Shown: piece by piece, positions 1 through 64,000 of the stretch
Layout: the number at the start of each line of letters is the position of its first letter
Numbering within the stretch: position 1 is the first letter of the stretch
DNA from: Lachnospiraceae bacterium
GTDB lineage: Bacteria > Bacillota > Clostridia > Lachnospirales > Lachnospiraceae
Direction of reading: 5' to 3'
Length of the DNA: 64,000 nucleotides
Assembly: GCA_910573755.1 (NCBI GenBank)
Contig: CAJTBO010000013.1
Span: 48,550-112,549, forward strand
The notes under the pieces: model-generated
Databases searched by the model: none
What the model was told of the DNA's origin: nothing
What the model saw: the letters and a program-made list of their open reading frames with translations, nothing else
Position numbers and translations under genes: made by a program

Positions 1-50
1 AATCCGTAGGCGGCTTGTGAGGCTTATCGGCAAAGCACGGAAACTTGCCG
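1..50 (+). pseudogene. Remnant of a flavoprotein (FAD reductase) 3' end
   Basis: The first ~43 bases match, with several differences, the tail of the geranylgeranyl-reductase-like gene at 11836-11878 (shared stretch GGCAAAGCACGGAAA and its left flank). In the matching frame an early TAG interrupts it, so it is not part of a working gene. It runs straight into the iteron-like repeat, which in the other copy lies ~130 bp further downstream. This suggests a deletion between GGAAAC-like sequences. The rest of this copy, if any, lies left of the window. Confidence 0.45.
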
Positions 51-92
51 GGAGTTTTCGTGATAATACAGACAGTTTCCGTGATAGTATAG
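41..92. repeat. Iteron-like dispersed repeat, copy 1
   Basis: The segment contains ACGGAAAC, then GGAGTTTTCGTGATAATA, then GTTTCCGTGATAGTATAG. The same words recur at 10484-10553, 10649-10732 and 11998-12075. The units are half-palindromic (ACGGAAAC / GTTTCCGT), each followed by TGATAnTATA. No protein is encoded here. Confidence 0.6.
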
Positions 93-97
93 GGCAT

Positions 98-1408
98 CTA
101 TTGCTGCTTTAAGGGAAGAAATATTTTGAATGTGCATCCTCCCCCAGGCGTATCAAACAGTTTGATTTTTCCTTCCAGTTTATGGACTAAATCATTTGCG
201 ATACTAAGTCCGAGTCCGAAATGCTCTCTTTGGGTACGGGATTTGTCACTTTGATAGAAACGATCAAAGATAAATTGTTTCTCCTTTTCGCTGATTCCGA
301 TTCCATGATCTATGATGGTAAATATCAATTCATTTTTTCTTACGGATGCGTTTAATGAAATTTCGGATTCGGGTGGTGAGTATGAAACAGCATTATCAAG
401 AAAAATACTGATGATCTGGTCTAACCGGTCCGCATCGGAATAAAGCGGCGGACAGCATTCATCTGGTATATTAAGCTGTAATTGTATATCCTTTTTTCTG
501 CAGATACGTTCAAATTTTGTATATAGGTTTATCAATAATGTGTCTACATTGACCTCATCCATGCGGAAAGACCAGTTTCCGGCATCAAGGGATGAGAGCA
601 GGAGCAGGTCGCGGATAAGCCGGGACATTCGTGATACCTCTGAATCGATCACCCGTACATGATCCATAACAGTATCCGGAATATTAGGTACAGATTCAAT
701 CATTTCAGCGGAGGAAAGGATTGCTGCCAATGGGGCTTTGCATTCATGGGAAACGGCAGCGATAAAGTCTTTCTGGCTCTGCATGGCTTTTTCAGTAGGT
801 TTTACAGCCTTTCCAATCAGTATTCCGGAAAGGCAGACAATAGAAACGAGGACGCCGCACCATATACAGAAATAATATCCGGATTCCGGTTTTAACAATG
901 TGGCAAAGCTGGAACTTTCTTTTATTGCGGTAACTGTATATATATTGCCATAATCTGTGACAACCAGACAGTTTACACAATAATACTTTTTTCCGTTTAA
1001 CGCTTCGATGGTATAAGTTCCGCTCTGCCTGCTGTAATAATTGTCTTTCAGGCTGGATGGACTAAGGGTAAAGTCGCCCTCCGTACCAAGCAATGTAGTT
1101 AAAAAGGTATCAATAATATCAGTGTTGCCTCCTAAATATTCACTTTGGTAAAGAGAATGCCCGGTATCAGAAGAAAGCTGAAAATACATATTCCGTCTTT
1201 CTTCATAAAGGCTTAAATATGTCTGATAATCAGATTCATGCTCTAATTGCAGGACAAGGGTGGTTGTCATCCTGTTAAAGTAAGCCAGTTCCGAATTCTT
1301 CTTTGCCTTCATATTTTCAAGGACCATCAGGCTAAATACGATAGAAAAGATGGACATGAGAGAACCGATCAGCAAAATGTAAAGATTTCTTTTAAGGCTT
1401 TGTACCAT
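98..1408 (-). CDS. Sensor histidine kinase (membrane, HisKA/HATPase_c)
   Basis: A 436-residue two-component sensor. It has a transmembrane segment near residues 8-30, an extracytoplasmic sensing region of ~145 residues, and a second membrane segment near 177-198. The dimerisation/phosphoacceptor helix carries SHECKAPL (His221). The C-terminal ATPase domain has the N box (LDNAV) and G boxes (DHGIGIS, FGLGLSI). It lies downstream of its response regulator and overlaps it by 17 bp, so the two are translationally coupled. The system faces a divergent lipoprotein-ABC operon and probably senses an envelope or antimicrobial signal and controls that exporter. That role is inferred from context. No HAMP domain is evident. 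Confidence 0.94.
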   Translation of the reverse strand: MVQSLKRNLYILLIGSLMSIFSIVFSLMVLENMKAKKNSELAYFNRMTTTLVLQLEHESDYQTYLSLYEERRNMYFQLSSDTGHSLYQSEYLGGNTDIIDTFLTTLLGTEGDFTLSPSSLKDNYYSRQSGTYTIEALNGKKYYCVNCLVVTDYGNIYTVTAIKESSSFATLLKPESGYYFCIWCGVLVSIVCLSGILIGKAVKPTEKAMQSQKDFIAAVSHECKAPLAAILSSAEMIESVPNIPDTVMDHVRVIDSEVSRMSRLIRDLLLLSSLDAGNWSFRMDEVNVDTLLINLYTKFERICRKKDIQLQLNIPDECCPPLYSDADRLDQIISIFLDNAVSYSPPESEISLNASVRKNELIFTIIDHGIGISEKEKQFIFDRFYQSDKSRTQREHFGLGLSIANDLVHKLEGKIKLFDTPGGGCTFKIFLPLKQQ

Positions 1409-2087
1409 GCTTTACCTCCAATATAAATCCGGAGCCGTAGACAGAGGCCAGGACACATTCACTTCCGACAGTGCGGAGGCGTTTTCGCAAAAAATAGATG
1501 TAGTTATCCAGATTCTTTGATTCCATGTCTGCATCCGTTTCCCAAACCTTTTGTATAAGCTGCTCCCTCGTAAGCACAATCTCCGGCTTTTCAAGAAAGA
1601 TACCCATTAAATGGAATTCTGTCGGTGTCAGTATCAAATGATTGTTTCTGCATCCAAGCTGTCTTTTTGAAATGTCAAGGGAAAGATCATGGTAAGTAAG
1701 ACAGTTTTGCCTGGCCAGAATAGCCGGCCTTCGGGTCAATGCCCTGATCCGTGCAGATAATTCGCTGATGTGAAAGGGCTTTGTAAGGTAATCATCGGCG
1801 CCATTGTCCAACCCTTCAATTTTATCCTGCAATTCGGACATCCCGGTGATTATAATGATGGGAATCTGCATTTTTTTATTCCGCATTGCTTTTATAATAG
1901 CCAGGCCGTCTATAACAGGGAGCATACGGTCGATAACAGCCAGATCATAACTGTTTCCCCGGTCTAAGGCAAGTAAGAACCCTTCCTCTCCGTCATTGCA
2001 GGCATCAACGAGGTATCCCTCTTTTGTAAGCTGCTGTTTTATATTACCGCACAGGTATTTGTCATCTTCCAATAATAAAATTTTCAT
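1392..2087 (-). CDS. OmpR/PhoB-family response regulator
   Basis: Receiver domain (MKILLLEDD start, phosphoacceptor Asp in VIDRMLP, conserved Lys in LTKPF) followed by a winged-helix DNA-binding domain (LTPTEFHLMG, LTREQLIQKVW, DNYIYFLRKRL). The ATG at 2087 is chosen because TTGGAG sits just upstream; an in-frame TTG 12 bases earlier overlaps that ribosome site. It is co-transcribed with the histidine kinase that follows. Likely targets are its own promoter and the divergent lipoprotein-ABC operon, since 11-bp-spaced direct repeats lie between them. Confidence 0.94.
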   Translation of the reverse strand: MKILLLEDDKYLCGNIKQQLTKEGYLVDACNDGEEGFLLALDRGNSYDLAVIDRMLPVIDGLAIIKAMRNKKMQIPIIIITGMSELQDKIEGLDNGADDYLTKPFHISELSARIRALTRRPAILARQNCLTYHDLSLDISKRQLGCRNNHLILTPTEFHLMGIFLEKPEIVLTREQLIQKVWETDADMESKNLDNYIYFLRKRLRTVGSECVLASVYGSGFILEVKHGTKP

Positions 2088-2136
2088 AGCGGTCTCCAAT
2101 CCGTCAGATTCCTATATTAAGTATAGCAAAACAATT

Positions 2137-2193
2137 CCTAAAAATCTTCTAAAAAATACTTAATATTGGGTGATGAAATAGGAGATTTTTAGG
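2137..2193. promoter_or_regulatory. Candidate response-regulator sites in the divergent promoter region
   Basis: CCTAAAAATC at 2137 is followed by TTCTAAAAAATA, so the two CTAAAAA words start exactly 11 bp apart, the usual period of OmpR-type half-sites. The same word occurs inverted (AGATTTTTAGG, 2183-2193) on the lipoprotein side. The region lies between the regulator gene and the oppositely oriented lipoprotein-ABC operon. Binding is inferred, not shown. Confidence 0.5.
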
Positions 2194-2279
2194 ATGGCCG
2201 GATGTTATTCTTTGAATATGTTCAATGAAACATAGAACAGGCAAAAAAAGCCGAATAAAAAAGAAAAGAGGTATGGAAG

Positions 2280-2879
2280 ATGAGAAAAAAGATGTTGAAA
2301 GCAGCAGGAGTTCTTTGTTTATCCGTGGTTTTGTGTATGGGCATGGCAGGATGTTCCGGAACAGAAAATGGGCAGCCGGAGCCGTCAGATATGCATATGA
2401 CAAATGAGAGTGGCGATAACGAAGGTATTGCGACAGATGGAAAAAACAGCAGCAATGAGGCAGAGGACAGTCAGGAAGATATGAATAACATCAATGTGGA
2501 AAACAGCGGTGAGATTGCAGATGATCAAGAAGAAGGTGTATTTTATGACGGGGCGAATCTGAGCGGGCGCGTTGTTGATTTTACGGATACAGGTTTCACC
2601 ATAACTCCTCGGACATTGATTATAAATGAGGATGGATCAATGGAGGGAGGTATTGCAGCTCCCGGTTATGAATCGGATGAAATGAATATAAACATAGCCT
2701 ATGCAGAGGATGTTATTTTTCAAATCATAAATTTCAGCATGGGCTCACAGGCGGAAACTTCGAGGGAGGACACCGATAAAAGCAGTATCAAGAAAGACAC
2801 TGATGTGAATATATTTGGTACTTGTCAGGATGAAAAACACTGGATTGCTGACAAAGTTGTTATCACAAGGTGGCAGTAG
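2280..2879 (+). CDS. Secreted lipoprotein of unknown function
   Basis: 199 residues. A lysine-rich start and hydrophobic helix are followed by a lipobox MAGC (Cys25), so the protein should be lipid-anchored outside the membrane. Residues 26-85 are an acidic, Asn/Ser-rich linker. The C-terminal ~115 residues form a compact domain (SGRVVDFTDTGFTI...KVVITRW) resembling small beta-rich domains of exporter-associated lipoproteins; no family is recognised with confidence. It is first in an operon with two FtsX-type permeases and an ATPase, with 9 bp to the next gene and that gene's AGGAGG overlapping its stop codon. This suggests an accessory role to the exporter. Confidence 0.85.
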   Translation: MRKKMLKAAGVLCLSVVLCMGMAGCSGTENGQPEPSDMHMTNESGDNEGIATDGKNSSNEAEDSQEDMNNINVENSGEIADDQEEGVFYDGANLSGRVVDFTDTGFTITPRTLIINEDGSMEGGIAAPGYESDEMNINIAYAEDVIFQIINFSMGSQAETSREDTDKSSIKKDTDVNIFGTCQDEKHWIADKVVITRWQ

Positions 2880-2888
2880 GAGGTCAGG

Positions 2889-4088
2889 ATGGGTTGTTTG
2901 GAAAGAGCGCTCTGCTACATCCGGAGAAAAAAGATGAAGTCCGTATTATTGCTGTTTTTGTTTCTGGTAATCAACAGCATGGTTTTAGGCACGTTGGGAA
3001 TACGGAAAGTATCTTTAGAGCTGGCAGAAGAACTTCGGAAAAATGCAGAGAGCAAAATAACATTGGAGTGCATGGAGGCGGATCACCCTTTTGAAGAAAC
3101 AGATATGCAGGCAATTGAAGAGGAACCCAATGTAAACTGGCTCAACCGGATATCGGAGATGCAGGTTGGTTCTACAACCTGTATCCCGGTTGCAGGCAGT
3201 GAAGGTTCTGAAAATACATTTACCGTTCACGGGTACGATGAACTGGAGAAAGACAGCCCGTTTGCGGATAAAGTTTATCGGATTACAGAGGGGAATTATC
3301 CACAGGGAAGTGAAGATATTGTAGTGAATCAGTTTCTGGCAGAACATAATGGGATTCAGGCAGGCGATAAAATTGTGTTTGAAACGGTGGATGGAAGGGA
3401 GCAGGAAGCGGTCGTTACCGGATTGTTCCTGTCGGGGATGGAACGGAGCCAGACCGGAAATGTACAGGCAGTGAACCGCATTGAAAACCAGATTTATGGA
3501 ACGGCAGATTTTGTGAACAGGCTGTCCGGCAGGACTTGCTTTTTAAATGTGACAGTGTATGTAAATGATCCTGAGCAGCTCACGGATACAAAGGAAGTGC
3601 TGGAAAGAATGTATCAGGAGAGGGCTGCGATTGGGATAACAGATAATACATTCCAAAAATTAAAAATGATGATCGGACAGACAGGCAGAATTACGTTTTT
3701 AATTTTCGCCCTGACGGTAACTTCCGGCAGTTTGATAACAGGTCTTTTGCTTGCCATGTGGATGCGCAGCCGGAAAACGGAGATTGCTGTTCTGATCAGT
3801 CTGGGCATATCAAAGGAAAATATATTATCTCAAATGATTTTGGAAGAGATGATATTGTATTTTGTCGCATTCGCGGGAGCGGGAATTGCAACAAAGCTCT
3901 TATTACCACGGATTGGTAATAGTCTTGCTATCATGCAGGGGAACAGCATAGCATTGGAATTATCATTTAGCTGGCAGTCAGGAGTTTTATGTATCGGACT
4001 GACTGGTGTTGTAATATTGACTGGAATTGCCATTTTTCCGTATATGAAAAAGCCTGTGAAAGAAACTTTGTCGGAAATGGAGGGATAA
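2889..4088 (+). CDS. ABC transporter permease, FtsX/MacB type
   Basis: 399 residues. One N-terminal membrane helix (residues ~17-38) precedes a large extracytoplasmic domain of ~220 residues, and three C-terminal helices (about 265-290, 315-345, 365-385) make up the FtsX core. The end (PVKETLSEMEG) is the typical cytoplasmic tail of this family. AGGAGG lies 5 bases before the ATG. It pairs with the next permease and the ATPase at 5564 as a MacB-like heteromeric exporter, the type often used for antimicrobial-peptide resistance or lipoprotein export. The substrate is unknown. Confidence 0.9.
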   Translation: MGCLERALCYIRRKKMKSVLLLFLFLVINSMVLGTLGIRKVSLELAEELRKNAESKITLECMEADHPFEETDMQAIEEEPNVNWLNRISEMQVGSTTCIPVAGSEGSENTFTVHGYDELEKDSPFADKVYRITEGNYPQGSEDIVVNQFLAEHNGIQAGDKIVFETVDGREQEAVVTGLFLSGMERSQTGNVQAVNRIENQIYGTADFVNRLSGRTCFLNVTVYVNDPEQLTDTKEVLERMYQERAAIGITDNTFQKLKMMIGQTGRITFLIFALTVTSGSLITGLLLAMWMRSRKTEIAVLISLGISKENILSQMILEEMILYFVAFAGAGIATKLLLPRIGNSLAIMQGNSIALELSFSWQSGVLCIGLTGVVILTGIAIFPYMKKPVKETLSEMEG

Positions 4089-4090
4089 TA

Positions 4091-5554
4091 ATGAATGCAG
4101 AAGGACATACATTCATGAACATTTTAGAGTTAAGCATACGCTGTCTGGTGCGGAAACGGGCAAAGACAATTCTGCTTTTAAGCGTTGTTTTTGTAACAGC
4201 CTGCTTTATCTATGCCGGGTGGGCGTGCAAATCCGCAAACGTACAGACGCAGACGGAAGGGAAACAGGCGCTTGGGGCATCTTTCAGGATGGAAGAAAAT
4301 GAAGCGGACAGGCATGACAGGACGGCAGAGGCAATAGAAAAATTAGGCGGGCAGAACGGGAGTGTGGATGGATCGCATATAGAGCAGCTTGAATCAGGGG
4401 ATTGGATGATATGGCATGATAACTCTTTTGAAACCCTGCAGATGGAGGATATTGAAACGCTTGCAGGGCAGGAAGGGATTGCGGAATATAATGTCACCAC
4501 GGCGAACATAGTGGTCAATCCTGTAAATTTTGTACGGATTGAAGACCCGGATGTAGACCAGCATTCAGACCTGCTGGGTGTGTCATTGCGGGGAAATATG
4601 GAAATGCGTCTGGATTTCGATGTGCAGAATGGGAATATAGAAGTAAATGAGGGACGTATGATTACAGCAGAGGATAGGGATGTATGCGTCATATCAAGGG
4701 AACTGGCAGAATTAAACGGATTAACGGTTGGGGATAAACTGGAATTTAATGACCGGAAAGAGCGTGAAACATCTAAGGTTTACAGTGCGGAGATTGTCGG
4801 GATTTATGATACGATCCATAAAATCACGCCCATCATGTACGGGGACAGCTACCGGAGTGAGAACATCATCATGACAGATCTGCGTTTCCCGGAAAAGCCG
4901 CAGGGATGCGAGGGGGATCCGCTGTATCAATATGCGACATTCTGGGTAGAGAATGTGGATGAGTATGAAACGGTAAAGGAGAGGATCAGGAAAGCTGACA
5001 TTGATTGGAAACGCTATGATTTCCTTGACAATACCGGGATGAGCGATACGATGGCAGCGAATTTCGGAGATCTGGATGAAATGAGTACCATAATACTGAT
5101 CTTAGTTGCCGTTTCGGGCGCAGTCATTATTTTTCTTGTATTCCTGTTCTGGCTGAAAGGCAGGGTGCATGAAATAGGTATATTTTTGGCAATCGGGAAA
5201 GGCAAGGCTGCTATTATAGCACAGATGATACTGGAAGGAATCCTGATAGGATGCGTTTCTTTTATGCTGGCAACTGTATGTGCACCTGCATTATCTAAAA
5301 GTGTTGCAGATTATCTGGTGGGTTATCAGGTTCAGCAACAGGAGGAACAGAGGGAAGCGGAAGAAGGCATGACAGGAGGCGCGGGAGTGGCAGAATATAA
5401 AACAAAGGTAATGGGTGTTAAAACTGAAGTGACAGGAAAAATAGTCCTGCTGTCTGCCTGTTCTATATTGGGTGTGATTTTGATTGCAGTTTCATCGTCC
5501 TGTATATTTGTAGTAGTACAGAAACCAAAAGAAATTTTAAGCAAGATGAGTTAA
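4091..5554 (+). CDS. ABC transporter permease, FtsX/MacB type (second subunit)
   Basis: 487 residues. The start is the ATG at 4091, with GGAGG eight bases upstream; the previous stop is two bases away, so translation is coupled. It has an N-terminal helix after RCLVRKRAKTILLL, a long extracellular domain, three C-terminal helices and the family-typical tail VVVQKPKEILSKMS. A Glu/Gly-rich insertion (EEQREAEEGMTGGAG) between the last helices is unusual but does not break the frame. It forms the membrane part of the exporter with the upstream permease. Confidence 0.9.
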   Translation: MNAEGHTFMNILELSIRCLVRKRAKTILLLSVVFVTACFIYAGWACKSANVQTQTEGKQALGASFRMEENEADRHDRTAEAIEKLGGQNGSVDGSHIEQLESGDWMIWHDNSFETLQMEDIETLAGQEGIAEYNVTTANIVVNPVNFVRIEDPDVDQHSDLLGVSLRGNMEMRLDFDVQNGNIEVNEGRMITAEDRDVCVISRELAELNGLTVGDKLEFNDRKERETSKVYSAEIVGIYDTIHKITPIMYGDSYRSENIIMTDLRFPEKPQGCEGDPLYQYATFWVENVDEYETVKERIRKADIDWKRYDFLDNTGMSDTMAANFGDLDEMSTIILILVAVSGAVIIFLVFLFWLKGRVHEIGIFLAIGKGKAAIIAQMILEGILIGCVSFMLATVCAPALSKSVADYLVGYQVQQQEEQREAEEGMTGGAGVAEYKTKVMGVKTEVTGKIVLLSACSILGVILIAVSSSCIFVVVQKPKEILSKMS

Positions 5555-5563
5555 GGAGGCTGT

Positions 5564-6211
5564 ATGTTAGAGTTAAAGGATGTTTCATATTATTATAAAT
5601 CACAGAAAGATAAGACGATTCTGAATCATGTAACTTACCAATTTAAGAAGGGTGTTATGTATGCCATTTTAGGTTCCAGCGGTTCAGGAAAAACAACGCT
5701 TTTATCCTTGCTGGCGGGGCTGGATGTGCCGGTTGAGGGGACTGTCTGCGTTGCAGGAGAGGATATTCTGCAAAGGGGATTAAATGCACACCGAAGGGAT
5801 CATGTTTCTCTGGTCTTTCAAAATTATAATCTGATCGACTATTTAACGCCGGTTGAAAATGTAAAGTTAGGTGGGAAAGCCGATGCGGAAGAATTGCTGG
5901 CACAGATGGGAATTGATGAAGCACAGCGGAAAAGAAATGTAATGCAGTTATCCGGCGGCCAGCAGCAGAGGGTAGCCATTGCAAGGGCACTGGCGAGCAA
6001 GGCGCCCATCCTGTTAGCGGATGAACCGACAGGAAACCTGGACGAGGATACCGCGAATGAGATCATATCCATTTTTCAGAAACTGGCCCATGAACAGGAA
6101 AAATGTGTGGTGGTAGTTACCCATAGCAGGGAACTGGCGGAGCAGGCGGATGTTGTCCTGCGGTTAAAAAAAGGGAAAATCGTAGACAACACAGGTATCG
6201 GGGAAAATTAG
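5564..6211 (+). CDS. ABC transporter ATPase, LolD/MacB type
   Basis: 215 residues. Walker A GSSGSGKTT, Q-loop VFQNYNLI, signature LSGGQQQR, Walker [14 protein letters not shown] and switch His in VVVTHS are all present, so it should be catalytically competent. A GGAGG lies four bases upstream of the ATG and nine bases follow the permease stop. It energises the FtsX-type permeases encoded just before it. The family usually moves antimicrobial peptides or lipoproteins rather than importing nutrients. Confidence 0.97.
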   Translation: MLELKDVSYYYKSQKDKTILNHVTYQFKKGVMYAILGSSGSGKTTLLSLLAGLDVPVEGTVCVAGEDILQRGLNAHRRDHVSLVFQNYNLIDYLTPVENVKLGGKADAEELLAQMGIDEAQRKRNVMQLSGGQQQRVAIARALASKAPILLADEPTGNLDEDTANEIISIFQKLAHEQEKCVVVVTHSRELAEQADVVLRLKKGKIVDNTGIGEN

Positions 6212-6274
6212 ATGCGATTGTGAGGAACATGGATGGTAACAGGTGACAGGAATGTCAGGATGAACAGGCAGTAG

Positions 6275-6673
6275 ATGGAGAGCAGAAGAAAAAAACAGAA
6301 GATAAAGTGGATATCATTATTAGTCAGAGTGTCAGTTTTGGTTGTAATTGTGTTCTGTATCAGAAATATCTATGTTTGTCTGGAAGAAATGCAGATGAAA
6401 TTAGAGCGGCTGGAGATACAGCAATATGGGATGGTGCAAACCGGTGCAGATGCGCAGTCGCCAGATAAATTGAATGATGTAGATTATGTTGGCAGCCTTG
6501 ATACATGGGAAGTTGGCAAGCCTATAGAACGCACGGAAACGGAAGTCCTGCAACGGCTGGTTGAGTTGTTATTTTTCATAGGGGTTCTGCCAGTCGGGGC
6601 AGAGGTATGTCTCGCTCCATGCCATCATGGTCTGCAGGACGGGGATAAAGCTCTCGCCGAATTCGGTAAGTGA
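6275..6673 (+). CDS. Small membrane-anchored protein, probably 3'-truncated
   Basis: A basic start (MESRRKKQKIKW) and one membrane helix (residues ~13-33) are followed by a short coiled segment (LEEMQMKLERLEIQQYG) and VDYVGSLDTWEVGKPIERTETEVLQRL. The last ~35 codons lie antisense to the HxlR gene and do not look native, so the true gene probably lost its end where it meets that gene near base 6565. It may have been the last gene of the exporter operon. The ribosome site is weak and the function unknown. Confidence 0.5.
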   Translation: MESRRKKQKIKWISLLVRVSVLVVIVFCIRNIYVCLEEMQMKLERLEIQQYGMVQTGADAQSPDKLNDVDYVGSLDTWEVGKPIERTETEVLQRLVELLFFIGVLPVGAEVCLAPCHHGLQDGDKALAEFGK

Positions 6674-6934
6674 GTATTCTACCTTCGGCGGGATTTCCCT
6701 GTAAATTTCCCGGTGGAGGAAACCGTCACTTTCCAGTTCCCGGAGCTGCTTTGTGAGCGTGGACTGCGTGATCCCGTCAAGGCGGCGCATCAGTTCGCCG
6801 AACCGCTGGACTTTGTAAAAAGACACATACCATAGAATCAGGATTTTCCATTTGCCGCCGATCACGGACTGGAGCCTGCCCATAGGGACGCAGCGGGCGA
6901 TGGTTTCCTCGTTGTTGAATTTGTTTTCAGCCAT
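6569..6934 (-). CDS. HxlR-family transcriptional regulator
   Basis: 121 residues, the usual length. The winged helix is recognisable from GGKWKILILWYV, RFGELMRRLDGITQSTLTKQLRELESDGF and the wing VEYSLTEFGESFIPVL. A conserved Cys in the arm (ARCVPMGRLQ) is the residue that senses thiol-reactive or electrophilic signals in many members. It is divergent from two radical-SAM genes across a 175-bp gap and probably controls them as well as itself. Confidence 0.93.
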   Translation of the reverse strand: MAENKFNNEETIARCVPMGRLQSVIGGKWKILILWYVSFYKVQRFGELMRRLDGITQSTLTKQLRELESDGFLHREIYREIPPKVEYSLTEFGESFIPVLQTMMAWSETYLCPDWQNPYEK

Positions 6935-6979
6935 TTCATTCCACCTCTTTCCCCATGAGTATATCCCGGCAGTGGGAAA

Positions 6980-7053
6980 AAATCAAGATACGGTCATTTT
7001 TGACAGATAGTACGAAAAAGTGAACTACCGACTAAAAAAGACAGTACTTGATT
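6980..7053. promoter_or_regulatory. Divergent promoter region with inverted repeat
   Basis: AATCAAG (6980-6986) and CTTGATT (7047-7053) are inverted copies flanking the space between HxlR and the radical-SAM pair. GATAGTAC and CAGTACT-like words sit inside. HxlR proteins bind such symmetric sites. Assignment is by position only. Confidence 0.35.
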
Positions 7054-7109
7054 TCATGGAATTTTAGAGGTAATTTAGTGCAAAAGAGGAAAGACACGAG
7101 GAGGAATGA

Positions 7110-8012
7110 ATGATGCACTATACAGGAACCATATGGAGGCCGCCCTATGAAGCATCTTCCCTGTTATTGGAAGTTACCGCGGGCTGTACGCACCACAGAT
7201 GCAAATTCTGTACGCTTTACGCAGACCTGCCTTTCCGGTTCAGAATGTCGCCGGTGGAGGATATAGAAGCGGACTTGAAAGAGGCACAGAAGATGTACCG
7301 CCGATTTATGGGAAGGAAGGTAACCCGGACTTTTCTGACCGGGGGGAACCCTTTCGTGCTGAAATATGACAGGTTGATGGAGATTGCGGGGCTGATACAC
7401 AGATATTTCCCGGAGATGGAGACCATTGGCAGTTTTGCCAGGGTGACGGATGTTATGCTGAAAACGGACGAGGAACTGTCGGCTTTGCGCGGAGCCGGTT
7501 ACGACGGGCTGACAATCGGCATTGAAACGGCGGATGACGAGGCGCTGCGGTTCATGGATAAAGGGTATCTTTCGGCTGACATTCTGGAGCAGTGCGGCAG
7601 GCTGGACAGGGCGGGCATCCGTTACAGCTTTTTCTATCTGACGGGCATATCCGGCGAAGGGCGCGGGGAGGACAGGGCAAGGGCCACCGCCGCTGTATGC
7701 AATCAGCTCCATCCTGCTCTGGTCGGCGCGAATATGCTGACCATCTACCCGGATTCAAGGCTGTACGGGGAAATCCGGCAGGGGAACTGGAAAGAGGAAA
7801 CTGAGACAGAAAAGTACAGGGAAGTCCGGGCATTGGTGGAAGGGCTGGAAATCCCCACGGAGTTTGCCGCGCTGGGCGCTTCCAATGCGTTCCAGATGCA
7901 TGGCGTTTTGCCGGAAGATAAGGAGAAACTGCTGGATTTCCTTGATGACGTGATAAAGAATGTGGGCGAGGATGAATTGCGGCGTTACCGTAAGAGCGTC
8001 CGCCATCTGTAG
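7110..8012 (+). CDS. Radical SAM protein, paralogue 1
   Basis: 300 residues. The iron-sulfur motif is GCTHHRCKFC near residue 27, that is CX4CX2C rather than the commonest CX3CX2C. Then come GGNPF (SAM-binding GGE-like position), GYDGLTIGIETADDEA and GANMLTIYPDS, typical of the small Elp3/MiaB/NifB-like radical-SAM group. It starts at one of two adjacent ATGs behind GAGGAGG. It is followed 13 bp later by a paralogue with the same motif order, so the two may act together or on related substrates. The reaction cannot be told from sequence. Confidence 0.9.
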   Translation: MMHYTGTIWRPPYEASSLLLEVTAGCTHHRCKFCTLYADLPFRFRMSPVEDIEADLKEAQKMYRRFMGRKVTRTFLTGGNPFVLKYDRLMEIAGLIHRYFPEMETIGSFARVTDVMLKTDEELSALRGAGYDGLTIGIETADDEALRFMDKGYLSADILEQCGRLDRAGIRYSFFYLTGISGEGRGEDRARATAAVCNQLHPALVGANMLTIYPDSRLYGEIRQGNWKEETETEKYREVRALVEGLEIPTEFAALGASNAFQMHGVLPEDKEKLLDFLDDVIKNVGEDELRRYRKSVRHL

Positions 8013-8025
8013 GAGGTGATCCGAT

Positions 8026-8907
8026 TTGCATTTTACGGGAAGGACGTGGAGGCCGCCCTATGAGGCGCATTCCGTCATTATACAGGCAACTTCCGGCTGC
8101 ACCTATAAAAAATGCCGTTTCTGCAATCTTTACAAAGACGAGAGTTTCCGTATGTCACCGATGGAAGAGTTCGAGGAAGATCTGGCGGAGATCAAAAGCT
8201 ATCAGCCCTATGCGCGGCGCATTTTCTGGACGGGGGCAAACCCGTTCGCCATGAGCTATGAGAACCTGAAACTTCGTGCGCTGACGGTGCGGGATTACCT
8301 CATCAAATGCCAGACGATGGCCATGTTTGCCAGCATCCGGGATATCAGGGACAAGGAAGTATGGCAGCTTAAGAAGCTCCGGGCGATGGGGATAAACGGG
8401 CTGACCATCGGGACGGAGAGCGGTGACGATGGCACGCTCGCCCTGGCAGACAAAGGGTACACGGCGGCTGACATACTGGAGCAGTGCCGGAAGCTGGACG
8501 AGGCAGGGATAGAATATTATTTCGTCTACATGACCGGGCTTGCGGGGAAAGGAAGGGGATACTGGAATGCGGTGAACAGTGCAAAGCTGTTCAGCCGGCT
8601 CAATCCATATTTTATTTCCGTGGATTCCTTCACGCTGTTCCCGGATACGGAGCTGTACCGCATGGAGCGGGAGGGCAGTTTTGCCCCTGACGGTGAGAAG
8701 GAGCGCCTGCGGGAACTGCAGGTGTTTATCCAGAACTTACAGATACGGACGCACCTTTTTGCCAACTCAAGTTCAAATTTTTACCCGGTCACTGCCTATC
8801 TGCCGAAGGAGCGGGATTCCGTGGTCAGTGAGCTGCAGCACATCATAGATACAGTAAGCGAGGAGGAAATGGCGGAATACCGCAGAAGTTTGAAATCTTT
8901 AGGATGA
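8026..8907 (+). CDS. Radical SAM protein, paralogue 2 (TTG start)
   Basis: 293 residues, clearly related to its neighbour: both begin [HY]FTGRTWRPPYEA-like, with GCTYKKCRFC (again CX4CX2C), GANPFAMSYE, MGINGLTIGTESGDD and SVDSFTLFPDTELY. The start is a TTG five bases after AGGAGGTGAT, which overlaps the stop codon of paralogue 1; no ATG fits better. Tandem duplication and translational coupling suggest joint function. HxlR control is inferred from the layout. Confidence 0.9.
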   Translation: MHFTGRTWRPPYEAHSVIIQATSGCTYKKCRFCNLYKDESFRMSPMEEFEEDLAEIKSYQPYARRIFWTGANPFAMSYENLKLRALTVRDYLIKCQTMAMFASIRDIRDKEVWQLKKLRAMGINGLTIGTESGDDGTLALADKGYTAADILEQCRKLDEAGIEYYFVYMTGLAGKGRGYWNAVNSAKLFSRLNPYFISVDSFTLFPDTELYRMEREGSFAPDGEKERLRELQVFIQNLQIRTHLFANSSSNFYPVTAYLPKERDSVVSELQHIIDTVSEEEMAEYRRSLKSLG

Positions 8908-8973
8908 GGAATTATAATCCGATATAATTTATAGTGGAAAAGAATAGCGGTTTGAGGGAAAGATAAAGGCGGA

Positions 8974-9430
8974 ATGCTCGAAGGTACATATCGTGCTGGT
9001 CACTGCCTATGTGAACTATGCTCTGGATGGGTAGTAAAGGCGAGTCGTTTCCTCTTGAAAGACGATCTGGAGCAGACCCTGCAGGAGTGTGTGGATGATA
9101 TATTACGGGAAATCCGACAGGAGGAGCAGGTTGTGGAGTTCGGATTTCCTGCAAAAGCTCATGGGGCAGTTTGCCATGCCGGAGGATGGGGAATTTTCAG
9201 AAGAGGAAATGGATAGATATGTGTCAGGGGTGAGGGGTTACGAAGACCGCTTTGAGTGGCTCTTAAACTTAAGCCCCGATGCGGGAGGGGGACTGGATGA
9301 TGCCGGTTCCCCCGTTTATTTTAAGAAGATAACGGTCACGCCGGATGACGAGAGGGCATGGTTCAGGATGCACCCGCAGTGGTCGAAATCCAACAGGTAT
9401 GCGGAGCTGGAGGTGTGGATATTCATTTAA
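8974..9430 (+). pseudogene. Frameshifted hypothetical gene
   Basis: Two reading frames join into one plausible acidic protein: DDLEQTLQECVDDILREIRQ in the first, and FAMPEDGEFSEEEMDRYVSG through TPDDERAWFRMHPQWSKSNR in the second. The shift falls around 9135-9150, and the front half has no good start. The C-terminal part is reminiscent of small hypothetical proteins of clostridial mobile elements; the family is not identified. Best read as a decayed cargo gene. Confidence 0.5.
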
Positions 9431-9509
9431 AACGAAAGAGGGACAGGGCGGAAGGGCTGTGGCGCAGCCTTTCCGTCCTGTCCGGCACTTTGCGGTTACA
9501 ATTCTGTAT

Positions 9510-9722
9510 TCATTTCTTTTGCGTCTGTCGGCAGGCATTTCCCCAAGAACATGGCCTTGCAGTCGGAAAATCCCAGCAGGTAGGCGAGCATCCCAAACCG
9601 GGATCAATAGCACAAGTGCTATGCGCGTTCTGCTCACTGACGTACCGGTCGATCAGCAGCCGGATTTCTTTTGATAAATCCATCCATGAGCTGGTACAAT
9701 GCAGAATCTTTTTCCAATCCAA
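9510..9722 (-). CDS. Small hypothetical protein (TTG start), possibly broken at its end
   Basis: GGAAGGAGG lies immediately upstream of a TTG at 9722, giving MDWKKILHCTSSWMDLSKEI, then RLLIDRYVSEQNAHSTCAI. The first ~45 residues look protein-like; the last ~20 (Cys/Pro-rich) look like a shifted frame. No family is recognised. It may be a remnant of an element-borne gene. Confidence 0.35.
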   Translation of the reverse strand: MDWKKILHCTSSWMDLSKEIRLLIDRYVSEQNAHSTCAIDPGLGCSPTCWDFPTARPCSWGNACRQTQKK

Positions 9723-9933
9723 TCCCTCCTTCCGTGGTGTCGTAGCTTACCTCTGTTTTGGCGGGATAGCAAGTGGAAAAAGAAAAAAGCCGGAAAACCA
9801 TCTTGTAGCGTCCGACATTTTCTGATAAAATATCCATACGGGGTACTGCCATAACGGGATAGGCGGTCAGTCCTTCTTCGCAGAGGGACTATCCCTCTGA
9901 CAACGGGTAAAACCGGGAAAGGAGGGATTGCTT

Positions 9934-10026
9934 ATGAGTGACTATGAACTGCTGACGGTTGTTCTGATGATTCTTGGAATCATCGTTTCGATCTTGATAG
10001 CGTACATAAACCACACAAAAAAGTAA
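9934..10026 (+). CDS. Putative holin-like mini-toxin (30 residues)
   Basis: A GGAGGG ribosome site seven bases upstream precedes ATG and a 30-codon ORF: MSDYELLTVVLMILGIIVSI, then LIAYINHTKK. This is one membrane helix with a short polar head and a basic tail, the pattern of the putative holin-like toxin family and of TxpA/BsrG-type type I toxins. It ends inside a strong intrinsic terminator. Type I partners are usually antisense RNAs over the 3' end; none can be proven here. GGACTATCCCTCTG and GTCAGTCC upstream may form leader structure. Confidence 0.68.
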   Translation: MSDYELLTVVLMILGIIVSILIAYINHTKK

Positions 10027-10057
10027 CCGCCCTCGGCCAAAGGATGCGGTTACTTTT
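10021..10057 (+). terminator. Intrinsic terminator of the mini-toxin
   Basis: AAGTAACCGC (starting in the last toxin codons) pairs perfectly with GCGGTTACTT (10046-10055), loop of 15, followed by a T run. The stem overlaps the stop codon, as is common in mini-toxin genes. Confidence 0.85.
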
Positions 10058-10368
10058 TTAGAAACCAATTTCTAAGGGCTGACCGTCTATCGGCAGTATT
10101 CCCTTTTGTATTTTCATTGTAGCAGATTCCGCCGCATCTGTCAAACGCTGCGGAGCGTTCCGCTGAAATCATTTTATGCCAGATTCCGCACAAAAGCAAA
10201 GGTTTTCTGTCGAATCCCGTTTGTCGAATGTCGAATTGGGTGGGGTAAATGGGGTAAAGAGGGGTAAAAGTCATCAAAATCTAACAGCGGCACAGGCGGC
10301 AATTCAGAAATAATGCCATAGGATTTTGGGTACTCGCAGGCAAAAGTATTGAAGAATGGCTTAAAATA

Positions 10369-10400
10369 AGCTGAAAGCAAGGCTTTCAGCTAGGTTTTTT
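10369..10400 (+). terminator. Strong intrinsic terminator hairpin
   Basis: AGCTGAAAGC / GCTTTCAGCT, a perfect 10-bp stem with a 3-base loop, followed by AGG and T6. No gene precedes it closely. The 900 bases between the mini-toxin and the flavoprotein gene otherwise hold only repeats and a promoter; 10060-10360 shows no convincing gene. Confidence 0.75.
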
Positions 10401-10483
10401 AGGCTTGGTGGGGTTCATCACGGTGGGTGGTGGGCCCCTATTTTTGTGTTTTTGGATGCCGCTGATAGAATGGCGATAGGGGA

Positions 10484-10553
10484 AAAAATCGTACTATCAG
10501 GCAAAAGTATACTTTCACGCAAAAGTCCGGGGTTTCCGTGATAGTATAAAACG
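10484..10553. repeat. Iteron-like dispersed repeat, copy 2
   Basis: TACTATCAGGCAAAAGTATA is followed by CTTTCACGCAAAAGTCCG and then GTTTCCGTGATAGTATAA. The last word matches copy 1 almost exactly and the first is its inverted form, so the copy is roughly palindromic. Confidence 0.6.
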
Positions 10554-10648
10554 GAAAGGTAAAAGGGTGTAGGATATTGTTGGTTTTTGCGGAAAAGGGT
10601 ATTAGGTTGGCGGAAAATGCTGTTGAAAGACGGGGGATATGATACAAA

Positions 10649-10732
10649 CACGGAAACTGCTCGGAGTTTTCGTGTTTGTATTGGTGTTTCCGTGATAGTT
10701 TGGAGTTTTGCGTGATAGTATACAGTAAAATT
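10649..10732. repeat. Iteron-like dispersed repeat, copy 3
   Basis: ACACGGAAACTGCTCGGAG, TTTTCGTGTTTGTATTGG, GTTTCCGTGATAGTTTGGAG and TTTTGCGTGATAGTATAC follow one another. CGTGATAGTATA-type words occur two or three times at irregular spacing. Confidence 0.6.
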
Positions 10733-10768
10733 GAAAAATATTAGCGGGAGGACAAGGGCTGGTTGATG

Positions 10769-10900
10769 GCTCTTTTTTGCTTTCCACTCCCGAAAAATAG
10801 TCGTTTCGTGCCATCGGGTGAAAAACAGAAAATTTTTATGGTATAATTCAGAGGATGCTTTTACTTTAGCGGGAACGGCTTTCTGCCGAAGTAATAGAAA
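10769..10900 (+). repeat. 131-bp promoter-bearing repeat, copy A
   Basis: Nearly identical (about 94% by eye, one indel) to 15300-15430. It carries an extended -10 promoter, TGG-TATAAT (TATAAT at 10842-10847), and ends GCCGAAGTAATAGAAA, 23 bases before the flavoprotein start codon. The repeat therefore supplies the promoter and leader for that gene, as its twin does for the flavodoxin-like reductase. A decayed third copy lies at 12117-12184. Confidence 0.85.
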
Positions 10901-10923
10901 ACAGCAGAGAGGATGATATACGG

Positions 10924-11949
10924 ATGTATGATGTGATAGTGGTCGGAGCGGGGCCTGCGGGATGCACGGCTGCCAAGACTTTAGCGGAAAAAGGCTATAA
11001 GGTTCTCTTGGTGGAGAAGTTCAAAATGCCAAGGTATAAGTCCTGTTCGGGTGTTTTGATAAAGAAATCAATGGAACTTGTGAAAAGTTATTTCGGGGAG
11101 GATGTGCCGGAATCTGCCATGTGTACCCCGACAGAGAACAAGGGAATGATCTTCACAAATGATGCAGGGAAAGAATACCGCTTCGAGCAGGAGGGGCTGA
11201 ATGTATGGCGCAGCCATTTTGACGGGTGGCTTACCAAGAAAGCAAAGGAGAGCGGCGCAGAGGTCAGGGATGGTGTGGCGGCACTTTCCTGCACGGAAAA
11301 GGACGGATTTGTGGAAATCAGTCTGCATGGGGAAAGTGATTATACGGAAAGCGCAAGGTATGTGATTGACGGCGAGGGTGTTGTCGGAACATTGAAACGG
11401 AAGATTACTGGGGAGGTTCCCGGATACATAACCACGTTCCAGACATTCAACGAGGGCAGCATTGATTTAGACCCACATTACTTTTATGCGTACCTACAGC
11501 CGGAATTGTCGGAGTATGATGCGTGGTTCAACGTGAAGGATGACCTGCTGGTGCTTGGCGTGTCTGTGAAGGATATGGATAAAATCGGGCATTATTACGG
11601 GCGATTCATTGCATATATGGAAGAAAATCACCACCTGCGTATCAGCAGGCAGACGAAAGAGGAAAAGTGGCTGATGCCGCATATCCGTCCGGGATGCCGT
11701 GTAGACTACGGTGTGGGGCGCGTCCTTTTTGCGGGGGAAGTCGCCGGGTTCTTAAACCCGATGGGCGAGGGCATATCTGCCGGGATGGAGAGCGGCTACT
11801 GTGCCGCCTGCGCAATCATGGAGCATTTTGATAATCCGTCAATAGCTCGTGAGGTTTATCGGCAAAGCACGGAAAACCTCAAATCCTATATGCAACGCCA
11901 GTGGAGCCTTGTGGGAGGAATGGCTGGCACGTTTAGGGAGATGGAATGA
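10924..11949 (+). CDS. FAD-dependent oxidoreductase, geranylgeranyl-reductase-like
   Basis: 341 residues. An N-terminal Rossmann fold (VVGAGPAGCTAAKTLAEKG, ending LLVEK) binds FAD. The RYKSCSGVL segment follows the dinucleotide fold as in geranylgeranyl/digeranylgeranylglycerophospholipid reductases. Later FAD contacts are VLFAGEVAGFLNPMGEGISA and GMESGY. The substrate in bacteria is uncertain (isoprenoid or other unsaturated carbon bonds). It is transcribed from the 131-bp repeat upstream. A remnant of a second copy of its 3' end lies at the left edge of the window. Confidence 0.88.
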   Translation: MYDVIVVGAGPAGCTAAKTLAEKGYKVLLVEKFKMPRYKSCSGVLIKKSMELVKSYFGEDVPESAMCTPTENKGMIFTNDAGKEYRFEQEGLNVWRSHFDGWLTKKAKESGAEVRDGVAALSCTEKDGFVEISLHGESDYTESARYVIDGEGVVGTLKRKITGEVPGYITTFQTFNEGSIDLDPHYFYAYLQPELSEYDAWFNVKDDLLVLGVSVKDMDKIGHYYGRFIAYMEENHHLRISRQTKEEKWLMPHIRPGCRVDYGVGRVLFAGEVAGFLNPMGEGISAGMESGYCAACAIMEHFDNPSIAREVYRQSTENLKSYMQRQWSLVGGMAGTFREME

Positions 11950-11997
11950 TGTGAGGGAAAAGGGCTGCTCGATATCTGCAGGCAAAACCCTTATAGG

Positions 11998-12075
11998 AAC
12001 ACGGAAACTGCTTGTATTATCAAGGAAACCTGCGGGGAGTTTTCGTGATAATATAGGTGTTTCCGTGTTTGCATA
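11998..12075. repeat. Iteron-like dispersed repeat, copy 4
   Basis: ACACGGAAACTGCTTGTATT is followed by ATCAAGGAAACCTGCGGGGA, then GTTTTCGTGATAATATAGG and TGTTTCCGTGTTTGCATATG. It shares long words with copies 1 and 3 and lies just after the flavoprotein gene. Confidence 0.6.
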
Positions 12076-12116
12076 TGAAAAAACGGTAAAAATAAATGGA
12101 TAAATGATAAACAAGG

Positions 12117-12184
12117 AAAAGGGCTGTTCATGGCTCTTTTTTGATTTCCTGAAAAATACTTGTCTTATGCCATTGGATAAAAAC
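12117..12184 (+). repeat. Decayed third copy of the promoter-bearing repeat
   Basis: AAAAGGGCTGTTCATGGCTC followed by TTTTTTGATTTCCTGAAAAA and a CCATTGGATAAAAACAG tail aligns with the left half of copies A and B and their flank, with small deletions. The TATAAT part is missing. Confidence 0.6.
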
Positions 12185-12221
12185 AGTGAAGTGCTACGCA
12201 GATTTTTTTAATGAAAGGTAT

Positions 12222-12252
12222 TGACTATTCCCTTGGGGGTTAGTTTATCATA
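12222..12252 (+). promoter_or_regulatory. MerR-type promoter with 19-bp spacer
   Basis: TTGACT (12222-12227), then exactly 19 bases centred on the dyad CCCTTGGGGG, then TATCAT (12247-12252). Over-long spacers carrying a dyad are the hallmark of promoters activated by MerR proteins through DNA untwisting. The first gene downstream is a MerR regulator, so autoregulation is expected. Confidence 0.75.
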
Positions 12253-12270
12253 AGTCTTGGAGGTGAAAAT

Positions 12271-13131
12271 ATGCTGATCAACGAAGTGTGCAGGGAATGT
12301 TCCTTAACCAAAAAGGCCATTGAGTATTATATAGAGCAGGGGATTGTTGCTCCAGCTATACAGGAGAATGGATACCGCAGTTTTTCAGATGAGGATATTG
12401 CTGTTTTGAAAAAAGTTTCTGTTTTAAGAACCCTGGGATTATCTGTTGCGGATATCCATGATGTCCTGTCGAACAAGGATGCGGCGGCATTAAATGAGGT
12501 CTACCATAAGAAGTCTGTGCAAATGCTTATTCAGCAGGAAAAGCAGGGACTGATCCAGGAGCTTGCATCAAATCATGATTGGGAACAGATACAGAGCAGA
12601 CTGCATCGGCTTCAAAAAAAGCAGATGGTTTTGGAACGCCTGATAGATGCCTTTCCGGGGTATTACGGAAAATTCCTCTGCCTGCATTTTGCACCATATC
12701 TTAATTGCCTGGTTGTGACAGACACACAGCAGGAGGCGTTTGATGCAGTCATTGCTTTTCTGGACAGTGCTGATTTTGACATTCCGGACGATCTGAAAGG
12801 GTATCTTGACGAGATAACCCTGAATCTTGGCAGTGGATTTATGGAAGCTGCATCATCCAGTATAAATGAGGCTGTCAATGAAACAGAAAAATACATTGCA
12901 GACCACCATGAAGAAATCGAAAGATATCTTACCTATAAACGTTCTGAAGAATATGAAACCACGCCTGCCGGACGCCTGGAAAAGGAACTGCGCCGGTTCA
13001 ACAGCATGAGCGGATATAATGACATATTTATTCCGGCAATGTGCCAGTTAAGTGAATCTTATCGAAAATACCATGAAGGGTTATTGGCGGCAAATGAAAT
13101 GCTTTCAAAAAAATATACGGAGCCGGAATAA
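12271..13131 (+). CDS. MerR-family transcriptional regulator with large effector domain
   Basis: 286 residues. The N-terminal winged helix (CSLTKKAIEYYIEQGIVAP, RSFSDEDIAVLKKVSVLR) is followed by the dimerisation helix and a ~190-residue C-terminal region of unknown ligand, longer than in metal sensors. GGAGGTG precedes the ATG. It is first in an operon with an ABC-2-type exporter (ATPase, permease, small membrane protein) and a GntR regulator, behind a MerR-type promoter. It likely induces the exporter on binding a drug-like or peptide ligand. Confidence 0.92.
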   Translation: MLINEVCRECSLTKKAIEYYIEQGIVAPAIQENGYRSFSDEDIAVLKKVSVLRTLGLSVADIHDVLSNKDAAALNEVYHKKSVQMLIQQEKQGLIQELASNHDWEQIQSRLHRLQKKQMVLERLIDAFPGYYGKFLCLHFAPYLNCLVVTDTQQEAFDAVIAFLDSADFDIPDDLKGYLDEITLNLGSGFMEAASSSINEAVNETEKYIADHHEEIERYLTYKRSEEYETTPAGRLEKELRRFNSMSGYNDIFIPAMCQLSESYRKYHEGLLAANEMLSKKYTEPE

Positions 13132-13174
13132 TATGCGGAGAAAAGAGTTTGAAAATATTACGGGGAGGTTCTAT

Positions 13175-14047
13175 ATGGAAAACATTTTAGAAATATCAAA
13201 ATTAAACAAGTCTTACACGGATTTTTCATTGACAGATGTTTCATTTTCTCTGCCGGATAACAGCATTACCGGATTTATAGGTGTCAATGGTTCGGGGAAA
13301 ACAACTACAATCAGGTCTATTTTAGGGCTGGTAAAATTCAATTCCGGGACCATTAAGTTATTTGGACAGGACATGAACGGAAACACAAGGTCACTTAAAG
13401 AACGTATTGGCGTTGTATTGGACGAGGGCGGATTTTATGAAGAATTCAGTATGTCTGAAATGAAAGGGATTGTATCCCCGGCTTATAAAAACTGGCAGGA
13501 ACGGGATTACAATGATTACATGGAGCAGTTTGGACTGAACCAAAAGCAAAAGATTTCCACCTTGTCAAAGGGCATGAAGATGAAATTTTCTTTGGCACTG
13601 GCTTTATCACATGAAGCAGAGCTTTTGATCATGGATGAGCCGACAAGCGGATTAGACCCTTTGGTCCGCAGCCAGATGTTAAAAATACTGGCAGGCTACA
13701 TGAAAAAAAGCGGCAGGGCTGTGTTCTTTTCGACCCATATCACTTCCGATCTGGAACAGATTGCAGACAGGCTGATACTCATTGACAACGGGCGCATCCT
13801 TTTTCAGGAAAAAAAGGATACTCTGCTTGAAACATACAGGATTGTAAAAGGTGATAACAGTTTGCTGAACGCAGAGAGCAGGAAGCTGTTCTTAAGTTTG
13901 AATCCAATGGAGCGTAGTTTTATAGGATTAACCGATAAGCCGAAAGAAATTGTCAGGATTATGCCGGACGCTTTAATGGAGCGCCCAACAATCGAAAATA
14001 TTATGCTTGGGAAGATAGAGAGGGGGAATGCATCATGGCAGCTTTAA
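13175..14047 (+). CDS. ABC transporter ATPase (ABC-2 exporter)
   Basis: 290 residues from the ATG behind GGGGAGG. Walker A GVNGSGKTT, signature-like LSKGMKMK (the SKGM form common in ABC-2 exporters), Walker B LLIMDEPTSGLDP and switch FFSTHI are present. The ~70-residue C-terminal extension is typical of YtrB/BcrA-like ATPases. It overlaps the permease gene by 13 bp. It sits between MerR and GntR regulators, so the exporter is probably under dual control. Confidence 0.95.
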   Translation: MENILEISKLNKSYTDFSLTDVSFSLPDNSITGFIGVNGSGKTTTIRSILGLVKFNSGTIKLFGQDMNGNTRSLKERIGVVLDEGGFYEEFSMSEMKGIVSPAYKNWQERDYNDYMEQFGLNQKQKISTLSKGMKMKFSLALALSHEAELLIMDEPTSGLDPLVRSQMLKILAGYMKKSGRAVFFSTHITSDLEQIADRLILIDNGRILFQEKKDTLLETYRIVKGDNSLLNAESRKLFLSLNPMERSFIGLTDKPKEIVRIMPDALMERPTIENIMLGKIERGNASWQL

Positions 14048-14658
14048 TAAAAAAGGACTTTATGCTGTTAAAAAAATATGTGCTGTTTATAATTGTAATC
14101 GTGTTCGCCCTGCCTGCCGCACTTGCAGCAAAATCAAATGAAGTGAATATCGTCCAGTCAACAATGGCTTTTGCTTTTGAAGTGATTTATTCTGAATTCC
14201 TGATATGCCGCTATCTGGCAATGAAAGAATACCAGTATCCCAAAACAGCGAGTTTTTTATGTACGCTTCCCTACACGCGGAATATGCAGGTTGCCAGTAA
14301 ATATTTGATCTATTTCATTGTGTTTGCATTTTGCTGTACGGTATACTGGATTGATACGTTGTTTGTTCCGAATTTAATCAGACTCAGTTCAGATTTGGTC
14401 ATACCGGTTTTATTTGCCGTTTCCGTTCTTTATAGTATTTATATGCCCGTACAGTACAAGTTTGGATATGATAAATCAAAACTCATATTCATGTTTCTGC
14501 TGATTGTGTTTCCGTTGTTTATTGCCAAGGCAAATACAACAATGATCATGGAAGTTTTATCAAATATAACTATTCCCGTAATGTTGATATTGGCATTAGC
14601 GGCATTGGCTTTATCTGTAATGGTATCTGCAAAAATATTTAATGGGAAGGAATTATAA
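14035..14658 (+). CDS. ABC-2 type permease
   Basis: 207 residues, about six hydrophobic helices (for example YVLFIIVIVFALPAALAA and VMLILALAALALSVMV). It begins MAALIKKDFMLLKKY, the usual cytosolic start of small ABC-2 permeases. The start overlaps the end of the ATPase gene, giving coupled synthesis of the two exporter subunits. Substrate unknown. Confidence 0.9.
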   Translation: MAALIKKDFMLLKKYVLFIIVIVFALPAALAAKSNEVNIVQSTMAFAFEVIYSEFLICRYLAMKEYQYPKTASFLCTLPYTRNMQVASKYLIYFIVFAFCCTVYWIDTLFVPNLIRLSSDLVIPVLFAVSVLYSIYMPVQYKFGYDKSKLIFMFLLIVFPLFIAKANTTMIMEVLSNITIPVMLILALAALALSVMVSAKIFNGKEL

Positions 14659-14666
14659 AGGGAAAA

Positions 14667-14825
14667 ATGGATGGACATAAAATTTTCAAAAATGCAGCAA
14701 TACCTGTCATCTTGATGATTGTAGGCTTATGCCGTTATACGCAGAATCTGCCTTTATCGATAATTGCCGGGATAGGGATTTACGCAATAGCTTCCTCCAT
14801 AGACAGGTTCATAAAAAAGAGGTGA
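14667..14825 (+). CDS. Small membrane protein (52 residues)
   Basis: An ATG nine bases after the permease stop opens MDGHKIFKNAAIPVILMIVG, followed by a second hydrophobic stretch (LSIIAGIGIYAIASSI) and a basic end DRFIKKR. It has two predicted helices. It lies between the permease and GntR genes with tight spacing and probably belongs to the transporter operon. The function is not known. Confidence 0.65.
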   Translation: MDGHKIFKNAAIPVILMIVGLCRYTQNLPLSIIAGIGIYAIASSIDRFIKKR

Positions 14826-14829
14826 CGCC

Positions 14830-15174
14830 ATGCTGAGACAGGATAGTACAAAAAGATACAATCAGCTTGCGGTTGATCTTTTGAAGAAAATACTTAACAG
14901 GCATTATTTGCCGGGAAGTAAACTTCCATCGACAAGGGAACTGGCAAAACAGGCAGGGGTGAATCCTAATACAATGCAAAGAGCCTTACAAGTCCTGCAG
15001 GATGAGAAAATACTCATAAAGCAGTCAACAACTGGAAGGTATGTTACAACAGATATCCAACACCTTAAAAATATCCGAAATAGAATGCTGGAACAGATAA
15101 AGCAAAATTATCAGGAAGAAATCAGGTCATATGGAAGTGGGTTTGAAAACGATGGGACAATCGGAGGAAAATAG
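14830..15174 (+). CDS. GntR-family regulator, YtrA subfamily
   Basis: 114 residues. The N-terminal GntR winged helix (KLPSTRELAKQAGVNPNTMQ, RALQVLQDEKIL) is followed only by a ~40-residue helical tail, which defines the short YtrA group. YtrA regulators typically repress the ABC exporter of their own operon, matching the upstream MerR-ABC genes. GAGGTGA precedes the ATG and overlaps the previous stop. The segment after it (15175-15299) looks like a remnant that runs into the 131-bp repeat. Confidence 0.93.
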   Translation: MLRQDSTKRYNQLAVDLLKKILNRHYLPGSKLPSTRELAKQAGVNPNTMQRALQVLQDEKILIKQSTTGRYVTTDIQHLKNIRNRMLEQIKQNYQEEIRSYGSGFENDGTIGGK

Positions 15175-15299
15175 ATGGCGTTCTGTGCTGCTGAATGTTT
15201 TACTTGATCCTGATGGCATTCTGTGCAGTGTTTTATAAGGCGGACTGGAAACAGTGCATCTTCTTTTCCGGGCTGAATTATTCGCTGCTGTTTCTGACG

Positions 15300-15430
15300 G
15301 CTCTTTTTTGCTTTCCACTCCTGAAAAATAGTCATTTCGTGCTATCGGGTGAAAAACAGAAAATTTTTATGGTATAATTCAGAGGATGTTTTGCTTTAGC
15401 GGAAACGGTTTTCTGCCGAAGTAATAGAAA
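15300..15430 (+). repeat. 131-bp promoter-bearing repeat, copy B
   Basis: Twin of 10769-10900. The extended -10 (TGG-TATAAT, hexamer 15373-15378) is conserved. About seven substitutions and one indel separate the copies. It ends 43 bases before the flavodoxin-like reductase gene and probably drives it. Confidence 0.85.
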
Positions 15431-15473
15431 GAACACAAGAATCAAATAGAAGGATATGGAGGCTGGATAGTCA

Positions 15474-16013
15474 ATGAGCAATATTGTTATTTTGGTTGGG
15501 AGCATGAGAAAAAATGGTAATACAGATCTGCTTGCGCAGGCATTTGCAGAAGGAGCCCGTGAAAATAATTTTGTGGAAATTGTATCTGTTGCCGATTATA
15601 AGGTCAACCCCTGTATCGGGTGTAATTCATGTTTTATAAAGGAAGGGAATAAGTGCTTTCAAAATGATGACATGGATGGGATATATGAAAAATTGAAAGT
15701 GGCTGATATGGTGGTTGTGGCATCGCCGGTATATTTTTATGGCATTAGTGCAGAACTAAAAGCGGTAATTGACAGACTGCATACGCCTATGAGAAATGAG
15801 TTTTCAATCAAAAAACTTGCTTTACTTCTGGTTGGGGCGGCAGAACTGCCAGAATTGTTTGATGCAATAAAATTGCAATATCAGCTTGTGCTTAATTTCT
15901 TCCATTTGGAAGATGCGGGTATGGTGCTTGTGGGAGGAGTTAAGGATAAAGGGGACATCAAAGGAAATGCGGCACTGAAGGAAGCATACGATTTGGGATT
16001 GTCGATTAAATGA
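15474..16013 (+). CDS. NAD(P)H-dependent FMN reductase / flavodoxin-like protein
   Basis: 179 residues. The FMN phosphate loop is at the N-terminus (VGSMRKNGNTDLLAQAF), then NPCIGCNSCF with cysteines seen in iron-sulfur flavoprotein-like members, then ASPVYFYGISAELKAVIDRL, the flavin-contact loop of NADPH-dependent FMN reductases. Likely a soluble reductase of quinones, nitro- or azo-compounds. GGAGG lies upstream. The following AraC and cupin genes may form a stress-response set. Confidence 0.9.
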   Translation: MSNIVILVGSMRKNGNTDLLAQAFAEGARENNFVEIVSVADYKVNPCIGCNSCFIKEGNKCFQNDDMDGIYEKLKVADMVVVASPVYFYGISAELKAVIDRLHTPMRNEFSIKKLALLLVGAAELPELFDAIKLQYQLVLNFFHLEDAGMVLVGGVKDKGDIKGNAALKEAYDLGLSIK

Positions 16014-16077
16014 TGAGATTTGGAATAACTCAAAGATTTGTTAAAGAACAATAAGAACCGGCAGGAGTAAAAGAAGT

Positions 16078-16824
16078 ATGCGCTATTATCAATACGATAA
16101 GTATCCAATCGAATTTGTGGTGTCAGAGAATATTGATAAGCATTTTGATTCCCATAACCATGTAGGGCATTATGTCATATCGGTTGTCATGCAGGGAACA
16201 GTTACTGTTTGTCTGGAAAACAGGAAAGAGGTGTGCTGCAGAGGGGATGTGTTTATCATCCCGCCTTATGCCATCCATTCCGTGTGTCAGGGAAGGGATG
16301 CGCGTCTGCTGTCTATGTGTGTAGGAACCGCTTTTATTGAGGAGACAAATTTAGAAACAGCAGAGAGTATTGTTCAGGAGTTGTTAATGGAAGCAATGGA
16401 GCAGGGGATTTTCGGAAAAGGGCAGGGAGAAAAATTGCTGGCTTCCGTGCGGAAGGTTTATTTTCTCCGGGATAACGGACGGAAAGAGATGGATGCAGGC
16501 ATAAAAATTCTGGCTGATAAAATTACAAGCCACCCGGAACAGGAACTGTCCATAGAAACATTGGCGGCGGATATTTTTGTCAGCAAATATTATCTTATAA
16601 GGAGATTTAAAAGTAATATCGGAATGACGCCACACCAGTTCTGTATCCAGAACCGAATAAGGAAATCACAAGGGATGCTGAATGAGAAAAAGGCAATCAG
16701 CAGGATTGCAGCGGAAATGGGGTTTTATGACCAGAGCCATTTTGACAAGGCTTTCCAGAGGATTGTCGGGATATCCCCATCAGAATATGTCCATTCAAAA
16801 AAACAGATAGCGCAGGGTACATAG
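16078..16824 (+). CDS. AraC-family transcriptional regulator
   Basis: 248 residues. The N-terminal cupin-like sensor (FDSHNHVGHYVISVVMQGTV, GDVFIIPPYAIHSV) is followed by two C-terminal HTH motifs (LSIETLAADIFVSKYYLIRR and ISRIAAEMGFYDQSHFDKAF) and the signature end FQRIVGISPSEYVHSKK. It is encoded between a flavodoxin-like reductase and a cupin protein on the same strand and probably regulates one or both. The ligand is unknown. Confidence 0.93.
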   Translation: MRYYQYDKYPIEFVVSENIDKHFDSHNHVGHYVISVVMQGTVTVCLENRKEVCCRGDVFIIPPYAIHSVCQGRDARLLSMCVGTAFIEETNLETAESIVQELLMEAMEQGIFGKGQGEKLLASVRKVYFLRDNGRKEMDAGIKILADKITSHPEQELSIETLAADIFVSKYYLIRRFKSNIGMTPHQFCIQNRIRKSQGMLNEKKAISRIAAEMGFYDQSHFDKAFQRIVGISPSEYVHSKKQIAQGT

Positions 16825-16907
16825 GGCAATTTTTTACAAGACATGATGGTTTCCGGAGAATATGATTGAAACGTAAGGCAGATCACATATTTTATCGGAG
16901 GTGCAGA

Positions 16908-17291
16908 ATGGATACATTTGAATTGTTTAACAATGGAAAATTAGTTTTGCCGGAAAAGGAGGCTGGCTTTGCGGAGATCGAGTGGTCAAAGCATCCAACA
17001 TTTGAAGGCGTGGAGCTGAAACACATCATCACGGCAAAGGACACAGACGGGAAGTTCAGCTACCATTTGGTGCGGATTGCTCCGGGGTGCAGTATTGGGA
17101 GCCATATCCATGAAACGCAGTTGGAAACGCATGAGGTAATAAAGGGCAGCGGAAAGTGTGTAAATGCAGGCAGCACCATTCCGTATGAATCCGGTATAAT
17201 ATCCATCATGCAGGCGGGTGTGCCGCATGAAGTCGATGCGGGTTCAGAGGGGTTATATCTGTTTGCCAAGTTTATGCCTGCATTATGTTGA
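16908..17291 (+). CDS. Cupin-domain protein
   Basis: 127 residues from the ATG behind GGAGGTG. The double-stranded beta-helix motifs are GCSIGSHIHETQLETHEVIK (His residues and Glu of cupin motif 1) and IMQAGVPHEVD (motif 2 His), so a metal site is likely. Small stand-alone cupins of this kind are often sugar- or metabolite-binding proteins of unknown activity. It follows the AraC regulator. A hairpin terminator comes after it. Confidence 0.88.
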   Translation: MDTFELFNNGKLVLPEKEAGFAEIEWSKHPTFEGVELKHIITAKDTDGKFSYHLVRIAPGCSIGSHIHETQLETHEVIKGSGKCVNAGSTIPYESGIISIMQAGVPHEVDAGSEGLYLFAKFMPALC

Positions 17292-17315
17292 ACTGAATAA
17301 AAGGATAATAAGCAA

Positions 17316-17354
17316 ACCGCCGCACTATGGCCATCATTCGCCATATGCGGCGGT
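17316..17354 (+). terminator. Hairpin terminator after the cupin gene
   Basis: ACCGCCGCACTATGG and CCATATGCGGCGGT form a stem with one bulge around a ten-base loop, followed by CTGCCTTTT. The T run is modest. The 260 bases from here to the next gene hold no other clear feature except a TCGGACGAATGGCG word that recurs near 24064. Confidence 0.6.
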
Positions 17355-17616
17355 CTGCCTTTTCCGCAGGCAGGCCGGGCGGCCTGATAAGGGAAATCAC
17401 TTGGAAAGCGGGGGAATCAGTTAATATGCTTACACGGTGGTTTGTGTTCGGCAACCCGCAAAGCGGAGCGTAGAAGCAGACCTTACATCGGACGAATGGC
17501 GAAAAATGTATTTTGAAACGGTTATTACACAGAAATGCCCATTCATGGCATCAATAAAAACTTTATTCCCATTTTTGCCGATATATACGATATACTTATA
17601 TAGGGCAGGTGATAGG

Positions 17617-18333
17617 ATGCTTTCGATAGCAGTATGTGATGATGAAGTGATAGAATGCTGCAGCACGGCAAAAAGAATCAAAGAAATTCTGGAGGAAATG
17701 AAAGTACCATGTATCATCCGCCAGTTTCAAAGCGGTGGGGAGCTGCTGCAGGCAGTGGAAAGTTTCGATATTGTGTTCCTTGATATTATCATGCAGGATT
17801 TGGATGGGATGAAAACGGCACAGTTTTTACGGAAACAGGCATTTGATAAGATGCTCATTTTTATATCGTCCAGCAGGGAGTATGTGTTTGAAGCATATGA
17901 CGTGGAGGCGTCCCAATATCTGCTGAAGCCTGTGGATGACAGGAAACTGAAAAGGGTTCTGCAAAAAGCCGTCCTTAAAACAGAAAGACGTTCACAGGAA
18001 TTTATCGTCGTCAGCAGGGAGCGGCAGAAAAGGAAAATGTTTCTTGATGATATATACTATTTTGAAATAAAGGGAAGAATGGTTGATGTTCACGGAGCGG
18101 AAGATGTTTTCACTTATTATGAACGGATTGGGGAGCTGGAGGACAAATTGGGAGGCAAAGGCTTTTTCAGATGCCATAAAAGCTATCTGGTAAACCTGAA
18201 ATATGTTGACGGGTATAACAGGCAGGAAGCGGTTTTGGAAAACGGGGAAAAAATTGTTATCGCAAAAAGAAGATATGATAAGTTTGTACAGGAAGTGTTT
18301 AAGGTTATGCGGGAAAATGGGGGGATTCTATGA
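17617..18333 (+). CDS. LytTR-family response regulator (AgrA-like)
   Basis: 238 residues from the ATG after GCAGGTGATAGG. The receiver has MLSIAVCDDE, phosphoacceptor Asp in IVFLDIIMQDLDGM, and the Lys of LLKPVDD. The C-terminal LytTR DNA-binding domain carries DDIYYFEIKGRMVDVH and FFRCHKSYLVNL. It overlaps the following histidine kinase by four bases (ATGA). LytTR/AgrA systems often control secreted peptides, toxins or bacteriocins. The coiled-coil gene downstream is a candidate target. Confidence 0.94.
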   Translation: MLSIAVCDDEVIECCSTAKRIKEILEEMKVPCIIRQFQSGGELLQAVESFDIVFLDIIMQDLDGMKTAQFLRKQAFDKMLIFISSSREYVFEAYDVEASQYLLKPVDDRKLKRVLQKAVLKTERRSQEFIVVSRERQKRKMFLDDIYYFEIKGRMVDVHGAEDVFTYYERIGELEDKLGGKGFFRCHKSYLVNLKYVDGYNRQEAVLENGEKIVIAKRRYDKFVQEVFKVMRENGGIL

Positions 18334-19709
18334 AACAGCTCGTAGATTATATAGATATTTTAATCGTGGCGCCATTCTTTCTGGGGTATCTATGGGTAGC
18401 GGATAAATTTTGTAAAAAATTTTTAGGGGCATCAAAAAGAAGAGAACGGCTGTTTTTGATTTTGTCCTTTTGCAGTTGGCTGTTTAGGAATATTTTAGGC
18501 CGGTTATCTTCTGGCCTGTATACTTTTTCAGTGTTATCCGGACCTATACTCTTTATGGGATTGGTGGTACTGTTATTCCGGTCAGACAGGGAGAAAAGGA
18601 TTTTGTCTGCAGCTATGCTGATGGTGCCTGTAAGGCTGGTAGCAGATTTCTTTGCCTCTTTTTTGTCATGTCTGGAACTGTTTTTCCTGCACATAGTAAA
18701 AAAGATTCCGGAACCATTTTCCAGAGACTGGGTAATCGCATTAATCAGCGGTGCTGGTTATTGCTTTGCCATATTGGCTGTATGCTGGATGTCGAAGCAT
18801 CTTGTGCCTGTTTTTTGCGGCAAGCCGAGAAGGTGGTATGTCATACTGGCAGTTCCCATACTTGTGATTGTTATAGTGTATGATGTGGCAAGCCTGGGTG
18901 CCGGTAATGGCATAATGGTCAGGAGCGAGGGCAACATGGGATTGTATTATGACCAGCTTTTCAGTTTGGCTGAATTTTTGGTTTTGGATTTTCTGTCTAT
19001 AGTGGCAACAGGATTTTATGTGTTTGGAATGAACCGGATTTATCTGGAGCAGGAGAAAAGTGATCAGTACCGTTCGCAGGTTGCGGTATATAAAATGCTG
19101 ACGGAGCAGTACAGACAGTCGGAACGGTTACGGCATGACATGAAAAATCATATCATTGCCTTATTGGCACTGTCCCGGAATAAAGAATGGGAGAAGATAG
19201 ATAACTACCTGAAAAATATGGAGGGCACTGCTTTGGATGCAGCCGGAGACCTGACGGGGAATAAGGCGGTGGATGCGATTCTGTACCAGAAGCGGAGACA
19301 GGCTGAATGGGAAAATATCAAATGGGAATCTGATGTGCGGATGCCAAAGGGATGCTGCATCAATGAGTTTGACCTCTGCGTATTGTTTGGAAATATATTA
19401 GATAATGCTCTGGAAGCGTGTGGAAGGATGCGGGGAGACGAATGCCGTTTTATCAATATTCAGGCAAAAACTGTAAAGAAATGTTTTCTGCTTGAAGTAA
19501 AAAACAGTATGGACAGAACGGAAAAGTATCCAGACGGATTTACGCATAAAGGGGATTCGCAGGAGCATGGTATCGGCCTGCTGAATGTAAGCGATGTGGT
19601 GAATAGGTATAACGGGGCAGTGCATAAAGAAGCCGGAAAAGGCATCTTCGTAATATCCATTTTAATGCCACTGAATGATACCGCACATGACATCAAAACG
19701 GCTGTTTGA
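18330..19709 (+). CDS. GHKL sensor histidine kinase (AgrC-like)
   Basis: 459 residues. About six membrane helices occupy residues 1-235. The phosphoacceptor His lies in SERLRHDMKNHIIALLAL. The GHKL ATPase follows (FGNILDNALEAC N box, HGIGLLNV G box). There is no HAMP or large extracellular domain, so signal detection is probably within the membrane bundle, as in AgrC-type peptide-sensing kinases. No agrB/agrD gene is visible nearby. It is coupled to the LytTR regulator. Confidence 0.94.
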   Translation: MKQLVDYIDILIVAPFFLGYLWVADKFCKKFLGASKRRERLFLILSFCSWLFRNILGRLSSGLYTFSVLSGPILFMGLVVLLFRSDREKRILSAAMLMVPVRLVADFFASFLSCLELFFLHIVKKIPEPFSRDWVIALISGAGYCFAILAVCWMSKHLVPVFCGKPRRWYVILAVPILVIVIVYDVASLGAGNGIMVRSEGNMGLYYDQLFSLAEFLVLDFLSIVATGFYVFGMNRIYLEQEKSDQYRSQVAVYKMLTEQYRQSERLRHDMKNHIIALLALSRNKEWEKIDNYLKNMEGTALDAAGDLTGNKAVDAILYQKRRQAEWENIKWESDVRMPKGCCINEFDLCVLFGNILDNALEACGRMRGDECRFINIQAKTVKKCFLLEVKNSMDRTEKYPDGFTHKGDSQEHGIGLLNVSDVVNRYNGAVHKEAGKGIFVISILMPLNDTAHDIKTAV

Positions 19710-19799
19710 AGCACAAACCTAATATCGTATATTTTCATGGCCGAAAGAAGAAATAAGGGGGTTTATGCCCCTGAAAAACGGAGATAAGGAGGATGCACT

Positions 19800-20297
19800 A
19801 TGCATACGAAAACAATGGAAGGGCTCATTGGCGCAAGGACGAATATGAACCTGATGAATACCCCTATGCGCGTTTTCAAGGAGGCAAGGCGTAAGGGAGA
19901 TACGGAAACCATGGAGCGTGCAATGGGGTATGTCGGTGATTTTTCCGACAAGGCGGAGGAATATAAGGCAGAAGCTGACAAAGGGATGGAAGAAGACGCA
20001 AAGGAAGCAAGGAAAAAAGCAGAGTTGCAGCGTGAGGAGGCTGTCCAGAAGCGTAGGGAAGAACGTGAAAAACTGGAAGCGAAGATTGAGGAAAACAGGA
20101 ATGCTGATACCAATGCAGATACTGTGGAGATCAGCGAAGAAGGAAAGGTGTTGTTGAAGGATAATTTGGATACGGACGCGGTTGGGGTAGAAACAGATGT
20201 GGTAAAGAGCGATGCTGTAAAAGAACCAGTGACATATACGAAGGCAGGAGATGCAGTTCCTATGGAACAGGAAACGAGTATTTCAGTTTCGGTATAA
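19800..20297 (+). CDS. Charged coiled-coil protein of unknown function
   Basis: 165 residues behind AAGGAGG. There is no signal peptide. Residues ~55-100 are a highly charged helical stretch rich in Glu, Lys, Arg and Ala (for example KEARKKAELQREEAVQKRRE). The C-terminal third is acidic and Val/Thr-rich. It ends before a strong terminator. It may be an output of the adjacent AgrC/LytTR system, but no LytTR-type repeat pair was recognised in its promoter. The family is not identified. Confidence 0.75.
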   Translation: MHTKTMEGLIGARTNMNLMNTPMRVFKEARRKGDTETMERAMGYVGDFSDKAEEYKAEADKGMEEDAKEARKKAELQREEAVQKRREEREKLEAKIEENRNADTNADTVEISEEGKVLLKDNLDTDAVGVETDVVKSDAVKEPVTYTKAGDAVPMEQETSISVSV

Positions 20298-20401
20298 TTA
20301 TACTATGATTTGAGTGCCTATGGCCGTAAGGCAATGAAAGGTATTGATGGAGTCTGTGAAATAATTTCTGTAAATTAAGATCCTCTATGATAAGTTATTA
20401 G

Positions 20402-20431
20402 AAAAGGTAGGTGTTGATTCACCTGCCTTTT
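20402..20431 (+). terminator. Intrinsic terminator
   Basis: AAAAGGTAGGTG / CACCTGCCTTTT with a six-base loop: a 12-bp stem with one mismatch, A-rich and T-rich on either side so it can work in both directions. It separates the plus-strand LytTR block from the minus-strand lipoprotein operon. Confidence 0.8.
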
Positions 20432-20565
20432 ACTATACAAACATCTATTTTCCCTGTCAATCCATATTAGGAAATTTTTCAGGCATCCTGACTGTTCCGG
20501 GCTATATCTTCCCGGATGAGTATCTTTATTGCTTTGATACACTTTCAAATGTGATCTCCATGTTA

Positions 20566-21904
20566 TTATCCAAAGGTAAATGTGGATACCAATGTATCCA
20601 GATCCTGAATGCCACCGCCGAGGAGAACGAGAGCAGTTTTGGAATTATCAAACAGATAGATTTGTGGAATCCAGTAAAAGTAGGTTTTATCGGGATTTTC
20701 AATTTCCTCCGTATGAATCAGACTCCCGGAACTGACCTCGTAAATCCGAATTATCAGGCTTTCTCCCAAAACAGCGGTAGCAGCATAGGTTCCTTGTTCT
20801 GAGCTATAGACACCTTCACATCCTTCATCGCCGGATGAAAAAGCAAATTGGTTTTCTTGGCCTGTTTTAGAATCAAGCCATTTCAAAGAGGCGGTGTTTT
20901 TCCCGAAATCTCCCGGTTCTGAAATTTCCTGCGGCATAAGTTTGGAAAGAATCCATTTTCGAGGCGTCAAATGCTATTTCAAACACCCATCGGTTGCCCT
21001 TCGATAGGGCAACATGATAAGAAAGCCCATTGTCTAAGCAGACCGGTTGATGATCAATGAAAAAGGAAAGATCATATTCAACGCCGGGGATTCCACATAT
21101 TGTATAGCGGAAAGCAACTTCATCAGAATCAGAAAGGCAGAGATTGTCAAACACAATGCGGTCGTTGAAATCTGTGGTATAGTAAACACTCTGGTTCAGA
21201 TTATCCTTAGTCACCCCATCCCACCCATTCTGTCTGAGCGTTTTTACTATGTATGCGGATGTAATTTTTTCTTCCCGTATATTCACATTGGAAAAAGCAT
21301 CCGCAGCATTTGCCTGAAACGGAATATCAGGAGAAGCACTTTCGGTAAATTGCAATTGAGTCCGATATTCTAAGCACTTATGATGCCAGCCATAGCCAGA
21401 GGTGGATTCCATATCCGGTTGGAAGTCAGGGTTTGTGATGCTTACCACCGTCAAGGTCAGCGTATCGCCGGCACTGCCGGTCACAGGCTCAAAGAGAAAG
21501 GAAAAATCCTGATCCTTCCCTTCCTCCCCTGCGGCAAAGCTGTGGCAATACTCATACTCCGCTGCGGTATCGTTCACTTTGTAGGGCTGCGGTTTGCCAT
21601 CCAAAAACAGGAGAAATCCAACGGCATCCAACTTGCCGGTAACAGAATACTGATACGCAAGCTGAAACTCGCCGCCGTCATACGCAAATGGCAGCCGTTC
21701 TCCGCTTTCGGAGAAGTCAGGTGAAGCGGCCCCGTGTGTTAGCGTTGCCGGAAATCCGGACTCGTCCTCCACCGCCTCAAACGGGTTTGCATCGGCAGAC
21801 TGTGACGGCGGGGGCGTACTTTCCGGAATGGAGTAGTCCCCGCAAGCGACAAGGGATAAAAGAGCGCCGCATATAAGGGGAACAGCAATCAATTGTTTTC
21901 GCAT
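20566..21904 (-). pseudogene. Lipoprotein gene with a frameshift
   Basis: The front frame encodes a lipoprotein (MRKQLIAVPLICGALLSLVA then Cys, lipobox LVAC) of ~330 residues. The reading continues in another frame, starting ...RKWILSKLMPQEIS and running to a clean stop ~130 residues later. The two frames overlap near 20880-20970 and both look protein-like around it, so a single indel in a ~440-residue gene is the simplest reading; two overlapping genes cannot be excluded. The front part has beta-rich segments and no recognised family. The start ATG follows GGAGG. It is the last gene of the minus-strand two-component operon and has its own regulator-type promoter. Confidence 0.6.
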
Positions 21905-21929
21905 AAATGTCCTCCGTTGTTTTGATGGA

Positions 21930-21964
21930 CTAAGTATAGCGGGCAAAAGTCAAAATTCGGTCAA
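21930..21964 (-). promoter_or_regulatory. Promoter of the lipoprotein gene with GTCAA direct repeat
   Basis: GTCAA at 21949 and again at 21960, 11 bp apart. On the gene strand, TTTTGAC is followed ten bases later by TATACT as -10. The same layout, with the same ten-base gap, is found before the response-regulator gene (23994-24009). Confidence 0.65.
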
Positions 21965-22015
21965 GAAATTCAAAATGCCATCCCGGAAATTCGGGCGGCA
22001 TTTTGGAGGGACGAA

Positions 22016-23293
22016 TTATTGCTTGATGGTGATAGTGGCTTTTACACAGGCTCCGTGAGGCGATTGATTTGACAGTTCTATGGTTCCCCCATGCTTCTGA
22101 CACAGCACCCGGCTCACCGCAAGCCCCAGGCCCAGGTGCTTGCCGGAGGTATCTTTGGTGTAGAACAGGGTGGTTTTCTTTCGCAGCAGCTTTTCTGAAA
22201 AGCCGGGCCCATCATCTGTCACGGTGGCCGACAACGTTCCATGCTCCATGTAAAAAACAAGCTTAATTTGATGCTCCGCAAAACGGAGGGCATTGGAGAT
22301 CAGGTTTTCCAGAACACGGTACAACAGCTCCCCATCAAAGACAGCCCTGCCTTTCGGCACATAAAAGTCACAGGAAAAACGCACCCCGGTATTCTGAAAC
22401 AGGATAGATAGAGAATCTGCCATGTGCTGTAAAAAATCAGGAAGTTCCACTTCCCTGCGACGGACTTCTGTTTCTTCGATAGCGCCCAGATCACGCATGG
22501 TATCTGTATAGCGGCCCATGCGCTCTGCGGTAATGCCAAGATGGGAAAGCGCCTTTTCTAATTTCTCATCTGTCAAAGTTCCTCCCTGGCTGTTCTCCTG
22601 CAAATATTCCACATAGCCTGCCATAATGGCGATGGGGTTACGAAGATCGTGGGCCACGGATGCCTGCAATGTACGGCGTTCCTCCAGCATACTCCACATC
22701 TGACGGTTGTTTTCATATAGGGTCTGCCGCATTTTCTCAAAGGCGGTACAGAGCTGGCTCAATTCATCCTGCCCGTCAAAGGTAATCTGAAAGTTCAAAT
22801 CCTGATTTTGAATGTGGGTGGTGGCATCCATCAGGACAGTGATTGGCGGCTCCAGCACCTTATGATAAAACCGCCATGCACACAAAGTAATTCCAAGCAC
22901 AGCAAACAGGAATGGCAGCAACACCATACAAATCTGCGAAGCGCGGTAGGCCGTTCTTGCTTTAGAGGAAAGCATGGAGTAGCTGGATTCAATGCGTTCA
23001 ATGATATAATTTGTCTGTTCCTGCATCTCATTGTGTTCTTGATCGTCTGCGACCAGTTGGCCAAAGGGCGATGGCTTGCCAAGGTAATATCTTTGCTTTG
23101 CCTCTGTAATTGTACCATCCGGGGCGGTTGTCTGCTGCGTCAGCCAGACTTCGTTGGAATCGGGGAGAATATGCTTTTGGAAACGATAACAACCGAAAAT
23201 CGCAAGGCCGCTGCAAAAGAACACAATCAGCATTGTGACCGCCACAGCCTTCATAAAAGAGCGTTTTAATGACTGACTTTTTATTTTTTCCAT
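22016..23293 (-). CDS. Sensor histidine kinase (HAMP/HisKA/HATPase_c)
   Basis: 425 residues from the ATG that overlaps the end of the regulator gene. There are two membrane helices (about 15-37 and 120-145) with an ~80-residue external loop. HAMP follows (residues ~147-200), then the H box SVAHDLRNPIAIMAGYV, the N box ISNALRFA, and the G boxes DDGPGFS and GLGLAVS. Co-transcribed with the regulator (overlap of 13 bp) and followed by the lipoprotein gene. Signal unknown; an envelope-stress role is inferred from the lipoprotein partner. Confidence 0.94.
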   Translation of the reverse strand: MEKIKSQSLKRSFMKAVAVTMLIVFFCSGLAIFGCYRFQKHILPDSNEVWLTQQTTAPDGTITEAKQRYYLGKPSPFGQLVADDQEHNEMQEQTNYIIERIESSYSMLSSKARTAYRASQICMVLLPFLFAVLGITLCAWRFYHKVLEPPITVLMDATTHIQNQDLNFQITFDGQDELSQLCTAFEKMRQTLYENNRQMWSMLEERRTLQASVAHDLRNPIAIMAGYVEYLQENSQGGTLTDEKLEKALSHLGITAERMGRYTDTMRDLGAIEETEVRRREVELPDFLQHMADSLSILFQNTGVRFSCDFYVPKGRAVFDGELLYRVLENLISNALRFAEHQIKLVFYMEHGTLSATVTDDGPGFSEKLLRKKTTLFYTKDTSGKHLGLGLAVSRVLCQKHGGTIELSNQSPHGACVKATITIKQ

Positions 23294-23955
23294 CGGTAGC
23301 CCATCCCCCAAACTGTTTCGATGTACTCACTTCCGCTGGCCTGCATGAGCTTCGCACGGATTTTTCGGATATGCTCTTTAATCACGTTGCTGTCGCCCTC
23401 CGCGTCATAGCCCCATACCGCCTCATAGATACGCTCTTTGTCAAAGACCTGATTGGGGTTAGAGGACAGAAATTCGATGATGTCAAATTCCCTCTTGGAA
23501 AAGGAAAGCTCTTGCTCGTTCCAAAATACTTTTCGATCAGAGAGATTGATAATCAGCCCATGAGAGGTCACGACCTCCGGTGGGCGGTTATTTCGCTCGT
23601 CCCGGCGCAGATGGGCCTCAATGCGGGCAAGCAATTCCTGCAAGCCGAAAGGCTTGGTGATATAGTCGTCCCCTCCCGCCCGCAGACCGTTGACCTTATC
23701 CTGCTCTGTAATCCGCGCCGTCAGGAACAGGATAGGGCAGACGATATGATTCCGAATGACCTTGCACAGCTCCAGCCCATCCATCCCCGGCATATTGATG
23801 TCCAGCAGAATGAGATTTGGCTTTGTATTCAGCTTCGCCAGGGCTTCATCGCTGCTGTTGGCTACGGAAACCATATATCCGTGATCCTGCAAATGAGTTG
23901 AAAGCAATTCGGTCAGGATAAGTTCATCATCAACAATCAAAATTCTATATGCCAT
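23281..23955 (-). CDS. OmpR-family response regulator
   Basis: 224 residues from the ATG behind GGAGGTG. The receiver has RILIVDDE, Asp in LILLDINMPGMDG, and Lys in ITKPFG. The winged helix has SKREFDIIEFLSSNPNQVF, then VWGYDAEGDSNVIKEHIRKI and YIETVWGMGYRW. It precedes its kinase. A GTCAA-N6-GTCAA site lies directly upstream and again before the lipoprotein gene, so autoregulation and lipoprotein control are likely. Confidence 0.94.
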   Translation of the reverse strand: MAYRILIVDDELILTELLSTHLQDHGYMVSVANSSDEALAKLNTKPNLILLDINMPGMDGLELCKVIRNHIVCPILFLTARITEQDKVNGLRAGGDDYITKPFGLQELLARIEAHLRRDERNNRPPEVVTSHGLIINLSDRKVFWNEQELSFSKREFDIIEFLSSNPNQVFDKERIYEAVWGYDAEGDSNVIKEHIRKIRAKLMQASGSEYIETVWGMGYRWKK

Positions 23956-23983
23956 GCAAACACCTCCAGTCTTTTTTATCATA

Positions 23984-24009
23984 TGGGAAAAAAGTCAAAA
24001 TTTGGTCAA
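23984..24009 (-). promoter_or_regulatory. Promoter of the two-component operon with GTCAA direct repeat
   Basis: GTCAA at 23994-23998 and 24005-24009 (11-bp period). On the gene strand TTTTGAC, ten bases, then TATGAT as -10. Sequence and spacing match the lipoprotein promoter, so both are probably bound by the same regulator. The 340 bases further upstream hold no gene. Confidence 0.65.
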
Positions 24010-24350
24010 GTATTATAGGGATTCCCATTTTCATAAGAAAATTTGCGTTTGTGCCGCCTTGTATCGGACGAATGGCGGCGGGACAACAGTGCTGTCGGAC
24101 GAAAGGCGAAAAACTTTAGACCTGTCGCTTCCTGTATTCCCTTTGCAGCTGCCGTCATAATCGTTAAGTCCCGGCTGCTCATATCGGCAAGCAGACTTTC
24201 AAGCTGCCGCCGTTGGGTAGATTGTCTGTTTCTTCCTTCGGAAAATATCCTGCCTCATATTTTTCGCCCTATTACATTTTACCGTTTACCTTCCCATCTT
24301 GGATATGAGTGCACATATCATAGCATTGACTGTAATATAACATACTATTT

Positions 24351-24392
24351 GTAAGCCTGTCTATTGTTATTGTTCGTAAGTCCGTATATAAT
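24351..24392 (+). promoter_or_regulatory. Promoter of the VanRS-like operon
   Basis: TTGTTA (24364-24369), 17 bases, TATAAT (24387-24392). A direct repeat, GTAAGCCTGT at 24351 and GTAAGTCCGT at 24376, is spaced 25 bp and brackets the -35 region. It could be a regulator site. Confidence 0.55.
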
Positions 24393-24418
24393 GTGATTTA
24401 AGAGAGGGAGTAGATAAT

Positions 24419-24604
24419 ATGACAGAGTACATTACAGCTTCCGAAGCAGCAAAAAATTGGGGCATTTCAGAAAGACGGGTACAGAAGCTATGCGAAAAAA
24501 ACCGTATACCCGGTGTTTCTAAATTTAGTTATATGTGGCTAATACCAAAGGATGCAAAAAAGCCTGTTGACGGCAGGAGAAAAGGCGGTGTAATCAATGG
24601 ATAG
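24419..24604 (+). CDS. Small helix-turn-helix protein (excisionase/MerR-like fold)
   Basis: 61 residues: ITASEAAKNWGISERRVQKL is a helix-turn-helix of the kind in excisionases and small DNA-binding proteins, followed by SYMWLIPKDAKKPVDGRR, the wing and basic end. It overlaps the response-regulator gene by 8 bp (ATGGATAG), so the two are translated together. It may be a co-regulator rather than an excisionase, since no integrase is adjacent. Confidence 0.8.
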   Translation: MTEYITASEAAKNWGISERRVQKLCEKNRIPGVSKFSYMWLIPKDAKKPVDGRRKGGVING

Positions 24605-25301
24605 TAAGATATTGTTGGTAGATGATGAAAAAGACATTGCTGATTTAATGGAAGAAGTATTGCGTCAAGATAGTTTTGAAAATATTAAGAAAGTGTACAC
24701 AGGTATGGACGCTGTACAGGTATGCCGGGAATATCAACCGGACGCGGTTGTTTTGGATATTATGCTGCCGGACATTGACGGTATTGAGGTTTGCAAGCAA
24801 ATACGGGAGTTCTCGTTTTGTTCTATCCTGTTTCTTTCCTCAAAGAATGATGATATTGACAAAATACTTGGACTGTCCTGCGGCGGTGACGATTATATCA
24901 CAAAACCCTTTAGCCCACGGGAGATTGTCTATCGTATCAAAGCGCAGCTCCGCCGCCAGCAATACCAGTCTGTCATGCGGACAGACGTAAAAGGGCTGCT
25001 GACTGTCGGAGGACTTGCGCTTGATAGAGAAAGCAGCCGGATTTATAAAAATGAAAAGGAAATTGATCTGACCGGGAGGGAATTTCTGCTATTGTCTTAT
25101 CTCATGGAAAATGCAGATAAGATTATCAGTAAGGAACGGCTGTATGAACAGGTGTGGGGGGAATACAGCAGCATTTGTGATAATACAATCATGGTGCATA
25201 TTCGCCATATTCGGGAAAAGATTGAAGATACCCCGTCAACCCCGAAACAACTGATTACGATAAAAGGTTTGGGCTATAAGCTAAAGAAAAGGACTGATTA
25301 A
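24597..25301 (+). CDS. OmpR-family response regulator, VanR-like
   Basis: 234 residues. ILLVDDEKDIADLMEEVL opens the receiver; the phosphoacceptor Asp is in AVVLDIMLPDIDG and the Lys in ITKPFSP. The winged helix is LTGREFLLLSYLMENADKI, then VWGEYSSICDNTIMVHIRHI. It is immediately followed by its kinase. The MacAB-like exporter genes downstream and the AATTAAGG repeats in front of them make that exporter its likely target. Confidence 0.94.
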   Translation: MDSKILLVDDEKDIADLMEEVLRQDSFENIKKVYTGMDAVQVCREYQPDAVVLDIMLPDIDGIEVCKQIREFSFCSILFLSSKNDDIDKILGLSCGGDDYITKPFSPREIVYRIKAQLRRQQYQSVMRTDVKGLLTVGGLALDRESSRIYKNEKEIDLTGREFLLLSYLMENADKIISKERLYEQVWGEYSSICDNTIMVHIRHIREKIEDTPSTPKQLITIKGLGYKLKKRTD

Positions 25302-26726
25302 ATGAAGCGATCCGGCTACCGTACCACCTTTCACATATATTCAATATTCTTCTTGTCGCTGTCAGGGACGCTCCTTGTGGTGTGCTGCCTTTTTGCCATG
25401 CTCATTACCGCGCCAAACCCGAATGGCAAAAATGTTCGCAGCGATTGGGCTAAAAATTTTACTTTAGATTTTTCGGACTGCATTATCTTTGTAGACGGAA
25501 GCCCCACGGTAAAACAGACAGGCATAGAACGATTGCAGGATAGCCATATCGGACTGCAAATTTTGGATACCGCCGGAAATGAAGTATATGCGTGCCAAAA
25601 GCCTGACAATGCACAGGACACTTATTCTAACGCTGACCTTTTACAGCTTAATCAGACTGGACACCTTGATACAGAGAATATGACTTCCTTTGCAGGTATT
25701 GTAACAGAGTGCGGAAAAGAATATATCTATATTCTCCATTTCCCTGTGAACATTCAAAAAGTAACCATGTACTTAAACGGGGAACGGTTTACAGGCGGGA
25801 AAAAAATTGTTTTCTCAACGATTGGCATTTTATTGGCAGTAATCATTTCTTTAGGGTTGGTATATGGTTTTCTTATGACAAAAACCATACGCAAATTGGT
25901 AATGTCCATACAGGATATTTCCGGACGATGTTATCTTCCTGTTAAGGCAAAAGGCGCATTTAGGGATCTGTACAATAGTCTGAATGAATTGGACGCGGGT
26001 GTAAAGACAAGCGATAAGCTGCGGGAGGAAACGGAAAATATGCGCCGGGAATGGATTGCTAATATTACCCATGACTTAAAGACCCCGCTATCCCCGATTA
26101 AAGGCTATGCGGAAGTTTTACATGATGACACAGAAAAAACAGCAGTTGAGTACAGGCGGTATGCGGGCATTATGCTAAAAAACGCGGCATATATGGAAAA
26201 TCTGATTGACGATTTAAAATTAACATGGCAATTAGAAAACGGTACACTTCCGGTAAATCGGCAGGAACAGAATATTGTCCGCTTCCTGCGGGAACTGTCC
26301 ATTAATATATTGAACCGCCCCGAATACGAAAACCGCATGATTTTGTTCGAGTGCAGCGATAATATTACAGACGAAACAGCATTCTTATTCTTTGACACAA
26401 AGCTTTTTACAAGAGCGTTTCAGAATCTGATTATCAATGCGTTTGTGCATGGAACGAAAGATACGGAAGTAACCGTAAAAATCGGGGCTTCTGAAAGTGA
26501 GTTGACTATAAACGTATCAGACAATGGCGGCGGCATGAGTAATGTGGTGGCAGAACGATTATTTGAGCGATATTACAGGGGGGCAGATACGGAGAGCAAA
26601 ACCGAGGGGACAGGCTTAGGGCTTGCAATCGCAAAGAACATTGTAGAGCTTCATGGCGGTACAATTTCAGTTCATAGTATCCCCGGTGTCGAGACTTCTT
26701 TTCTTATCCGTTTTCCCGGCAATTAA
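25302..26726 (+). CDS. Sensor histidine kinase, VanS-like
   Basis: 474 residues, directly after the regulator stop codon. Membrane helices are near residues 9-35 and 168-195 with a ~130-residue external domain. A HAMP-like linker precedes the H box ANITHDLKTPLSPIKGYAEV, then NLIINAFVHG (N box), DNGGGM and GTGLGLAIAK (G boxes). The SPIKGYAE sequence after the His is characteristic of Firmicute antibiotic- or peptide-sensing kinases. The actual signal is not known. Confidence 0.94.
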   Translation: MKRSGYRTTFHIYSIFFLSLSGTLLVVCCLFAMLITAPNPNGKNVRSDWAKNFTLDFSDCIIFVDGSPTVKQTGIERLQDSHIGLQILDTAGNEVYACQKPDNAQDTYSNADLLQLNQTGHLDTENMTSFAGIVTECGKEYIYILHFPVNIQKVTMYLNGERFTGGKKIVFSTIGILLAVIISLGLVYGFLMTKTIRKLVMSIQDISGRCYLPVKAKGAFRDLYNSLNELDAGVKTSDKLREETENMRREWIANITHDLKTPLSPIKGYAEVLHDDTEKTAVEYRRYAGIMLKNAAYMENLIDDLKLTWQLENGTLPVNRQEQNIVRFLRELSINILNRPEYENRMILFECSDNITDETAFLFFDTKLFTRAFQNLIINAFVHGTKDTEVTVKIGASESELTINVSDNGGGMSNVVAERLFERYYRGADTESKTEGTGLGLAIAKNIVELHGGTISVHSIPGVETSFLIRFPGN

Positions 26727-26760
26727 GGTTAATTAAGGCAGGATAAAAATTTAATTAAGG
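26721..26760 (+). promoter_or_regulatory. AATTAAGG direct repeats (candidate regulator sites)
   Basis: AATTAAGG occurs at 26721, 26731 and 26753, spaced 10 and 22 bp, about one and two helical turns. The first copy overlaps the kinase stop codon. They lie upstream of the exporter genes and of a TATGTT -10-like word at 26773. Confidence 0.5.
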
Positions 26761-26804
26761 TTGACCGTTTACTATGTTAAGTGTAGCGACGGTCAACTTT
26801 TTTT
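26760..26804 (+). terminator. Intrinsic terminator after the VanS-like kinase
   Basis: GTTGACCGT (26760-26768) pairs with ACGGTCAAC (26789-26797), followed by seven Ts. A promoter initiating inside the loop (around 26785) would lack the 5' arm and so escape termination, allowing separate control of the exporter. Confidence 0.8.
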
Positions 26805-26829
26805 CTGTTTATAGACAAGGAGGTGGAAC

Positions 26830-26942
26830 ATGAAAAAGAAAAAGATACTTTTGTTATACAAACATTAGAGGTTGACGCTGTATCGGGCGCGACGCTTACC
26901 AGTGATACTGTTCTGAAAGTAATCGAAAATGCGTTGAAATGA
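26830..26942 (+). pseudogene. Remnant of an FMN-binding-domain protein
   Basis: AAGGAGGTGGAAC precedes ATG and the start of a typical signal peptide (MKKKKILLLY) that stops after 12 codons. In a second frame the last ~25 codons read LEVDAVSGATLTSDTVLKVI ENALK, the C-terminal end of FMN_bind domains (SGAT is the covalent flavin site). The gene has lost its middle by deletion. Its operon place before a MacB-like exporter suggests a lost accessory protein. Confidence 0.7.
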
Positions 26943-26958
26943 CGCATGGAAAGTAGGT

Positions 26959-29442
26959 GTGGACTTGAAAATCATTCTAAAGTATATCTTAACAAACGTA
27001 AAAGAGCGTAAAGCAAGAACTTTCGTTATGCTTCTTTCAATCCTGCTGTCTGCCATGCTGCTGTTTGTTTCCTTTTCTATTGGCGTTTCTTATGAAAGCG
27101 CACAACGGAAAATGGCACGCGGCATGGCGGGGAGTGCGACTGTTTCTGTTCAGAGTGTGGAGGGCGGTATTTATGCAGACGATATTCCCGCCTTGCCGGA
27201 CATACAGACAAAGGCAGGAATTGTAGAGGGTACTTCCCTTTACCATGAAAACGGATACTATGAAACGGTTGACCTCCTGGCGGCTGATATGGAAGCATTA
27301 AATCAAATCAATAAACCGCGGCTGATTGGTGACGGCGAAGTTACCGCATTTTCCGGCAATCAGATTATCTTGCCGGACAGGTTTACATCAAAATATGGCA
27401 TAGAAAAAGGCGATACTGTTACCTTGCAAATAAATGGCACGCCGGTGGATTTTGAAGTGGCGGAAATTGCCGCTTATGACACGGTTTTCCTGCGTCACAC
27501 AAGGGGTGCAACAGCACTTCTGCCTTTGGAAACCATAAAAGAAGTTTTGGGGTGGGAGGACGGTTATAGCGAATTTCTGATTGAACCCGCCCCAAATAGT
27601 ACAACAGGCAATCTTATTTCTGAACTGAAAAATGCTCTTGATAACGGAAGGTACCGGGTATCGGAGGTTGTCAATGAAGCGCAGATAGCCGCCGACGCAA
27701 GGCAGAAATCCATGCCTTTCTTTCTAATCAGTTTCTTTTCATTAACTATGAGTATTTTTATCATTTACAGCAGCTATAAAGTCATTACCTTAGACCGTTT
27801 ACCGATCATTGGCACATTCCGCAGTATCGGCGCGACAGAAAAGACCGTAACCCGTATTCTGCTTTTGGAAAGCCTGTTTTACGGCTGCACAGGCGGGGTG
27901 ATTGGTATTCCTGTTGGTGTGATTGTATTAAAAGGCATTTTGCAGGGAATGGGCAAATCATTATCGCAGGGAATTGAAATCCCCGTTGTTATCTCTGTTC
28001 CCGGCGTTATTCTTTCTTTTGCGGTTGCGGTGATCGTGTCTTTGTGTTCGGCATGGCTGCCTGTACGCAGGGCAAGCCGGCTACCGATAAAAGATATTGT
28101 CTTAGGCAGGGTGGAGGAAAAGCATATTCCGCGTCCTCTGATTGTCGGAATAGGGATTGTATTGTTTATTGTGTCCGCTTTGCTGCCGCACTTTGCGTCC
28201 GGCACTATGCTTTATCTTGCGGGAGGTTTTTCCCTGTTAGGCCTGATTGCTGCAACTATCCTTGTGATACCGGTTTTCACAAATATAGCAAGCGCAGGAT
28301 TGGAGCGCTTCTATGGTGCGGTAGCAGGAAATGAGGGCAGGATTGCCGCCCGCAACATGAAAGATAATAAGAATGTCACGCAGAATATTACGCTGCTGTT
28401 CATCAGCATATCAGCGATTATTGCAATCCGTGTAGTGGGGAATTTTGTGACAACTTATATCAGCGACGTATTTCATGGCGCAGAGCTTCAAGGTTTTGCC
28501 GACGGACACATGAAGCCGGAATTTGTGGAACAGGTAAAAGAGATGGACGGAGCAGAAAAAGTATTACCTCTTTATGTATTTAAGAACAATGTACAGGGGA
28601 ATAGTGAACCCGTTTCCCGTTTAGAGGGAACGGATAATCTGGAATGGTATAATTCCATGTTTGCACTTCATTACACGGATAGTTCCATGAGCGAACAGGC
28701 TGCGCTCGCTTTTGCTTCCGGTGAACGGGCAGTAATTATAAACGAAGACTGCATGAAGCGGGGCGGTTTTTCCATAGGCGATACGATTACGCTGTCAAAT
28801 GGAACAAGCGGAAATTTCTATGTAGTGGCAGGCAGTTTCAAATCAAGGGCAACTGATGCGGAAGCGATTATTCCATCTATGTACGCCGTATCTGACTTTG
28901 GCGCGTCTGACTATGGCCTTTTAGCTTATACTGCCGCAGACCCCGACGCAATCATGGTACAGATACGGGCTTTGTTTGGGGAAACTTCAAATTGGAGCCG
29001 TACCGTGGAGGAATTTAATAACGACGCGCTCGCAACCGTTGGCGCATTTTTACAGCCAATGCACAGCATGACCTGTTTTATCCTGCTGCTTGCGGCTGTC
29101 GGCGTTATCAATAACCTTTTAATCAACTATATACAAAAGCGGCGCACCATTGCCATGTATAAATCCATTGGACTAAGTAACCGTCAAAACAGAAAGATGA
29201 CACTGATAGAGGGTTTTTCTTCCGGGCTTATCGGTGCTGTCATTGCTATTGTTGTTTCTTACATGGAAATACAGACTATTTTCCTTGTTGCGGGACCAAA
29301 AATTTCAATGACGCCGGAACTGGACATTTGGACATTTCTCGTTGCGGGGACATTAGGAATTATCGTCACCCTGCTTGGCTCCATAGTACCAATTTTTAAA
29401 AGCCGAAAAATGAAACCGGTGGAAGAAATAAAATTTGAGTAA
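26959..29442 (+). CDS. ABC transporter permease, large FtsX/MacB type (GTG start)
   Basis: 827 residues: two FtsX modules in one chain. Module 1 has an N-terminal helix (TFVMLLSILLSAMLLFVSFS), an external domain and three helices about residues 255-375. A further helix pair around 395-430 leads into module 2, with its own external domain and three C-terminal helices (CFILLLAAVGVINNLLINYI onward), ending SRKMKPVEEIKFE. The start is GTG at 26959; a TTG six bases later is an alternative. It pairs with the ATPase 14 bp downstream as an antimicrobial-peptide-type exporter, probably regulated by the VanRS-like pair. Confidence 0.92.
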   Translation: MDLKIILKYILTNVKERKARTFVMLLSILLSAMLLFVSFSIGVSYESAQRKMARGMAGSATVSVQSVEGGIYADDIPALPDIQTKAGIVEGTSLYHENGYYETVDLLAADMEALNQINKPRLIGDGEVTAFSGNQIILPDRFTSKYGIEKGDTVTLQINGTPVDFEVAEIAAYDTVFLRHTRGATALLPLETIKEVLGWEDGYSEFLIEPAPNSTTGNLISELKNALDNGRYRVSEVVNEAQIAADARQKSMPFFLISFFSLTMSIFIIYSSYKVITLDRLPIIGTFRSIGATEKTVTRILLLESLFYGCTGGVIGIPVGVIVLKGILQGMGKSLSQGIEIPVVISVPGVILSFAVAVIVSLCSAWLPVRRASRLPIKDIVLGRVEEKHIPRPLIVGIGIVLFIVSALLPHFASGTMLYLAGGFSLLGLIAATILVIPVFTNIASAGLERFYGAVAGNEGRIAARNMKDNKNVTQNITLLFISISAIIAIRVVGNFVTTYISDVFHGAELQGFADGHMKPEFVEQVKEMDGAEKVLPLYVFKNNVQGNSEPVSRLEGTDNLEWYNSMFALHYTDSSMSEQAALAFASGERAVIINEDCMKRGGFSIGDTITLSNGTSGNFYVVAGSFKSRATDAEAIIPSMYAVSDFGASDYGLLAYTAADPDAIMVQIRALFGETSNWSRTVEEFNNDALATVGAFLQPMHSMTCFILLLAAVGVINNLLINYIQKRRTIAMYKSIGLSNRQNRKMTLIEGFSSGLIGAVIAIVVSYMEIQTIFLVAGPKISMTPELDIWTFLVAGTLGIIVTLLGSIVPIFKSRKMKPVEEIKFE

Positions 29443-29456
29443 GGAGGGCTTGCTAA

Positions 29457-30143
29457 ATGAACATATTAACAGAGGAAGCTGCCATTGAGGGCAAAAATAT
29501 AATTAAGGATTTTCAGCTTGGTGATACCAAAACAAGAGTGCTTAAAAACATATCGCTGAAAGTGATACAGGGTGAATTTGTTTCCATCATGGGACAGTCC
29601 GGCTCTGGAAAAAGTACGCTGCTTTATATTCTCGGAGGGCTTGATGTACCTACAAGCGGCTCTGTCTTTATGAACGGCATGGATATTTCAAAATTAGATG
29701 ATGAAAAAATGAGCCGGATAAGGCGGCAGAATATAGGATTTGTTTTTCAGTTTTACAACCTTATCCCCAATTTGAATGTGGCAGAAAATATCATGCTTCC
29801 GCTTTTGTTGGACGGAAAGAAAATGCGGGACTACAAAAAACCGCTGAAAGATATTTTAGAGGTAGTCGGCTTATCGGACAAACAAGGGCATACCCCCCGC
29901 GAATTGTCCGGGGGACAGCAGCAACGTGTGGCAATCGCCCGCGCACTAATTGGAAATCCCGAAATCCTGTTTGCAGACGAACCTACGGGAAACCTTGATA
30001 GTCATACAGGAGCAGAGATAATGAGTTTGCTGCAGCGTATCAACAAGGAACGCGGACAGACAATTATCATGGTTACTCATTCACCGGAAGCGGCGAAAAG
30101 CAGCAACCGTGTTATCACCGTAAGCGACGGACTACTTCAATAA
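29457..30143 (+). CDS. ABC transporter ATPase, LolD/MacB type
   Basis: 228 residues. Walker [11 protein letters not shown]-loop VFQFYNLIP, signature LSGGQQQR, Walker [13 protein letters not shown] and switch MVTHSPE are all intact. AAGGAGGG is upstream. It serves the large FtsX-type permease encoded before it. A long perfect hairpin closes the operon. Confidence 0.97.
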
Positions 30144-30172
30144 CCACACTGTTTAACCGAATAGAAATACAA

Positions 30173-30215
30173 TCTGCTTTTCGGCGGCAAAGAAAAAAAG
30201 CCGTCGAAAAGCAGA
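30173..30215 (+). terminator. Long hairpin terminator
   Basis: TCTGCTTTTCGGCGGC and GCCGTCGAAAAGCAGA form a 16-bp stem with one mismatch around an A-rich 11-base loop. The U tract is weak, but the stem is stable and it lies between convergent operons. 30216-30432 is GC-richer; a short ORF start MPRQEQAEKKREII at ~30373 resembles the N-terminus of a TetR regulator but is cut off. Confidence 0.7.
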
Positions 30216-30432
30216 CATATTTTCATGCCTATTCTATTCCGGCGGCTTTGATACCCACCGTCCATTTAGGCGTTGCCGCGTCCGCTATGGAGAAATGCGG
30301 CATCCGTACCGGGCGCGGCGGCGGGAGAGTCAATACCCGTCCCGTTCAATCTGACTGAATATATCTGAAATGCTATGCCGCGACAGGAGCAGGCCGAGAA
30401 AAAGCGGGAAATTATCTACCTTTACTTTATAA

Positions 30433-31191
30433 TCAAAGCTGTTTCCTGTCAAAAAGTATCGTTGCAAACCAAAGGCCGATGATTGTAATTGCAATAGAAA
30501 CGACGGTTGGCATTAAAAATTCCGATACAGAAGCTGCGCCGGAAATCAAATCCACGTTCTTTGATGTCAAAAGGAACGGGTTGAATTTAGCCAGTGGCTC
30601 AACAATCCCCAGCAGGGATATAACCGCTACGATGCCGCCTGTAAAAAGGATGCTGGTGAAAGTCTGCTTAAAAACAACACAGCCGAGGAGCAGTATGCTC
30701 AGGTACAGAAAACCAAGCAGCCACAGATAAAACGCAGCGGTAAAAACATGGGAAAGCATTGTACCCGGCCATAAATAGGCCGTATAGCAGTAGGCCGTAA
30801 GAAATCCGGACCAGTAGCAGACGGTCATAAGAACCGCTGCCACGGTATATTTTGCGAAGATAACCGCCGAGCGGGGCAAGCCCTTTGTTATCAGCAGTAC
30901 CAAAGTTCCCTTGGAATATTCACCAGACATACAACTGCCGAACAGGATAATAAATGCGCTGAATCCAACGCCGGAGATGTTCTTATAAAACTGCTCCCAC
31001 GCATCCAGAACAACAGGGGCAGACTCCATCTGCATATCCGCAGCCACCGCAGAGAGGATTTCAGGCATAAATCTGGCAAGGAAAGGACTGGTCAGTCCAA
31101 AAATCAGAAAGACAGCGAACAGAATCAGAAAACGATAATTTTTCATGTTCTCAGTCAGTTCTTTTTTCAAAAAGGCAGCATAGCCGTTCAT
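30433..31191 (-). CDS. ABC-2 type permease
   Basis: 252 residues with about six helices (FLILFAVFLIFGLTSPFLA, GFSAFIILFGSCMSGE, FLYLSILLLGCVVF and others). The EYSKGTLVLLITKGLPRSA motif is typical of ABC-2 permeases of bacitracin/lantibiotic or Nos-type exporters. It overlaps the upstream ATPase gene by four bases. Substrate unknown. The operon is read away from a divergent HTH regulator. Confidence 0.92.
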   Translation of the reverse strand: MNGYAAFLKKELTENMKNYRFLILFAVFLIFGLTSPFLARFMPEILSAVAADMQMESAPVVLDAWEQFYKNISGVGFSAFIILFGSCMSGEYSKGTLVLLITKGLPRSAVIFAKYTVAAVLMTVCYWSGFLTAYCYTAYLWPGTMLSHVFTAAFYLWLLGFLYLSILLLGCVVFKQTFTSILFTGGIVAVISLLGIVEPLAKFNPFLLTSKNVDLISGAASVSEFLMPTVVSIAITIIGLWFATILFDRKQL

Positions 31192-32105
31192 CTTATCACC
31201 TCCAAAAACAGGCTCTCAAGAGACGGCTCCATCATCTCGATTTTGATAGGGCATAGCGCCGTCTCCGCCAAAACGCTGAATACCGTATGCTGGACATTTT
31301 CCATCTCCTGGCTGTGAAGTACGATTTCTTTCCCGTTTGTTTCCGCTGTGTTCAGCAAAGGCTGTATTGCCTCATGGCTTTTGAAGGTATGCAAAGCATC
31401 ATCTGCGGGAAATTCCAGAAGCAGACTTTCGCGGCCATGAAGAGCTTTTATTTCCGAAAGTGTTCCCCCAACAACGATCCTTCCCTGATTGAGCAGGGCC
31501 GCATGGTCGCAGATCCGCTCCACATCGGACAAAATATGCGTGGAAAATAAAACCGTTGTTGTGCTGCGGATTTTGAGAAGAATATCCAGGATTTCTTTTC
31601 TGCCTACCGGGTCAAGGGCGCTGGTTGGCTCGTCACAAATCAACAGCTTGGGCCGGGTGAGTAAAGCCTGTGCGATTCCAAGCCGCTGTTTCATACCACG
31701 CGAAAAGCCGCCAATTGTCTTTTTGACGTTTCCAAGGCCCACCAGAGAAAGAAGTTCCTCGCCCCTCTGATATGTTTCCGCCTTTGGCAGCCCGATGATT
31801 TCCCCACATAACGCAAGGTATCTGATCGGGGTCATGTAATCGTAAAATTCCGGGACATCCGGCAAATAGCCGATATACTGATTTGTTTTTGTCTGCCCGA
31901 AGTGGACAGGCTCATTGCAGATAGTAATCTCACCTTGATCAGGCCGCAGCAAACCGAGTACCATTTTCATGGTCGTTGTTTTTCCGGCTCCGTTTTGGCC
32001 GATGAAGCCGAAAATACTTCCCTCCGGTACGGTCATATTCAAATTATCAATGATCTTCTGCCCGCCGAAGGCTTTTGACAAGCCTTGTATTGTCAGTACA
32101 TTCAT
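31188..32105 (-). CDS. ABC transporter ATPase (ABC-2 exporter)
   Basis: 305 residues from the ATG behind GGAGGGG. Walker A GQNGAGKTT, signature FSRGMKQRLG, Walker B LLICDEPTSALDP and switch LFSTHI are present, plus a ~90-residue C-terminal extension. The start overlaps the stop of the small membrane gene (ATGA) and the end overlaps the permease start, so three proteins are made in coupled fashion. Confidence 0.96.
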   Translation of the reverse strand: MNVLTIQGLSKAFGGQKIIDNLNMTVPEGSIFGFIGQNGAGKTTTMKMVLGLLRPDQGEITICNEPVHFGQTKTNQYIGYLPDVPEFYDYMTPIRYLALCGEIIGLPKAETYQRGEELLSLVGLGNVKKTIGGFSRGMKQRLGIAQALLTRPKLLICDEPTSALDPVGRKEILDILLKIRSTTTVLFSTHILSDVERICDHAALLNQGRIVVGGTLSEIKALHGRESLLLEFPADDALHTFKSHEAIQPLLNTAETNGKEIVLHSQEMENVQHTVFSVLAETALCPIKIEMMEPSLESLFLEVIR

Positions 32106-32305
32106 TGTTCCCCTCCCTTCCCGGCAACAAAGTAAGTGATCGGGCCGATGAGCAGGAACACGACAACCACGACCAGCCAAAACGCCTTGCTGCCAAACCG
32201 ATAATGCGGATGCCGCAGCACATGAAGCGCCGCAACCACAGCGAGAACGGCATCCGGTACTAAAATAGGAATGAGCAGCGGCAGCATTTCCAATAAAGTG
32301 TCCAT
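32102..32305 (-). CDS. Small membrane protein, PLDc_N-like
   Basis: 67 residues from the ATG behind GGAGGT. Two helices (LPLLIPILVPDAVLAVVAAL and KAFWLVVVVVFLLIGPITYF) flank RHPHYRFGSK, the arrangement of the PLDc_N (phospholipase D nuclease N-terminal) membrane domain that accompanies many Firmicute ABC-2 exporters. First gene of the minus-strand operon. Probably an accessory subunit. Confidence 0.82.
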   Translation of the reverse strand: MDTLLEMLPLLIPILVPDAVLAVVAALHVLRHPHYRFGSKAFWLVVVVVFLLIGPITYFVAGKGGEQ

Positions 32306-32370
32306 TTGCAAATACCTCCCATAAATGATTTGATTGTGGATACTCTCATATCCTGAAGGAATCTTCTTTA

Positions 32371-32465
32371 TATTTCCTTATTGGTTATATTACCATAATG
32401 GAAATATAAAATCAAGGGTATTGAGCAAGTGATTGACTTTTTATTTTCATCATGGTAATATTTCC
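32371..32465. promoter_or_regulatory. Divergent promoter region with operator-like repeats
   Basis: TATTTCC (32371) and GGAAATA (32400) bracket TTATATTACCATAA. The word ATATTACCAT (32387-32396) recurs inverted as ATGGTAATAT (32452-32461), next to another ATTTCC. Two similar sites, one before each divergent operon, fit binding by the HTH protein encoded at 32487. Confidence 0.55.
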
Positions 32466-32486
32466 GAGGAAAGGAGCGTGTTCTTC

Positions 32487-33041
32487 ATGGATAAACAGCA
32501 CCTGAATCTCAAAATTATGGAATGTGTTTCAAATCCAATCAAGTGCCGGTTGCTGATTGAGATATTGAAAAGCGGGGAGACAACTGCAAAACTACTTGCT
32601 GAAAAGTGTATGGATATTCCCCAAACTACACTCTATCGGAACTTAAAGCGTATGACTGAAGATGGGGTTCTCAAAGTGGTAAGTGAAACGCAAATCAGGG
32701 GAACCGTTGAAAAGACGTATGCTGCGACCTTTAATCTGAATGACGCCGATACGATGATTGGTGAAAACTCAGGGAAAATGTATATGCAAATGTTTTTGCA
32801 GTACATTTTGACCTTTGCGAAACAATTCCAGACTTATTGTGATAGTCCGGGCATTGATATTAAGAATGACAAATCAGGCTTTTCGCTGTCCTATGTTTAT
32901 CTTACAGATGAAGAACTGGAAAAGGCCGTTGCCGCCATTTCAAAAATTTTGACCCCGCTCCAAAATAATAAGCCTGCTCCTGATCGGAAATTGCGGACGA
33001 TCGGAGTGATTATCTCTCCAAAGCAGCACGATACGAAGTAA
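32487..33041 (+). CDS. Winged-helix transcriptional regulator (ArsR/HTH_20-like)
   Basis: 184 residues from the ATG behind AAAGGAG. NPIKCRLLIEILKSGETTAK, then IPQTTLYRNLKRMTEDGVLK is an ArsR/PadR-like winged helix, followed by a helical ligand or dimerisation domain. It is divergent from the PLDc_N-ABC operon and probably represses it. Nothing gene-like follows until the 3' end of cotJC, 243 bases on, and the accessory region appears to end there. Confidence 0.88.
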   Translation: MDKQHLNLKIMECVSNPIKCRLLIEILKSGETTAKLLAEKCMDIPQTTLYRNLKRMTEDGVLKVVSETQIRGTVEKTYAATFNLNDADTMIGENSGKMYMQMFLQYILTFAKQFQTYCDSPGIDIKNDKSGFSLSYVYLTDEELEKAVAAISKILTPLQNNKPAPDRKLRTIGVIISPKQHDTK

Positions 33042-33164
33042 AATACTGCTAAAATACCATTATTATAGAGACTGCCGCAAAGGGCACCGGAAAAGTGCCG
33101 TCCCCGTTTGGGGCGCAGTTTCCGGGGCGTCCCCAAACCCGCCGTGTCCGGAAGTCACACAAAA

Positions 33165-33195
33165 ACACCGCTCCGATTTTTACCGGAAGCGGTGT
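33165..33195. terminator. Hairpin between the accessory region and cotJC
   Basis: ACACCGCTCCG pairs with CGGAAGCGGTGT (one bulged A), loop of eight. GC-rich short hairpins (GGCACcggaaaaGTGCC, CCCCgtttGGGG) precede it at 33084-33120. It sits where low-GC accessory DNA meets the cotJ operon and could end both the HTH gene and cotJC transcripts. Confidence 0.5.
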
Positions 33196-33284
33196 CTTGT
33201 GTAAGGGTGACAGCCCGTTTTATTCTCGTGTTTTTGTATGCTCTTGTTAAGGGAAGATATCATCTCAGAATGATAATAGTTATA

Positions 33285-33719
33285 TTATTTGCAATCGCAC
33301 CCGCAGTTTGCATCAAACGCCGGGTTGCACATATAGAAGTTTTTGGAATTCAGCCTATCCTGAACAAGCCTGAGGGCTTCCCCGAATCTTTGAAAATGCA
33401 CAATCTCACGCTGTCTTAAGAAGCGGATCGGATCGCAGACATCGGGATCTTTGATCATGCGCAGGATATTGTCATAGGTGGTGCGGGCTTTCTGTTCTGC
33501 TGCCATATCCTCCATCAGATCGGTGATCGGATCACCGCAGCTCTGGAACTGGGCGGCGCTGAAGGGCATGCCGGATGCCGCCTGGGGCCAGATGCCGAGG
33601 GTATGGTCTACATAGTAGGCTTTGAAGCCGCTGTTTTCGATCTCTTCCATGGAGAGATTTTTGGTGAGCTGGTGTACAATGGCGGCTACCATTTCCAGAT
33701 GCGCCAGTTCTTCCGTACC
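33285..33719 (-). CDS. cotJC: cotJC, C-terminal part of a split gene (spore-coat Mn-catalase family)
   Basis: Encodes residues 63-205 of CotJC as it would be after joining with the part at 43716-43902: TEELAHLEMVAAIVHQL, then GDPITDLMEDMAAEQKART, then FLRQREIVHFQRF. It holds four of the five manganese ligands expected from the family (Glu65, His68, Glu136, His169) and a Cys-rich tail CGCDCK. Upstream of the TACC core the frame runs into the mobile element, where an ATG (MYRESHRF...) could open a 168-codon ORF, unlikely to be a working catalase. CotJC is a mother-cell coat protein in Bacillus. Confidence 0.93.
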   Translation of the reverse strand, partial: GTEELAHLEMVAAIVHQLTKNLSMEEIENSGFKAYYVDHTLGIWPQAASGMPFSAAQFQSCGDPITDLMEDMAAEQKARTTYDNILRMIKDPDVCDPIRFLRQREIVHFQRFGEALRLVQDRLNSKNFYMCNPAFDANCGCDCK

Positions 33720-33741
33720 CAGAGAAGCAGCGGTAATGTTC
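33716..33741. other. Left attachment junction (attL-like)
   Basis: The TACC core is followed inside the element by CA and an arm (33722-33741) whose reverse complement starts GAACATTACCGCTGCTTC. It matches the arm at the other end in 15 of 20 positions. On the circular form the two arms would face each other around TACCCA, placing the likely crossover at the central CC. Confidence 0.8.
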
Positions 33742-33806
33742 CGCTTATTGTATTTGGGGACGGGCATGAAACGGTGGGATTCCCGATACATAGCTTTTCG
33801 ACATTT

Positions 33807-33941
33807 GAGAGGATAAGGAAGTATGATGAAAATGAAGATGCGGGGGATGTCGGGAAGCCTTATTCTATCGAGGTTAGAGATACGGAAAGAATGATAACTA
33901 TATATGGCATTGTTTTAAAGAGATTTGATATAGCAGGTTAA
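33807..33941 (+). other. Possible 3' remnant of a gene just inside the left end
   Basis: One frame reads RKYDENEDAGDVGKPYSIEV, then RDTERMITIYGIVLKRFDIA G, and stops. It is protein-like but has no start, since upstream it runs antisense into cotJC. Probably the tail of a gene cut off at the element end. No family recognised. Confidence 0.25.
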
Positions 33942-33990
33942 AATGTTTCAGACCTATTTGTTTTATTATGGACAAGTAGGTCTGATTTTA

Positions 33991-34146
33991 TGTAGTAAAG
34001 CACACAAGAATAAGATTTGAAGTTGTTCGATTTGATTCGCTTGATTTTTTTGCGTAGCATAGATATAATGTAGTAAAGCACACAAGCGATAAAAAATTTA
34101 TGCGTATTTTAGTGCAGAAGTGAAAGTTTGGAAGTAAACTTCCAAA
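33991..34146 (+). promoter_or_regulatory. abiE promoter with direct repeats and leader palindrome
   Basis: TTGATT (34041-34046), 17 bases, TATAAT (34064-34069). An 18-base word TGTAGTAAAGCACACAAG occurs at 33991 and, overlapping the -10 and start site, at 34069. A 20-base palindrome TTTGGAAGTAAACTTCCAAA lies in the leader at 34127-34146. AbiEi-type antitoxins repress their own promoter, and either set could be the operator. Confidence 0.65.
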
Positions 34147-34188
34147 TCTACCTGAATGATGCAGTAAATGCGTCAGGAGGAGGAAATT

Positions 34189-34797
34189 ATGCTGACACAA
34201 AATGATATAACAATACTGAGCAAAATATTTTCTGGTTACGGCTATGTCATGACAACGGCACAGCTTACAAATGAAAAACTGTTTTATAGAGATATTCAAC
34301 GTATGCTGGAACAAGGATTGATTGAAAGAATAAAAAGGGGCTGTTACCATTGGGTGGAAGACTATGGGATGAGTGAGGTGGTTATTGTCAACCGCCTGTT
34401 CCCTGATGCAGTTCTTTGTATGGAAACAGCTCTTTTCTATTATAGATACAGTGACAGGAATCCCGCTGAATGGAATATTACCATTGACAAAAATACTTCC
34501 AGAAAGCGTACAAATATAGATTATCCTTTCATTAAGGCTTATCGGGTTGAGCCGGAGCTGCTTCCCATTGGAAAAACAAAAGGGAAAATTGACTTCCAAG
34601 AAGTTCATATTTATGACCGTGACCGTACCATTTGCGATGTGCTGAGGAATATGAATAAGATGGATAAAGAGATTTTTAATAAGGCAGTACAGGGCTATGT
34701 AAAAGACCAGAAAAAAAATATTCCGAACCTTATGCAGTACGCAAAGGCTTTGCGGGTGCAAAAGCGTGTAAAGGATTTGATTGGAGTGTGGTTGTAA
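34189..34797 (+). CDS. abiEi: AbiEi-type antitoxin / transcriptional regulator
   Basis: 202 residues. It starts at the ATG behind GGAGGAGGAA; an earlier in-frame ATG overlaps that site. The N-terminal winged helix (ILSKIFSGYGYVMTTAQLTN, IERIKRGCYHWV) and the C-terminal domain (FIKAYRVEPELL, IYDRDRTICDVLRNMNKMDK) match the AbiEi antitoxin family of type IV toxin-antitoxin and abortive-infection systems. It overlaps the toxin gene by one base (TAATG). It neutralises AbiEii and represses the operon. On this element the pair could stabilise it or defend against phage. Confidence 0.9.
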   Translation: MLTQNDITILSKIFSGYGYVMTTAQLTNEKLFYRDIQRMLEQGLIERIKRGCYHWVEDYGMSEVVIVNRLFPDAVLCMETALFYYRYSDRNPAEWNITIDKNTSRKRTNIDYPFIKAYRVEPELLPIGKTKGKIDFQEVHIYDRDRTICDVLRNMNKMDKEIFNKAVQGYVKDQKKNIPNLMQYAKALRVQKRVKDLIGVWL

Positions 34798-35729
34798 TGG
34801 CAGATAAGGCGGCATCCGTTCTTGCGAAATTGAAAAACAAAGCTAAGATTTCCGGAATTAGCTATCAACAGTGTTTGCAGTTGTTTATGCAGGAGGAATT
34901 TTTGCGGAAACTTTCAAAATCTGGTTATGAAGACAATCTTATTCTGAAAGGCGGATTGTTCATCTATACGCTTACTAATTTTGAAAGCCGCGCAACGATA
35001 GATGTTGATTTCCTGCTTCGTGGATTTTCCAATTCCATAGAAGATGTAAAAAGTATGATTGGTAAGATTATTGAGACATCAACAGGAAATGACTTTGTTT
35101 CCATGACAGCAAAGGGATTTGAAGAAATTTCCCCGCAGAGGAAATACCATGGCATCAGCACTCAAATTATCGGTCAGATAAAAAATGTCCGTGTGCCATT
35201 TAATGTTGATATTGGTGTGGGAGATATTATTGTGCCGAAAGCGGAGGAAAGGAGAATCAATACACAGCTTCCAGATTTTGAAAAGCCAGTGATAAAAACT
35301 TATTCTTTGGAAAGTACGATAGCAGAGAAATTTGACGCTATCTTGCAGCGATTTGAATTGACTGGCAGGATGAAAGACTTTTACGATATATATTATCTGG
35401 CAAGAACATTTGATTTTGAGGGAGCGAAGCTGCGGGCGGCAATTTTTGAAACATTGAAGAAAAGAGAAACACCTTATGACAGAGATAGCTTTAAGCGTAT
35501 TCTGGCACTTTCCGAAGATGAAGATATGCAGAAGCGGTGGAGATATTTTTTGAAAAATATTAAAGATGTTTCGCTTGAATTTGGGGTAGTAATTGTGGAG
35601 ATTCAGACTTTCATTGAGCCTGTGTTTGATGCGATAGTGGATGAGGGAGAATGGGATAAAGAATGGAACAGCAATTCAGGCACATGGTTGGATTTGAAAG
35701 GAGGTATCGAAAGTGACAAGAGCAGTTAA
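34797..35729 (+). CDS. abiEii: AbiEii-type nucleotidyltransferase toxin
   Basis: 310 residues. The nucleotidyltransferase core is LILKGGLFIYTLTNFESRAT IDVDF: the GG...DxD signature that binds nucleotide and metal. It is followed by NVDIGVGD (third acidic residue) and ETPIAEKFDA-like TYSLESTIAEKFDAIL, and FYDIYYLARTFDF, all hallmarks of AbiEii/MenT-type toxins that stop growth by transferring nucleotides to RNA. Start at ATG 34797, overlapping the antitoxin stop. The catalytic motifs look intact. Confidence 0.9.
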   Translation: MADKAASVLAKLKNKAKISGISYQQCLQLFMQEEFLRKLSKSGYEDNLILKGGLFIYTLTNFESRATIDVDFLLRGFSNSIEDVKSMIGKIIETSTGNDFVSMTAKGFEEISPQRKYHGISTQIIGQIKNVRVPFNVDIGVGDIIVPKAEERRINTQLPDFEKPVIKTYSLESTIAEKFDAILQRFELTGRMKDFYDIYYLARTFDFEGAKLRAAIFETLKKRETPYDRDSFKRILALSEDEDMQKRWRYFLKNIKDVSLEFGVVIVEIQTFIEPVFDAIVDEGEWDKEWNSNSGTWLDLKGGIESDKSS

Positions 35730-35943
35730 TGATGCAACACTAACCAAAGCCGGCGACATTTATCAATATCTAAATGCTTTAAAAGATTGCTTTGATAAGA
35801 CCCGTGACAGGATTAGGGAAGATACAGTATTGATAAATTATCTATTGTACTGCCCGAAATGCAAGCAGGAAACATTGATTGAAGCGAAAAATTTAAAAAT
35901 AGCAGTCATCAAAGAGCCAGACACACAGATGCAGAGCCGATGA
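35713..35943 (+). CDS. Chimeric small protein with Cys-rich KTR C-terminus
   Basis: 76 residues overlapping the toxin gene by 17 bp. The C-terminal part, KTRDRIREDTVLINYLLYCP, KCKQETLIEAKNLKIAVIKE, matches the small cysteine-rich KTR proteins carried by Tn916/Tn1549-like elements. The usual N-terminal CPxCG pair of that family is replaced by VNDATLTKAGDIYQYLNALK DCFD, so only one zinc-knuckle half (CPKC) remains. Probably a fusion of an AbiE-downstream ORF with a KTR fragment; it may be non-functional. Confidence 0.65.
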   Translation: MTRAVNDATLTKAGDIYQYLNALKDCFDKTRDRIREDTVLINYLLYCPKCKQETLIEAKNLKIAVIKEPDTQMQSR

Positions 35944-35976
35944 ACTTGTGGGAAAACCTCACAGCTCATCGGCTCT
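35933..35976 (+). terminator. Intrinsic terminator after the AbiE block
   Basis: AGAGCCGATGA and TCATCGGCTCT pair perfectly (11 bp) and CTTGTGGG/CCTCACAG extend the stem, followed by GTTTGTT. It separates the AbiE operon from the converging MATE gene. Confidence 0.85.
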
Positions 35977-35998
35977 GTTTGTTAGAAAGAAAAGATAT

Positions 35999-37402
35999 TT
36001 AGTTGTTTGGGCTTATTTCAGCAGTTTTTCTCTGCATCTCATTCAGCTTTTTGTGGAGCGGTATCGCTATGAATACCGTTATGACTGCGGAAAGCACATC
36101 GGCAATCGGCTGGGCATACATAATTCCATTTAGCCCCCAGACAATCGGAAGAAGCAGGATAGCGGGGATAAAGCAAATCCCCTGCCTGCAAGCTCCGAGG
36201 ATAAAACCCTCTCTGCCTTTTCCCAAAGCAAGGAACAGGGACGAATACACCGTATAAAACCCAAAGAGCATAATGGAAATGCCGTTTGCCCTCAAAGACG
36301 CCGCCCCGATGCGAATCATCTCGGTATCACCCTTTGTGAATTGGGAAACGATAGCCGTAGGGAACAGAGCCAGTATCACACCGAAAATCACACAGAAAGC
36401 TGTTGACCAGAGAATGGAAGTCTTGATTGCTTCGTGCAGACGGTCAAACTTCTTCGCTCCGTAACTGTACCCCGCAATGGGCTGAAAGCCTTTGATGAAC
36501 CCGAATACGGACAAGCTGCCCATTGAGATAAGGCGGGTGACAACGCCCATGCCTGCAATGGCAGAGTCCCCGTAATCGCCAGCGGCATTGTTGATTAAGG
36601 AAATGGACACACTCGTTAAAATCTGGAATACCAATGTCGGGATGCCGATTTTGAAAATCTCAGACATGGTTTCTTTTGTATATGTGCAGTCCTTAACCCG
36701 AAAATGGAATACGCTTTTTTTCCGAAAAATATAGGTCAGATATACGCAGGTTGAAACGATTTGTGAGATTGCAGTCGCTATCGCCGCTCCTGCCACGCCT
36801 AAATCAAACAGATAGATAAACAGCGGGTCTAAGGCGATATTGAGTACCGCACCCGTCAACAAAGCACACATGGTTGTTTTAGCAGCTCCCTCGCTAGTCA
36901 CAATGTTATTCATCGTGACATTGAATACATTGAAGATGCAGGAAACAATGTAAATGCCCGCGTATGTGGCGGCAAAGGGGAGGATGCTGTCGGTTGCCCC
37001 CAAAAGCTTCAGTATGGGATGCAGGAACACCATAGAAATGATAATGATGACTGCCCCAACGGATACGCTGCTGTACAGAGCGGTACTTGCTACTTTATCC
37101 GCATTTTCCTTATCCCCACGACCTAACAATCGGGAAAGGTAAGAAGCCGCACCGTTTCCGAACAGCAGACCAAGACCGACAACGACCTGTCCGAGCGGAT
37201 AGACCACGGAGATTGCCCCCATCTGGCTCTCCCCCAGCCCGCCGACAAAATAAGCGTCAACAAGGTTGTAGAAAGCATTTACCAACATGCCAATCATTGT
37301 TGGGATGCCCATTGCTAAAAGTGCTTTTGGTATGGATGTGCTGCCGAGCAGCTCCATCTTTTGGAGAGCACGTTTTGTAGTTGCTCTTTTTTGACTGTTC
37401 AT
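35999..37402 (-). CDS. MATE-family efflux pump 1
   Basis: 467 residues, twelve hydrophobic helices in two homologous halves. Family features include IPTMIGMLVNAFYNLVDAYF in helix 1-2, GNGAASYLSRLLGRGDKENA, and QPIAGYSYGAKKFDRL at the start of the second half. It exports cationic drugs or metabolites using a Na+ or H+ gradient (family knowledge). It is divergent from a PadR gene, with its promoter spacer filled by a palindrome, so PadR repression is very likely. Confidence 0.95.
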   Translation of the reverse strand: MNSQKRATTKRALQKMELLGSTSIPKALLAMGIPTMIGMLVNAFYNLVDAYFVGGLGESQMGAISVVYPLGQVVVGLGLLFGNGAASYLSRLLGRGDKENADKVASTALYSSVSVGAVIIIISMVFLHPILKLLGATDSILPFAATYAGIYIVSCIFNVFNVTMNNIVTSEGAAKTTMCALLTGAVLNIALDPLFIYLFDLGVAGAAIATAISQIVSTCVYLTYIFRKKSVFHFRVKDCTYTKETMSEIFKIGIPTLVFQILTSVSISLINNAAGDYGDSAIAGMGVVTRLISMGSLSVFGFIKGFQPIAGYSYGAKKFDRLHEAIKTSILWSTAFCVIFGVILALFPTAIVSQFTKGDTEMIRIGAASLRANGISIMLFGFYTVYSSLFLALGKGREGFILGACRQGICFIPAILLLPIVWGLNGIMYAQPIADVLSAVITVFIAIPLHKKLNEMQRKTAEISPNN

Positions 37403-37418
37403 TTTGAACTCCTTTCTC

Positions 37419-37504
37419 TTGACAAATACTGTTGATTATACTACTATAAAATATAGTAGTTGCGTTGCGGGGATTATAATACTATAACTTATAGTAGTTG
37501 TCAA
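37419..37504. promoter_or_regulatory. Back-to-back MATE and padR promoters with PadR-type palindromes
   Basis: Plus strand: TTGACA (37419-37424), 17 bases, TACTAT for padR. Minus strand: TTGACA (complement of 37499-37504), 17 bases, TATTAT (complement of 37476-37481) for the MATE gene. Palindrome 1 is ACTACTATA-AAA-TATAGTAGT (37440-37460), covering the padR -10. Palindrome 2 is ACTATAACTTATAGT (37481-37495), filling the MATE spacer. The half-site ACTATAA/TTATAGT is shared, as expected for one repressor on both promoters. Confidence 0.85.
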
Positions 37505-37525
37505 TAGAAAAAGGAGGGATTTTAA

Positions 37526-38053
37526 ATGGCAACCATTGACTTGATTGTATTGGGAATGTTGAAACGGGAATCCTTGAGTGCATACGATATTCAGAAACTG
37601 GTGGAATACCGCAACATTTCAAAGTGGGTAAAAATCAGCACACCATCCATCTATAAAAAGGTTATCCAGTTGGAAGAAAAGGGGCTTATCACAAGCCGCG
37701 CGGAGAAACAGGGAAAAATGCCCGAAAAGGCGGTATATTCCTTGACGGATGCAGGAAATGAGGAATTTGAGAAACTGATGCTTGAAATATCCTGCAAGCC
37801 GATTAACATATTCTTGGATTTTAATGCGGTTATCGTTAATTTAGAAAGTATGGAAAAGGAACAGCAGAGGGAATGTCTGGATAACATTGAGAGCAATATC
37901 AATGTGCTGAAATCCTATCTTGAGGAGAACATGGACTTAAAAGAAAACGCCCCCGATGTTCCTGCTGCGGGCATGGCGGTTCTGCATCAGCAATTTCGAT
38001 TAGTGCAGGCAATCGAAGAATGGATAAGGGCATTGAAAGAAGAACTGCTGTAA
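37526..38053 (+). CDS. PadR-family transcriptional regulator
   Basis: 175 residues. The winged helix is IDLIVLGMLKRESLSAYDIQ, then ISTPSIYKKVIQLEEKGLIT and AVYSLTDAGNEEFEK, followed by the Vir_act_alpha_C helical dimerisation domain. AAAGGAGG precedes the ATG. It probably represses the divergent MATE pump and itself through the two palindromes, and may be induced by pump substrates. Confidence 0.94.
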   Translation: MATIDLIVLGMLKRESLSAYDIQKLVEYRNISKWVKISTPSIYKKVIQLEEKGLITSRAEKQGKMPEKAVYSLTDAGNEEFEKLMLEISCKPINIFLDFNAVIVNLESMEKEQQRECLDNIESNINVLKSYLEENMDLKENAPDVPAAGMAVLHQQFRLVQAIEEWIRALKEELL

Positions 38054-38091
38054 ATGTAGATAATTAAAAATATAGCAAGAATGATGAAAAG

Positions 38092-38961
38092 ATGGATTTA
38101 GATATGGTGGCATCGGCACTGCACTATTCCAAATACCATCTGCATCGGATTTTTACAAAGACCGTCGGCTTGACTATCCACGACTACGCAAAACGGCGGC
38201 AGCTTACAGAAGCGGCAAAACTTTTGGCGTTTTCTGCAAAACCGATTATCGAGATTGCCCTTATGAGCGGATATGAAAGCCAGCAGGCATTTACGGATAT
38301 TTTTAAGGCGATGTATAAGACTTCCCCTGCGGAATTTCGGGAAACGGAAAATTTTTACCCGTTACAGCTTGAAATCTATCTGAAGGAGGAGCTTGTAAAA
38401 ATGGATTTGACAAAAGACAATATTAAATTTGCCACGCCCGAAGATGCGGATGACTGGATGGAACTGGTAAGCCTTACGATTGACGGCTATCCATGTCTGG
38501 ATAAGGAGGATTACGCCGCAAACCTGCATCAGTATATTGCGGATAAAAAGGCTTTGATTTTACGGGATGACGATATGGCTATTGGCGTGATGGGTTTTTC
38601 GCAAGGCACAGGCAGCATAGACTTTCTGGCTGTCCATCCGCAGTATCGGCATCTCGGCATTACAAAGCTGTTCCTTGATAAGCTGGCAGAGGAATTGCTT
38701 TGCGGGAAAGAGATTACGTTGACAACATACCGTGCCGGCGATAAGGCAGATACGGGCTGGCGGGAAGAATACCGACGTCTTGGATTTGCAGAACGGGAAC
38801 TGCTTGTGGAATATGGCTACCCGACGCAGTGTTTCGTGCTTCCACCGAAAAACAAGGAGGAAATACCGCAAGGGTATACCTCTATGCCCGAAAACACGGG
38901 CAGGAAAGGGGAAACAAGGAATGACCGAAACACAGAAAAACCCGTTGGCAGAGAGCTTTAA
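38092..38961 (+). CDS. AraC HTH-GNAT acetyltransferase fusion, N-terminally shortened
   Basis: 289 residues. Residues 1-85 carry the AraC DNA-binding domain (YSKYHLHRIFTKTVGLTIHD, PIIEIALMSGYESQQAFTDI, TSPAEFRE), but the first ~15 residues of helix 1 are missing, because a stop codon lies just upstream in frame. Residues ~105-260 form a GNAT domain (IDFLAVHPQYRHLGITKLFL acetyl-CoA loop). Such fusions regulate neighbouring efflux genes. The 3' end overlaps the second MATE gene by 41 bp. Function may be impaired by the lost helix. Confidence 0.8.
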   Translation: MDLDMVASALHYSKYHLHRIFTKTVGLTIHDYAKRRQLTEAAKLLAFSAKPIIEIALMSGYESQQAFTDIFKAMYKTSPAEFRETENFYPLQLEIYLKEELVKMDLTKDNIKFATPEDADDWMELVSLTIDGYPCLDKEDYAANLHQYIADKKALILRDDDMAIGVMGFSQGTGSIDFLAVHPQYRHLGITKLFLDKLAEELLCGKEITLTTYRAGDKADTGWREEYRRLGFAERELLVEYGYPTQCFVLPPKNKEEIPQGYTSMPENTGRKGETRNDRNTEKPVGREL

Positions 38962-40261
38962 CGCCCTATCCCTTATCCGATTTGCTTTCCCAAGCATAGT
39001 GATGATGCTGTTTATGGGATTATACACCATTGTGGACACGATTTTCGTCGCACGGTTTGTAGACACGAACGCTTTGTCGTCCGTCAATATCGTCTGCCCC
39101 GTCATCAATCTGATTGTCGGTCTGGGGACGATGCTTGCGACAGGCGGCAGTGCGGTTGTTGCGAAGAAAATGGGGAATGGAAACATAAGGGAAGCCCGAA
39201 GCAATTTCACGTTGATCGTCGTGACCGGTGCGGTTATCGGTCTGCTGATTACAGCGGCAGGGCTTTTCTTTTTGGATGAAATTATCTGGGGATTGGGGGC
39301 AAGTAAAGTATTGTTCCCATATTGCAGGGATTATCTGACGATACAGCTCATTTTCGCTGCTTTTAACATGATGCAGGTGCTATATCAGAATCTGTTTGTG
39401 ACGGCGGGGAAGCCGACATTAGGTTTAGCACTTGCTGTTCTGGCGGGGATTGCCAATATTGTTTTTGATTATGTTTTTATCGTTTTACTGCAAACGGGAA
39501 TCAAGGGAGCTGCCATTGGGACAGGCATCGGATATATGATACCGACAATTATCGGTACAATATTTTTTATGATGAAAAAAAGTGATCTGCACTTTTGCAA
39601 ACCTGACATGAACGCATCTGTTCTGCTGAAAAGCTGTTCCAACGGTGTGTCGGAACTGGTAAGCCAGTGTTCGACTGCCATAACTACATTTCTGTTTAAT
39701 GTAACAATGATGAAGCTATTAGGTGAGGACGGCGTAGCTGCGATTACGGTACTCATTTATTCGCAGTTCCTCTTAACAACGCTTTATATTGGCTTTTCTA
39801 TGGGAACAGCCCCCGTCGTAAGCTACAATTATGGGAGCGGGAATGTAAAACAGCTAAAAAGGACAGTGCGTATTTGTTTCTGCTTTATAGCGGGGATTTC
39901 CATATTTGTATTTTTATTTTCCATGCTTGGCGGAGAAGGCATTGCAAAGGTATTTGCGGAGAACAACAGGAATGTTTTTGAGATTACAAAGAATGGATTT
40001 ATCATTTTTTCATTCAGTTTTTTATTCTCCGGATGCAATATTTTTTCATCCGCATTATTTACGGCATTATCCAATGGGAAAGCGTCTGCAGCCATATCTT
40101 TCCTGCGGACGTTTGGATTTATTACGGTGTTCCTTTTGGTATTGCCGAGATTTTTAGAGGTGGCAGGCGTATGGCTTGCAGTCCCGCTTGCGGAACTGTT
40201 CACGCTTATGCTGACGATATATCTGCTATGCAGGCATCGAAAACAGTACAATTATTTTTGA
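38921..40261 (+). CDS. MATE-family efflux pump 2
   Basis: 446 residues. Start at the ATG behind AAGGGGAAACAAGGA, inside the end of the AraC-GNAT gene, giving coupling. Twelve helices; IRFAFPSIVMMLFMGLYTIV, ATGGSAVVAKKMGNGNIREA and TAPVVSYNYGSGNVKQLKRT mark the two MATE halves. Distinct in sequence from pump 1 on the same element. Two multidrug pumps with separate regulators suggest the element provides resistance as a selectable trait. Confidence 0.94.
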   Translation: MTETQKNPLAESFNALSLIRFAFPSIVMMLFMGLYTIVDTIFVARFVDTNALSSVNIVCPVINLIVGLGTMLATGGSAVVAKKMGNGNIREARSNFTLIVVTGAVIGLLITAAGLFFLDEIIWGLGASKVLFPYCRDYLTIQLIFAAFNMMQVLYQNLFVTAGKPTLGLALAVLAGIANIVFDYVFIVLLQTGIKGAAIGTGIGYMIPTIIGTIFFMMKKSDLHFCKPDMNASVLLKSCSNGVSELVSQCSTAITTFLFNVTMMKLLGEDGVAAITVLIYSQFLLTTLYIGFSMGTAPVVSYNYGSGNVKQLKRTVRICFCFIAGISIFVFLFSMLGGEGIAKVFAENNRNVFEITKNGFIIFSFSFLFSGCNIFSSALFTALSNGKASAAISFLRTFGFITVFLLVLPRFLEVAGVWLAVPLAELFTLMLTIYLLCRHRKQYNYF

Positions 40262-40385
40262 AAGAAAGGCAGGCAGGAAATCGAAACAGAGAGAATGGAT
40301 ATTATGCCCTGTCTGCGGGAGCAAAACCCGCAGCAGAATTAGGGAGGATACTATTCTGTGATTTTGCCGGGCAAAAAAATAGGAT

Positions 40386-40415
40386 TTGACAAACTGCTGG
40401 CATTCATGCTAGAAT
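40386..40415 (+). promoter_or_regulatory. Promoter of the ABC-F leader
   Basis: TTGACA (40386-40391), 18 bases, TAGAAT (40410-40415) with an extended TGC just before it. A near-consensus vegetative promoter reading into the leader ORF and terminators. Confidence 0.75.
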
Positions 40416-40447
40416 TATCTGCATTAATTTTTAAGGAGAACAGTTTC

Positions 40448-40546
40448 ATGAGCTTTTACATCACAAACGAACTTCCGCCTAAAAAGAAAATCAGCTCTGT
40501 ACAATCAAATCCGATGAAACATTGTACAGAGTATAGCGTAATATAA
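40448..40546 (+). CDS. Leader peptide 1 (32 residues) of the ABC-F attenuator
   Basis: AAGGAGA eight bases upstream, ATG, then MSFYITNELPPKKKISSVQS, NPMKHCTEYSVI, stop. Within it CTCTGTACAAT (40495) and ATTGTACAGAG (40521) form a perfect 11-bp hairpin, while CCGATGAAA in its loop can pair instead with TTTCATCGG at 40557. Alternative folds tied to ribosome stalling on a short ORF are how drug-inducible ABC-F and erm genes are controlled (family knowledge). Confidence 0.6.
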   Translation: MSFYITNELPPKKKISSVQSNPMKHCTEYSVI

Positions 40547-40594
40547 CACGTTAGGATTTCATCGGGAAATACGGCAACATATGAGAGGGATTTT

Positions 40595-40669
40595 ATGTCT
40601 TTTTCATATATTGTTTCTTTTCCCGTACAAATTTGTGTGCGCAGGCTATGGACAGTGTTTTGTCCGTAG
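40595..40669 (+). CDS. Leader peptide 2 (24 residues)
   Basis: GAGGGA precedes ATG, giving MSFSYIVSFPVQICVRRLWT, VFCP, with the TAG inside the first terminator stem. A ribosome stalled on it could block that stem. Existence is inferred from position, ribosome site and overlap. Confidence 0.4.
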   Translation: MSFSYIVSFPVQICVRRLWTVFCP

Positions 40670-40675
40670 CCTTTT
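40644..40675 (+). terminator. Leader terminator 1
   Basis: GGCTATGGACA pairs with TGTCCGTAGCC (one G-T position), loop of six, then CTTTTGTTG. It overlaps the end of leader peptide 2, the usual arrangement of an attenuator. Confidence 0.75.
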
Positions 40676-40721
40676 GTTGTATATAGGCTGTTTCCTGCAA
40701 GCAATTTGCAATGGAACAGAT

Positions 40722-40768
40722 ACAGCAGAAGGCATGATACCAAGAGTATCTGACTTCTGCTGTTTTTT
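40722..40768 (+). terminator. Leader terminator 2
   Basis: ACAGCAGAAG (40722-40731) pairs with CTTCTGCTGT (40754-40763), with an inner GATAC/GTATC stem and a T6 tract. A textbook intrinsic terminator 140 bases before the ABC-F start codon. Confidence 0.85.
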
Positions 40769-40907
40769 GCGCGTAAGGCATAAGCCAGGCTGGAATGCTT
40801 GCATTCCAATTTGGCGCCGCCCGCGAACCGTGGGTAACTTGCATAAGCATGTTTCTCAGGGTTGCCCATTTGGAAAAATCAGACAGGAAAAAGAGAGGAA
40901 AATGATT

Positions 40908-41368
40908 ATGAGTTTATTAGAAGTTACAGGATTAACACATTCTTTTGGTTAAGCGGGAGTTTCCGTTTTTCGGAGCAGGTAAAGATCGGGTATTTTGAGC
41001 AGGAGCCGGCATGGGCGGATATAGAAAAAACGCCCATTCAGATTGTTTCCGATGCCTGCTCATCGCTTACGATAAAAGACGTGAGAAGACGTCTCGCAGA
41101 CTGCGGCATCTCAAGCAAACACGCCATGCAGGAAATCGGGACTTTGAGCGGAGGAGAACAGGCAAAGGTTAAAATATGCCTGATCATGATGAAGCCGTGC
41201 AATTTCCTTATCATGGACGAGCCGACAAACCATCTTGATGCGCTTGCGAAAGAATCATTGAAAACCGCCCTGGAGGAATTTGAGGGGACAGTGCTGTTAG
41301 TATCGCATGAGGAAGCGTTTTACCGGGAATGGACGCAGAAAGTGATAAACATAGAAAAGAAAATATAG
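40908..41368 (+). pseudogene. ABC-F ribosomal-protection-type ATPase, internally deleted
   Basis: The first 14 codons MSLLEVTGLTHSFG are the typical ABC-F start, then a stop. The sequence resumes in another frame at VKIGYFEQEPAWADIEKTP and continues through LSGGEQAKVKICLIMMKPCN, FLIMDEPTNHLDALAKESLK and VLLVSHEEAFYREW to a natural stop. Walker A of both domains and the interdomain linker (roughly 330 residues) are lost. The gene is dead although its promoter, leader ORFs and attenuators remain. Intact relatives confer macrolide, lincosamide or pleuromutilin resistance. Confidence 0.88.
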
Positions 41369-41716
41369 GTCAAAGGCACATTTTTAAATAGTGCCGGAGG
41401 TAAGGGGAAGCCCGCCGGATAAAAAAACAGCGTTTGATGGGCTGCTTTGCCATGCCAAGAATAAAAGTCCTTCCAAACCTGCATATGGGAACTCTTGACA
41501 AGCGTTTTCTTCCTGCAATGGACAAAGCGTTGGCAATCAGTATTGGTTTAAACGGATATTCGCAATGCCCGATGAAGCAGGGCAGGCTTTTGGCTTCCTT
41601 ACCTGCTCATGAATGTTGTCCGCTGCATGATGACAGCGTTCAAAAAAAGGATTAGCCCCCTCGTTATATGGTACAATCATTCGCTCATACATTGAGAATG
41701 AGGGAGGTGCTGCCTG

Positions 41717-41902
41717 TTGGAGCATAGAGAATTTAGGTATGTTGGCGGGCCTGTTCCGGAATTGGATGAGCAGGAACACGCAGCATTTCTTATGAATTTT
41801 CAAAGGTCAATCCTTTTATCATTAGAAAAACGGAATCTGTTGACCGCATCACAGCGGGAACGCTGCCTGCTTGAGCTTGAAAAACAATATCGTCTAAATT
41901 AG
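41717..41902 (+). CDS. Small conserved-looking protein upstream of the recombinase (TTG start)
   Basis: 61 residues. The TTG follows GGGAGGTGCTGCCTG. The sequence EHREFRYVGGPVPELDEQEH, then FQRSILLSLEKRNLLTASQR, ERCLLELEKQYRLN is mostly helical, with a SHOCT-like C-terminal helical hairpin. A terminator follows, then the recombinase gene. Small ORFs like this often accompany large serine recombinases and may act as directionality helpers; that is speculation. The 348 bases before it (41369-41716) hold only scraps and a TATGGTACAAT promoter-like word. Confidence 0.6.
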   Translation: MEHREFRYVGGPVPELDEQEHAAFLMNFQRSILLSLEKRNLLTASQRERCLLELEKQYRLN

Positions 41903-41909
41903 AAAAAGC

Positions 41910-41938
41910 AACGTCAGGCATAACCGCTTGACGTTTTT
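41910..41938 (+). terminator. Intrinsic terminator before the recombinase gene
   Basis: AACGTCA pairs with TGACGTT, with a 12-base loop and a run of Ts. It insulates the recombinase from upstream transcription, so the recombinase depends on its own promoter. Confidence 0.75.
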
Positions 41939-41941
41939 ACA

Positions 41942-42002
41942 TAGTCAAGTGTGAAAATTACAAATTTGCACATTCGACATACCATTTTCAATTGACTATA
42001 CT
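41942..42002 (+). promoter_or_regulatory. Recombinase promoter with flanking inverted repeat
   Basis: TCGACA (41974-41979), 17 bases, TATACT (41997-42002) matches a vegetative sigma-A promoter well. TAGTCAA (41942-41948) and TTGACTA (41992-41998) are perfect inverted copies around it, the second overlapping the -10: a candidate repressor site. A weaker sigma-K-like reading (ACA, 15 bases, CATACCATT at 41978) overlaps the same DNA. Confidence 0.6.
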
Positions 42003-42042
42003 GAAAATACGGCAAGGGATTGTCGGGAAAGGAGATATTCTT

Positions 42043-43707
42043 ATGTCAATAAATAAATACGAAACCCTAAACCAAAAAAGGAAGATACAGCACACAAAGA
42101 GAAAGGTTGCCGCATACTGCCGTGTATCTACGGACAACGAAGATCAGGCAAATTCATTTGAAAGCCAGCAGCGTTATTTCAGACAGTATATAGAGCGTAA
42201 TCCCGATTGGGAGCTTTATGAAGTGTTTGCAGATGAAGGCATCTCTGGCACGAATACGAAAAAAAGGAAAGAATTCAACCGCATGATTGCGTGTGCAAAG
42301 AACGGTGATTTTGATTTGATTGTAACAAAAGAAATCTCCCGTTTTGCGAGGAATACCCTTGATAGTATATTTTATACCCGTGACCTCAAAAAGCACGGCG
42401 TGGGTGTTATCTTTATGAATGATAACATCAACACTTTAGACGGCGATGCGGAGCTTCGCCTTGCCATTATGTCCTCGATTGCACAGGAGGAAAGCCGTAA
42501 GACATCCGAGCGTGTGAAATGGGGACAGAAACGCCGGATGGAGCAGGGAGTTGTGTTTGGGCGGAGTATGCTTGGTTACGATGTAAAAGACGGCAAAATG
42601 TATATTAACGAGGATGGGGCGAAAGTTGTCCGTCTTATCTTCCACAAGTTTGTAAATGAGGGGAAAGGAACTCATGTGATTGCCCGTGAACTTCGGGAGG
42701 AGGGCATTAAGCCCATGCGGGTAAAAGAATGGCAGAACACAGTCATTCTCCGTGTTATCCGCAATGAAAAATACTGCGGTGATTTGGTGCAGAAGAAAAC
42801 CTATACGCCGGACTTTTTATCCCATGAAAAGAAGTACAACCGAGGGCAAGAGGAATTTGTGATTATCAAAGACCACCACGAGCCGATTATCTCCCGTGAG
42901 CTTTTCGATAAGGCAAACCGCATTTTGGATGAAAAATCGCTTTCACAGGAGGGCAAAGCAAAACACAGCAGCCGTTATCCGTTTTCCGGGAAAATCAAAT
43001 GCGGATGCTGCGGTTCAAGTTATGTGGCGAGATATAAAACCCGAAAAAATGGAAGCCTCTACAAGGCGTGGCGGTGTCTTGAAGCTGCAAGACATGGAAG
43101 CCCTCATGTGGACAAAGCAGGGAATCAGGTTGGATGCAGTGGATTTAGCATACGCAACGAAGATGCAACCCACATCATGTACCTTGTTACGAGAAGCTTA
43201 AAATATAATAAGGAGAAAATCACTGACAATTTGCTTGCTATTATCAAGTCTGTTATCGCAATGGATACCGCAGGTACAGACAGTGAGAAACTAAAATCAC
43301 AGATAAAAACGATTGAGGAAAAACGCACAGACCTCATTGACCTTTATACATCTGGCAATATTACCAGAGACGAATTTTCAGCAGCAAGGGCAAAATGTGA
43401 GAATGAGATTGCCGAACTGCGATCCGTGATAGATAGCATAGACAAACAAAGGGAGAGACCCTCAAAACAGCAAGAACTTGTTGCTGAAATTACGGAAGCG
43501 ATGAATGAGCTTATAAACGGCGTGGAATATGAAGATGATTTTTACAAAGAAATTTTAGATAAAATGGTTGTGAATGATAAAGACCATATTGATGTGTATT
43601 TGAACCTGCTCCCCCTCAAATGGAGCTATACGGTTGCAAAAAGCGTAAACTGTCCGCAGGGTAAACCGCTAAAAAAAGCTGGGGCCCCTGAGATGGAACA
43701 TTTCTGA
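42043..43707 (+). CDS. Large serine recombinase (site-specific integrase/excisionase)
   Basis: 554 residues from the ATG behind AAAGGAGA. The resolvase domain (residues ~20-165) has the catalytic Ser29 in AYCRVSTDNEDQANSF and the arginines in EISRFARNT and SQEESRKTSERVKWG-like segments. The recombinase domain (~190-300) includes KVVRLIFHKFVNEGKGTHVI. The zinc ribbon is KIKCGCCGSSYVARYKTRKN, then WRCLEAARHG and VGCSG. A long C-terminal coiled coil follows. It is the TnpX/SpoIVCA type that joins two short att sites. Its last codons (EHF-stop) lie inside the right inverted arm of the element, twelve bases from the core, so gene and site are physically fused. Confidence 0.96.
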   Translation: MSINKYETLNQKRKIQHTKRKVAAYCRVSTDNEDQANSFESQQRYFRQYIERNPDWELYEVFADEGISGTNTKKRKEFNRMIACAKNGDFDLIVTKEISRFARNTLDSIFYTRDLKKHGVGVIFMNDNINTLDGDAELRLAIMSSIAQEESRKTSERVKWGQKRRMEQGVVFGRSMLGYDVKDGKMYINEDGAKVVRLIFHKFVNEGKGTHVIARELREEGIKPMRVKEWQNTVILRVIRNEKYCGDLVQKKTYTPDFLSHEKKYNRGQEEFVIIKDHHEPIISRELFDKANRILDEKSLSQEGKAKHSSRYPFSGKIKCGCCGSSYVARYKTRKNGSLYKAWRCLEAARHGSPHVDKAGNQVGCSGFSIRNEDATHIMYLVTRSLKYNKEKITDNLLAIIKSVIAMDTAGTDSEKLKSQIKTIEEKRTDLIDLYTSGNITRDEFSAARAKCENEIAELRSVIDSIDKQRERPSKQQELVAEITEAMNELINGVEYEDDFYKEILDKMVVNDKDHIDVYLNLLPLKWSYTVAKSVNCPQGKPLKKAGAPEMEHF

Positions 43708-43719
43708 GGCTTCACTACC
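43696..43719. other. Right attachment junction (attR-like)
   Basis: The arm GAACATTTCTGAGGCTTCAC is followed by the TACC core and then cotJC. The arm includes the recombinase stop codon. With the left arm it forms a 15/20 inverted repeat around TACCCA on the predicted circle. The core corresponds to GGTA on the cotJC strand, the Gly62 codon plus one base. Confidence 0.8.
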
Positions 43720-43902
43720 TATATCCGTCAGTATAGCTGCAACCTCAGGATAGGGTGCGGCATAGCGTTGGGAGAGATAGCGCATGGAAGCGCCCATTTC
43801 CCCGTCAGGGCCGCCGTACTGGGAGATGATAACCTCCGCCAGCTTGGTATTCGGGTTTGTGATATTTACCGGGTATTGCAGACGTTTTTCATAACTCCAC
43901 AT
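43716..43902 (-). CDS. cotJC: cotJC, N-terminal part of a split gene
   Basis: Residues 1-62 of CotJC: MWSYEKRLQYPVNITNPNTK, LAEVIISQYGGPDGEMGASM, RYLSQRY, then AAILTDIG, with manganese ligand Glu35. Beyond the core the frame reads 15 foreign residues in the element (SEASEMFHLRGPSFF) and stops, so only a 77-residue fragment can be made while the element is present. GGAGGTG precedes the ATG, which directly follows the cotJB stop. The sequence closely resembles Bacillus CotJC up to the break. Confidence 0.93.
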
Positions 43903-44172
43903 TTAGCAGGCACCTCCTTCCCAGGGCATGGGCGATGTAGCCCATTTCCATTCGTCCATACAGTTTCCGGGCATATCCTGACGGAGCGGTCCGAATTTTG
44001 CTGTATATTCTTTTGTCACCTGATGAAGCATTTTGTTGTAGCGATGGAAATAGGAGATTGCATCCGTGTCGAAGGGATGGGTATCCAGATATTCCCGCAG
44101 ATCGGTGGTGGTGAAGTCCAGTACGCTGATATCCATCAGCATTCTTCTTTTTTCTGTCATATTCTGATTCAT
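43903..44172 (-). CDS. cotJB: Spore-coat protein CotJB
   Basis: 89 residues. ISVLDFTTTDLREYLDTHPF, then DTDAISYFHRYNKMLHQVTK, EYTAKFGPL and WKWATSPMPWEGGAC are the CotJB pattern. It overlaps cotJA by four bases (ATGA) and abuts cotJC. In Bacillus, CotJB is made in the mother cell and helps assemble CotJC into the inner coat. Intact here. Confidence 0.92.
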   Translation of the reverse strand: MNQNMTEKRRMLMDISVLDFTTTDLREYLDTHPFDTDAISYFHRYNKMLHQVTKEYTAKFGPLRQDMPGNCMDEWKWATSPMPWEGGAC

Positions 44173-44351
44173 CGTCTGCCTCTCTTTCCCATGAAAGGTT
44201 TATCCAGTTCGGGGAAGATCGTGCCCCTGTTAAAGGCTTCTTCCAGATTCTCATAGAGAACCGGCGCCTGCTGCATAGGCACGTATGCCATACCGATCGG
44301 AAAGTTTCCCATCATGTCATTCATAAAAGGTCGTTGCGGTCTTTGCATCAT
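44169..44351 (-). CDS. cotJA: Spore-coat protein CotJA
   Basis: 60 residues: FPIGMAYVPMQQAPVLYENL, EEAFNRGTIFPELDKPFMGK. The Y-P-Q...Y-x-x-L-E-x-A-F-x-R-G-T-I-F-P-x-L-x-x-P-F pattern is typical of CotJA. Shorter than the Bacillus protein at the N-terminus, as in clostridia. First gene of the operon, behind a sigma-E-type promoter and AAAGGA. Confidence 0.9.
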   Translation of the reverse strand: MMQRPQRPFMNDMMGNFPIGMAYVPMQQAPVLYENLEEAFNRGTIFPELDKPFMGKRGRR

Positions 44352-44383
44352 TTTGATCCTTTCATTATTATTGTCTATGATTT

Positions 44384-44415
44384 ATTGTATGGTTATCTGA
44401 CAAAAAGGTGTATTT
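44384..44415 (-). promoter_or_regulatory. Sigma-E-type promoter of cotJABC
   Basis: On the gene strand: -35 AAATACACC (complement of 44407-44415), 15 bases, -10 CATACAAT (complement of 44384-44391). CATACAnT with an upstream ATA is the mother-cell sigma-E consensus, and cotJ is a sigma-E operon in Bacillus. The other ~270 bases to the ABC gene on the plus strand show no further gene. Confidence 0.8.
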
Positions 44416-44689
44416 TTCTCATTTGATTTTTTTCTGCAGAAGAATTCTGGCATATGTTTTCCTTATGTTTATGCAAAAAGTTTCAGGACTTTTTAAAACG
44501 GTGCACTTTATGCGCGTTCCGCGCCTGCAAAGCAAATTCATCAGGGCGGATCGGGTTTACCGTTTTCACAGGAATTTCACAAAATTTTAAACAAGTTGTC
44601 ACACTTGAAACATATAGTGGTAAGGACAGGAAAAATGTGGTATTTTAATAAATATGAAATAATGCGGTACCGGAATGGAGGACTTTATT

Positions 44690-45739
44690 TTGGCAGTAGT
44701 AGAGGTAAGGAATTTGACGAAAAGATATGGAAAGCATATAGCGGTAGAAGGGCTTTCCTTTACAGTGGAAAAAGGACAGATATACGGTTTTCTGGGACCG
44801 AACGGCGCCGGGAAATCAACCACGATGAATATTATGACGGGTTATCTTGCCCCCACCGACGGGGAGGTGCTGATCAGCGGGCATGATATGATGAAAGATC
44901 CGGAAGAGGCGAAGCAGTGTATCGGTTATCTGCCGGAGGTGCCGCCGGTCTATCCGGATATGACGGTTTCCGAATATCTGAAATTCGCGGCGGAGTTAAA
45001 ACATATCCCGAAAAAGGAGCGAAAACAGAATATTTCGGAAGTCATGGAACTGACAAAGGTGACAGAAGTGTCGGAAAGGCTGATCAAAAATCTTTCCAAA
45101 GGCTACAGACAGAGGGTAGGGCTGGCGCAGGCTATTTTGGGAGAGCCGGATGTGGTCATTCTGGATGAGCCGATGGTAGGGCTTGATCCGCGGCAGATCA
45201 TAGAGATGCGGGACCTGATCAGGGAACTGGGACGGAAACATACTGTGATATTGAGTTCCCATATCCTTTCGGAAGTCAGCGCGGTCTGTGATCATATTAT
45301 GATCATATCGGGCGGAAAACTGATCGCTTCCGATACGGCGGAAGGGCTGCAGGGGCGGATACAGAGTTCCTTTGTGCTGGAAGCCGCGGTAAAAGCATCC
45401 ATGCAGGAAGTACAGGCTGTGCTGGATACGATAGACGCAGTGGTAAAAGTGGAAGAAAAGCCGTCCAATATGCCGGACTGTGTGACGGTGTTGATCAGGA
45501 CGAAGGACAATGCCGATATCAGGGAAGAGTTGTCTATGAAGCTGTATGAGAAAAAGCTGCCGATCATGGGGATGAATCTGCAGGAGCATTCCTTAGAGGA
45601 TATTTTCCTGGAACTGACGGAGACAGGCAATGAAGTATCCGGAATGCTGCAGGAGAAAGAGGAAGAGGAAAGTCTTGTGTTAAAAGAGGCAGAAAGCAGG
45701 GAGGAAAAGGAGGAGAACGGGCATGACGGCAATTTATAA
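44690..45739 (+). CDS. ABC transporter ATPase, GldA-like (TTG start)
   Basis: 349 residues if started at the TTG eight bases after GGAGG; an ATG 15 bases earlier overlaps that site. Walker A GPNGAGKSTT, signature LSKGYRQRVG, Walker B VVILDEPMVGLDP and switch ILSSHILSE are intact. The C-terminal ~120 residues, ending in an acidic tail (LQEKEEEESLVLKEAESREE), are typical of GldA-like ATPases. It overlaps the permease gene by 17 bp. Probable role: export or envelope remodelling with its GldFG-like partner. Substrate unknown. Confidence 0.93.
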   Translation: MAVVEVRNLTKRYGKHIAVEGLSFTVEKGQIYGFLGPNGAGKSTTMNIMTGYLAPTDGEVLISGHDMMKDPEEAKQCIGYLPEVPPVYPDMTVSEYLKFAAELKHIPKKERKQNISEVMELTKVTEVSERLIKNLSKGYRQRVGLAQAILGEPDVVILDEPMVGLDPRQIIEMRDLIRELGRKHTVILSSHILSEVSAVCDHIMIISGGKLIASDTAEGLQGRIQSSFVLEAAVKASMQEVQAVLDTIDAVVKVEEKPSNMPDCVTVLIRTKDNADIREELSMKLYEKKLPIMGMNLQEHSLEDIFLELTETGNEVSGMLQEKEEEESLVLKEAESREEKEENGHDGNL

Positions 45740-47834
45740 GAGAGAACTGAGGGCTTGTTTTCATTCCTTCATCGGCTGGCTGTTTCTGGCGGTGATGCTG
45801 TTTTTTACAGGGCTTTACGTAACCGCCAACAATCTGGCGCAGGGCTCCGCCTATCTGACTTACGCGCTGCAGAGTTCCCTGATCATTTTTATCATTGCGA
45901 TTCCGATCCTGACCATGCGGATTCTGGCGGAGGAGCGGAAAAATAAAACGGATCAGATGATATTGACTGCACCGGTCAGTGTCTGGAAGATCGTGCTGGG
46001 GAAGTATCTGGCGCTGGAGACGGTCTTTGCGATCCCCTGTGTGGTGCTGTGCCTGTATCCTCTGCTGCTTGGCAGATACGGGACGGTTCCCTATGGGGAG
46101 ACTTATGTATCGATCCTCGGGTTTTTCCTGTACGGTTCGGCGGCGGTTGCGGTGGGGGTTTTTGTGTCTTCTCTGACCGAGAGCCAGGTGATCGCGGCGG
46201 TGGTTTCGGTGGTGCTTATCTTTGTGGGATATGTGATGGCGGGAATCTGCAGCCTGATCTCGCCTGTGGGAAACCTGCTGACAATGATCCTAAGCGCATA
46301 TGACCTGACAACGCCGTTTATCGACCTGATCAACGGAAATTTAAAGCTGGCTTCAGTGCTTTATTATGTTTCCGTTATTTTCCTGATGCTGTTTTTTACT
46401 ACCCAGTCCATTCAGAAAAGGCGTTACAATGTTTCGGTAAAGCATCTCCGAAGGGGAGCCTACAGTATCGGGCTGATCGTTCTGACCACAGCCATCGTGA
46501 TCGGCGCCAATATCCTGCTCAGACAGGCGCCGTCAGAATACACGGAATTTGATGTGACAAAGGAGAAACTGTATTCCCTGTCGGAAGAATCCTATCAGGT
46601 AATGGATCATTTGCAGGAGGATATCACGATCTATGTGCTTTCGCCGGAAGGCAGCATGAATCTGGACGTGATCGAGACGCTGAACCGTTATAAAAGTTAC
46701 TCAAAACATATCAGCGTGGAGTATGTGGATCTTGCTTCCAATCCGGCGTTTGCGCAGCAGTATACGGACAATTCGGTGAGCGCCCGCTCCCTGATCGTGG
46801 AGAGCGGAAAGCGCAGTAAATATATTGACTATAATGATCTTTATCAGATGGAACTGAGTTATGAGACTTATGCCTACGAGATGACAGGATATGACGCCGA
46901 AGGACAAATCACAGGCGCCATCGGCTATGTGACAATGGATAACATGCCGAAGGTCTATCTGCTGGAAGGACATGGCGAGAGTGCGCTGGAAGAGGGCTTT
47001 TTATCTGTTCTGGCAAAGCTGAATATAGAGTATGAAACGCTGAACCTGCTGACGGTGGATGAAGTGCCGGCGGATGCCGAGGGACTGATCATCAATGCGC
47101 CCACAGCGGATCTGTCGGCGGATGATACGGAAAAGGTAAGGGCATATATGAACGGCGGCGGAGATATACTGTTCGTGTATGGTTACAGCGAGGAAGCGCT
47201 GCCCAATTACCAATCCCTGCTTTCCGATTATGATGTGAGTATTGCGGATGGCATGGTGGTGGAGAATGACAGAAATTATTACTATCAGAACATGTTGTAT
47301 CTGCTGCCGGAAGTGGAATATGACGAGATGACGGAATCCATTTACGGCGAGGGCTATGTTTTTGCGCCTTACGCCAGCGGTATCGTGATGGATGAGCAGG
47401 CGGAGGAAGACGGAGATGTACACTACCTGCTGACCACAACGGCGGATTCCTTTGCAAGAACAAATCTTGAGGAGGTGGCGTCCGGCGAAAAGACGGAGGG
47501 AGATATCGACGGGCCTTTTGCACTGGGCGCAAGAGTGACAAAACAGATGGGGGACAGCGAGAGCACCGCCGTTATCTATACTTCCGCGGTGATCTTTCAG
47601 GAAGCGGCGGACGCCATAGTGGCAGGAAACAATAAAAAGCTGTTTGAGAACGCAGTGGGCAGGTTTGCTTCGGTGGAGAACAGTGTTTCCATACCGGTCA
47701 AGAGTTACTACGCGGGCATTCTGACGGTTCCTGCGCTGGAATTTATCTTTGCAGGACTGATCCTTGTACTGGCTCTGCCGCTTGGGCTTCTGGTCGCGGG
47801 GCTGGTGATCTGGCTGCAGAGGCGGAAGCGGTAA
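45723..47834 (+). CDS. GldF-GldG fusion ABC permease
   Basis: 703 residues. Residues 1-240 are a six-helix ABC-2 permease (GldF-like: MRILAEERKNKTDQMILTAP, KYLALETVFAIP). From ~245 there is another helix, then an extracytoplasmic GldG/IFT52-like domain (EFDVTKEKLYSLSEESYQVM, YLLEGHGESALEEGF, MNGGGDILFVYG) and a final helix with an RRKR end. This fused form is common in Lachnospiraceae next to a GldA ATPase. The DUF4340-type third gene often seen after it is absent; a decayed MerR gene follows instead. Confidence 0.93.
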   Translation: MTAIYKRELRACFHSFIGWLFLAVMLFFTGLYVTANNLAQGSAYLTYALQSSLIIFIIAIPILTMRILAEERKNKTDQMILTAPVSVWKIVLGKYLALETVFAIPCVVLCLYPLLLGRYGTVPYGETYVSILGFFLYGSAAVAVGVFVSSLTESQVIAAVVSVVLIFVGYVMAGICSLISPVGNLLTMILSAYDLTTPFIDLINGNLKLASVLYYVSVIFLMLFFTTQSIQKRRYNVSVKHLRRGAYSIGLIVLTTAIVIGANILLRQAPSEYTEFDVTKEKLYSLSEESYQVMDHLQEDITIYVLSPEGSMNLDVIETLNRYKSYSKHISVEYVDLASNPAFAQQYTDNSVSARSLIVESGKRSKYIDYNDLYQMELSYETYAYEMTGYDAEGQITGAIGYVTMDNMPKVYLLEGHGESALEEGFLSVLAKLNIEYETLNLLTVDEVPADAEGLIINAPTADLSADDTEKVRAYMNGGGDILFVYGYSEEALPNYQSLLSDYDVSIADGMVVENDRNYYYQNMLYLLPEVEYDEMTESIYGEGYVFAPYASGIVMDEQAEEDGDVHYLLTTTADSFARTNLEEVASGEKTEGDIDGPFALGARVTKQMGDSESTAVIYTSAVIFQEAADAIVAGNNKKLFENAVGRFASVENSVSIPVKSYYAGILTVPALEFIFAGLILVLALPLGLLVAGLVIWLQRRKR

Positions 47835-47867
47835 AAAATAGAATCGTATAAAAATTTTTAAACCCCA

Positions 47868-47898
47868 TTGACTCTGATGGAACGTCATAGTGTAAAGT
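47868..47898 (+). promoter_or_regulatory. MerR-type promoter of a decayed regulator gene
   Basis: TTGACT, exactly 19 bases with the dyad CTGATG-GAA-CGTCATAG, then TAAAGT. This long-spacer promoter is typical of autoregulated multidrug-sensing MerR genes, and the ORF it feeds is a MerR fragment. Confidence 0.75.
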
Positions 47899-47928
47899 GT
47901 TCTTATCAACAGCAGGGAGGCAGATGAT

Positions 47929-48024
47929 ATGAAGACCGTAAAAGAAGGATCCGGACTGACAGATATCAGCGTGTGCACGCTTCACTATTATGATGATTCC
48001 GGAAGATACCGGGAAGGAGTATAG
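47929..48024 (+). pseudogene. MerR-family regulator remnant
   Basis: GGGAGGCAG precedes ATG and 31 codons, MKTVKEGSGLTDISVCTLHY, YDDSGRYREGV, stop. This is the MerR helix-turn-helix start (TGISVRTLHYYDEIG in intact genes) with several substitutions and then truncation. Confidence 0.8.
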
Positions 48025-48029
48025 AAGGT

Positions 48030-48452
48030 TCTGGAGGGATAAACTGCGGGTCAGCGATAGCGACATGCATGATGAAGAGGGGCAGGCAGGGCTGTTTACA
48101 GAGGCAAAGCGCAAGGCTTATGAGGATGCCCGTACTTACAAAACCATGAAAAACAGGATCTCGCTGGACAGTCCTGAACTACAGGCTCCTGTCCATCTTT
48201 GCCGGAAAAGCGGCGGGACATATACAGATCATCATCTGGTTGTCGGCGAGCGGGTTGCGAAAAGTAAATTCTGCTTTATCGCCGTAAAACTAATGGATTT
48301 TGCGATTTTAATAATAACGGGGAAGTTGTCTGGGAATTCGGTTTTGTGATGAAGCAGATCAGTCCGGTGAAAGACGAAAAAGGGATCATGCTGAAACAGG
48401 CAAAGTATTACCGGGACTATGCTCTGATCAGGACAGAAACAGATCGTAAGTA
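48030..48452 (+). pseudogene. Degenerate ORF of unknown family
   Basis: One frame reads RRFWRDKLRVSDSDMHDEEG, then LFTEAKRKAYEDARTYKTMK up to AKSKFCFIAVKLM. A shifted frame then continues DFNNNGEVVWEFGFVMKQIS, PVKDEKGIMLKQAKYYRDYA and LIRTETDRK to a stop. Together they look like one protein broken by a frameshift near 48295 and lacking a start. Family not recognised. Confidence 0.45.
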
Positions 48453-48740
48453 AGGAGAGGAAATGATCTGTCAGCGGGAGAGGCGGCTCACTTTATCGGT
48501 TTTGCGGCAAAGCAGAAAATAGCAGAAGCCGCCGGCGATGCCGCCTGTAAAGTTGTTTATTTGCGGCAGGCTTTTGAGCACAGGGTTTTGAATCTGCCTG
48601 CATTCCGTGAAAGAGATTCGCGGGAAAACAAGATTTTTCTATTTTCATTACGATTTGTGCCGGAGAGAAACAAAAGGAACGGATGGTCATAATGATAGTT
48701 TAAAAAGAAATTTTACAGGAAATTTTTACATATGCCGGTC

Positions 48741-48878
48741 TTGACATCACGCCGTATGATATGGTATTTTACATAATTATAAAACTCAGTTGATGCTGAG
48801 AGTGGATTTTTCAGAGAGATCTTTTTCGCCACAAAGTTTTGCAGGATCAGTGATCCCGCAGGTTTTGCGGCTTTTTTA
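48741..48878 (+). promoter_or_regulatory. Structured 5' leader with intrinsic terminator upstream of a MATE gene
   Basis: TTGACA at 48741 with a TATTTT -10 18 bases on. The transcript would contain CTCAG-TTGATG-CTGAG, a GTGG...CCAC-closed segment, GGATC-AGT-GATCC, and finally CCGCA-GGTTT-TGCGG followed by CTTTTTTA, a good terminator. A promoter, folded leader and terminator before a pump gene suggest conditional termination (riboswitch or attenuator), but no known riboswitch class was recognised. The 288 bases before it (48453-48740) show nothing gene-like. Confidence 0.5.
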
Positions 48879-48900
48879 TTGCGCAGATATCAAAGTATGT

Positions 48901-49020
48901 CTACAGCGCCGGCAGAAGGCGGTCCGCAAACTACAGCGTTAGCGTGCAATAGTCCGTAAACTATAGCATCGGCAGGCAGCGGTCCGTAAACTACAGCGCC
49001 AACAGACAGCAGGCCTGTAA
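48901..49020. repeat. Four tandem 30-bp repeats
   Basis: Four exact-length units begin CTACAGCGCC, CTACAGCGTT, CTATAGCATC and CTACAGCGCC and end GGTCCGCAAA, AGTCCGTAAA, GGTCCGTAAA and GGCCTGTAA. They lie between the leader terminator and the MATE start codon. Because the period is a multiple of three, the minus strand shows ten-residue repeats (AVVYGPLPAD-like), but that ORF has no ribosome site. Confidence 0.8.
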
Positions 49021-49071
49021 AAGAAATTGCCTGCTGCCCGAAAAAGAACAAAAAACAGGAGGGTCCGTAGA

Positions 49072-50442
49072 ATGGATCAGACATATATGAAAACAAAAAA
49101 AATCCTGCCGCTCGTAATGTCCATGGCGGTACCGATGGTATTGTCCATGCTGATCAACTCGCTGTACAATATTGTTGACAGCCTTTTTATAGCGAAGATC
49201 AGCGAAGATGCCATGACGGCAATTTCCCTTGTCTTCCCGCTGTATAATTTTGCGGGGGCGGTAAGCATCGGTTTTGGCGTAGGCGCAAATGCGGTGACGG
49301 CATATTTTCTCGGGGAGGGAAATCAGAAAAATGCGGACGGGGCGGCTTCCCTGAGTTTGCTCCTTTCCCTTGTGCATTCCGCTATTCTGACCGTCGGGCT
49401 TTTGATCGCGGTAGTTCCTTTTCTGAAAAGCTTTACCGACAGCAGACCGATAATCGACTATGGCAGTCAGTACGGATTTATTGTATTCGGCGGGCTTCTT
49501 ATCGGACAGATCAGCCTGATCTATGAAAAACTGTTTCAGGCGATCGGCCGTGTCCGGATCTCCATGTTCAGTATGATCGCAGGATGTGTGACGAACATCG
49601 TTCTTGATCCGGTGATGATCTTCGGGATCGGTCCCTGTCCGGCCATGGGGATCAGGGGTGCTGCCATCGCCACGCTGATCGGGCAGGCGGTATCGCTGAT
49701 CTGGTATCTGGCAGCCCAAAGGAAAGGGCTTCTCGGCCTGCAGCTTTCCCTGCGGGAAGGCTGGCACTGCAGAAAACTTGCAGGACGGCTTTACGGCATC
49801 GGCATACCGGCGATCCTGAACCAGGCGCTGCCTTCCATTCTGATCACGGCGCTGAATGCCATCCTTGCCGCTTTTTCCCAGACAGATGTACTGATCCTGG
49901 GGGTTTACTACAAACTGCAGACCTTTATCTATCTGACGGCAAACGGGATCGTACAGGGAATCCGCCCTCTGGTCGCCTACAATTATGGCGCCGGTATCCT
50001 CAGGCGCGTCCGGGAGATTTTCAAAACGGCGCTGGGGCTGGCTTTTATGGTTATGGCGGTGGGCATGATGCTCTGCCTGCTGATCCCGGGGGAACTGATC
50101 GGCATGTTTACGGAAAACACGGAAACGATCCGGGCAGGCGCCGCGGCGCTGCGCATCATCAGCAGCGGCTTTATTATATCCGCCGTCTCCGTAGTCGTGT
50201 GCGGTACCCTGGAGGGGCTGGGATTTGGCGTTATGTCCTTTGTTGTTTCACTGATGAGATATGCCGGCGTCATCCTTCCCGCCGCATGGATCATGAGCCG
50301 TCTGTTTGGCGCCGCCGGTGTCTGGCACGCCTTCTGGATCGCTGAATTTACAGCTGCCGCAGTATCCGTTATCCTGTATCATTTTGTTATGCGCAGTATC
50401 GGCAGATCTGTAACCTTTCCCGAGAATATTGATGACAAATAA
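49072..50442 (+). CDS. MATE-family efflux pump 3
   Basis: 456 residues from the ATG behind AGGAGGGTCC. Twelve helices; VPMVLSMLINSLYNIVDSLF, GVGANAVTAYFLGEGNQKNA and IRPLVAYNYGAGILRRVREI mark the two halves. It is a core-like, higher-GC gene distinct from the two pumps on the cotJC element. It is preceded by a structured leader and tandem repeats that may control it. The exported compound is unknown. Confidence 0.94.
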   Translation: MDQTYMKTKKILPLVMSMAVPMVLSMLINSLYNIVDSLFIAKISEDAMTAISLVFPLYNFAGAVSIGFGVGANAVTAYFLGEGNQKNADGAASLSLLLSLVHSAILTVGLLIAVVPFLKSFTDSRPIIDYGSQYGFIVFGGLLIGQISLIYEKLFQAIGRVRISMFSMIAGCVTNIVLDPVMIFGIGPCPAMGIRGAAIATLIGQAVSLIWYLAAQRKGLLGLQLSLREGWHCRKLAGRLYGIGIPAILNQALPSILITALNAILAAFSQTDVLILGVYYKLQTFIYLTANGIVQGIRPLVAYNYGAGILRRVREIFKTALGLAFMVMAVGMMLCLLIPGELIGMFTENTETIRAGAAALRIISSGFIISAVSVVVCGTLEGLGFGVMSFVVSLMRYAGVILPAAWIMSRLFGAAGVWHAFWIAEFTAAAVSVILYHFVMRSIGRSVTFPENIDDK

Positions 50443-50463
50443 TTTTTTTTGTGGTAGACTAAG

Positions 50464-50500
50464 TTTCGCAGGCAGGCGTGGTCTGTCTGCGGAATTTTTT
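50464..50500 (+). terminator. Intrinsic terminator after the MATE gene
   Basis: TTTCGCAGGCAG pairs with CTGTCTGCGGAA (G-T pairs in the middle), loop of seven, followed by T6. It separates the MATE gene from ftsK. Confidence 0.85.
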
Positions 50501-50565
50501 ATGCAAAGCTTTATGAGAAGGACAGTTTTGCAGGATTTGCGGAATTTTCGGGAGTGAGGCAGTAT

Positions 50566-53500
50566 ATGGCAGCATCCGGCAGTACAGGAAGAAAACAGGG
50601 AAGCCGTTCGGGCTCTTCCAATAAGAAGAGAAGCAGCAGGCAGACGGCAAACAGAAAAAGAACGGCACAGGAAGAAGTACTCGGCAGTAAACTTTTGCAG
50701 GAGGTTTTACTGATCGGGGCGTTTGCCCTTTGTGTGTTCTTATTTTTGTGCAATTTCGGGATCATGGGGGCTTTCGGCGAGATCCTCAGCAATGTGCTGT
50801 TTGGTATTTTCGGCCTTTCGGCTTATATTGCGCCGCTTCTTATTTTTGTGGCGGCTATTTTTTACATAAGTAATCAGGGTTCCGGCGCGGCGGTGCGGAA
50901 ACTTGTCTCCGGAGGCGTGCTTTATATCCTGTTATCCATGCTCTGTGAATTGTTTGCAGGGCGTCTTTCCGAGATGGAAAATTACAGCCTTATTACATTA
51001 TATAAAGGAGCGGCGGAGAACCATAACGGCGGCGGTGCGCTGGCGGGTTCCTTTGCCTATCTGTCCTATCATTATCTGGAAATGGTCGGAACGGTACTTC
51101 TGATCATTGTGTTCGGCCTGATCTGTGTTGTGCTCCTGACGGAACGTTCCCTGATCGGCGGAGCCAAAAAGAGTACAAAGTATCTGGCGGAGAAGGTACA
51201 TACAAGGGAGCCGAGATATACGGAAAGCTATGAGGAGGATGAGGATGCCGAAAGAGCTCTGGAACGGCGGGAAAGGCTCCGTGAGGAGAGAAGGGAACGG
51301 ATGGAACAGCGCCGCAGGGAACAGGAAGAGCGCGATATCAGAAGAAGAAAAGAGCAGGAAGAGAGAAACTTAAGGAGACAGGAAGAACAGGAAGAAAAAG
51401 AGCGGAAAAGGCGGGCGGAACAGGAAGAAAGAGAGCGGAGAAGGCGGGAAGAACAGGCGGAAAAAGCCAGAAGAAAACAGAGCCTGCAGGAGGCAAGGGA
51501 GCGGGAAAAACGCCTTTTGCAGGAGGAAAAAGAGGACGAAAAAATCCTGCGCATGAATAAAAAGAGCCGCGGCGTGATGCTTGATACCACACTGACAGCC
51601 AAAGAAGAGCCGGTGGAGGAGCAGATCGATATGCATGAGATCCGGGTACAGGATGTGGTGCAGGAAGAGCCTGTTTATGAGGAGCCGCAAAGACAGAGGC
51701 CGATCTTCCGCAGGGAAGCGGATAATGATGAAGTACAGGAGATCTCTTATGAAGATTTTGCCAGAAGCAGTTATGGGGAAAGCATCGGTTTTGCGGAAGA
51801 GGAACCTGTAAATAATGAGACAGCCTATGGACCGAGGATTCGGATAAAGGAGCCTGCGTTCACGGAACAGGAAACAGAAGGTTTCCGCACGGCAGGAGCC
51901 GGAATCGGGGCTGCGGGAACGGCGCAAGCCGGCAATATGGCATTCGGAATGTCTGAACCCGGAAACACGGCATTTGGAATAGCGGAAGCCGAAAATATGC
52001 CGTTTGGGGCTGCCGAAACGGATCACACGGGATTCGGAATGTCTGAAGCGGGGAATACGGGAGCCGGTAACGCGGCATTCGGAGCTGCAGAAACGGATCA
52101 CATGAGATTCGGAATGTCTGAAACGGGAAGCAGGATGTCCGCAGCAGAAGAAGCCGAACGGACAGGGCATGCGGTCACGGAATCTGCCTTCGATTTCAGG
52201 GAAAAGGATCTGGCAAAGATGCCGGAACCTATCACGGAGTTTTCTCCTGCCGGAAGATCCCCTGTGCCGGAGCAGAGAAATCCGGAAGCTGCCGCCCAAA
52301 AACAGAACAATGTGAGCATAAGCCTGCAGGAGAAGGGATTGCCGGGCAGGCCGGCGGCTCCTGCGAAGAAATATATGTTCCCCCCTGTTACCTTATTGAA
52401 AAAAGGAAAAAATACAGGAAAAGGGGACAATAATAAAGAACTGAAGGATACGGCGCTGCATCTGCAGAAGACACTGGAGACCTTCGGTGTCAAGGTGACT
52501 GTGACGGAGATCAGTCAGGGGCCTACCGTAACCCGGTTTGAGATGCAGCCGGAGCAGGGCGTGAAGGTCAGCAAGATCGTAGGGCTTGCTGACGATATCA
52601 AGCTGAATCTGGCGGCGACGGATATCAGGATCGAGGCGCCGATCCCCGGCAAGGCGGCGGTGGGCATCGAGGTGCCGAATAAGGAAAATTCCACGGTGGC
52701 ATTCAGGGATCTGATCGAGTCTAAGGAATATCAGGAGTTTCAATCCCGTCTGGCTTTTGCGGTGGGTAAGGATATCGGCGGCAAGGTGGTGGTGACGGAT
52801 ATCGCTAAGATGCCCCATGTTCTGATCGCCGGCGCCACGGGTTCCGGCAAGTCCGTCTGCATCAATACGATTATTATGAGTATTTTATATAAAGCCCATC
52901 CGGAGGATGTGAAGCTGATCATGATCGACCCGAAGGTGGTGGAACTCAGCGTCTATAACGGCATCCCGCATCTGCTTTTGCCGGTGGTGACCGATCCGAA
53001 AAAGGCTGCCGCCGCGCTGCACTGGGGCGTTGCGGAAATGACCGAGCGGTACAATAAGTTTGCGGAACATGGCGTGCGGGATCTGAAGGGCTATAACCAG
53101 AAGGCGGAACAGATGCAGAAAAAGGGCGCTGAAGGCGCGCCGGCAAAGATGCCGCAGATTGTGATCATCGTGGATGAACTGGCGGATCTGATGATGGTTG
53201 CGCCGGGGGAAGTGGAAGAATCTATCTGTCGTCTGGCACAGCTTGCCCGGGCGGCGGGCATCCACCTTGTGATCGCCACCCAGCGTCCCTCTGTGGACGT
53301 TATCACGGGACTGATCAAGGCGAATATGCCGAGCCGCGTGGCTTTTGCGGTTTCCAGCGGCGTGGACTCCAGAACGATCCTCGATATGGTGGGAGCGGAA
53401 AAGCTGCTTGGAAAGGGCGATATGCTGTTTTATCCGCAGGGATATCCGAAGCCCGCCAGAATTCAGGGCGCGTTTATCTCTGACGATGAAGTGGAGGATG

Positions 53501-53841
53501 TGGTAAACTTCTTAAAGGATCAGGAGATCATTACCCAGTACAGCCCGGATATTGAGCAGCAGATGAAAACGGTCACTGCCGCAGCCGGCGGCGCAGGGGG
53601 CGCGGATGCGGCTTCCGCGTTTGATGAATATTTTGTGGAAGCCGGGAAATTTGTCATTGAAAAAGACAAGGCTTCGATCGGAATGCTGCAGAGAGTGTTC
53701 AAGATCGGCTTCAACCGGGCGGCAAGGATCATGGATCAGCTCTGCGACGCCGGCGTGGTCGGAGAAGAAGAGGGGACGAAGCCGAGGAAGGTGCTGATGA
53801 GTCCGGAACAGTTTGAGAGTTTTGTGGAAGAGTCGGTTTGA
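50566..53841 (+). CDS. FtsK/SpoIIIE DNA translocase with long repetitive linker
   Basis: 1091 residues from the ATG behind GAGG. Four N-terminal membrane helices (about 45-175) anchor it at the division septum. A ~100-residue Arg/Glu-rich coil ([20 protein letters not shown] and on) and a linker with degenerate repeats around residues 455-530 ([30 protein letters not shown]) follow. The motor (~620-1010) has Walker [11 protein letters not shown], Walker [13 protein letters not shown] and [14 protein letters not shown]-terminal gamma winged helix ([20 protein letters not shown]) reads KOPS/SRS DNA sequences. It pumps DNA during division or into the forespore. The linker is longer and more repetitive than usual. 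Confidence 0.96.
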
Positions 53842-53898
53842 AGATGCTGCAGCGGAACAAAGCAGCAATAACAAAATAAAGAAAGGCGGGGAAGGATC

Positions 53899-55566
53899 AT
53901 GAAAACAGATATTGAGATCGCGCAGGAGGCGGTGCTTGAGCCAATCGTAAAGGTGGCTGAAAGATGCGGTATTCCGGAAGAAGAACTGGAATTATACGGA
54001 AAGTATAAGGCGAAAATTTCGGAGGAATACATTCATTCTCTGCAGGAGAAGGAAGACGGTAAACTGATCCTGGTGACGGCGATCAATCCCACGCCGGCGG
54101 GAGAGGGAAAGACCACTACCACGGTGGGGCTCGGGGAGGCCTTCGGGAAGCTGGGAAAAAATGCGGTGATCGCCCTGCGGGAGCCGTCCCTCGGTCCGTG
54201 CTTTGGCATCAAGGGCGGCGCGGCGGGCGGCGGGTATGCCCAGGTGGTGCCGATGGAGGATTTAAACCTGCACTTTACCGGAGATTTTCATGCCATTACT
54301 TCCGCCAATAATCTGCTGGCGGCATTGCTGGATAACCATATCCAGCAGGGGAACGCGCTGCGGATCGATACGAGAAATGTCGTGTGGAAACGCTGTCTGG
54401 ATATGAACGACCGGGTACTCCGCAATGTGGTGGTGGGACTTGGCAGCAAGGCGGACGGTTTTGTACGGGAGGATCATTTTGTGATCACAGTGGCGTCCGA
54501 GATCATGGCTGTTCTTTGTCTGGCGGAGGATATGCAGGATCTGAAAGAGCGGCTGGGACGGATCGTGGCTGCCTATGATCTGGACGGGAAACCGGTGACG
54601 GCGGCGGACCTGCAGGCGGTGGGTTCCATGGCGGCGCTTTTAAAGGACGCGATGAAGCCGAATCTGATCCAGACCCTGGAGCATACCCCTGCGCTGGTGC
54701 ATGGCGGGCCCTTTGCCAATATTGCCCACGGCTGTAATTCCGTGCGCGCCACAAGGACGGCGCTGAAGATGGCGGATTACTGTATTACCGAGGCAGGCTT
54801 TGGCGCGGATCTGGGAGCGGAGAAGTTTTTTGATATCAAGTGCCGGATGGCGGGACTTGCGCCGGATGCGGTGGTGCTGGTGGCGACGGTGCGGGCGCTG
54901 AAATATAACGGCGGCGTGAAAAAGGAAGATCTCGGGAAGGAGAATCCGGAAGCGCTGAAGGCGGGGATCGTCAATCTGGAGAAGCATATCGAAAATCTGA
55001 AAAAGTACGGCGTGCCCGTGGTGGTCACCTTAAATACATTCCTGACGGATACGCAGGCGGAGTTGTCCTATGTGAAGGAATTCTGTGAGGAGAGAGGCTG
55101 TGAGTTCGCTTTTTCCGAAGTATGGGAAAAAGGCGGCGAAGGCGGTATCGCGCTTGCCGGGAAGGTGCTCGCCGCACTGGAGAAAAAGAGCGGTTTCCAT
55201 GTACTGTACGAAGATGATCTGACCTTGAGGGAGAAAATAGAGGCAGTCGTAAAGGAAATCTACGGCGGTGCGGGGGTTTCCTATGCGGCATCCGCGGCAA
55301 AGCAGCTTGCACAGCTTGAAAAACTGGGCTTCGGGCATCTGCCGGTCTGCATGGCAAAAACTCAGTATTCTCTGTCGGATGATGCTTCGCTTCTGGGCAG
55401 GCCGGAAGGCTTTACGGTGAATGTCAGAGAGGCTTATGTGTCTGCCGGAGCAGGCTTTGTGGTGGTGCTCACCGGGGCGGTGATGACCATGCCGGGACTG
55501 CCGAAGAGTCCGGCGGCGTTCCGGATCGATGTAGGTGAAGACGGAGTGATCACGGGACTGTTCTGA
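53899..55566 (+). CDS. fhs: Formate-tetrahydrofolate ligase
   Basis: 555 residues, full length. P-loop [38 protein letters not shown] and [20 protein letters not shown] are hallmark Fhs segments. It makes 10-formyl-tetrahydrofolate from formate, THF and ATP, feeding purine synthesis and, in acetogens, the methyl branch of the Wood-Ljungdahl pathway. It is followed by folD, the next enzyme of the same route. Confidence 0.98.
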
Positions 55567-55682
55567 TCCATACCGCATATCGGCAGGAAAGATAAAAGAA
55601 TCGCAAAAAATATCTGCGGCAGGAAATGTTTCGTGAAAAGATGCATTGACCAAACAGAATAAGGTATATAGAAGGGAAAATT

Positions 55683-56537
55683 ATGAGTTATCAGATCATC
55701 GACGGAAAAGCAATTTCAAAACAGATCAAGGAGGAATGCCGCCTGAAGGCAGAGCGGTATAAGGCGCAGGGCATCGAGATCACACTGGCGGTCATACAGG
55801 TGGGAAGCGATCCCGCTTCCGGTGTCTATGTCAGGAACAAGAAACGCGCCTGTGAAGAGTGCGGTATAAAATCTTTATCTTATGAATTGCCGGAAGAAAC
55901 TTCGGAGGAGGAACTTCTTTCGCTGATCGGCAGGTTGAATGCTGATCGGGAGGTAAACGGTATTCTGGTACAGCTTCCGCTGCCGGAGCAGATCGATGAG
56001 GACAAGGTGATCCAGGCGATCGATGTGGCGAAGGATGTGGACGGGTTCCATCCCATGAGCGCCGGCGCTCTTTGCACCGGGCAGAAGGGCTTTGTCTCCT
56101 GTACGCCTGCGGGGATCATCGAACTGCTGAAGCGCAGCAATATCGAAATTTCCGGGAAAGAGTGCGTTGTGGCAGGCAGGAGCAATATCGTAGGGAAGCC
56201 TGCGGCGCTTTTGCTTCTTCGGGAAAACGGGACGGTGACCCTGTGCCATTCCAAAACGGCGGATCTGAAGGAAGTCACAAAGCGGGCGGATATTCTCGTG
56301 GTGGCTGTGGGCAGGCCGAAATTCATCACGGCGGATTATGTAAAGGAAGGCGCAGTGGTCATTGATGTGGGCATCCACAGAAACGAGAACGGAAAACTCT
56401 GCGGGGATGTTGACTTTGATTCCGTGGCGCCGAAGTGCAGCGCGATCACGCCCGTTCCCGGCGGCGTCGGTCCCATGACCATCGCCATGCTGATGAGCAA
56501 CTGCGTCGCATCGGTAGACTTATCAAAGGATATATGA
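55683..56537 (+). CDS. folD: Bifunctional methylene-THF dehydrogenase / methenyl-THF cyclohydrolase
   Basis: 284 residues. The catalytic region is YVRNKKRACEECGIKS, followed by GILVQLPLPEQIDEDKVIQA, DVDGFHPMSAG, the NAD(P) fold VVAGRSNIVGKPAALLLL and PVPGGVGPMTIAMLMSN. It interconverts methylene-, methenyl- and formyl-THF in the cytosol. Directly downstream of fhs, completing a one-carbon unit. Confidence 0.98.
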   Translation: MSYQIIDGKAISKQIKEECRLKAERYKAQGIEITLAVIQVGSDPASGVYVRNKKRACEECGIKSLSYELPEETSEEELLSLIGRLNADREVNGILVQLPLPEQIDEDKVIQAIDVAKDVDGFHPMSAGALCTGQKGFVSCTPAGIIELLKRSNIEISGKECVVAGRSNIVGKPAALLLLRENGTVTLCHSKTADLKEVTKRADILVVAVGRPKFITADYVKEGAVVIDVGIHRNENGKLCGDVDFDSVAPKCSAITPVPGGVGPMTIAMLMSNCVASVDLSKDI

Positions 56538-56633
56538 TATAATGAGCGTTAGCGAGAAAAATGAGTTTACTCATTCGGCGAGCGGCGAATGGCGATCATG
56601 AATCGCAGATTCATGATATAATGAGCGTCAGCG
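56534..56633. repeat. Duplicated ATGATATAATGAGCG motif with hairpin
   Basis: ATGATATAATGAGCGTTAGCG at the folD stop codon recurs with one change at 56613-56633. Between them ATCATGAAT-CGCAG-ATTCATGAT forms a perfect hairpin. It looks like a small dispersed intergenic repeat (REP-like) and also contains TATAAT words that could act as promoters for the next gene. Confidence 0.6.
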
Positions 56634-56680
56634 CGGGTTTGCGAATTTAGGATAAGCCGCTAAAGAAAGGAGAGCGCTTC

Positions 56681-58120
56681 ATGATATGCCCTGAATGCGG
56701 CAGAGAAATTCCGGAAGGCCATCTGTATTGTGATACCTGCGGTATGGAAGTGCGGATCGTACCGGATTTCGAGCCTGAAGTGGAAAACAGCATAGAAGAA
56801 TCGCTCTCCGGTGTTGCGGAAACATTGACGGAAACAAAACAGGAAGACTCAGATGGCGGCGGGCACGAAAGGCAGAAGAATTTATTTGTATTGAGTCTGG
56901 GCTGTATTTTTGTGCTGGCGCTGATCATTCTTGTGGCGTATTTTTCCGTTACCGCCTATTTCAGGTCGGCTGATTATCAGATCAAAACAGCCATGTCGGA
57001 AATCGAGGAGGAAAATTATGAGGCCGCGCTGGTGAATCTGGAGGCCGCGTTGGATGCAGGCGGGGATTTCGAGGGGATCAAGCTGGAGATGGCGGCGTGT
57101 TATCAGGCTCTGGGGGATGAACAGTCCTATATGGAAAGCCTGTATGAACTGATCGGGTATGAGCAGGTTTCCAGGGAAAGGCTGCAGCAGGGATACAGCC
57201 AGATCATCGCTGCTTATGAGGAAAAGGGACAGTATGAGCAGATCAATATACTGCTGCAGAACTGTTCGGAGGCTTCGATTCAGGAAAAATACGCAAAATA
57301 TATGGCAAATATGCCGGAATTTAACTATGTCGGCGGCGCTTATAATGAAGTGATCCCGTTAAAGATACTCAGCAATACAAACGGACATATCTACTACACA
57401 ATGGATGGAAGCAATCCCGACCGGTATTCTCAGGAATATATCTCACCGATCTTTCTGGAAACAGGAGAGTTTGAGATAACGGCGGTGTTTATCAATGAGT
57501 ACGGGATCAAGAGTCCTTACGCCAAAGCGGTTTATCAGGTGGATGTTTCTGCGCCCTTCGCCCCGGAGGTGGATGCCTACAGCGGAGATTTTTACACTCC
57601 CCAGATGCTTCATGCGGAAGCGGAAGAGGGCTGTCAGATCTATTATACGACAGACGGCAGTGAACCGGACGGACTCAGCGACATGTACAACGGCTTTTTG
57701 CCGATGCCGCTCGGTGACAGTTCCTTTAAATTCGTCGCAATAGACGAAAACGGCGTATCCAGCGAGATCACGGTGCGCAATTACCATCTGGAACTGATAA
57801 CGGATTATTCAAAGGAGGATGCACAGACTGTCATACTGCATTATATGCAGGAAACGGGGCGTATTATTGACCTGTACGGTACGATTTCGGTTGAAGATCC
57901 CAGAAGAATGATCTATGTATTTGCCTGCTGCGTCAATATAGAGGACGAGGGAGATTTTTATATTTTCTCGGAATACATAGAAAATCCGGACGGGAGCAGG
58001 GAAAAGACAGGCAGTTATTATGCGGTCGGTATCTATAATCTGCCGTTATACGGAACCCATTACGACATGCGTACCAGTAATTTTGCCTTGAGCACGGAAC
58101 TGCTGCGGCAGGGGTTCTGA
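56681..58120 (+). CDS. Zinc-ribbon, membrane-anchored protein with TPR and FN3-like repeats
   Basis: 479 residues. An N-terminal zinc ribbon (CPECGREIPEGHLYCDTCGM) is in the cytosol. One membrane helix is near 68-95. Then come TPR-like helices (EENYEAALVNLEAALDAGGD) and two chitobiase-type beta domains (HIYYTMDGSNPDRYSQEYIS and QIYYTTDGSEPDGLSDMYNG). The C-terminal ~100 residues are unassigned. The external half probably binds a surface polymer or protein. Such zinc-ribbon plus CHB_HEX_C proteins are common in Lachnospiraceae. Function unknown. Confidence 0.8.
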   Translation: MICPECGREIPEGHLYCDTCGMEVRIVPDFEPEVENSIEESLSGVAETLTETKQEDSDGGGHERQKNLFVLSLGCIFVLALIILVAYFSVTAYFRSADYQIKTAMSEIEEENYEAALVNLEAALDAGGDFEGIKLEMAACYQALGDEQSYMESLYELIGYEQVSRERLQQGYSQIIAAYEEKGQYEQINILLQNCSEASIQEKYAKYMANMPEFNYVGGAYNEVIPLKILSNTNGHIYYTMDGSNPDRYSQEYISPIFLETGEFEITAVFINEYGIKSPYAKAVYQVDVSAPFAPEVDAYSGDFYTPQMLHAEAEEGCQIYYTTDGSEPDGLSDMYNGFLPMPLGDSSFKFVAIDENGVSSEITVRNYHLELITDYSKEDAQTVILHYMQETGRIIDLYGTISVEDPRRMIYVFACCVNIEDEGDFYIFSEYIENPDGSREKTGSYYAVGIYNLPLYGTHYDMRTSNFALSTELLRQGF

Positions 58121-58234
58121 AACGGCTGAAAAGACATTGGATTATTTGGGAATGATACGGGATTAAAAGCGGAAGTTTCGCTTTCATGATAAAAGAATAC
58201 AAGTGCGGTAAAAGGCACGGAAACGAGGGATACT

Positions 58235-59113
58235 ATGTTTGAGATTTTAGAAAAAAAGCAGCTCAATGATACGATCTTTCAAATGGTTGTGCGCGCGGAA
58301 AGAGTTGCAAAAAATTGTCTGCCGGGACAGTTTGTTATCGTCCGCATGGATGACGACGGGGAGCGGATTCCGCTGACGATCTGTGATTACGACAGAGAGG
58401 CGGGAACGATAACGATCGTGTTTCAGGTGGTCGGCGCCGAAACAAAGAGGATGACAGCGCTGAATAAAGGGGACTATTTCAGGGATTTTGTGGGTCCCTT
58501 AGGGCGTCCCTCCGAACTCTGTGAGGAAGAGATTGCTTCCCTGAAACAGAAGAGGATCCTGTTTGTGGCAGGCGGCGTCGGCACGGCACCGGTATATCCA
58601 CAGGTAAAATGGCTGAAGGAACAGGGGGTTGCGGCGGATGTGATCGTCGGCGCGAAGACGAAGGATATCCTGATCATGGAAGAGGAGATGAAAGCCGTGG
58701 CGGGAAATCTCTATATTACCACAGACGACGGTTCCTACGGCAGATCAGGCATGGTGACAAAGGTGATCCAGGATCTGGTGGACGAAGGAAAGCAGTATGA
58801 TGTCTGCATTGCCATCGGGCCGATGATCATGATGAAGTTTGTGTGCAGGCTTACAAAGGAACTGAACCTGCCGACAGTGGTTTCCTTGAATCCGATCATG
58901 GTGGACGGCACGGGTATGTGCGGCGCCTGCCGTGTGCTGGTCGGCGGCGAGGTGAAGTTTGCCTGTGTGGACGGTCCGGAGTTTGACGGCCATCTGGTAG
59001 ACTTTGACAATGCCATGAAGCGTCAGCAGCAGTACAAGACCGAAGAAGGAAGAGCGATGCTGCGGCTGCAGGAGGGCGATACACATCACGGCGGCTGCGG
59101 AAACTGCGGCTGA
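58235..59113 (+). CDS. nfnA: Ferredoxin-NADP+ reductase-like subunit (NfnA type)
   Basis: 292 residues. The FAD domain has IPLTICDYDREAGTITIVFQ; the NAD-binding fold has VAGGVGTAPVYPQVKWLKEQ; the [2Fe-2S] cysteines are in DGTGMCGACRVLVGGEVKFA CVDG, and a terminal GGCGNCG adds more. It matches the small subunit of the electron-bifurcating NADH-dependent ferredoxin:NADP+ oxidoreductase, also annotated sulfide dehydrogenase or dihydroorotate dehydrogenase electron-transfer subunit. Adjacent to the large subunit, 104 bp apart. Confidence 0.9.
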   Translation: MFEILEKKQLNDTIFQMVVRAERVAKNCLPGQFVIVRMDDDGERIPLTICDYDREAGTITIVFQVVGAETKRMTALNKGDYFRDFVGPLGRPSELCEEEIASLKQKRILFVAGGVGTAPVYPQVKWLKEQGVAADVIVGAKTKDILIMEEEMKAVAGNLYITTDDGSYGRSGMVTKVIQDLVDEGKQYDVCIAIGPMIMMKFVCRLTKELNLPTVVSLNPIMVDGTGMCGACRVLVGGEVKFACVDGPEFDGHLVDFDNAMKRQQQYKTEEGRAMLRLQEGDTHHGGCGNCG

Positions 59114-59217
59114 GCGGACAGATAGACAGATAGCGAAAGATGCTGAGCGGGACTGCGGATCGGGATTTGTTCCGGCGGCATGTAACGGTTTTGGAAGAAA
59201 GGTGAGGTTTATCATAG

Positions 59218-60603
59218 ATGGACGTATTAAAAAAGGTGCCTGTCAGAGAACAGGATGCAAAAGAGAGAGCAACAAACTTTAAGGAAGTATGTCTGGGCTA
59301 TAATATGGAAGAGGCAATGGAAGAGGCTTCCAGATGCATTAACTGTAAAAATGCCCAGTGTATTAAAGGGTGCCCGGTGGCGATCGATATTCCGGGCTTT
59401 ATCGAGAAGGTGAAGAGCGGCGATATGGAAGAGGCATATCAGGTGATCAGCCGTTCTTCCGCCCTGCCGGCAGTCTGCGGACGTGTCTGCCCTCAGGAGA
59501 GCCAGTGCGAGGGCAAATGTATCAGGGGCATTAAGGGCGAACCGGTTTCCATTGGCAAGTTGGAGCGTTTTACTGCGGACTGGGCAAGGGAGAACGGAAT
59601 TTCCCCCAAAGGAGCAGAGGAAAAGCTGGGCAAAAAGGTAGCCGTGATCGGCTCCGGCCCCGCGGGACTGACCTGTGCGGGCGACCTTGCCAGAATGGGA
59701 TACGACGTGACGATCTTCGAGGCGCTCCATGAGGCGGGCGGCGTGCTTGTTTACGGTATTCCGGAATTCAGGCTGCCCAAAGAAGCCGTGGTACAGAAGG
59801 AAATTGAAAATGTAAAGGCTCTGGGCGTAAAGATCGAGACGGATGTGGTGATCGGCAAGGCGGTGACGATCGATGAACTGATGAAGGAAGAGGGGTTTGA
59901 TGCCGTATTTATCGGTTCCGGCGCAGGACTTCCGAAGTTTATGGGCATTCCCGGGGAAAATGCCAACGGCGTATTCTCCGCCAATGAGTACCTGACCAGA
60001 AGCAATCTGATGAAGGCCTTTCAGGAGGATTCCGCCACACCCATCATGAAAGGGAAAAAAGTGGCGGTCGTGGGCGGCGGCAATGTGGCGATGGATGCGG
60101 CGAGAACGGCGCTGCGGCTCGGTTCTGAAGTATATATTGTATATAGAAGGTCTGAGGAGGAATTGCCCGCCAGAGTGGAAGAAGTGCATCATGCAAAGGA
60201 AGAAGGCATTATTTTCCATCTGCTGACCAATCCGGTGGAGATTCTGACGGATGACAACGGCTGGGTAAACGGTATCAGGTGCGTGCGTATGGAACTCGGC
60301 GAACCTGATGAGTCCGGCAGAAGAAGGCCTGTTGTGATCCCTGATTCCGAATATGTAATCGATGTGGATACCGTGATCATGGCGCTCGGGACATCTCCGA
60401 ATCCGCTGATCTCTTCCACAACGGAGAGGCTTGATACAAACCGCTGGAAATGTATTGTGGCAGACGAGAATAACGGCGCAACGTCCAAAGAGGGCGTATA
60501 TGCCGGCGGCGACGCCGTAACCGGCGCAGCAACGGTGATTCTGGCAATGGGCGCAGGAAAAAATGCGGCCCGGGGGATTCATGAGTATCTGTCAAAGAAG
60601 TAA
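59218..60603 (+). CDS. nfnB: NADPH-dependent glutamate synthase-like subunit (NfnB type)
   Basis: 461 residues. N-terminal cysteine sets CINCKNAQCIKGCPV and CGRVCPQESQCEGKC bind two [4Fe-4S] clusters. The FAD fold is VAVIGSGPAGLTCAGDLARM and the NADP fold VAVVGGGNVAMDAARTALRL. The GltA/GltD-like large subunit pairs with NfnA to couple NADH, NADPH and reduced ferredoxin in anaerobes. The short interval and shared strand indicate an operon. Confidence 0.92.
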   Translation: MDVLKKVPVREQDAKERATNFKEVCLGYNMEEAMEEASRCINCKNAQCIKGCPVAIDIPGFIEKVKSGDMEEAYQVISRSSALPAVCGRVCPQESQCEGKCIRGIKGEPVSIGKLERFTADWARENGISPKGAEEKLGKKVAVIGSGPAGLTCAGDLARMGYDVTIFEALHEAGGVLVYGIPEFRLPKEAVVQKEIENVKALGVKIETDVVIGKAVTIDELMKEEGFDAVFIGSGAGLPKFMGIPGENANGVFSANEYLTRSNLMKAFQEDSATPIMKGKKVAVVGGGNVAMDAARTALRLGSEVYIVYRRSEEELPARVEEVHHAKEEGIIFHLLTNPVEILTDDNGWVNGIRCVRMELGEPDESGRRRPVVIPDSEYVIDVDTVIMALGTSPNPLISSTTERLDTNRWKCIVADENNGATSKEGVYAGGDAVTGAATVILAMGAGKNAARGIHEYLSKK

Positions 60604-60725
60604 GAGTAGAACCGGAAGGAGGACGGCAGGATTTACGGAAGCGCATTAATCGATTTTCGGATGCGAAAACAGATGAAAATGGATCTGCCTGAGAATGTGC
60701 TGTAAGAAATTTTGCTCAATTAATT

Positions 60726-61478
60726 ATGAAAGAATATAAATCAGTAATAGTTGCCCTTATAGCGGGCATCTGTGCAATTATATGCGTGGCAATAGGCACA
60801 GACGGTCTGAAGGAGGCAAAACTCGGGAAAACCGGCGAAGGACTTTCAGCCACCGGTTCAGCCAGTGTGGACTTTGAATCGGATCTTGCGGTATGGCGCG
60901 GAGAGTTTTCGGTACATGGAGAAACATCTAAGCAGGCTTACCGGGAAATCCAGAAAAATGCGGATATCGTGAAAAAGTATTTTGAGGAAAACGGGATATC
61001 GTCGGAAGAAGTGACTTTTTACTCCGTAAGCATCAGAGAGATGGTAAGGGATATCTACAATGAAGAGGGCGAGTATATCGGTTATGAGGACGACGGGTAC
61101 GAACTGACACAGTCGTTTGCGGTAAATTCTGGTGATGTGGAAAAGGTGACCAATATTGCCAATGAATGTACGGAACTGATCGATTCGGGGGTAGAGATCA
61201 TTTCTGATTCACCGGAATATTATTATACGAAACTGGATGAATTAAAACTGCAGCTTATCGAGGAAGCGACGCAGAACGCAAAGGAAAGGATCGATATTAT
61301 GGCACAGAACGCAGGATGCCAGACGGGGGAACTGCTCACTGCGAATCTGGGTGTATTTCAGATTACCGGCGCTTATTCCAGCACTGAGGATTACAGTTAT
61401 GGGGGTACTTTTAATACCAGTGCGAAGGATAAGACTGCGTCTATCACGGTGCGGCTGAATTATACGGTAAAAATGTAG
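60726..61478 (+). CDS. SIMPL-domain (DUF541) envelope protein
   Basis: 250 residues. One N-terminal membrane helix or uncleaved signal (VIVALIAGICAIICVAIGTD) is followed by the SIMPL fold (GLSATGSASVDFESDLAVWR, then EEATQNAKERIDIMAQNAGC and TASITVRLNYTVKM at the end). The family is often secreted or membrane-bound with loosely defined roles in envelope stress. No operon partner is obvious. Confidence 0.9.
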   Translation: MKEYKSVIVALIAGICAIICVAIGTDGLKEAKLGKTGEGLSATGSASVDFESDLAVWRGEFSVHGETSKQAYREIQKNADIVKKYFEENGISSEEVTFYSVSIREMVRDIYNEEGEYIGYEDDGYELTQSFAVNSGDVEKVTNIANECTELIDSGVEIISDSPEYYYTKLDELKLQLIEEATQNAKERIDIMAQNAGCQTGELLTANLGVFQITGAYSSTEDYSYGGTFNTSAKDKTASITVRLNYTVKM

Positions 61479-61596
61479 GAATGTATTGCAAGGAACTGAA
61501 AATATCTGAGAGCCGGCATTTTGTACAGATAAAGGCGCGAAGATATTTTCAGCTGAAATACAAAAAGAGAAGGTCCTGAAAAGGGGGTGGAAAGGG

Positions 61597-62406
61597 ATGC
61601 CTTGGTGTCCGAAATGCAAAAACGAGTATTATGAGGGAATCACGGTCTGTGCCGATTGCGGCAGTGAACTGGTGGACTCGCTGGAAGAATGGGAGAAGGC
61701 GAGGCAGAAGGAACAGGAAGCGGCGATGAAAGAGCAGATGGATGCGCTCAGAGAGATGCTGCCGGATGAGGATGATGGCGGAAACGCTGCGGAGGATTCC
61801 GGTGAAGACGGGGAGCCGCTTTCAGAGGAAGAAGAAGAAAATGCTGCCGGTGAAGAAGATGGGACGGATGAAAGATCCGGAAGAAAAAGCACCAAAGCGG
61901 CGGATGATGCTTCACGCGGTGTCTATCGGAACTATGAAGAGAAAGCGGCGGATAATAAATCCTCTGCCTATACGCTTCTGGTCGTGGGGATCATCGGTAT
62001 CATCGTGATCATTCTCTGTTTTTGCGATGTGATAAAGCTGCCTTTGAGTGAATCTTCCAGATTTATGATTCTGGGCGTTATGGGCGCCATGTTCCTGTTT
62101 TTTATTGTTATGGGCGTGGTTTCGATGAAAAATGCCGGAAAATACGCAAAGAAAGCAGAGTCCGAGAAAGAACTGACAAAAGAACTGGAAAAGTGGTTTG
62201 TGGAATGTGTGACTGCAGATAAGATAGACGAGGGGCTTTTTACGGAAGACGAGGCGGATTTCAGTGAAGAGCAGAAATACTTTAAACGGTTTGACAGAAT
62301 GAAGGAACTGCTCTCGGAACGTTTCCTGAATCTGAATGAAGGCTATATGGACAGATTTCTGGATAAACATTATCAGGATATTTTCGGGGATAAAGAAGAC
62401 AATTAA
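61597..62406 (+). CDS. Zinc-ribbon membrane protein with acidic linker
   Basis: 269 residues. N-terminal zinc ribbon CPKCKNEYYEGITVCADCGS, a very acidic linker (residues ~55-105, Glu/Asp runs), two membrane helices (about 127-147 and 158-178), and a helical cytosolic tail (LTKELEKWFVECVTADKIDE, FLDKHYQDIFGDKEDN). Ribosome site AAAGGGGGTGG. Its end is 11 bp before rlmH, so the two may be co-transcribed. Function unknown. Confidence 0.8.
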   Translation: MPWCPKCKNEYYEGITVCADCGSELVDSLEEWEKARQKEQEAAMKEQMDALREMLPDEDDGGNAAEDSGEDGEPLSEEEEENAAGEEDGTDERSGRKSTKAADDASRGVYRNYEEKAADNKSSAYTLLVVGIIGIIVIILCFCDVIKLPLSESSRFMILGVMGAMFLFFIVMGVVSMKNAGKYAKKAESEKELTKELEKWFVECVTADKIDEGLFTEDEADFSEEQKYFKRFDRMKELLSERFLNLNEGYMDRFLDKHYQDIFGDKEDN

Positions 62407-62417
62407 AAAGGCATAGT

Positions 62418-62897
62418 ATGAATATTACAATACTGGCAGTGGGAAAAATCAAAGAATCTTTTTATCGGGAGGCGCTTGCTGAATATCAGAAGCGCCTTAG
62501 CCGTTATTGTCGTTTGGAAATCGTTGAAGTGGCGGATGAACCTGCGCCGGAGAAAGCTTCCCCGGCACAGGAGGACGCTATCCGGGAAAAAGAAGCACAG
62601 CGCATTTTAAAACGGCTGCGTGATAACAGCTTTGTGATCACGCTGGAAATCGCAGGAAAAAAATATGACTCGGAGAAGTTTGCAAAAAAGCTGGAGAATC
62701 TTGCCCTTTCGGGAAAGAGCCAGCTTGTTTTTATTATCGGAGGCTCGCTGGGTCTGCATTCTTCCGTATCGGCCCGGGCGGATTTGAGCTTAAGTTTTTC
62801 AGATATGACGTTTCCGCATCAGCTGATGCGGGTGATACTGACGGAACAGATTTATCGGGCGTTTCGGATTATCAGTGGGGAACCATATCATAAGTAA
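62418..62897 (+). CDS. rlmH: 23S rRNA pseudouridine-1915 N3-methyltransferase
   Basis: 159 residues, the normal length. The SPOUT fold is seen in MNITILAVGKIKESFYREAL, FIIGGSLGLHSSV (SAM-binding knot) and MTFPHQLMRVILTEQIYRAF, ending RIISGEPYHK. It methylates the ribosome decoding-neighbour helix 69. The last codons (GAACCATATCATAAGTAA) are the same position and nearly the same bases as the SCC cassette attachment site in staphylococcal rlmH. Here a recombinase fragment begins right after. Confidence 0.97.
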   Translation: MNITILAVGKIKESFYREALAEYQKRLSRYCRLEIVEVADEPAPEKASPAQEDAIREKEAQRILKRLRDNSFVITLEIAGKKYDSEKFAKKLENLALSGKSQLVFIIGGSLGLHSSVSARADLSLSFSDMTFPHQLMRVILTEQIYRAFRIISGEPYHK

Positions 62898-63930
62898 GGG
62901 CGAAAGGGAACGGATGTTCCTGAAGAAATCAAGATTGAAAGTAGTTGATATAGAGGCAGAGACGATAAGACTTATTTTTGAAATGTATGCCTCTGGCAAA
63001 GGTTATAAGGCAATCTTAGGGTATTTGAATAAGGCAGGGCGAAAAACTAAATGGGGGAACCAGTTTTCCGTAGCGCAGATAAAACCGATATTAACCAACC
63101 CGGTATATATCGGAAAGGTGCGTTATGATGTAAGAAGGAACTGGAATGAGAAACGGAGAAATAACATCAATCCAAATCCCATTATTGCGGCCGGAAAACA
63201 TGACGCGATTATTTCTGATGAATTATGGGAACAGGTTCAGTTCATGCTTTCCCAGAAACAGGGAAAGCCTTCAAGAATCTATGACGGCGAATATCCACTT
63301 ACAGGAATTTTAAGATGTCCGGAATGCGGTGCGGGCATGGTGATTTCCAGATGCGTTAGGATGAATAAAGACGGTTCTAAAAATAAGATTACATACTATG
63401 CGTGTGGTAACTGGAAAAATAAAGGGACGGCAGCCTGTCACAGCAATATGGTGCGTGTGGAGAAAGCCAATGACTTTGTATATCATCAGTTGGAGCGGTT
63501 ATTGAGTGACGATAAATTTTTCCGTGAAGTAGTTGGGAGAGTCAACCGGGAACACCGGATATTAAAGGAAAATGCTGTAAAGGAGAAGGAGTCCCAGAGT
63601 AAAGAAATGGAAAAAATCAACAACCGTCAGCAGAGAAATCATGAATTATACGAAGACAGGGAGATTACAAGAGACGAATTTTTAAAGAGAAGGGAGGAAC
63701 TGAACCAACAGTTATCGGCTCTCTGGCAAAGCCAGTCGGAAACTTCGCTTATTATTATGGAAGAGGAGAAAAAAGAGATTCCGAAAGAGGCCATCCGTAA
63801 TATTTTACAGAATTTCAGTAAGGTCTTATCCAGTAACATAGACCGGACAATTCGGAAGAGACTGTTACACCTGTTGATTTCAGAAATAACTGAACGTCCA
63901 TTAAGCCCCCAGCAGAGCTGGGGAGAATAG
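62875..63930 (+). pseudogene. Large serine recombinase lacking its catalytic domain
   Basis: 351 codons at most. The recombinase domain (VVDIEAETIRLIFEMYASGK, GYKAILGYLNKAG, LTNPVYIGKVRYDVRRNWNE), zinc ribbon (ILRCPECGAGMVISRC, then YACGNWKNKGTAACHSN) and a coiled-coil tail are intact, but the ~170-residue resolvase domain with its active-site serine is absent. The ORF opens inside the last codons of rlmH. It appears to be what remains of an integration or deletion event at the rlmH attachment site. It is AT-richer than rlmH. The DNA beyond 63930 shows no further gene in the window. Confidence 0.85.
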
Positions 63931-64000
63931 AGTGAGCAGTAGCGATCCCTAAAGTACCAAAAATAAAACCTCCATGTTATCATAGATTTGGGTCTAGGCA

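Follow-up and report, generated by a model that had tools for sequence, protein, structure and literature searches.

Introduction

Among the closest described systems is the skin element of Clostridioides difficile (sigK; CD1231, CD1234), a serine-recombinase element in a mother-cell gene, whose recombinase has a sigma-A promoter and whose excision factor CD1234, a protein of 72 amino acids, is described as having a sigma-E consensus with a start site that lies 14 bp ahead of the start codon and as being less expressed without SpoIIID (PMC5025042). In Bacillus cereus ATCC10987 the sporulation gene gerE is split by gin, a non-prophage island with serine recombinase genes, and a recombinase together with an extra factor (GirC and GirX) is reported to restore the gene (PMC5595907). 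Sporulation genes are likewise the targets of yin (yabG, Clostridium botulinum), which encodes a recombinase and a putative recombination directionality factor (RDF), and of vfbin (spoVFB) and SPbeta (spsM) (PMC10747680, PMC4191935). The phi027 prophage of C. difficile adjoins cotG, a homologue of CotJC and Mn catalase, and thus places a mobile element beside the same catalase family; cotG is placed downstream of attR by the authors and, in the accessible text of the two reports, is not described as split and rejoined (PMC11222575, PMC12122855).

The locus described here lies in a window of 64,000 nucleotides (the whole stretch of DNA analysed, to which all coordinates refer) from a Lachnospiraceae genome, in which the coat gene cotJC is interrupted by an island that is probably mobile. 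From the sequence we consider it fairly probable that mobile islands of this kind dock in cotJC and are cut out again in the mother cell, which would restore the gene. The likeness to skin is one of layout, that is, a small gene under a sigma-E promoter, distinct from a recombinase gene under a sigma-A promoter, both promoters being predicted here (PMC5025042); skin, however, is one element at one point and its target is a sigma factor, whereas the target here is a coat enzyme. The gin element differs in its size of 28.6 kb, its three recombinase genes and its target gene (PMC5595907). In contrast to the cotJC elements, yin, vfbin and SPbeta are described as prophage-like and none is in cotJC, and the accessible text on them does not mention several elements in one gene (PMC10747680, PMC4191935); yin, again unlike the cotJC elements, is described as unique to one strain (PMC10747680). 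Our literature search found no cotJC-intervening element in print, and each of the intervening elements that we did find occupies a single gene in one or a few strains or species. Here, elements with site-matched recombinases split one coat gene in about one third of the related genomes with this gene family (30 of 95); the splits fall at three places, and sometimes several elements share a gene.

Anatomy of the interrupted gene

The element of 10,000 bp (33720-43719, including one copy of the core and delimited by the core positions and the empty site of the same genus) interrupts cotJC at a single defined point. Both halves of the gene surround it on the same strand, the minus strand, as the first-pass annotation had it: the 5' half (43720-43902, codons 1-61, found by tblastn and translation) covers positions 1-69 of PF05067, core codon 62 follows directly (43719-43717), and the 3' half (33285-33719) starts at core codon 62, ends with the stop and covers positions 60-198. 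The gene is identified as cotJC by its PF05067 match and by the cotJA-cotJB-cotJC operon, in which cotJB (43903-44172, minus strand, PF12652) lies just upstream of it and cotJA (44169-44351, minus strand, PF11007) comes first, with CATACAAT at 44391-44384 upstream of cotJA. It is the only Mn-catalase-family gene recognised in the genome, and it is in two pieces.

The TACC said to be common to both breakpoints was found at 33716-33719 and 43716-43719. Joining 33719 to 43720 yields 618 nt that are open and encode 205 residues, in frame as had been claimed; the junction that had been put forward for checking, 33715|43720, has to be corrected to 33719|43720, for it loses both the core and the frame. 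In this respect the element resembles a sporulation gene-intervening element, with a coding sequence split at a short repeat and restored exactly and in frame on predicted excision. The statement that the break parts Glu35 from the four other metal ligands fits our alignment with a solved Mn catalase, which puts Glu35 in the 5' half and Glu65, His68, Glu136 and His169 in the 3' half; we take all five to be metal ligands.

A search for intact cotJC in related genomes, as had been advised, located uninterrupted genes in the same genus at 83-87% DNA identity with 0 gaps, including L144 (86.7% over 600 bp, 0 gaps) and L141 (83.3% over 618 bp, 0 gaps). The split is beyond chance because of this empty site and because 70 of 80 loci have the junction next to recombinases of a single lineage. 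The window comes from a draft genome of 87 contigs, which lends some colour to an assembly artefact that joined unrelated contigs inside cotJC; this is scarcely credible, since 70 of 80 other public records, which include isolate genomes, show a junction of the same type at the same codon.

The core of the crossover is probably GG, because every one of the 20 complete codon-62 elements (2.2-12.3 kb) has these two bases at that codon on either side, whereas the third base of the codon differs between the sides in 6 of the 20. On the minus strand, attR (43690-43745) reads from cotJC as GATATA|GG|TAGTGAAGCCTCAGAAATGTTCC, where TAGTGAAGCCTCAGAAATGTTCC is a conserved element arm to which the attR arms at codon 62 are closely similar in most of the printed loci. 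The attL site (33700-33745, minus strand) reads from the element arm into cotJC as GCTTCTCTG|GG|TACGGAAGAACTGG. On either side of the core, the element arms make up an inverted repeat of 8 bp (GCTTCTCT/AGAGAAGC), which is exact in L052, L054 and L082 and has one mismatch in the window.

The serine recombinase

As is typical of intervening elements, the island encodes its own large serine recombinase (41992-43707, plus strand), which is full length and open and has Resolvase, Recombinase and Zn_ribbon_recom domains (PF00239, PF07508 and PF13408). Its position at the end of the element, noted in the first pass, is borne out by an open reading frame that stops within 12 bases of the break. The more likely start is the ATG at 42043, behind AAAGGAGA. 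A sigma-A-like promoter is predicted at 41974-42002 on the plus strand (TCGACA-17-TATACT, 10 of 12 matches); the region holds 5 sites of this type vs 4.3 in shuffles.

The cotJC 5' half adjoins the 3' end of the recombinase in 70 of the 80 relatives fetched and lies 2.4-8.6 kb from it in 4 further loci; in 6 of the 80 no cotJC 5' half was recognised near the recombinase. Judged by this company, the recombinase belongs to a cotJC-specific lineage. No match to it at 60% identity or more was found in phage records. The protein is full length and open in 60 of the 70 relatives with an adjoining 5' half and carries a stop in 5 of them (L044, L058, L061, L095 and L101). In L124 it is shortened to 288 amino acids. 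Because some recombinases carry stops or are cut, part of the split cotJC genes may no longer be functional.

Those broken recombinases, together with the decayed 3' fragment of cotJC, bearing two stops, in G001 of the same genus, would suit the view that the window's gene is a pseudogene, with an old insertion, a dead recombinase and both halves drifting. We regard this as very improbable for the window, where the recombinase is intact and the two halves, compared with the nearest intact copy, give dN/dS values of 0.013 (5') and 0.039 (3'), inside the range of 0-0.084 obtained for three comparable intact cotJC pairs.

In many pairs the dS of the recombinase is far below that of the host cotJC, and the recombinase is almost identical across hosts whose cotJC genes differ widely. 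By these comparisons the element lineage moves between species, and open halves may therefore reflect only recent insertion. Co-divergence of recombinase and cotJC was considered as proof of long residence and was discarded, as the two histories mostly disagree in the printed pairs and therefore give no measure of residence time.

A small conserved gene next to the recombinase

A small conserved gene of 61 codons with a TTG start (41717-41902, plus strand) was recognised by its tblastn recurrence beside the recombinase and is a candidate RDF. It was matched in 72 of 81 loci (the window and the 80 others; tblastn, E up to 0.05), in 69 of these 72 at no more than 350 bp from the recombinase start, and it is retained in elements of only 3.0-4.3 kb (L055, L080, L107 and L067). 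Its median dN/dS of 0.20 vs 0.89 in a shifted frame points to purifying selection. The start codons are odd, with 40 TTG, 15 CTG, 5 ATG, 2 GTG and 5 others in 67 genes. To our knowledge, RDFs have no common sequence; the small protein matches no Pfam or NCBIfam family, so that a named family was rejected, and it has 171 homologues, the named ones among the 120 listed being hypothetical proteins.

A sigma-E-like promoter is predicted for the small gene at 41664-41693 on the plus strand (TTATATG, 15 nt, CATACATT), and the GTACAA in its spacer may be a SpoIIID-like box. The block ATA-N15-18-CATA occurs in 54 of 70 upstream regions, vs a mean of 1.7 and a maximum of 8 in shuffles that preserved single-base composition only, and in 14 of 28 clusters formed under 80% identity (shuffles: mean 0.6, maximum 4), which leaves half of the diverged clusters without it. 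A sigma-K reading (AC-N15-17-CATA) was set aside as weaker, with 11 of 70 vs 2.6 in shuffles, and so was the idea that every cotJC recombinase has a sigma-E-like promoter, as it is not systematic at the two other places of insertion. By eye, a hairpin AACGTCA..TGACGTT with a run of T behind it, downstream of the small gene (41910-41938, plus strand), is a possible terminator; it was not called by a terminator scanner that allows loops of 3-8.

Split cotJC genes in related genomes

Of the related genomes, 95 have a Mn-catalase match and at least 30 of these carry a split cotJC copy, a lower bound among the matches listed. The tally omits roughly a dozen second copies of full length whose genomes had been scored as intact and excludes G006 and G129, where a contig end cuts the gene, and G048, where it is nearly full length; G024 and G124, whose contigs stop at the break, were also left outside the 30. 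The splits fall near codon 62 in 15 genomes, near codon 32 in 11 and at codon 136 in 7 (G067 and G105 count under more than one place), and the three places lie before Glu35, before Glu65/His68 and inside the Glu136 codon. At each place the recombinases fall into one or more clades of their own in a quick tree that came with long-branch warnings, and some cotJC genes hold two or three elements, each with its own recombinase. Two tree labels of the 's32' set (L079_571 and L160_3972) group with codon-62 rows, the other 11 of 13 being one clade; the shortness of the middle cotJC piece probably led to wrong labels for the two.

SpoIVA, the control gene, showed no split in 106 cases and is present in 28 of the 30 split-gene genomes, no match being found in G038 (86% complete) and G111 (90%). 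Across 397 genomes of the family, a strict pattern for the window-type attR matched 11 and one for uninterrupted cotJC codons 60-68 matched 180, where the latter also picks up genes split elsewhere and 5' pieces (e.g. G055 and G019); 3 of the 11 carry both.

The main rival to mother-cell excision is that cotJC serves as a safe harbour, a conserved and dispensable target in which the elements stay permanently and the gene is lost. The recombinase is indeed highly mobile and broken in some relatives, and second full-length members of the family occur in the carriers G041, G054, G056, G099, G257 and G371. CotJC is, moreover, reportedly dispensable in Bacillus subtilis, where mutants without it in the coat are described as having no apparent defect (PMC12122855), and restoration may therefore matter little. 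Against this stand the sigma-E-like promoter on the conserved gene beside the recombinase, the small elements that keep the recombinase and small-gene module with little cargo, and the 26 of 30 split-gene genomes without a full-length copy among the matches listed. The halves of the named relatives are also open, stops being absent from 70 5' halves (69 when the window duplicate L002 is left out) and from 12 3' halves (11 when the window duplicate L001 is left out). We hold permanent insertion to be improbable, albeit the strongest of the alternatives.

Proposed excision in the mother cell

Of the first-pass reading as a developmental element, the anatomy stands (a site-specific serine-recombinase element with open halves that recurs generally), while excision in the mother cell is what the layout suggests. 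Under this proposal, a recombinase of the present lineage would have made the insertion and would be produced constitutively, as in C. difficile skin. In the mother cell, sigma-E, with SpoIIID perhaps acting as well, would transcribe the small gene, whose product would switch the recombinase to excision; joined cotJC would then provide an unbroken coat catalase while the spore coat is built. With excision confined to the terminal mother cell, the spore chromosome would keep the element, and the island would hide in a gene that vegetative cells do not need and spare the host's spore coat. The window's genome encodes SigE, an unsplit SigK, SpoIIID and SpoIVA.

An arm-to-arm (attP) pattern gave 0 matches in viral contigs, and neither a joined cotJC allele nor a circle of the element was seen. 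The arm-to-arm junction in L042 was rejected as a circular form, as it reflects neighbouring elements, and the intact copies in G257 and G371 were rejected as excised alleles, as they are different genes (73.5% identity over 136 bp, or no DNA match).

It is an even call whether the wider picture holds, in which cotJC is a docking gene: separate serine recombinase lineages would have evolved to land at three places, at or just before metal-ligand codons, some spore-formers would stitch a three- or four-piece gene by two or three timed excisions per mother cell, and cargo islands would travel between species inside spores without catalase cost. If the excisions are timed, these elements are a widespread case of mobile DNA that imposes no burden on vegetative functions and is released in the mother cell, and they offer natural sets of a recombinase, att sites and a candidate directionality factor. 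Fragments of cotJC in genomes of this kind would then not have to be pseudogenes.

Cargo

The cargo begins with a type IV toxin-antitoxin pair on the plus strand, an AbiEi-like antitoxin (34168-34797; PF13338, E 1.3e-4, under the curated cut-off) and an AbiEii toxin (34788-35729; PF08843, E 1.6e-43), which may penalise loss of the element outside the mother cell. A MATE-family transporter follows on the minus strand (35999-37402, PF01554) and, on the plus strand, a PadR-like regulator (37526-38053, PF03551), an AraC-type regulator with a GNAT domain (38092-38961; PF12833, PF13508) and a second MATE-family transporter (listed frame 38732-40261, with the true start probably downstream; PF01554). 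By Pfam, the nine longer open reading frames of the element contain no phage structural, lysis or replication genes and no conjugation genes, and a prophage origin of the window element was rejected on the absence of phage genes among them.

The cargo varies between related elements. This, the near-identical recombinase in hosts with very different cotJC and the sigma-A-like site ahead of it would also be expected of an ordinary integrative element, excised at low frequency for transfer at any growth stage, with restoration of cotJC as an untimed by-product. However, the nine scanned frames lack conjugation and phage genes, the small gene's promoter looks specific to sporulation, and one sporulation gene is targeted at three places; we consider this explanation unlikely, and more so than permanent insertion. 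In L133, where the element sits at nearly the same place, tail- and lysin-like open reading frames were seen by eye.

The interrupted cotJC gene

The third gene of the cotJA-cotJB-cotJC operon is interrupted in the window by an element of 10,000 bp (33720-43719, counting one core copy), with the 5′ half (43720-43902) and the 3′ half (33285-33719) both on the minus strand. The first-pass annotation had noted that the same-strand halves share TACC, which is indeed present at both breaks, and would give a 205-residue product on joining; connecting 33719 to 43720 does yield 205 uninterrupted codons before the stop, while the test junction that it proposed (33715 to 43720) breaks the frame. The comparison with related genomes that it suggested gave whole, gap-free copies at two loci from the same genus, L144 (86.7% identity over 600 bp) and L141 (83.3% over 618 bp). 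No second Mn-catalase-family match was found in the window's own genome, a draft of 95% completeness. We also noticed that L141 (genome G001) holds, beside its intact cotJC, a second 3′ fragment (2656-2940) with two TAG stops, which is an example of an unselected cotJC piece.

The element ends in a large serine recombinase (41992-43707) with resolvase, recombinase and zinc-ribbon domains and a predicted sigma-A-like site of its own upstream. The cargo includes an AbiE-type toxin-antitoxin pair, two MATE-family transporters, PadR- and AraC-type regulators, and an ABC-F-like ORF of 168 codons (40862-41368) preceded by a uup cis-regulatory RNA (RF03060, 65 bits, 40485-40532, plus strand); the best match of this ORF is to the C-terminal part of ABC-F proteins only, and the gene is, judging by this match, shortened. 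A scan of nine ORFs of the element revealed no phage or conjugation genes, and no recombinase match of at least 60% identity occurs among 50,697 phage and 72,556 plasmid records. By eye, the cargo of a 3.0-kb element at L055 (8870-9458) resembles a Phd/ParE-type toxin-antitoxin pair, and that of L067 is similar, where the window has the AbiE pair instead.

A recombinase lineage linked to cotJC

Eighty loci with related recombinases (67-96% identical) were kept. A cotJC 5′ half lies within 250 bp of the recombinase 3′ end in 70 of them and 2.4-8.6 kb away in four more; it was not recognised in the remaining six, one of which (L050) has a contig that stops about 100 bp further on. Most loci examined at the junction show the same break codon followed by a similar arm, for example GGTAGAGAAGCCCCTGAAATG. 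All 20 loci having both halves, including the window, keep GG at codon 62 on both sides, and in six of the 20 the third base of the codon differs between sides; because GG is invariant where the third base varies, the crossover core is probably GG.

Among the 70 recombinases adjoining a 5′ half, 60 are full-length and open, five contain a stop codon and five are missing their beginning, in three cases where a contig ends. In L124 (G141, 508-3342) cotJC holds a 2.2-kb element, probably trapped, whose recombinase is truncated to 288 aa and which also has an ORF that looks aminotransferase-like by eye. In L042 (9848-20356) the 5′ half is preceded by a broken recombinase, by an arm-to-arm junction (near 11715) and by two more recombinase ORFs, which suggests that elements can line up one behind another at codon 62.

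Three docking places

Mn-catalase matches were obtained in 95 of the 145 related genomes searched, with a full-length copy listed for 62. Among the matches listed, and as a lower bound that leaves out two further genomes whose contigs end at the break, cotJC is split in at least 30 of the 95, contig-end cases removed, and 26 of these 30 have no listed full-length copy. The breaks, again among the matches listed, fall near codon 62 in 15 genomes, near codon 32 in 11 and at residue 136 in seven, G067 and G105 being split at more than one place. The control SpoIVA (237 positions) was above the cut-off in 106 of the 145 genomes, with at least 233 positions covered in 105, and a second complementary piece was found in none of the 106.

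The bases shared at the breaks are GGN-GGN-CC, or part thereof, in most pairs near codon 32 (Gly30-Gly31-Pro32), GG of Gly62 at codon 62, and GCA-GA within Ala135-Glu136. All three places lie, by alignment, at or just before ligand-motif codons.

In a quick tree of 114 recombinases, those of residue 136 form one clade (5/5) and 11 of the 13 rows labelled as residue 32 form another, while the recombinases at codon 62 fall into the large clade of the window and a distant clade of four. The 5′ pieces of this distant lineage extend to about codon 68 (L127, L133, L180), and its recombinases seem to cross slightly later than codon 62. By eye, the element near codon 62 in L133 has tail- and lysin-like ORFs, and some elements near this codon look prophage-like; the residue-32 elements of L034 (3510-8085) and L089 (11481-16033) have as sole large cargo an 850-codon protein that, again by eye, resembles a sensor kinase.

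Several elements can occupy one gene: in L054, two elements with two recombinases leave cotJC in three pieces; L089 has three recombinases and shows three pieces, the fourth being outside the stretch; and G105 has four pieces. In G068, tandem copies of the 3′ half lie about 3.5 kb apart (L131, 661-1086 and 4201-4626), with no recombinase ORF found in that stretch and the 5′ half on a separate contig (L132).

Mobility and state of the halves

Recombinases that are 92-96% identical occur alongside CotJC 5′ halves sharing only 65-77% identity with that of the window, and in many pairs dS of the recombinase is far below that of cotJC. Since the recombinases are thus out of step with the host gene, the elements seem to be passed from species to species and to insert each time at this one codon. 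No stops occur in 70 5′ halves or in 12 3′ halves (each including one window duplicate), split cotJC against an intact copy gives dN/dS of 0.013 and 0.039, and the split gene has, to judge from these sequences, not decayed. Given the mobility of the elements, open halves and low dN/dS are alone no proof of selection after insertion. CotJC is reported as dispensable in B. subtilis (PMC12122855). No excised form was seen as an attP pattern in viral contigs or as intact copies beside split ones in G257 and G371.

Likeness to known elements and a candidate switch

The window's element would work like the skin, gin and yin elements, whose testable structural features it shares. cotJC is a new target gene for such elements, and their multiplicity and spread are also new: the first-pass annotation was aware of no characterised example in cotJC, and our search likewise found none in the literature covered, most subscription journals and all preprints lying outside it. 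The nearest hint, in PMC11222575 and PMC12122855, is that prophage phi027 of C. difficile adjoins cotG, a CotJC homologue.

The recombinase is immediately preceded by a small gene of 61 codons (41717-41902), which is matched in 72 of 81 loci and in 69 of these within 350 bp of the recombinase. Its median dN/dS is 0.20 (1,007 pairs) against 0.89 in a shifted frame (1,780 pairs), and it is under purifying selection. The product has 171 homologues in the protein collection and no named family in Pfam or NCBIfam, and the gene is retained in 3.0-4.3 kb elements of the window's lineage.

Upstream of it the window has the block TTATATG-15-CATACATT, recognisable even in distant relatives; the spacer contains GTACAA/GGACAA, a sequence resembling a SpoIIID box. 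Within the window's recombinase lineage, to which the promoter evidence applies, 54 of 70 upstream regions contain ATA-N15-18-CATA, against a mean of 1.7 after shuffling; by cluster, the motif is present in 14 of 28, against a shuffled mean of 0.6. According to PMC3789822, the sigma-E and sigma-K promoters of C. difficile are closely alike at -10, and the -35 element is ATA for the former and AC for the latter. The C. difficile skin element, as described in PMC5025042, has the same layout as the window's small gene and recombinase: CD1234 (72 aa; sigma-E, SpoIIID) ensures that a recombinase made constitutively acts in the mother cell only; by analogy, we infer that the small gene of the window may play a CD1234-like role.
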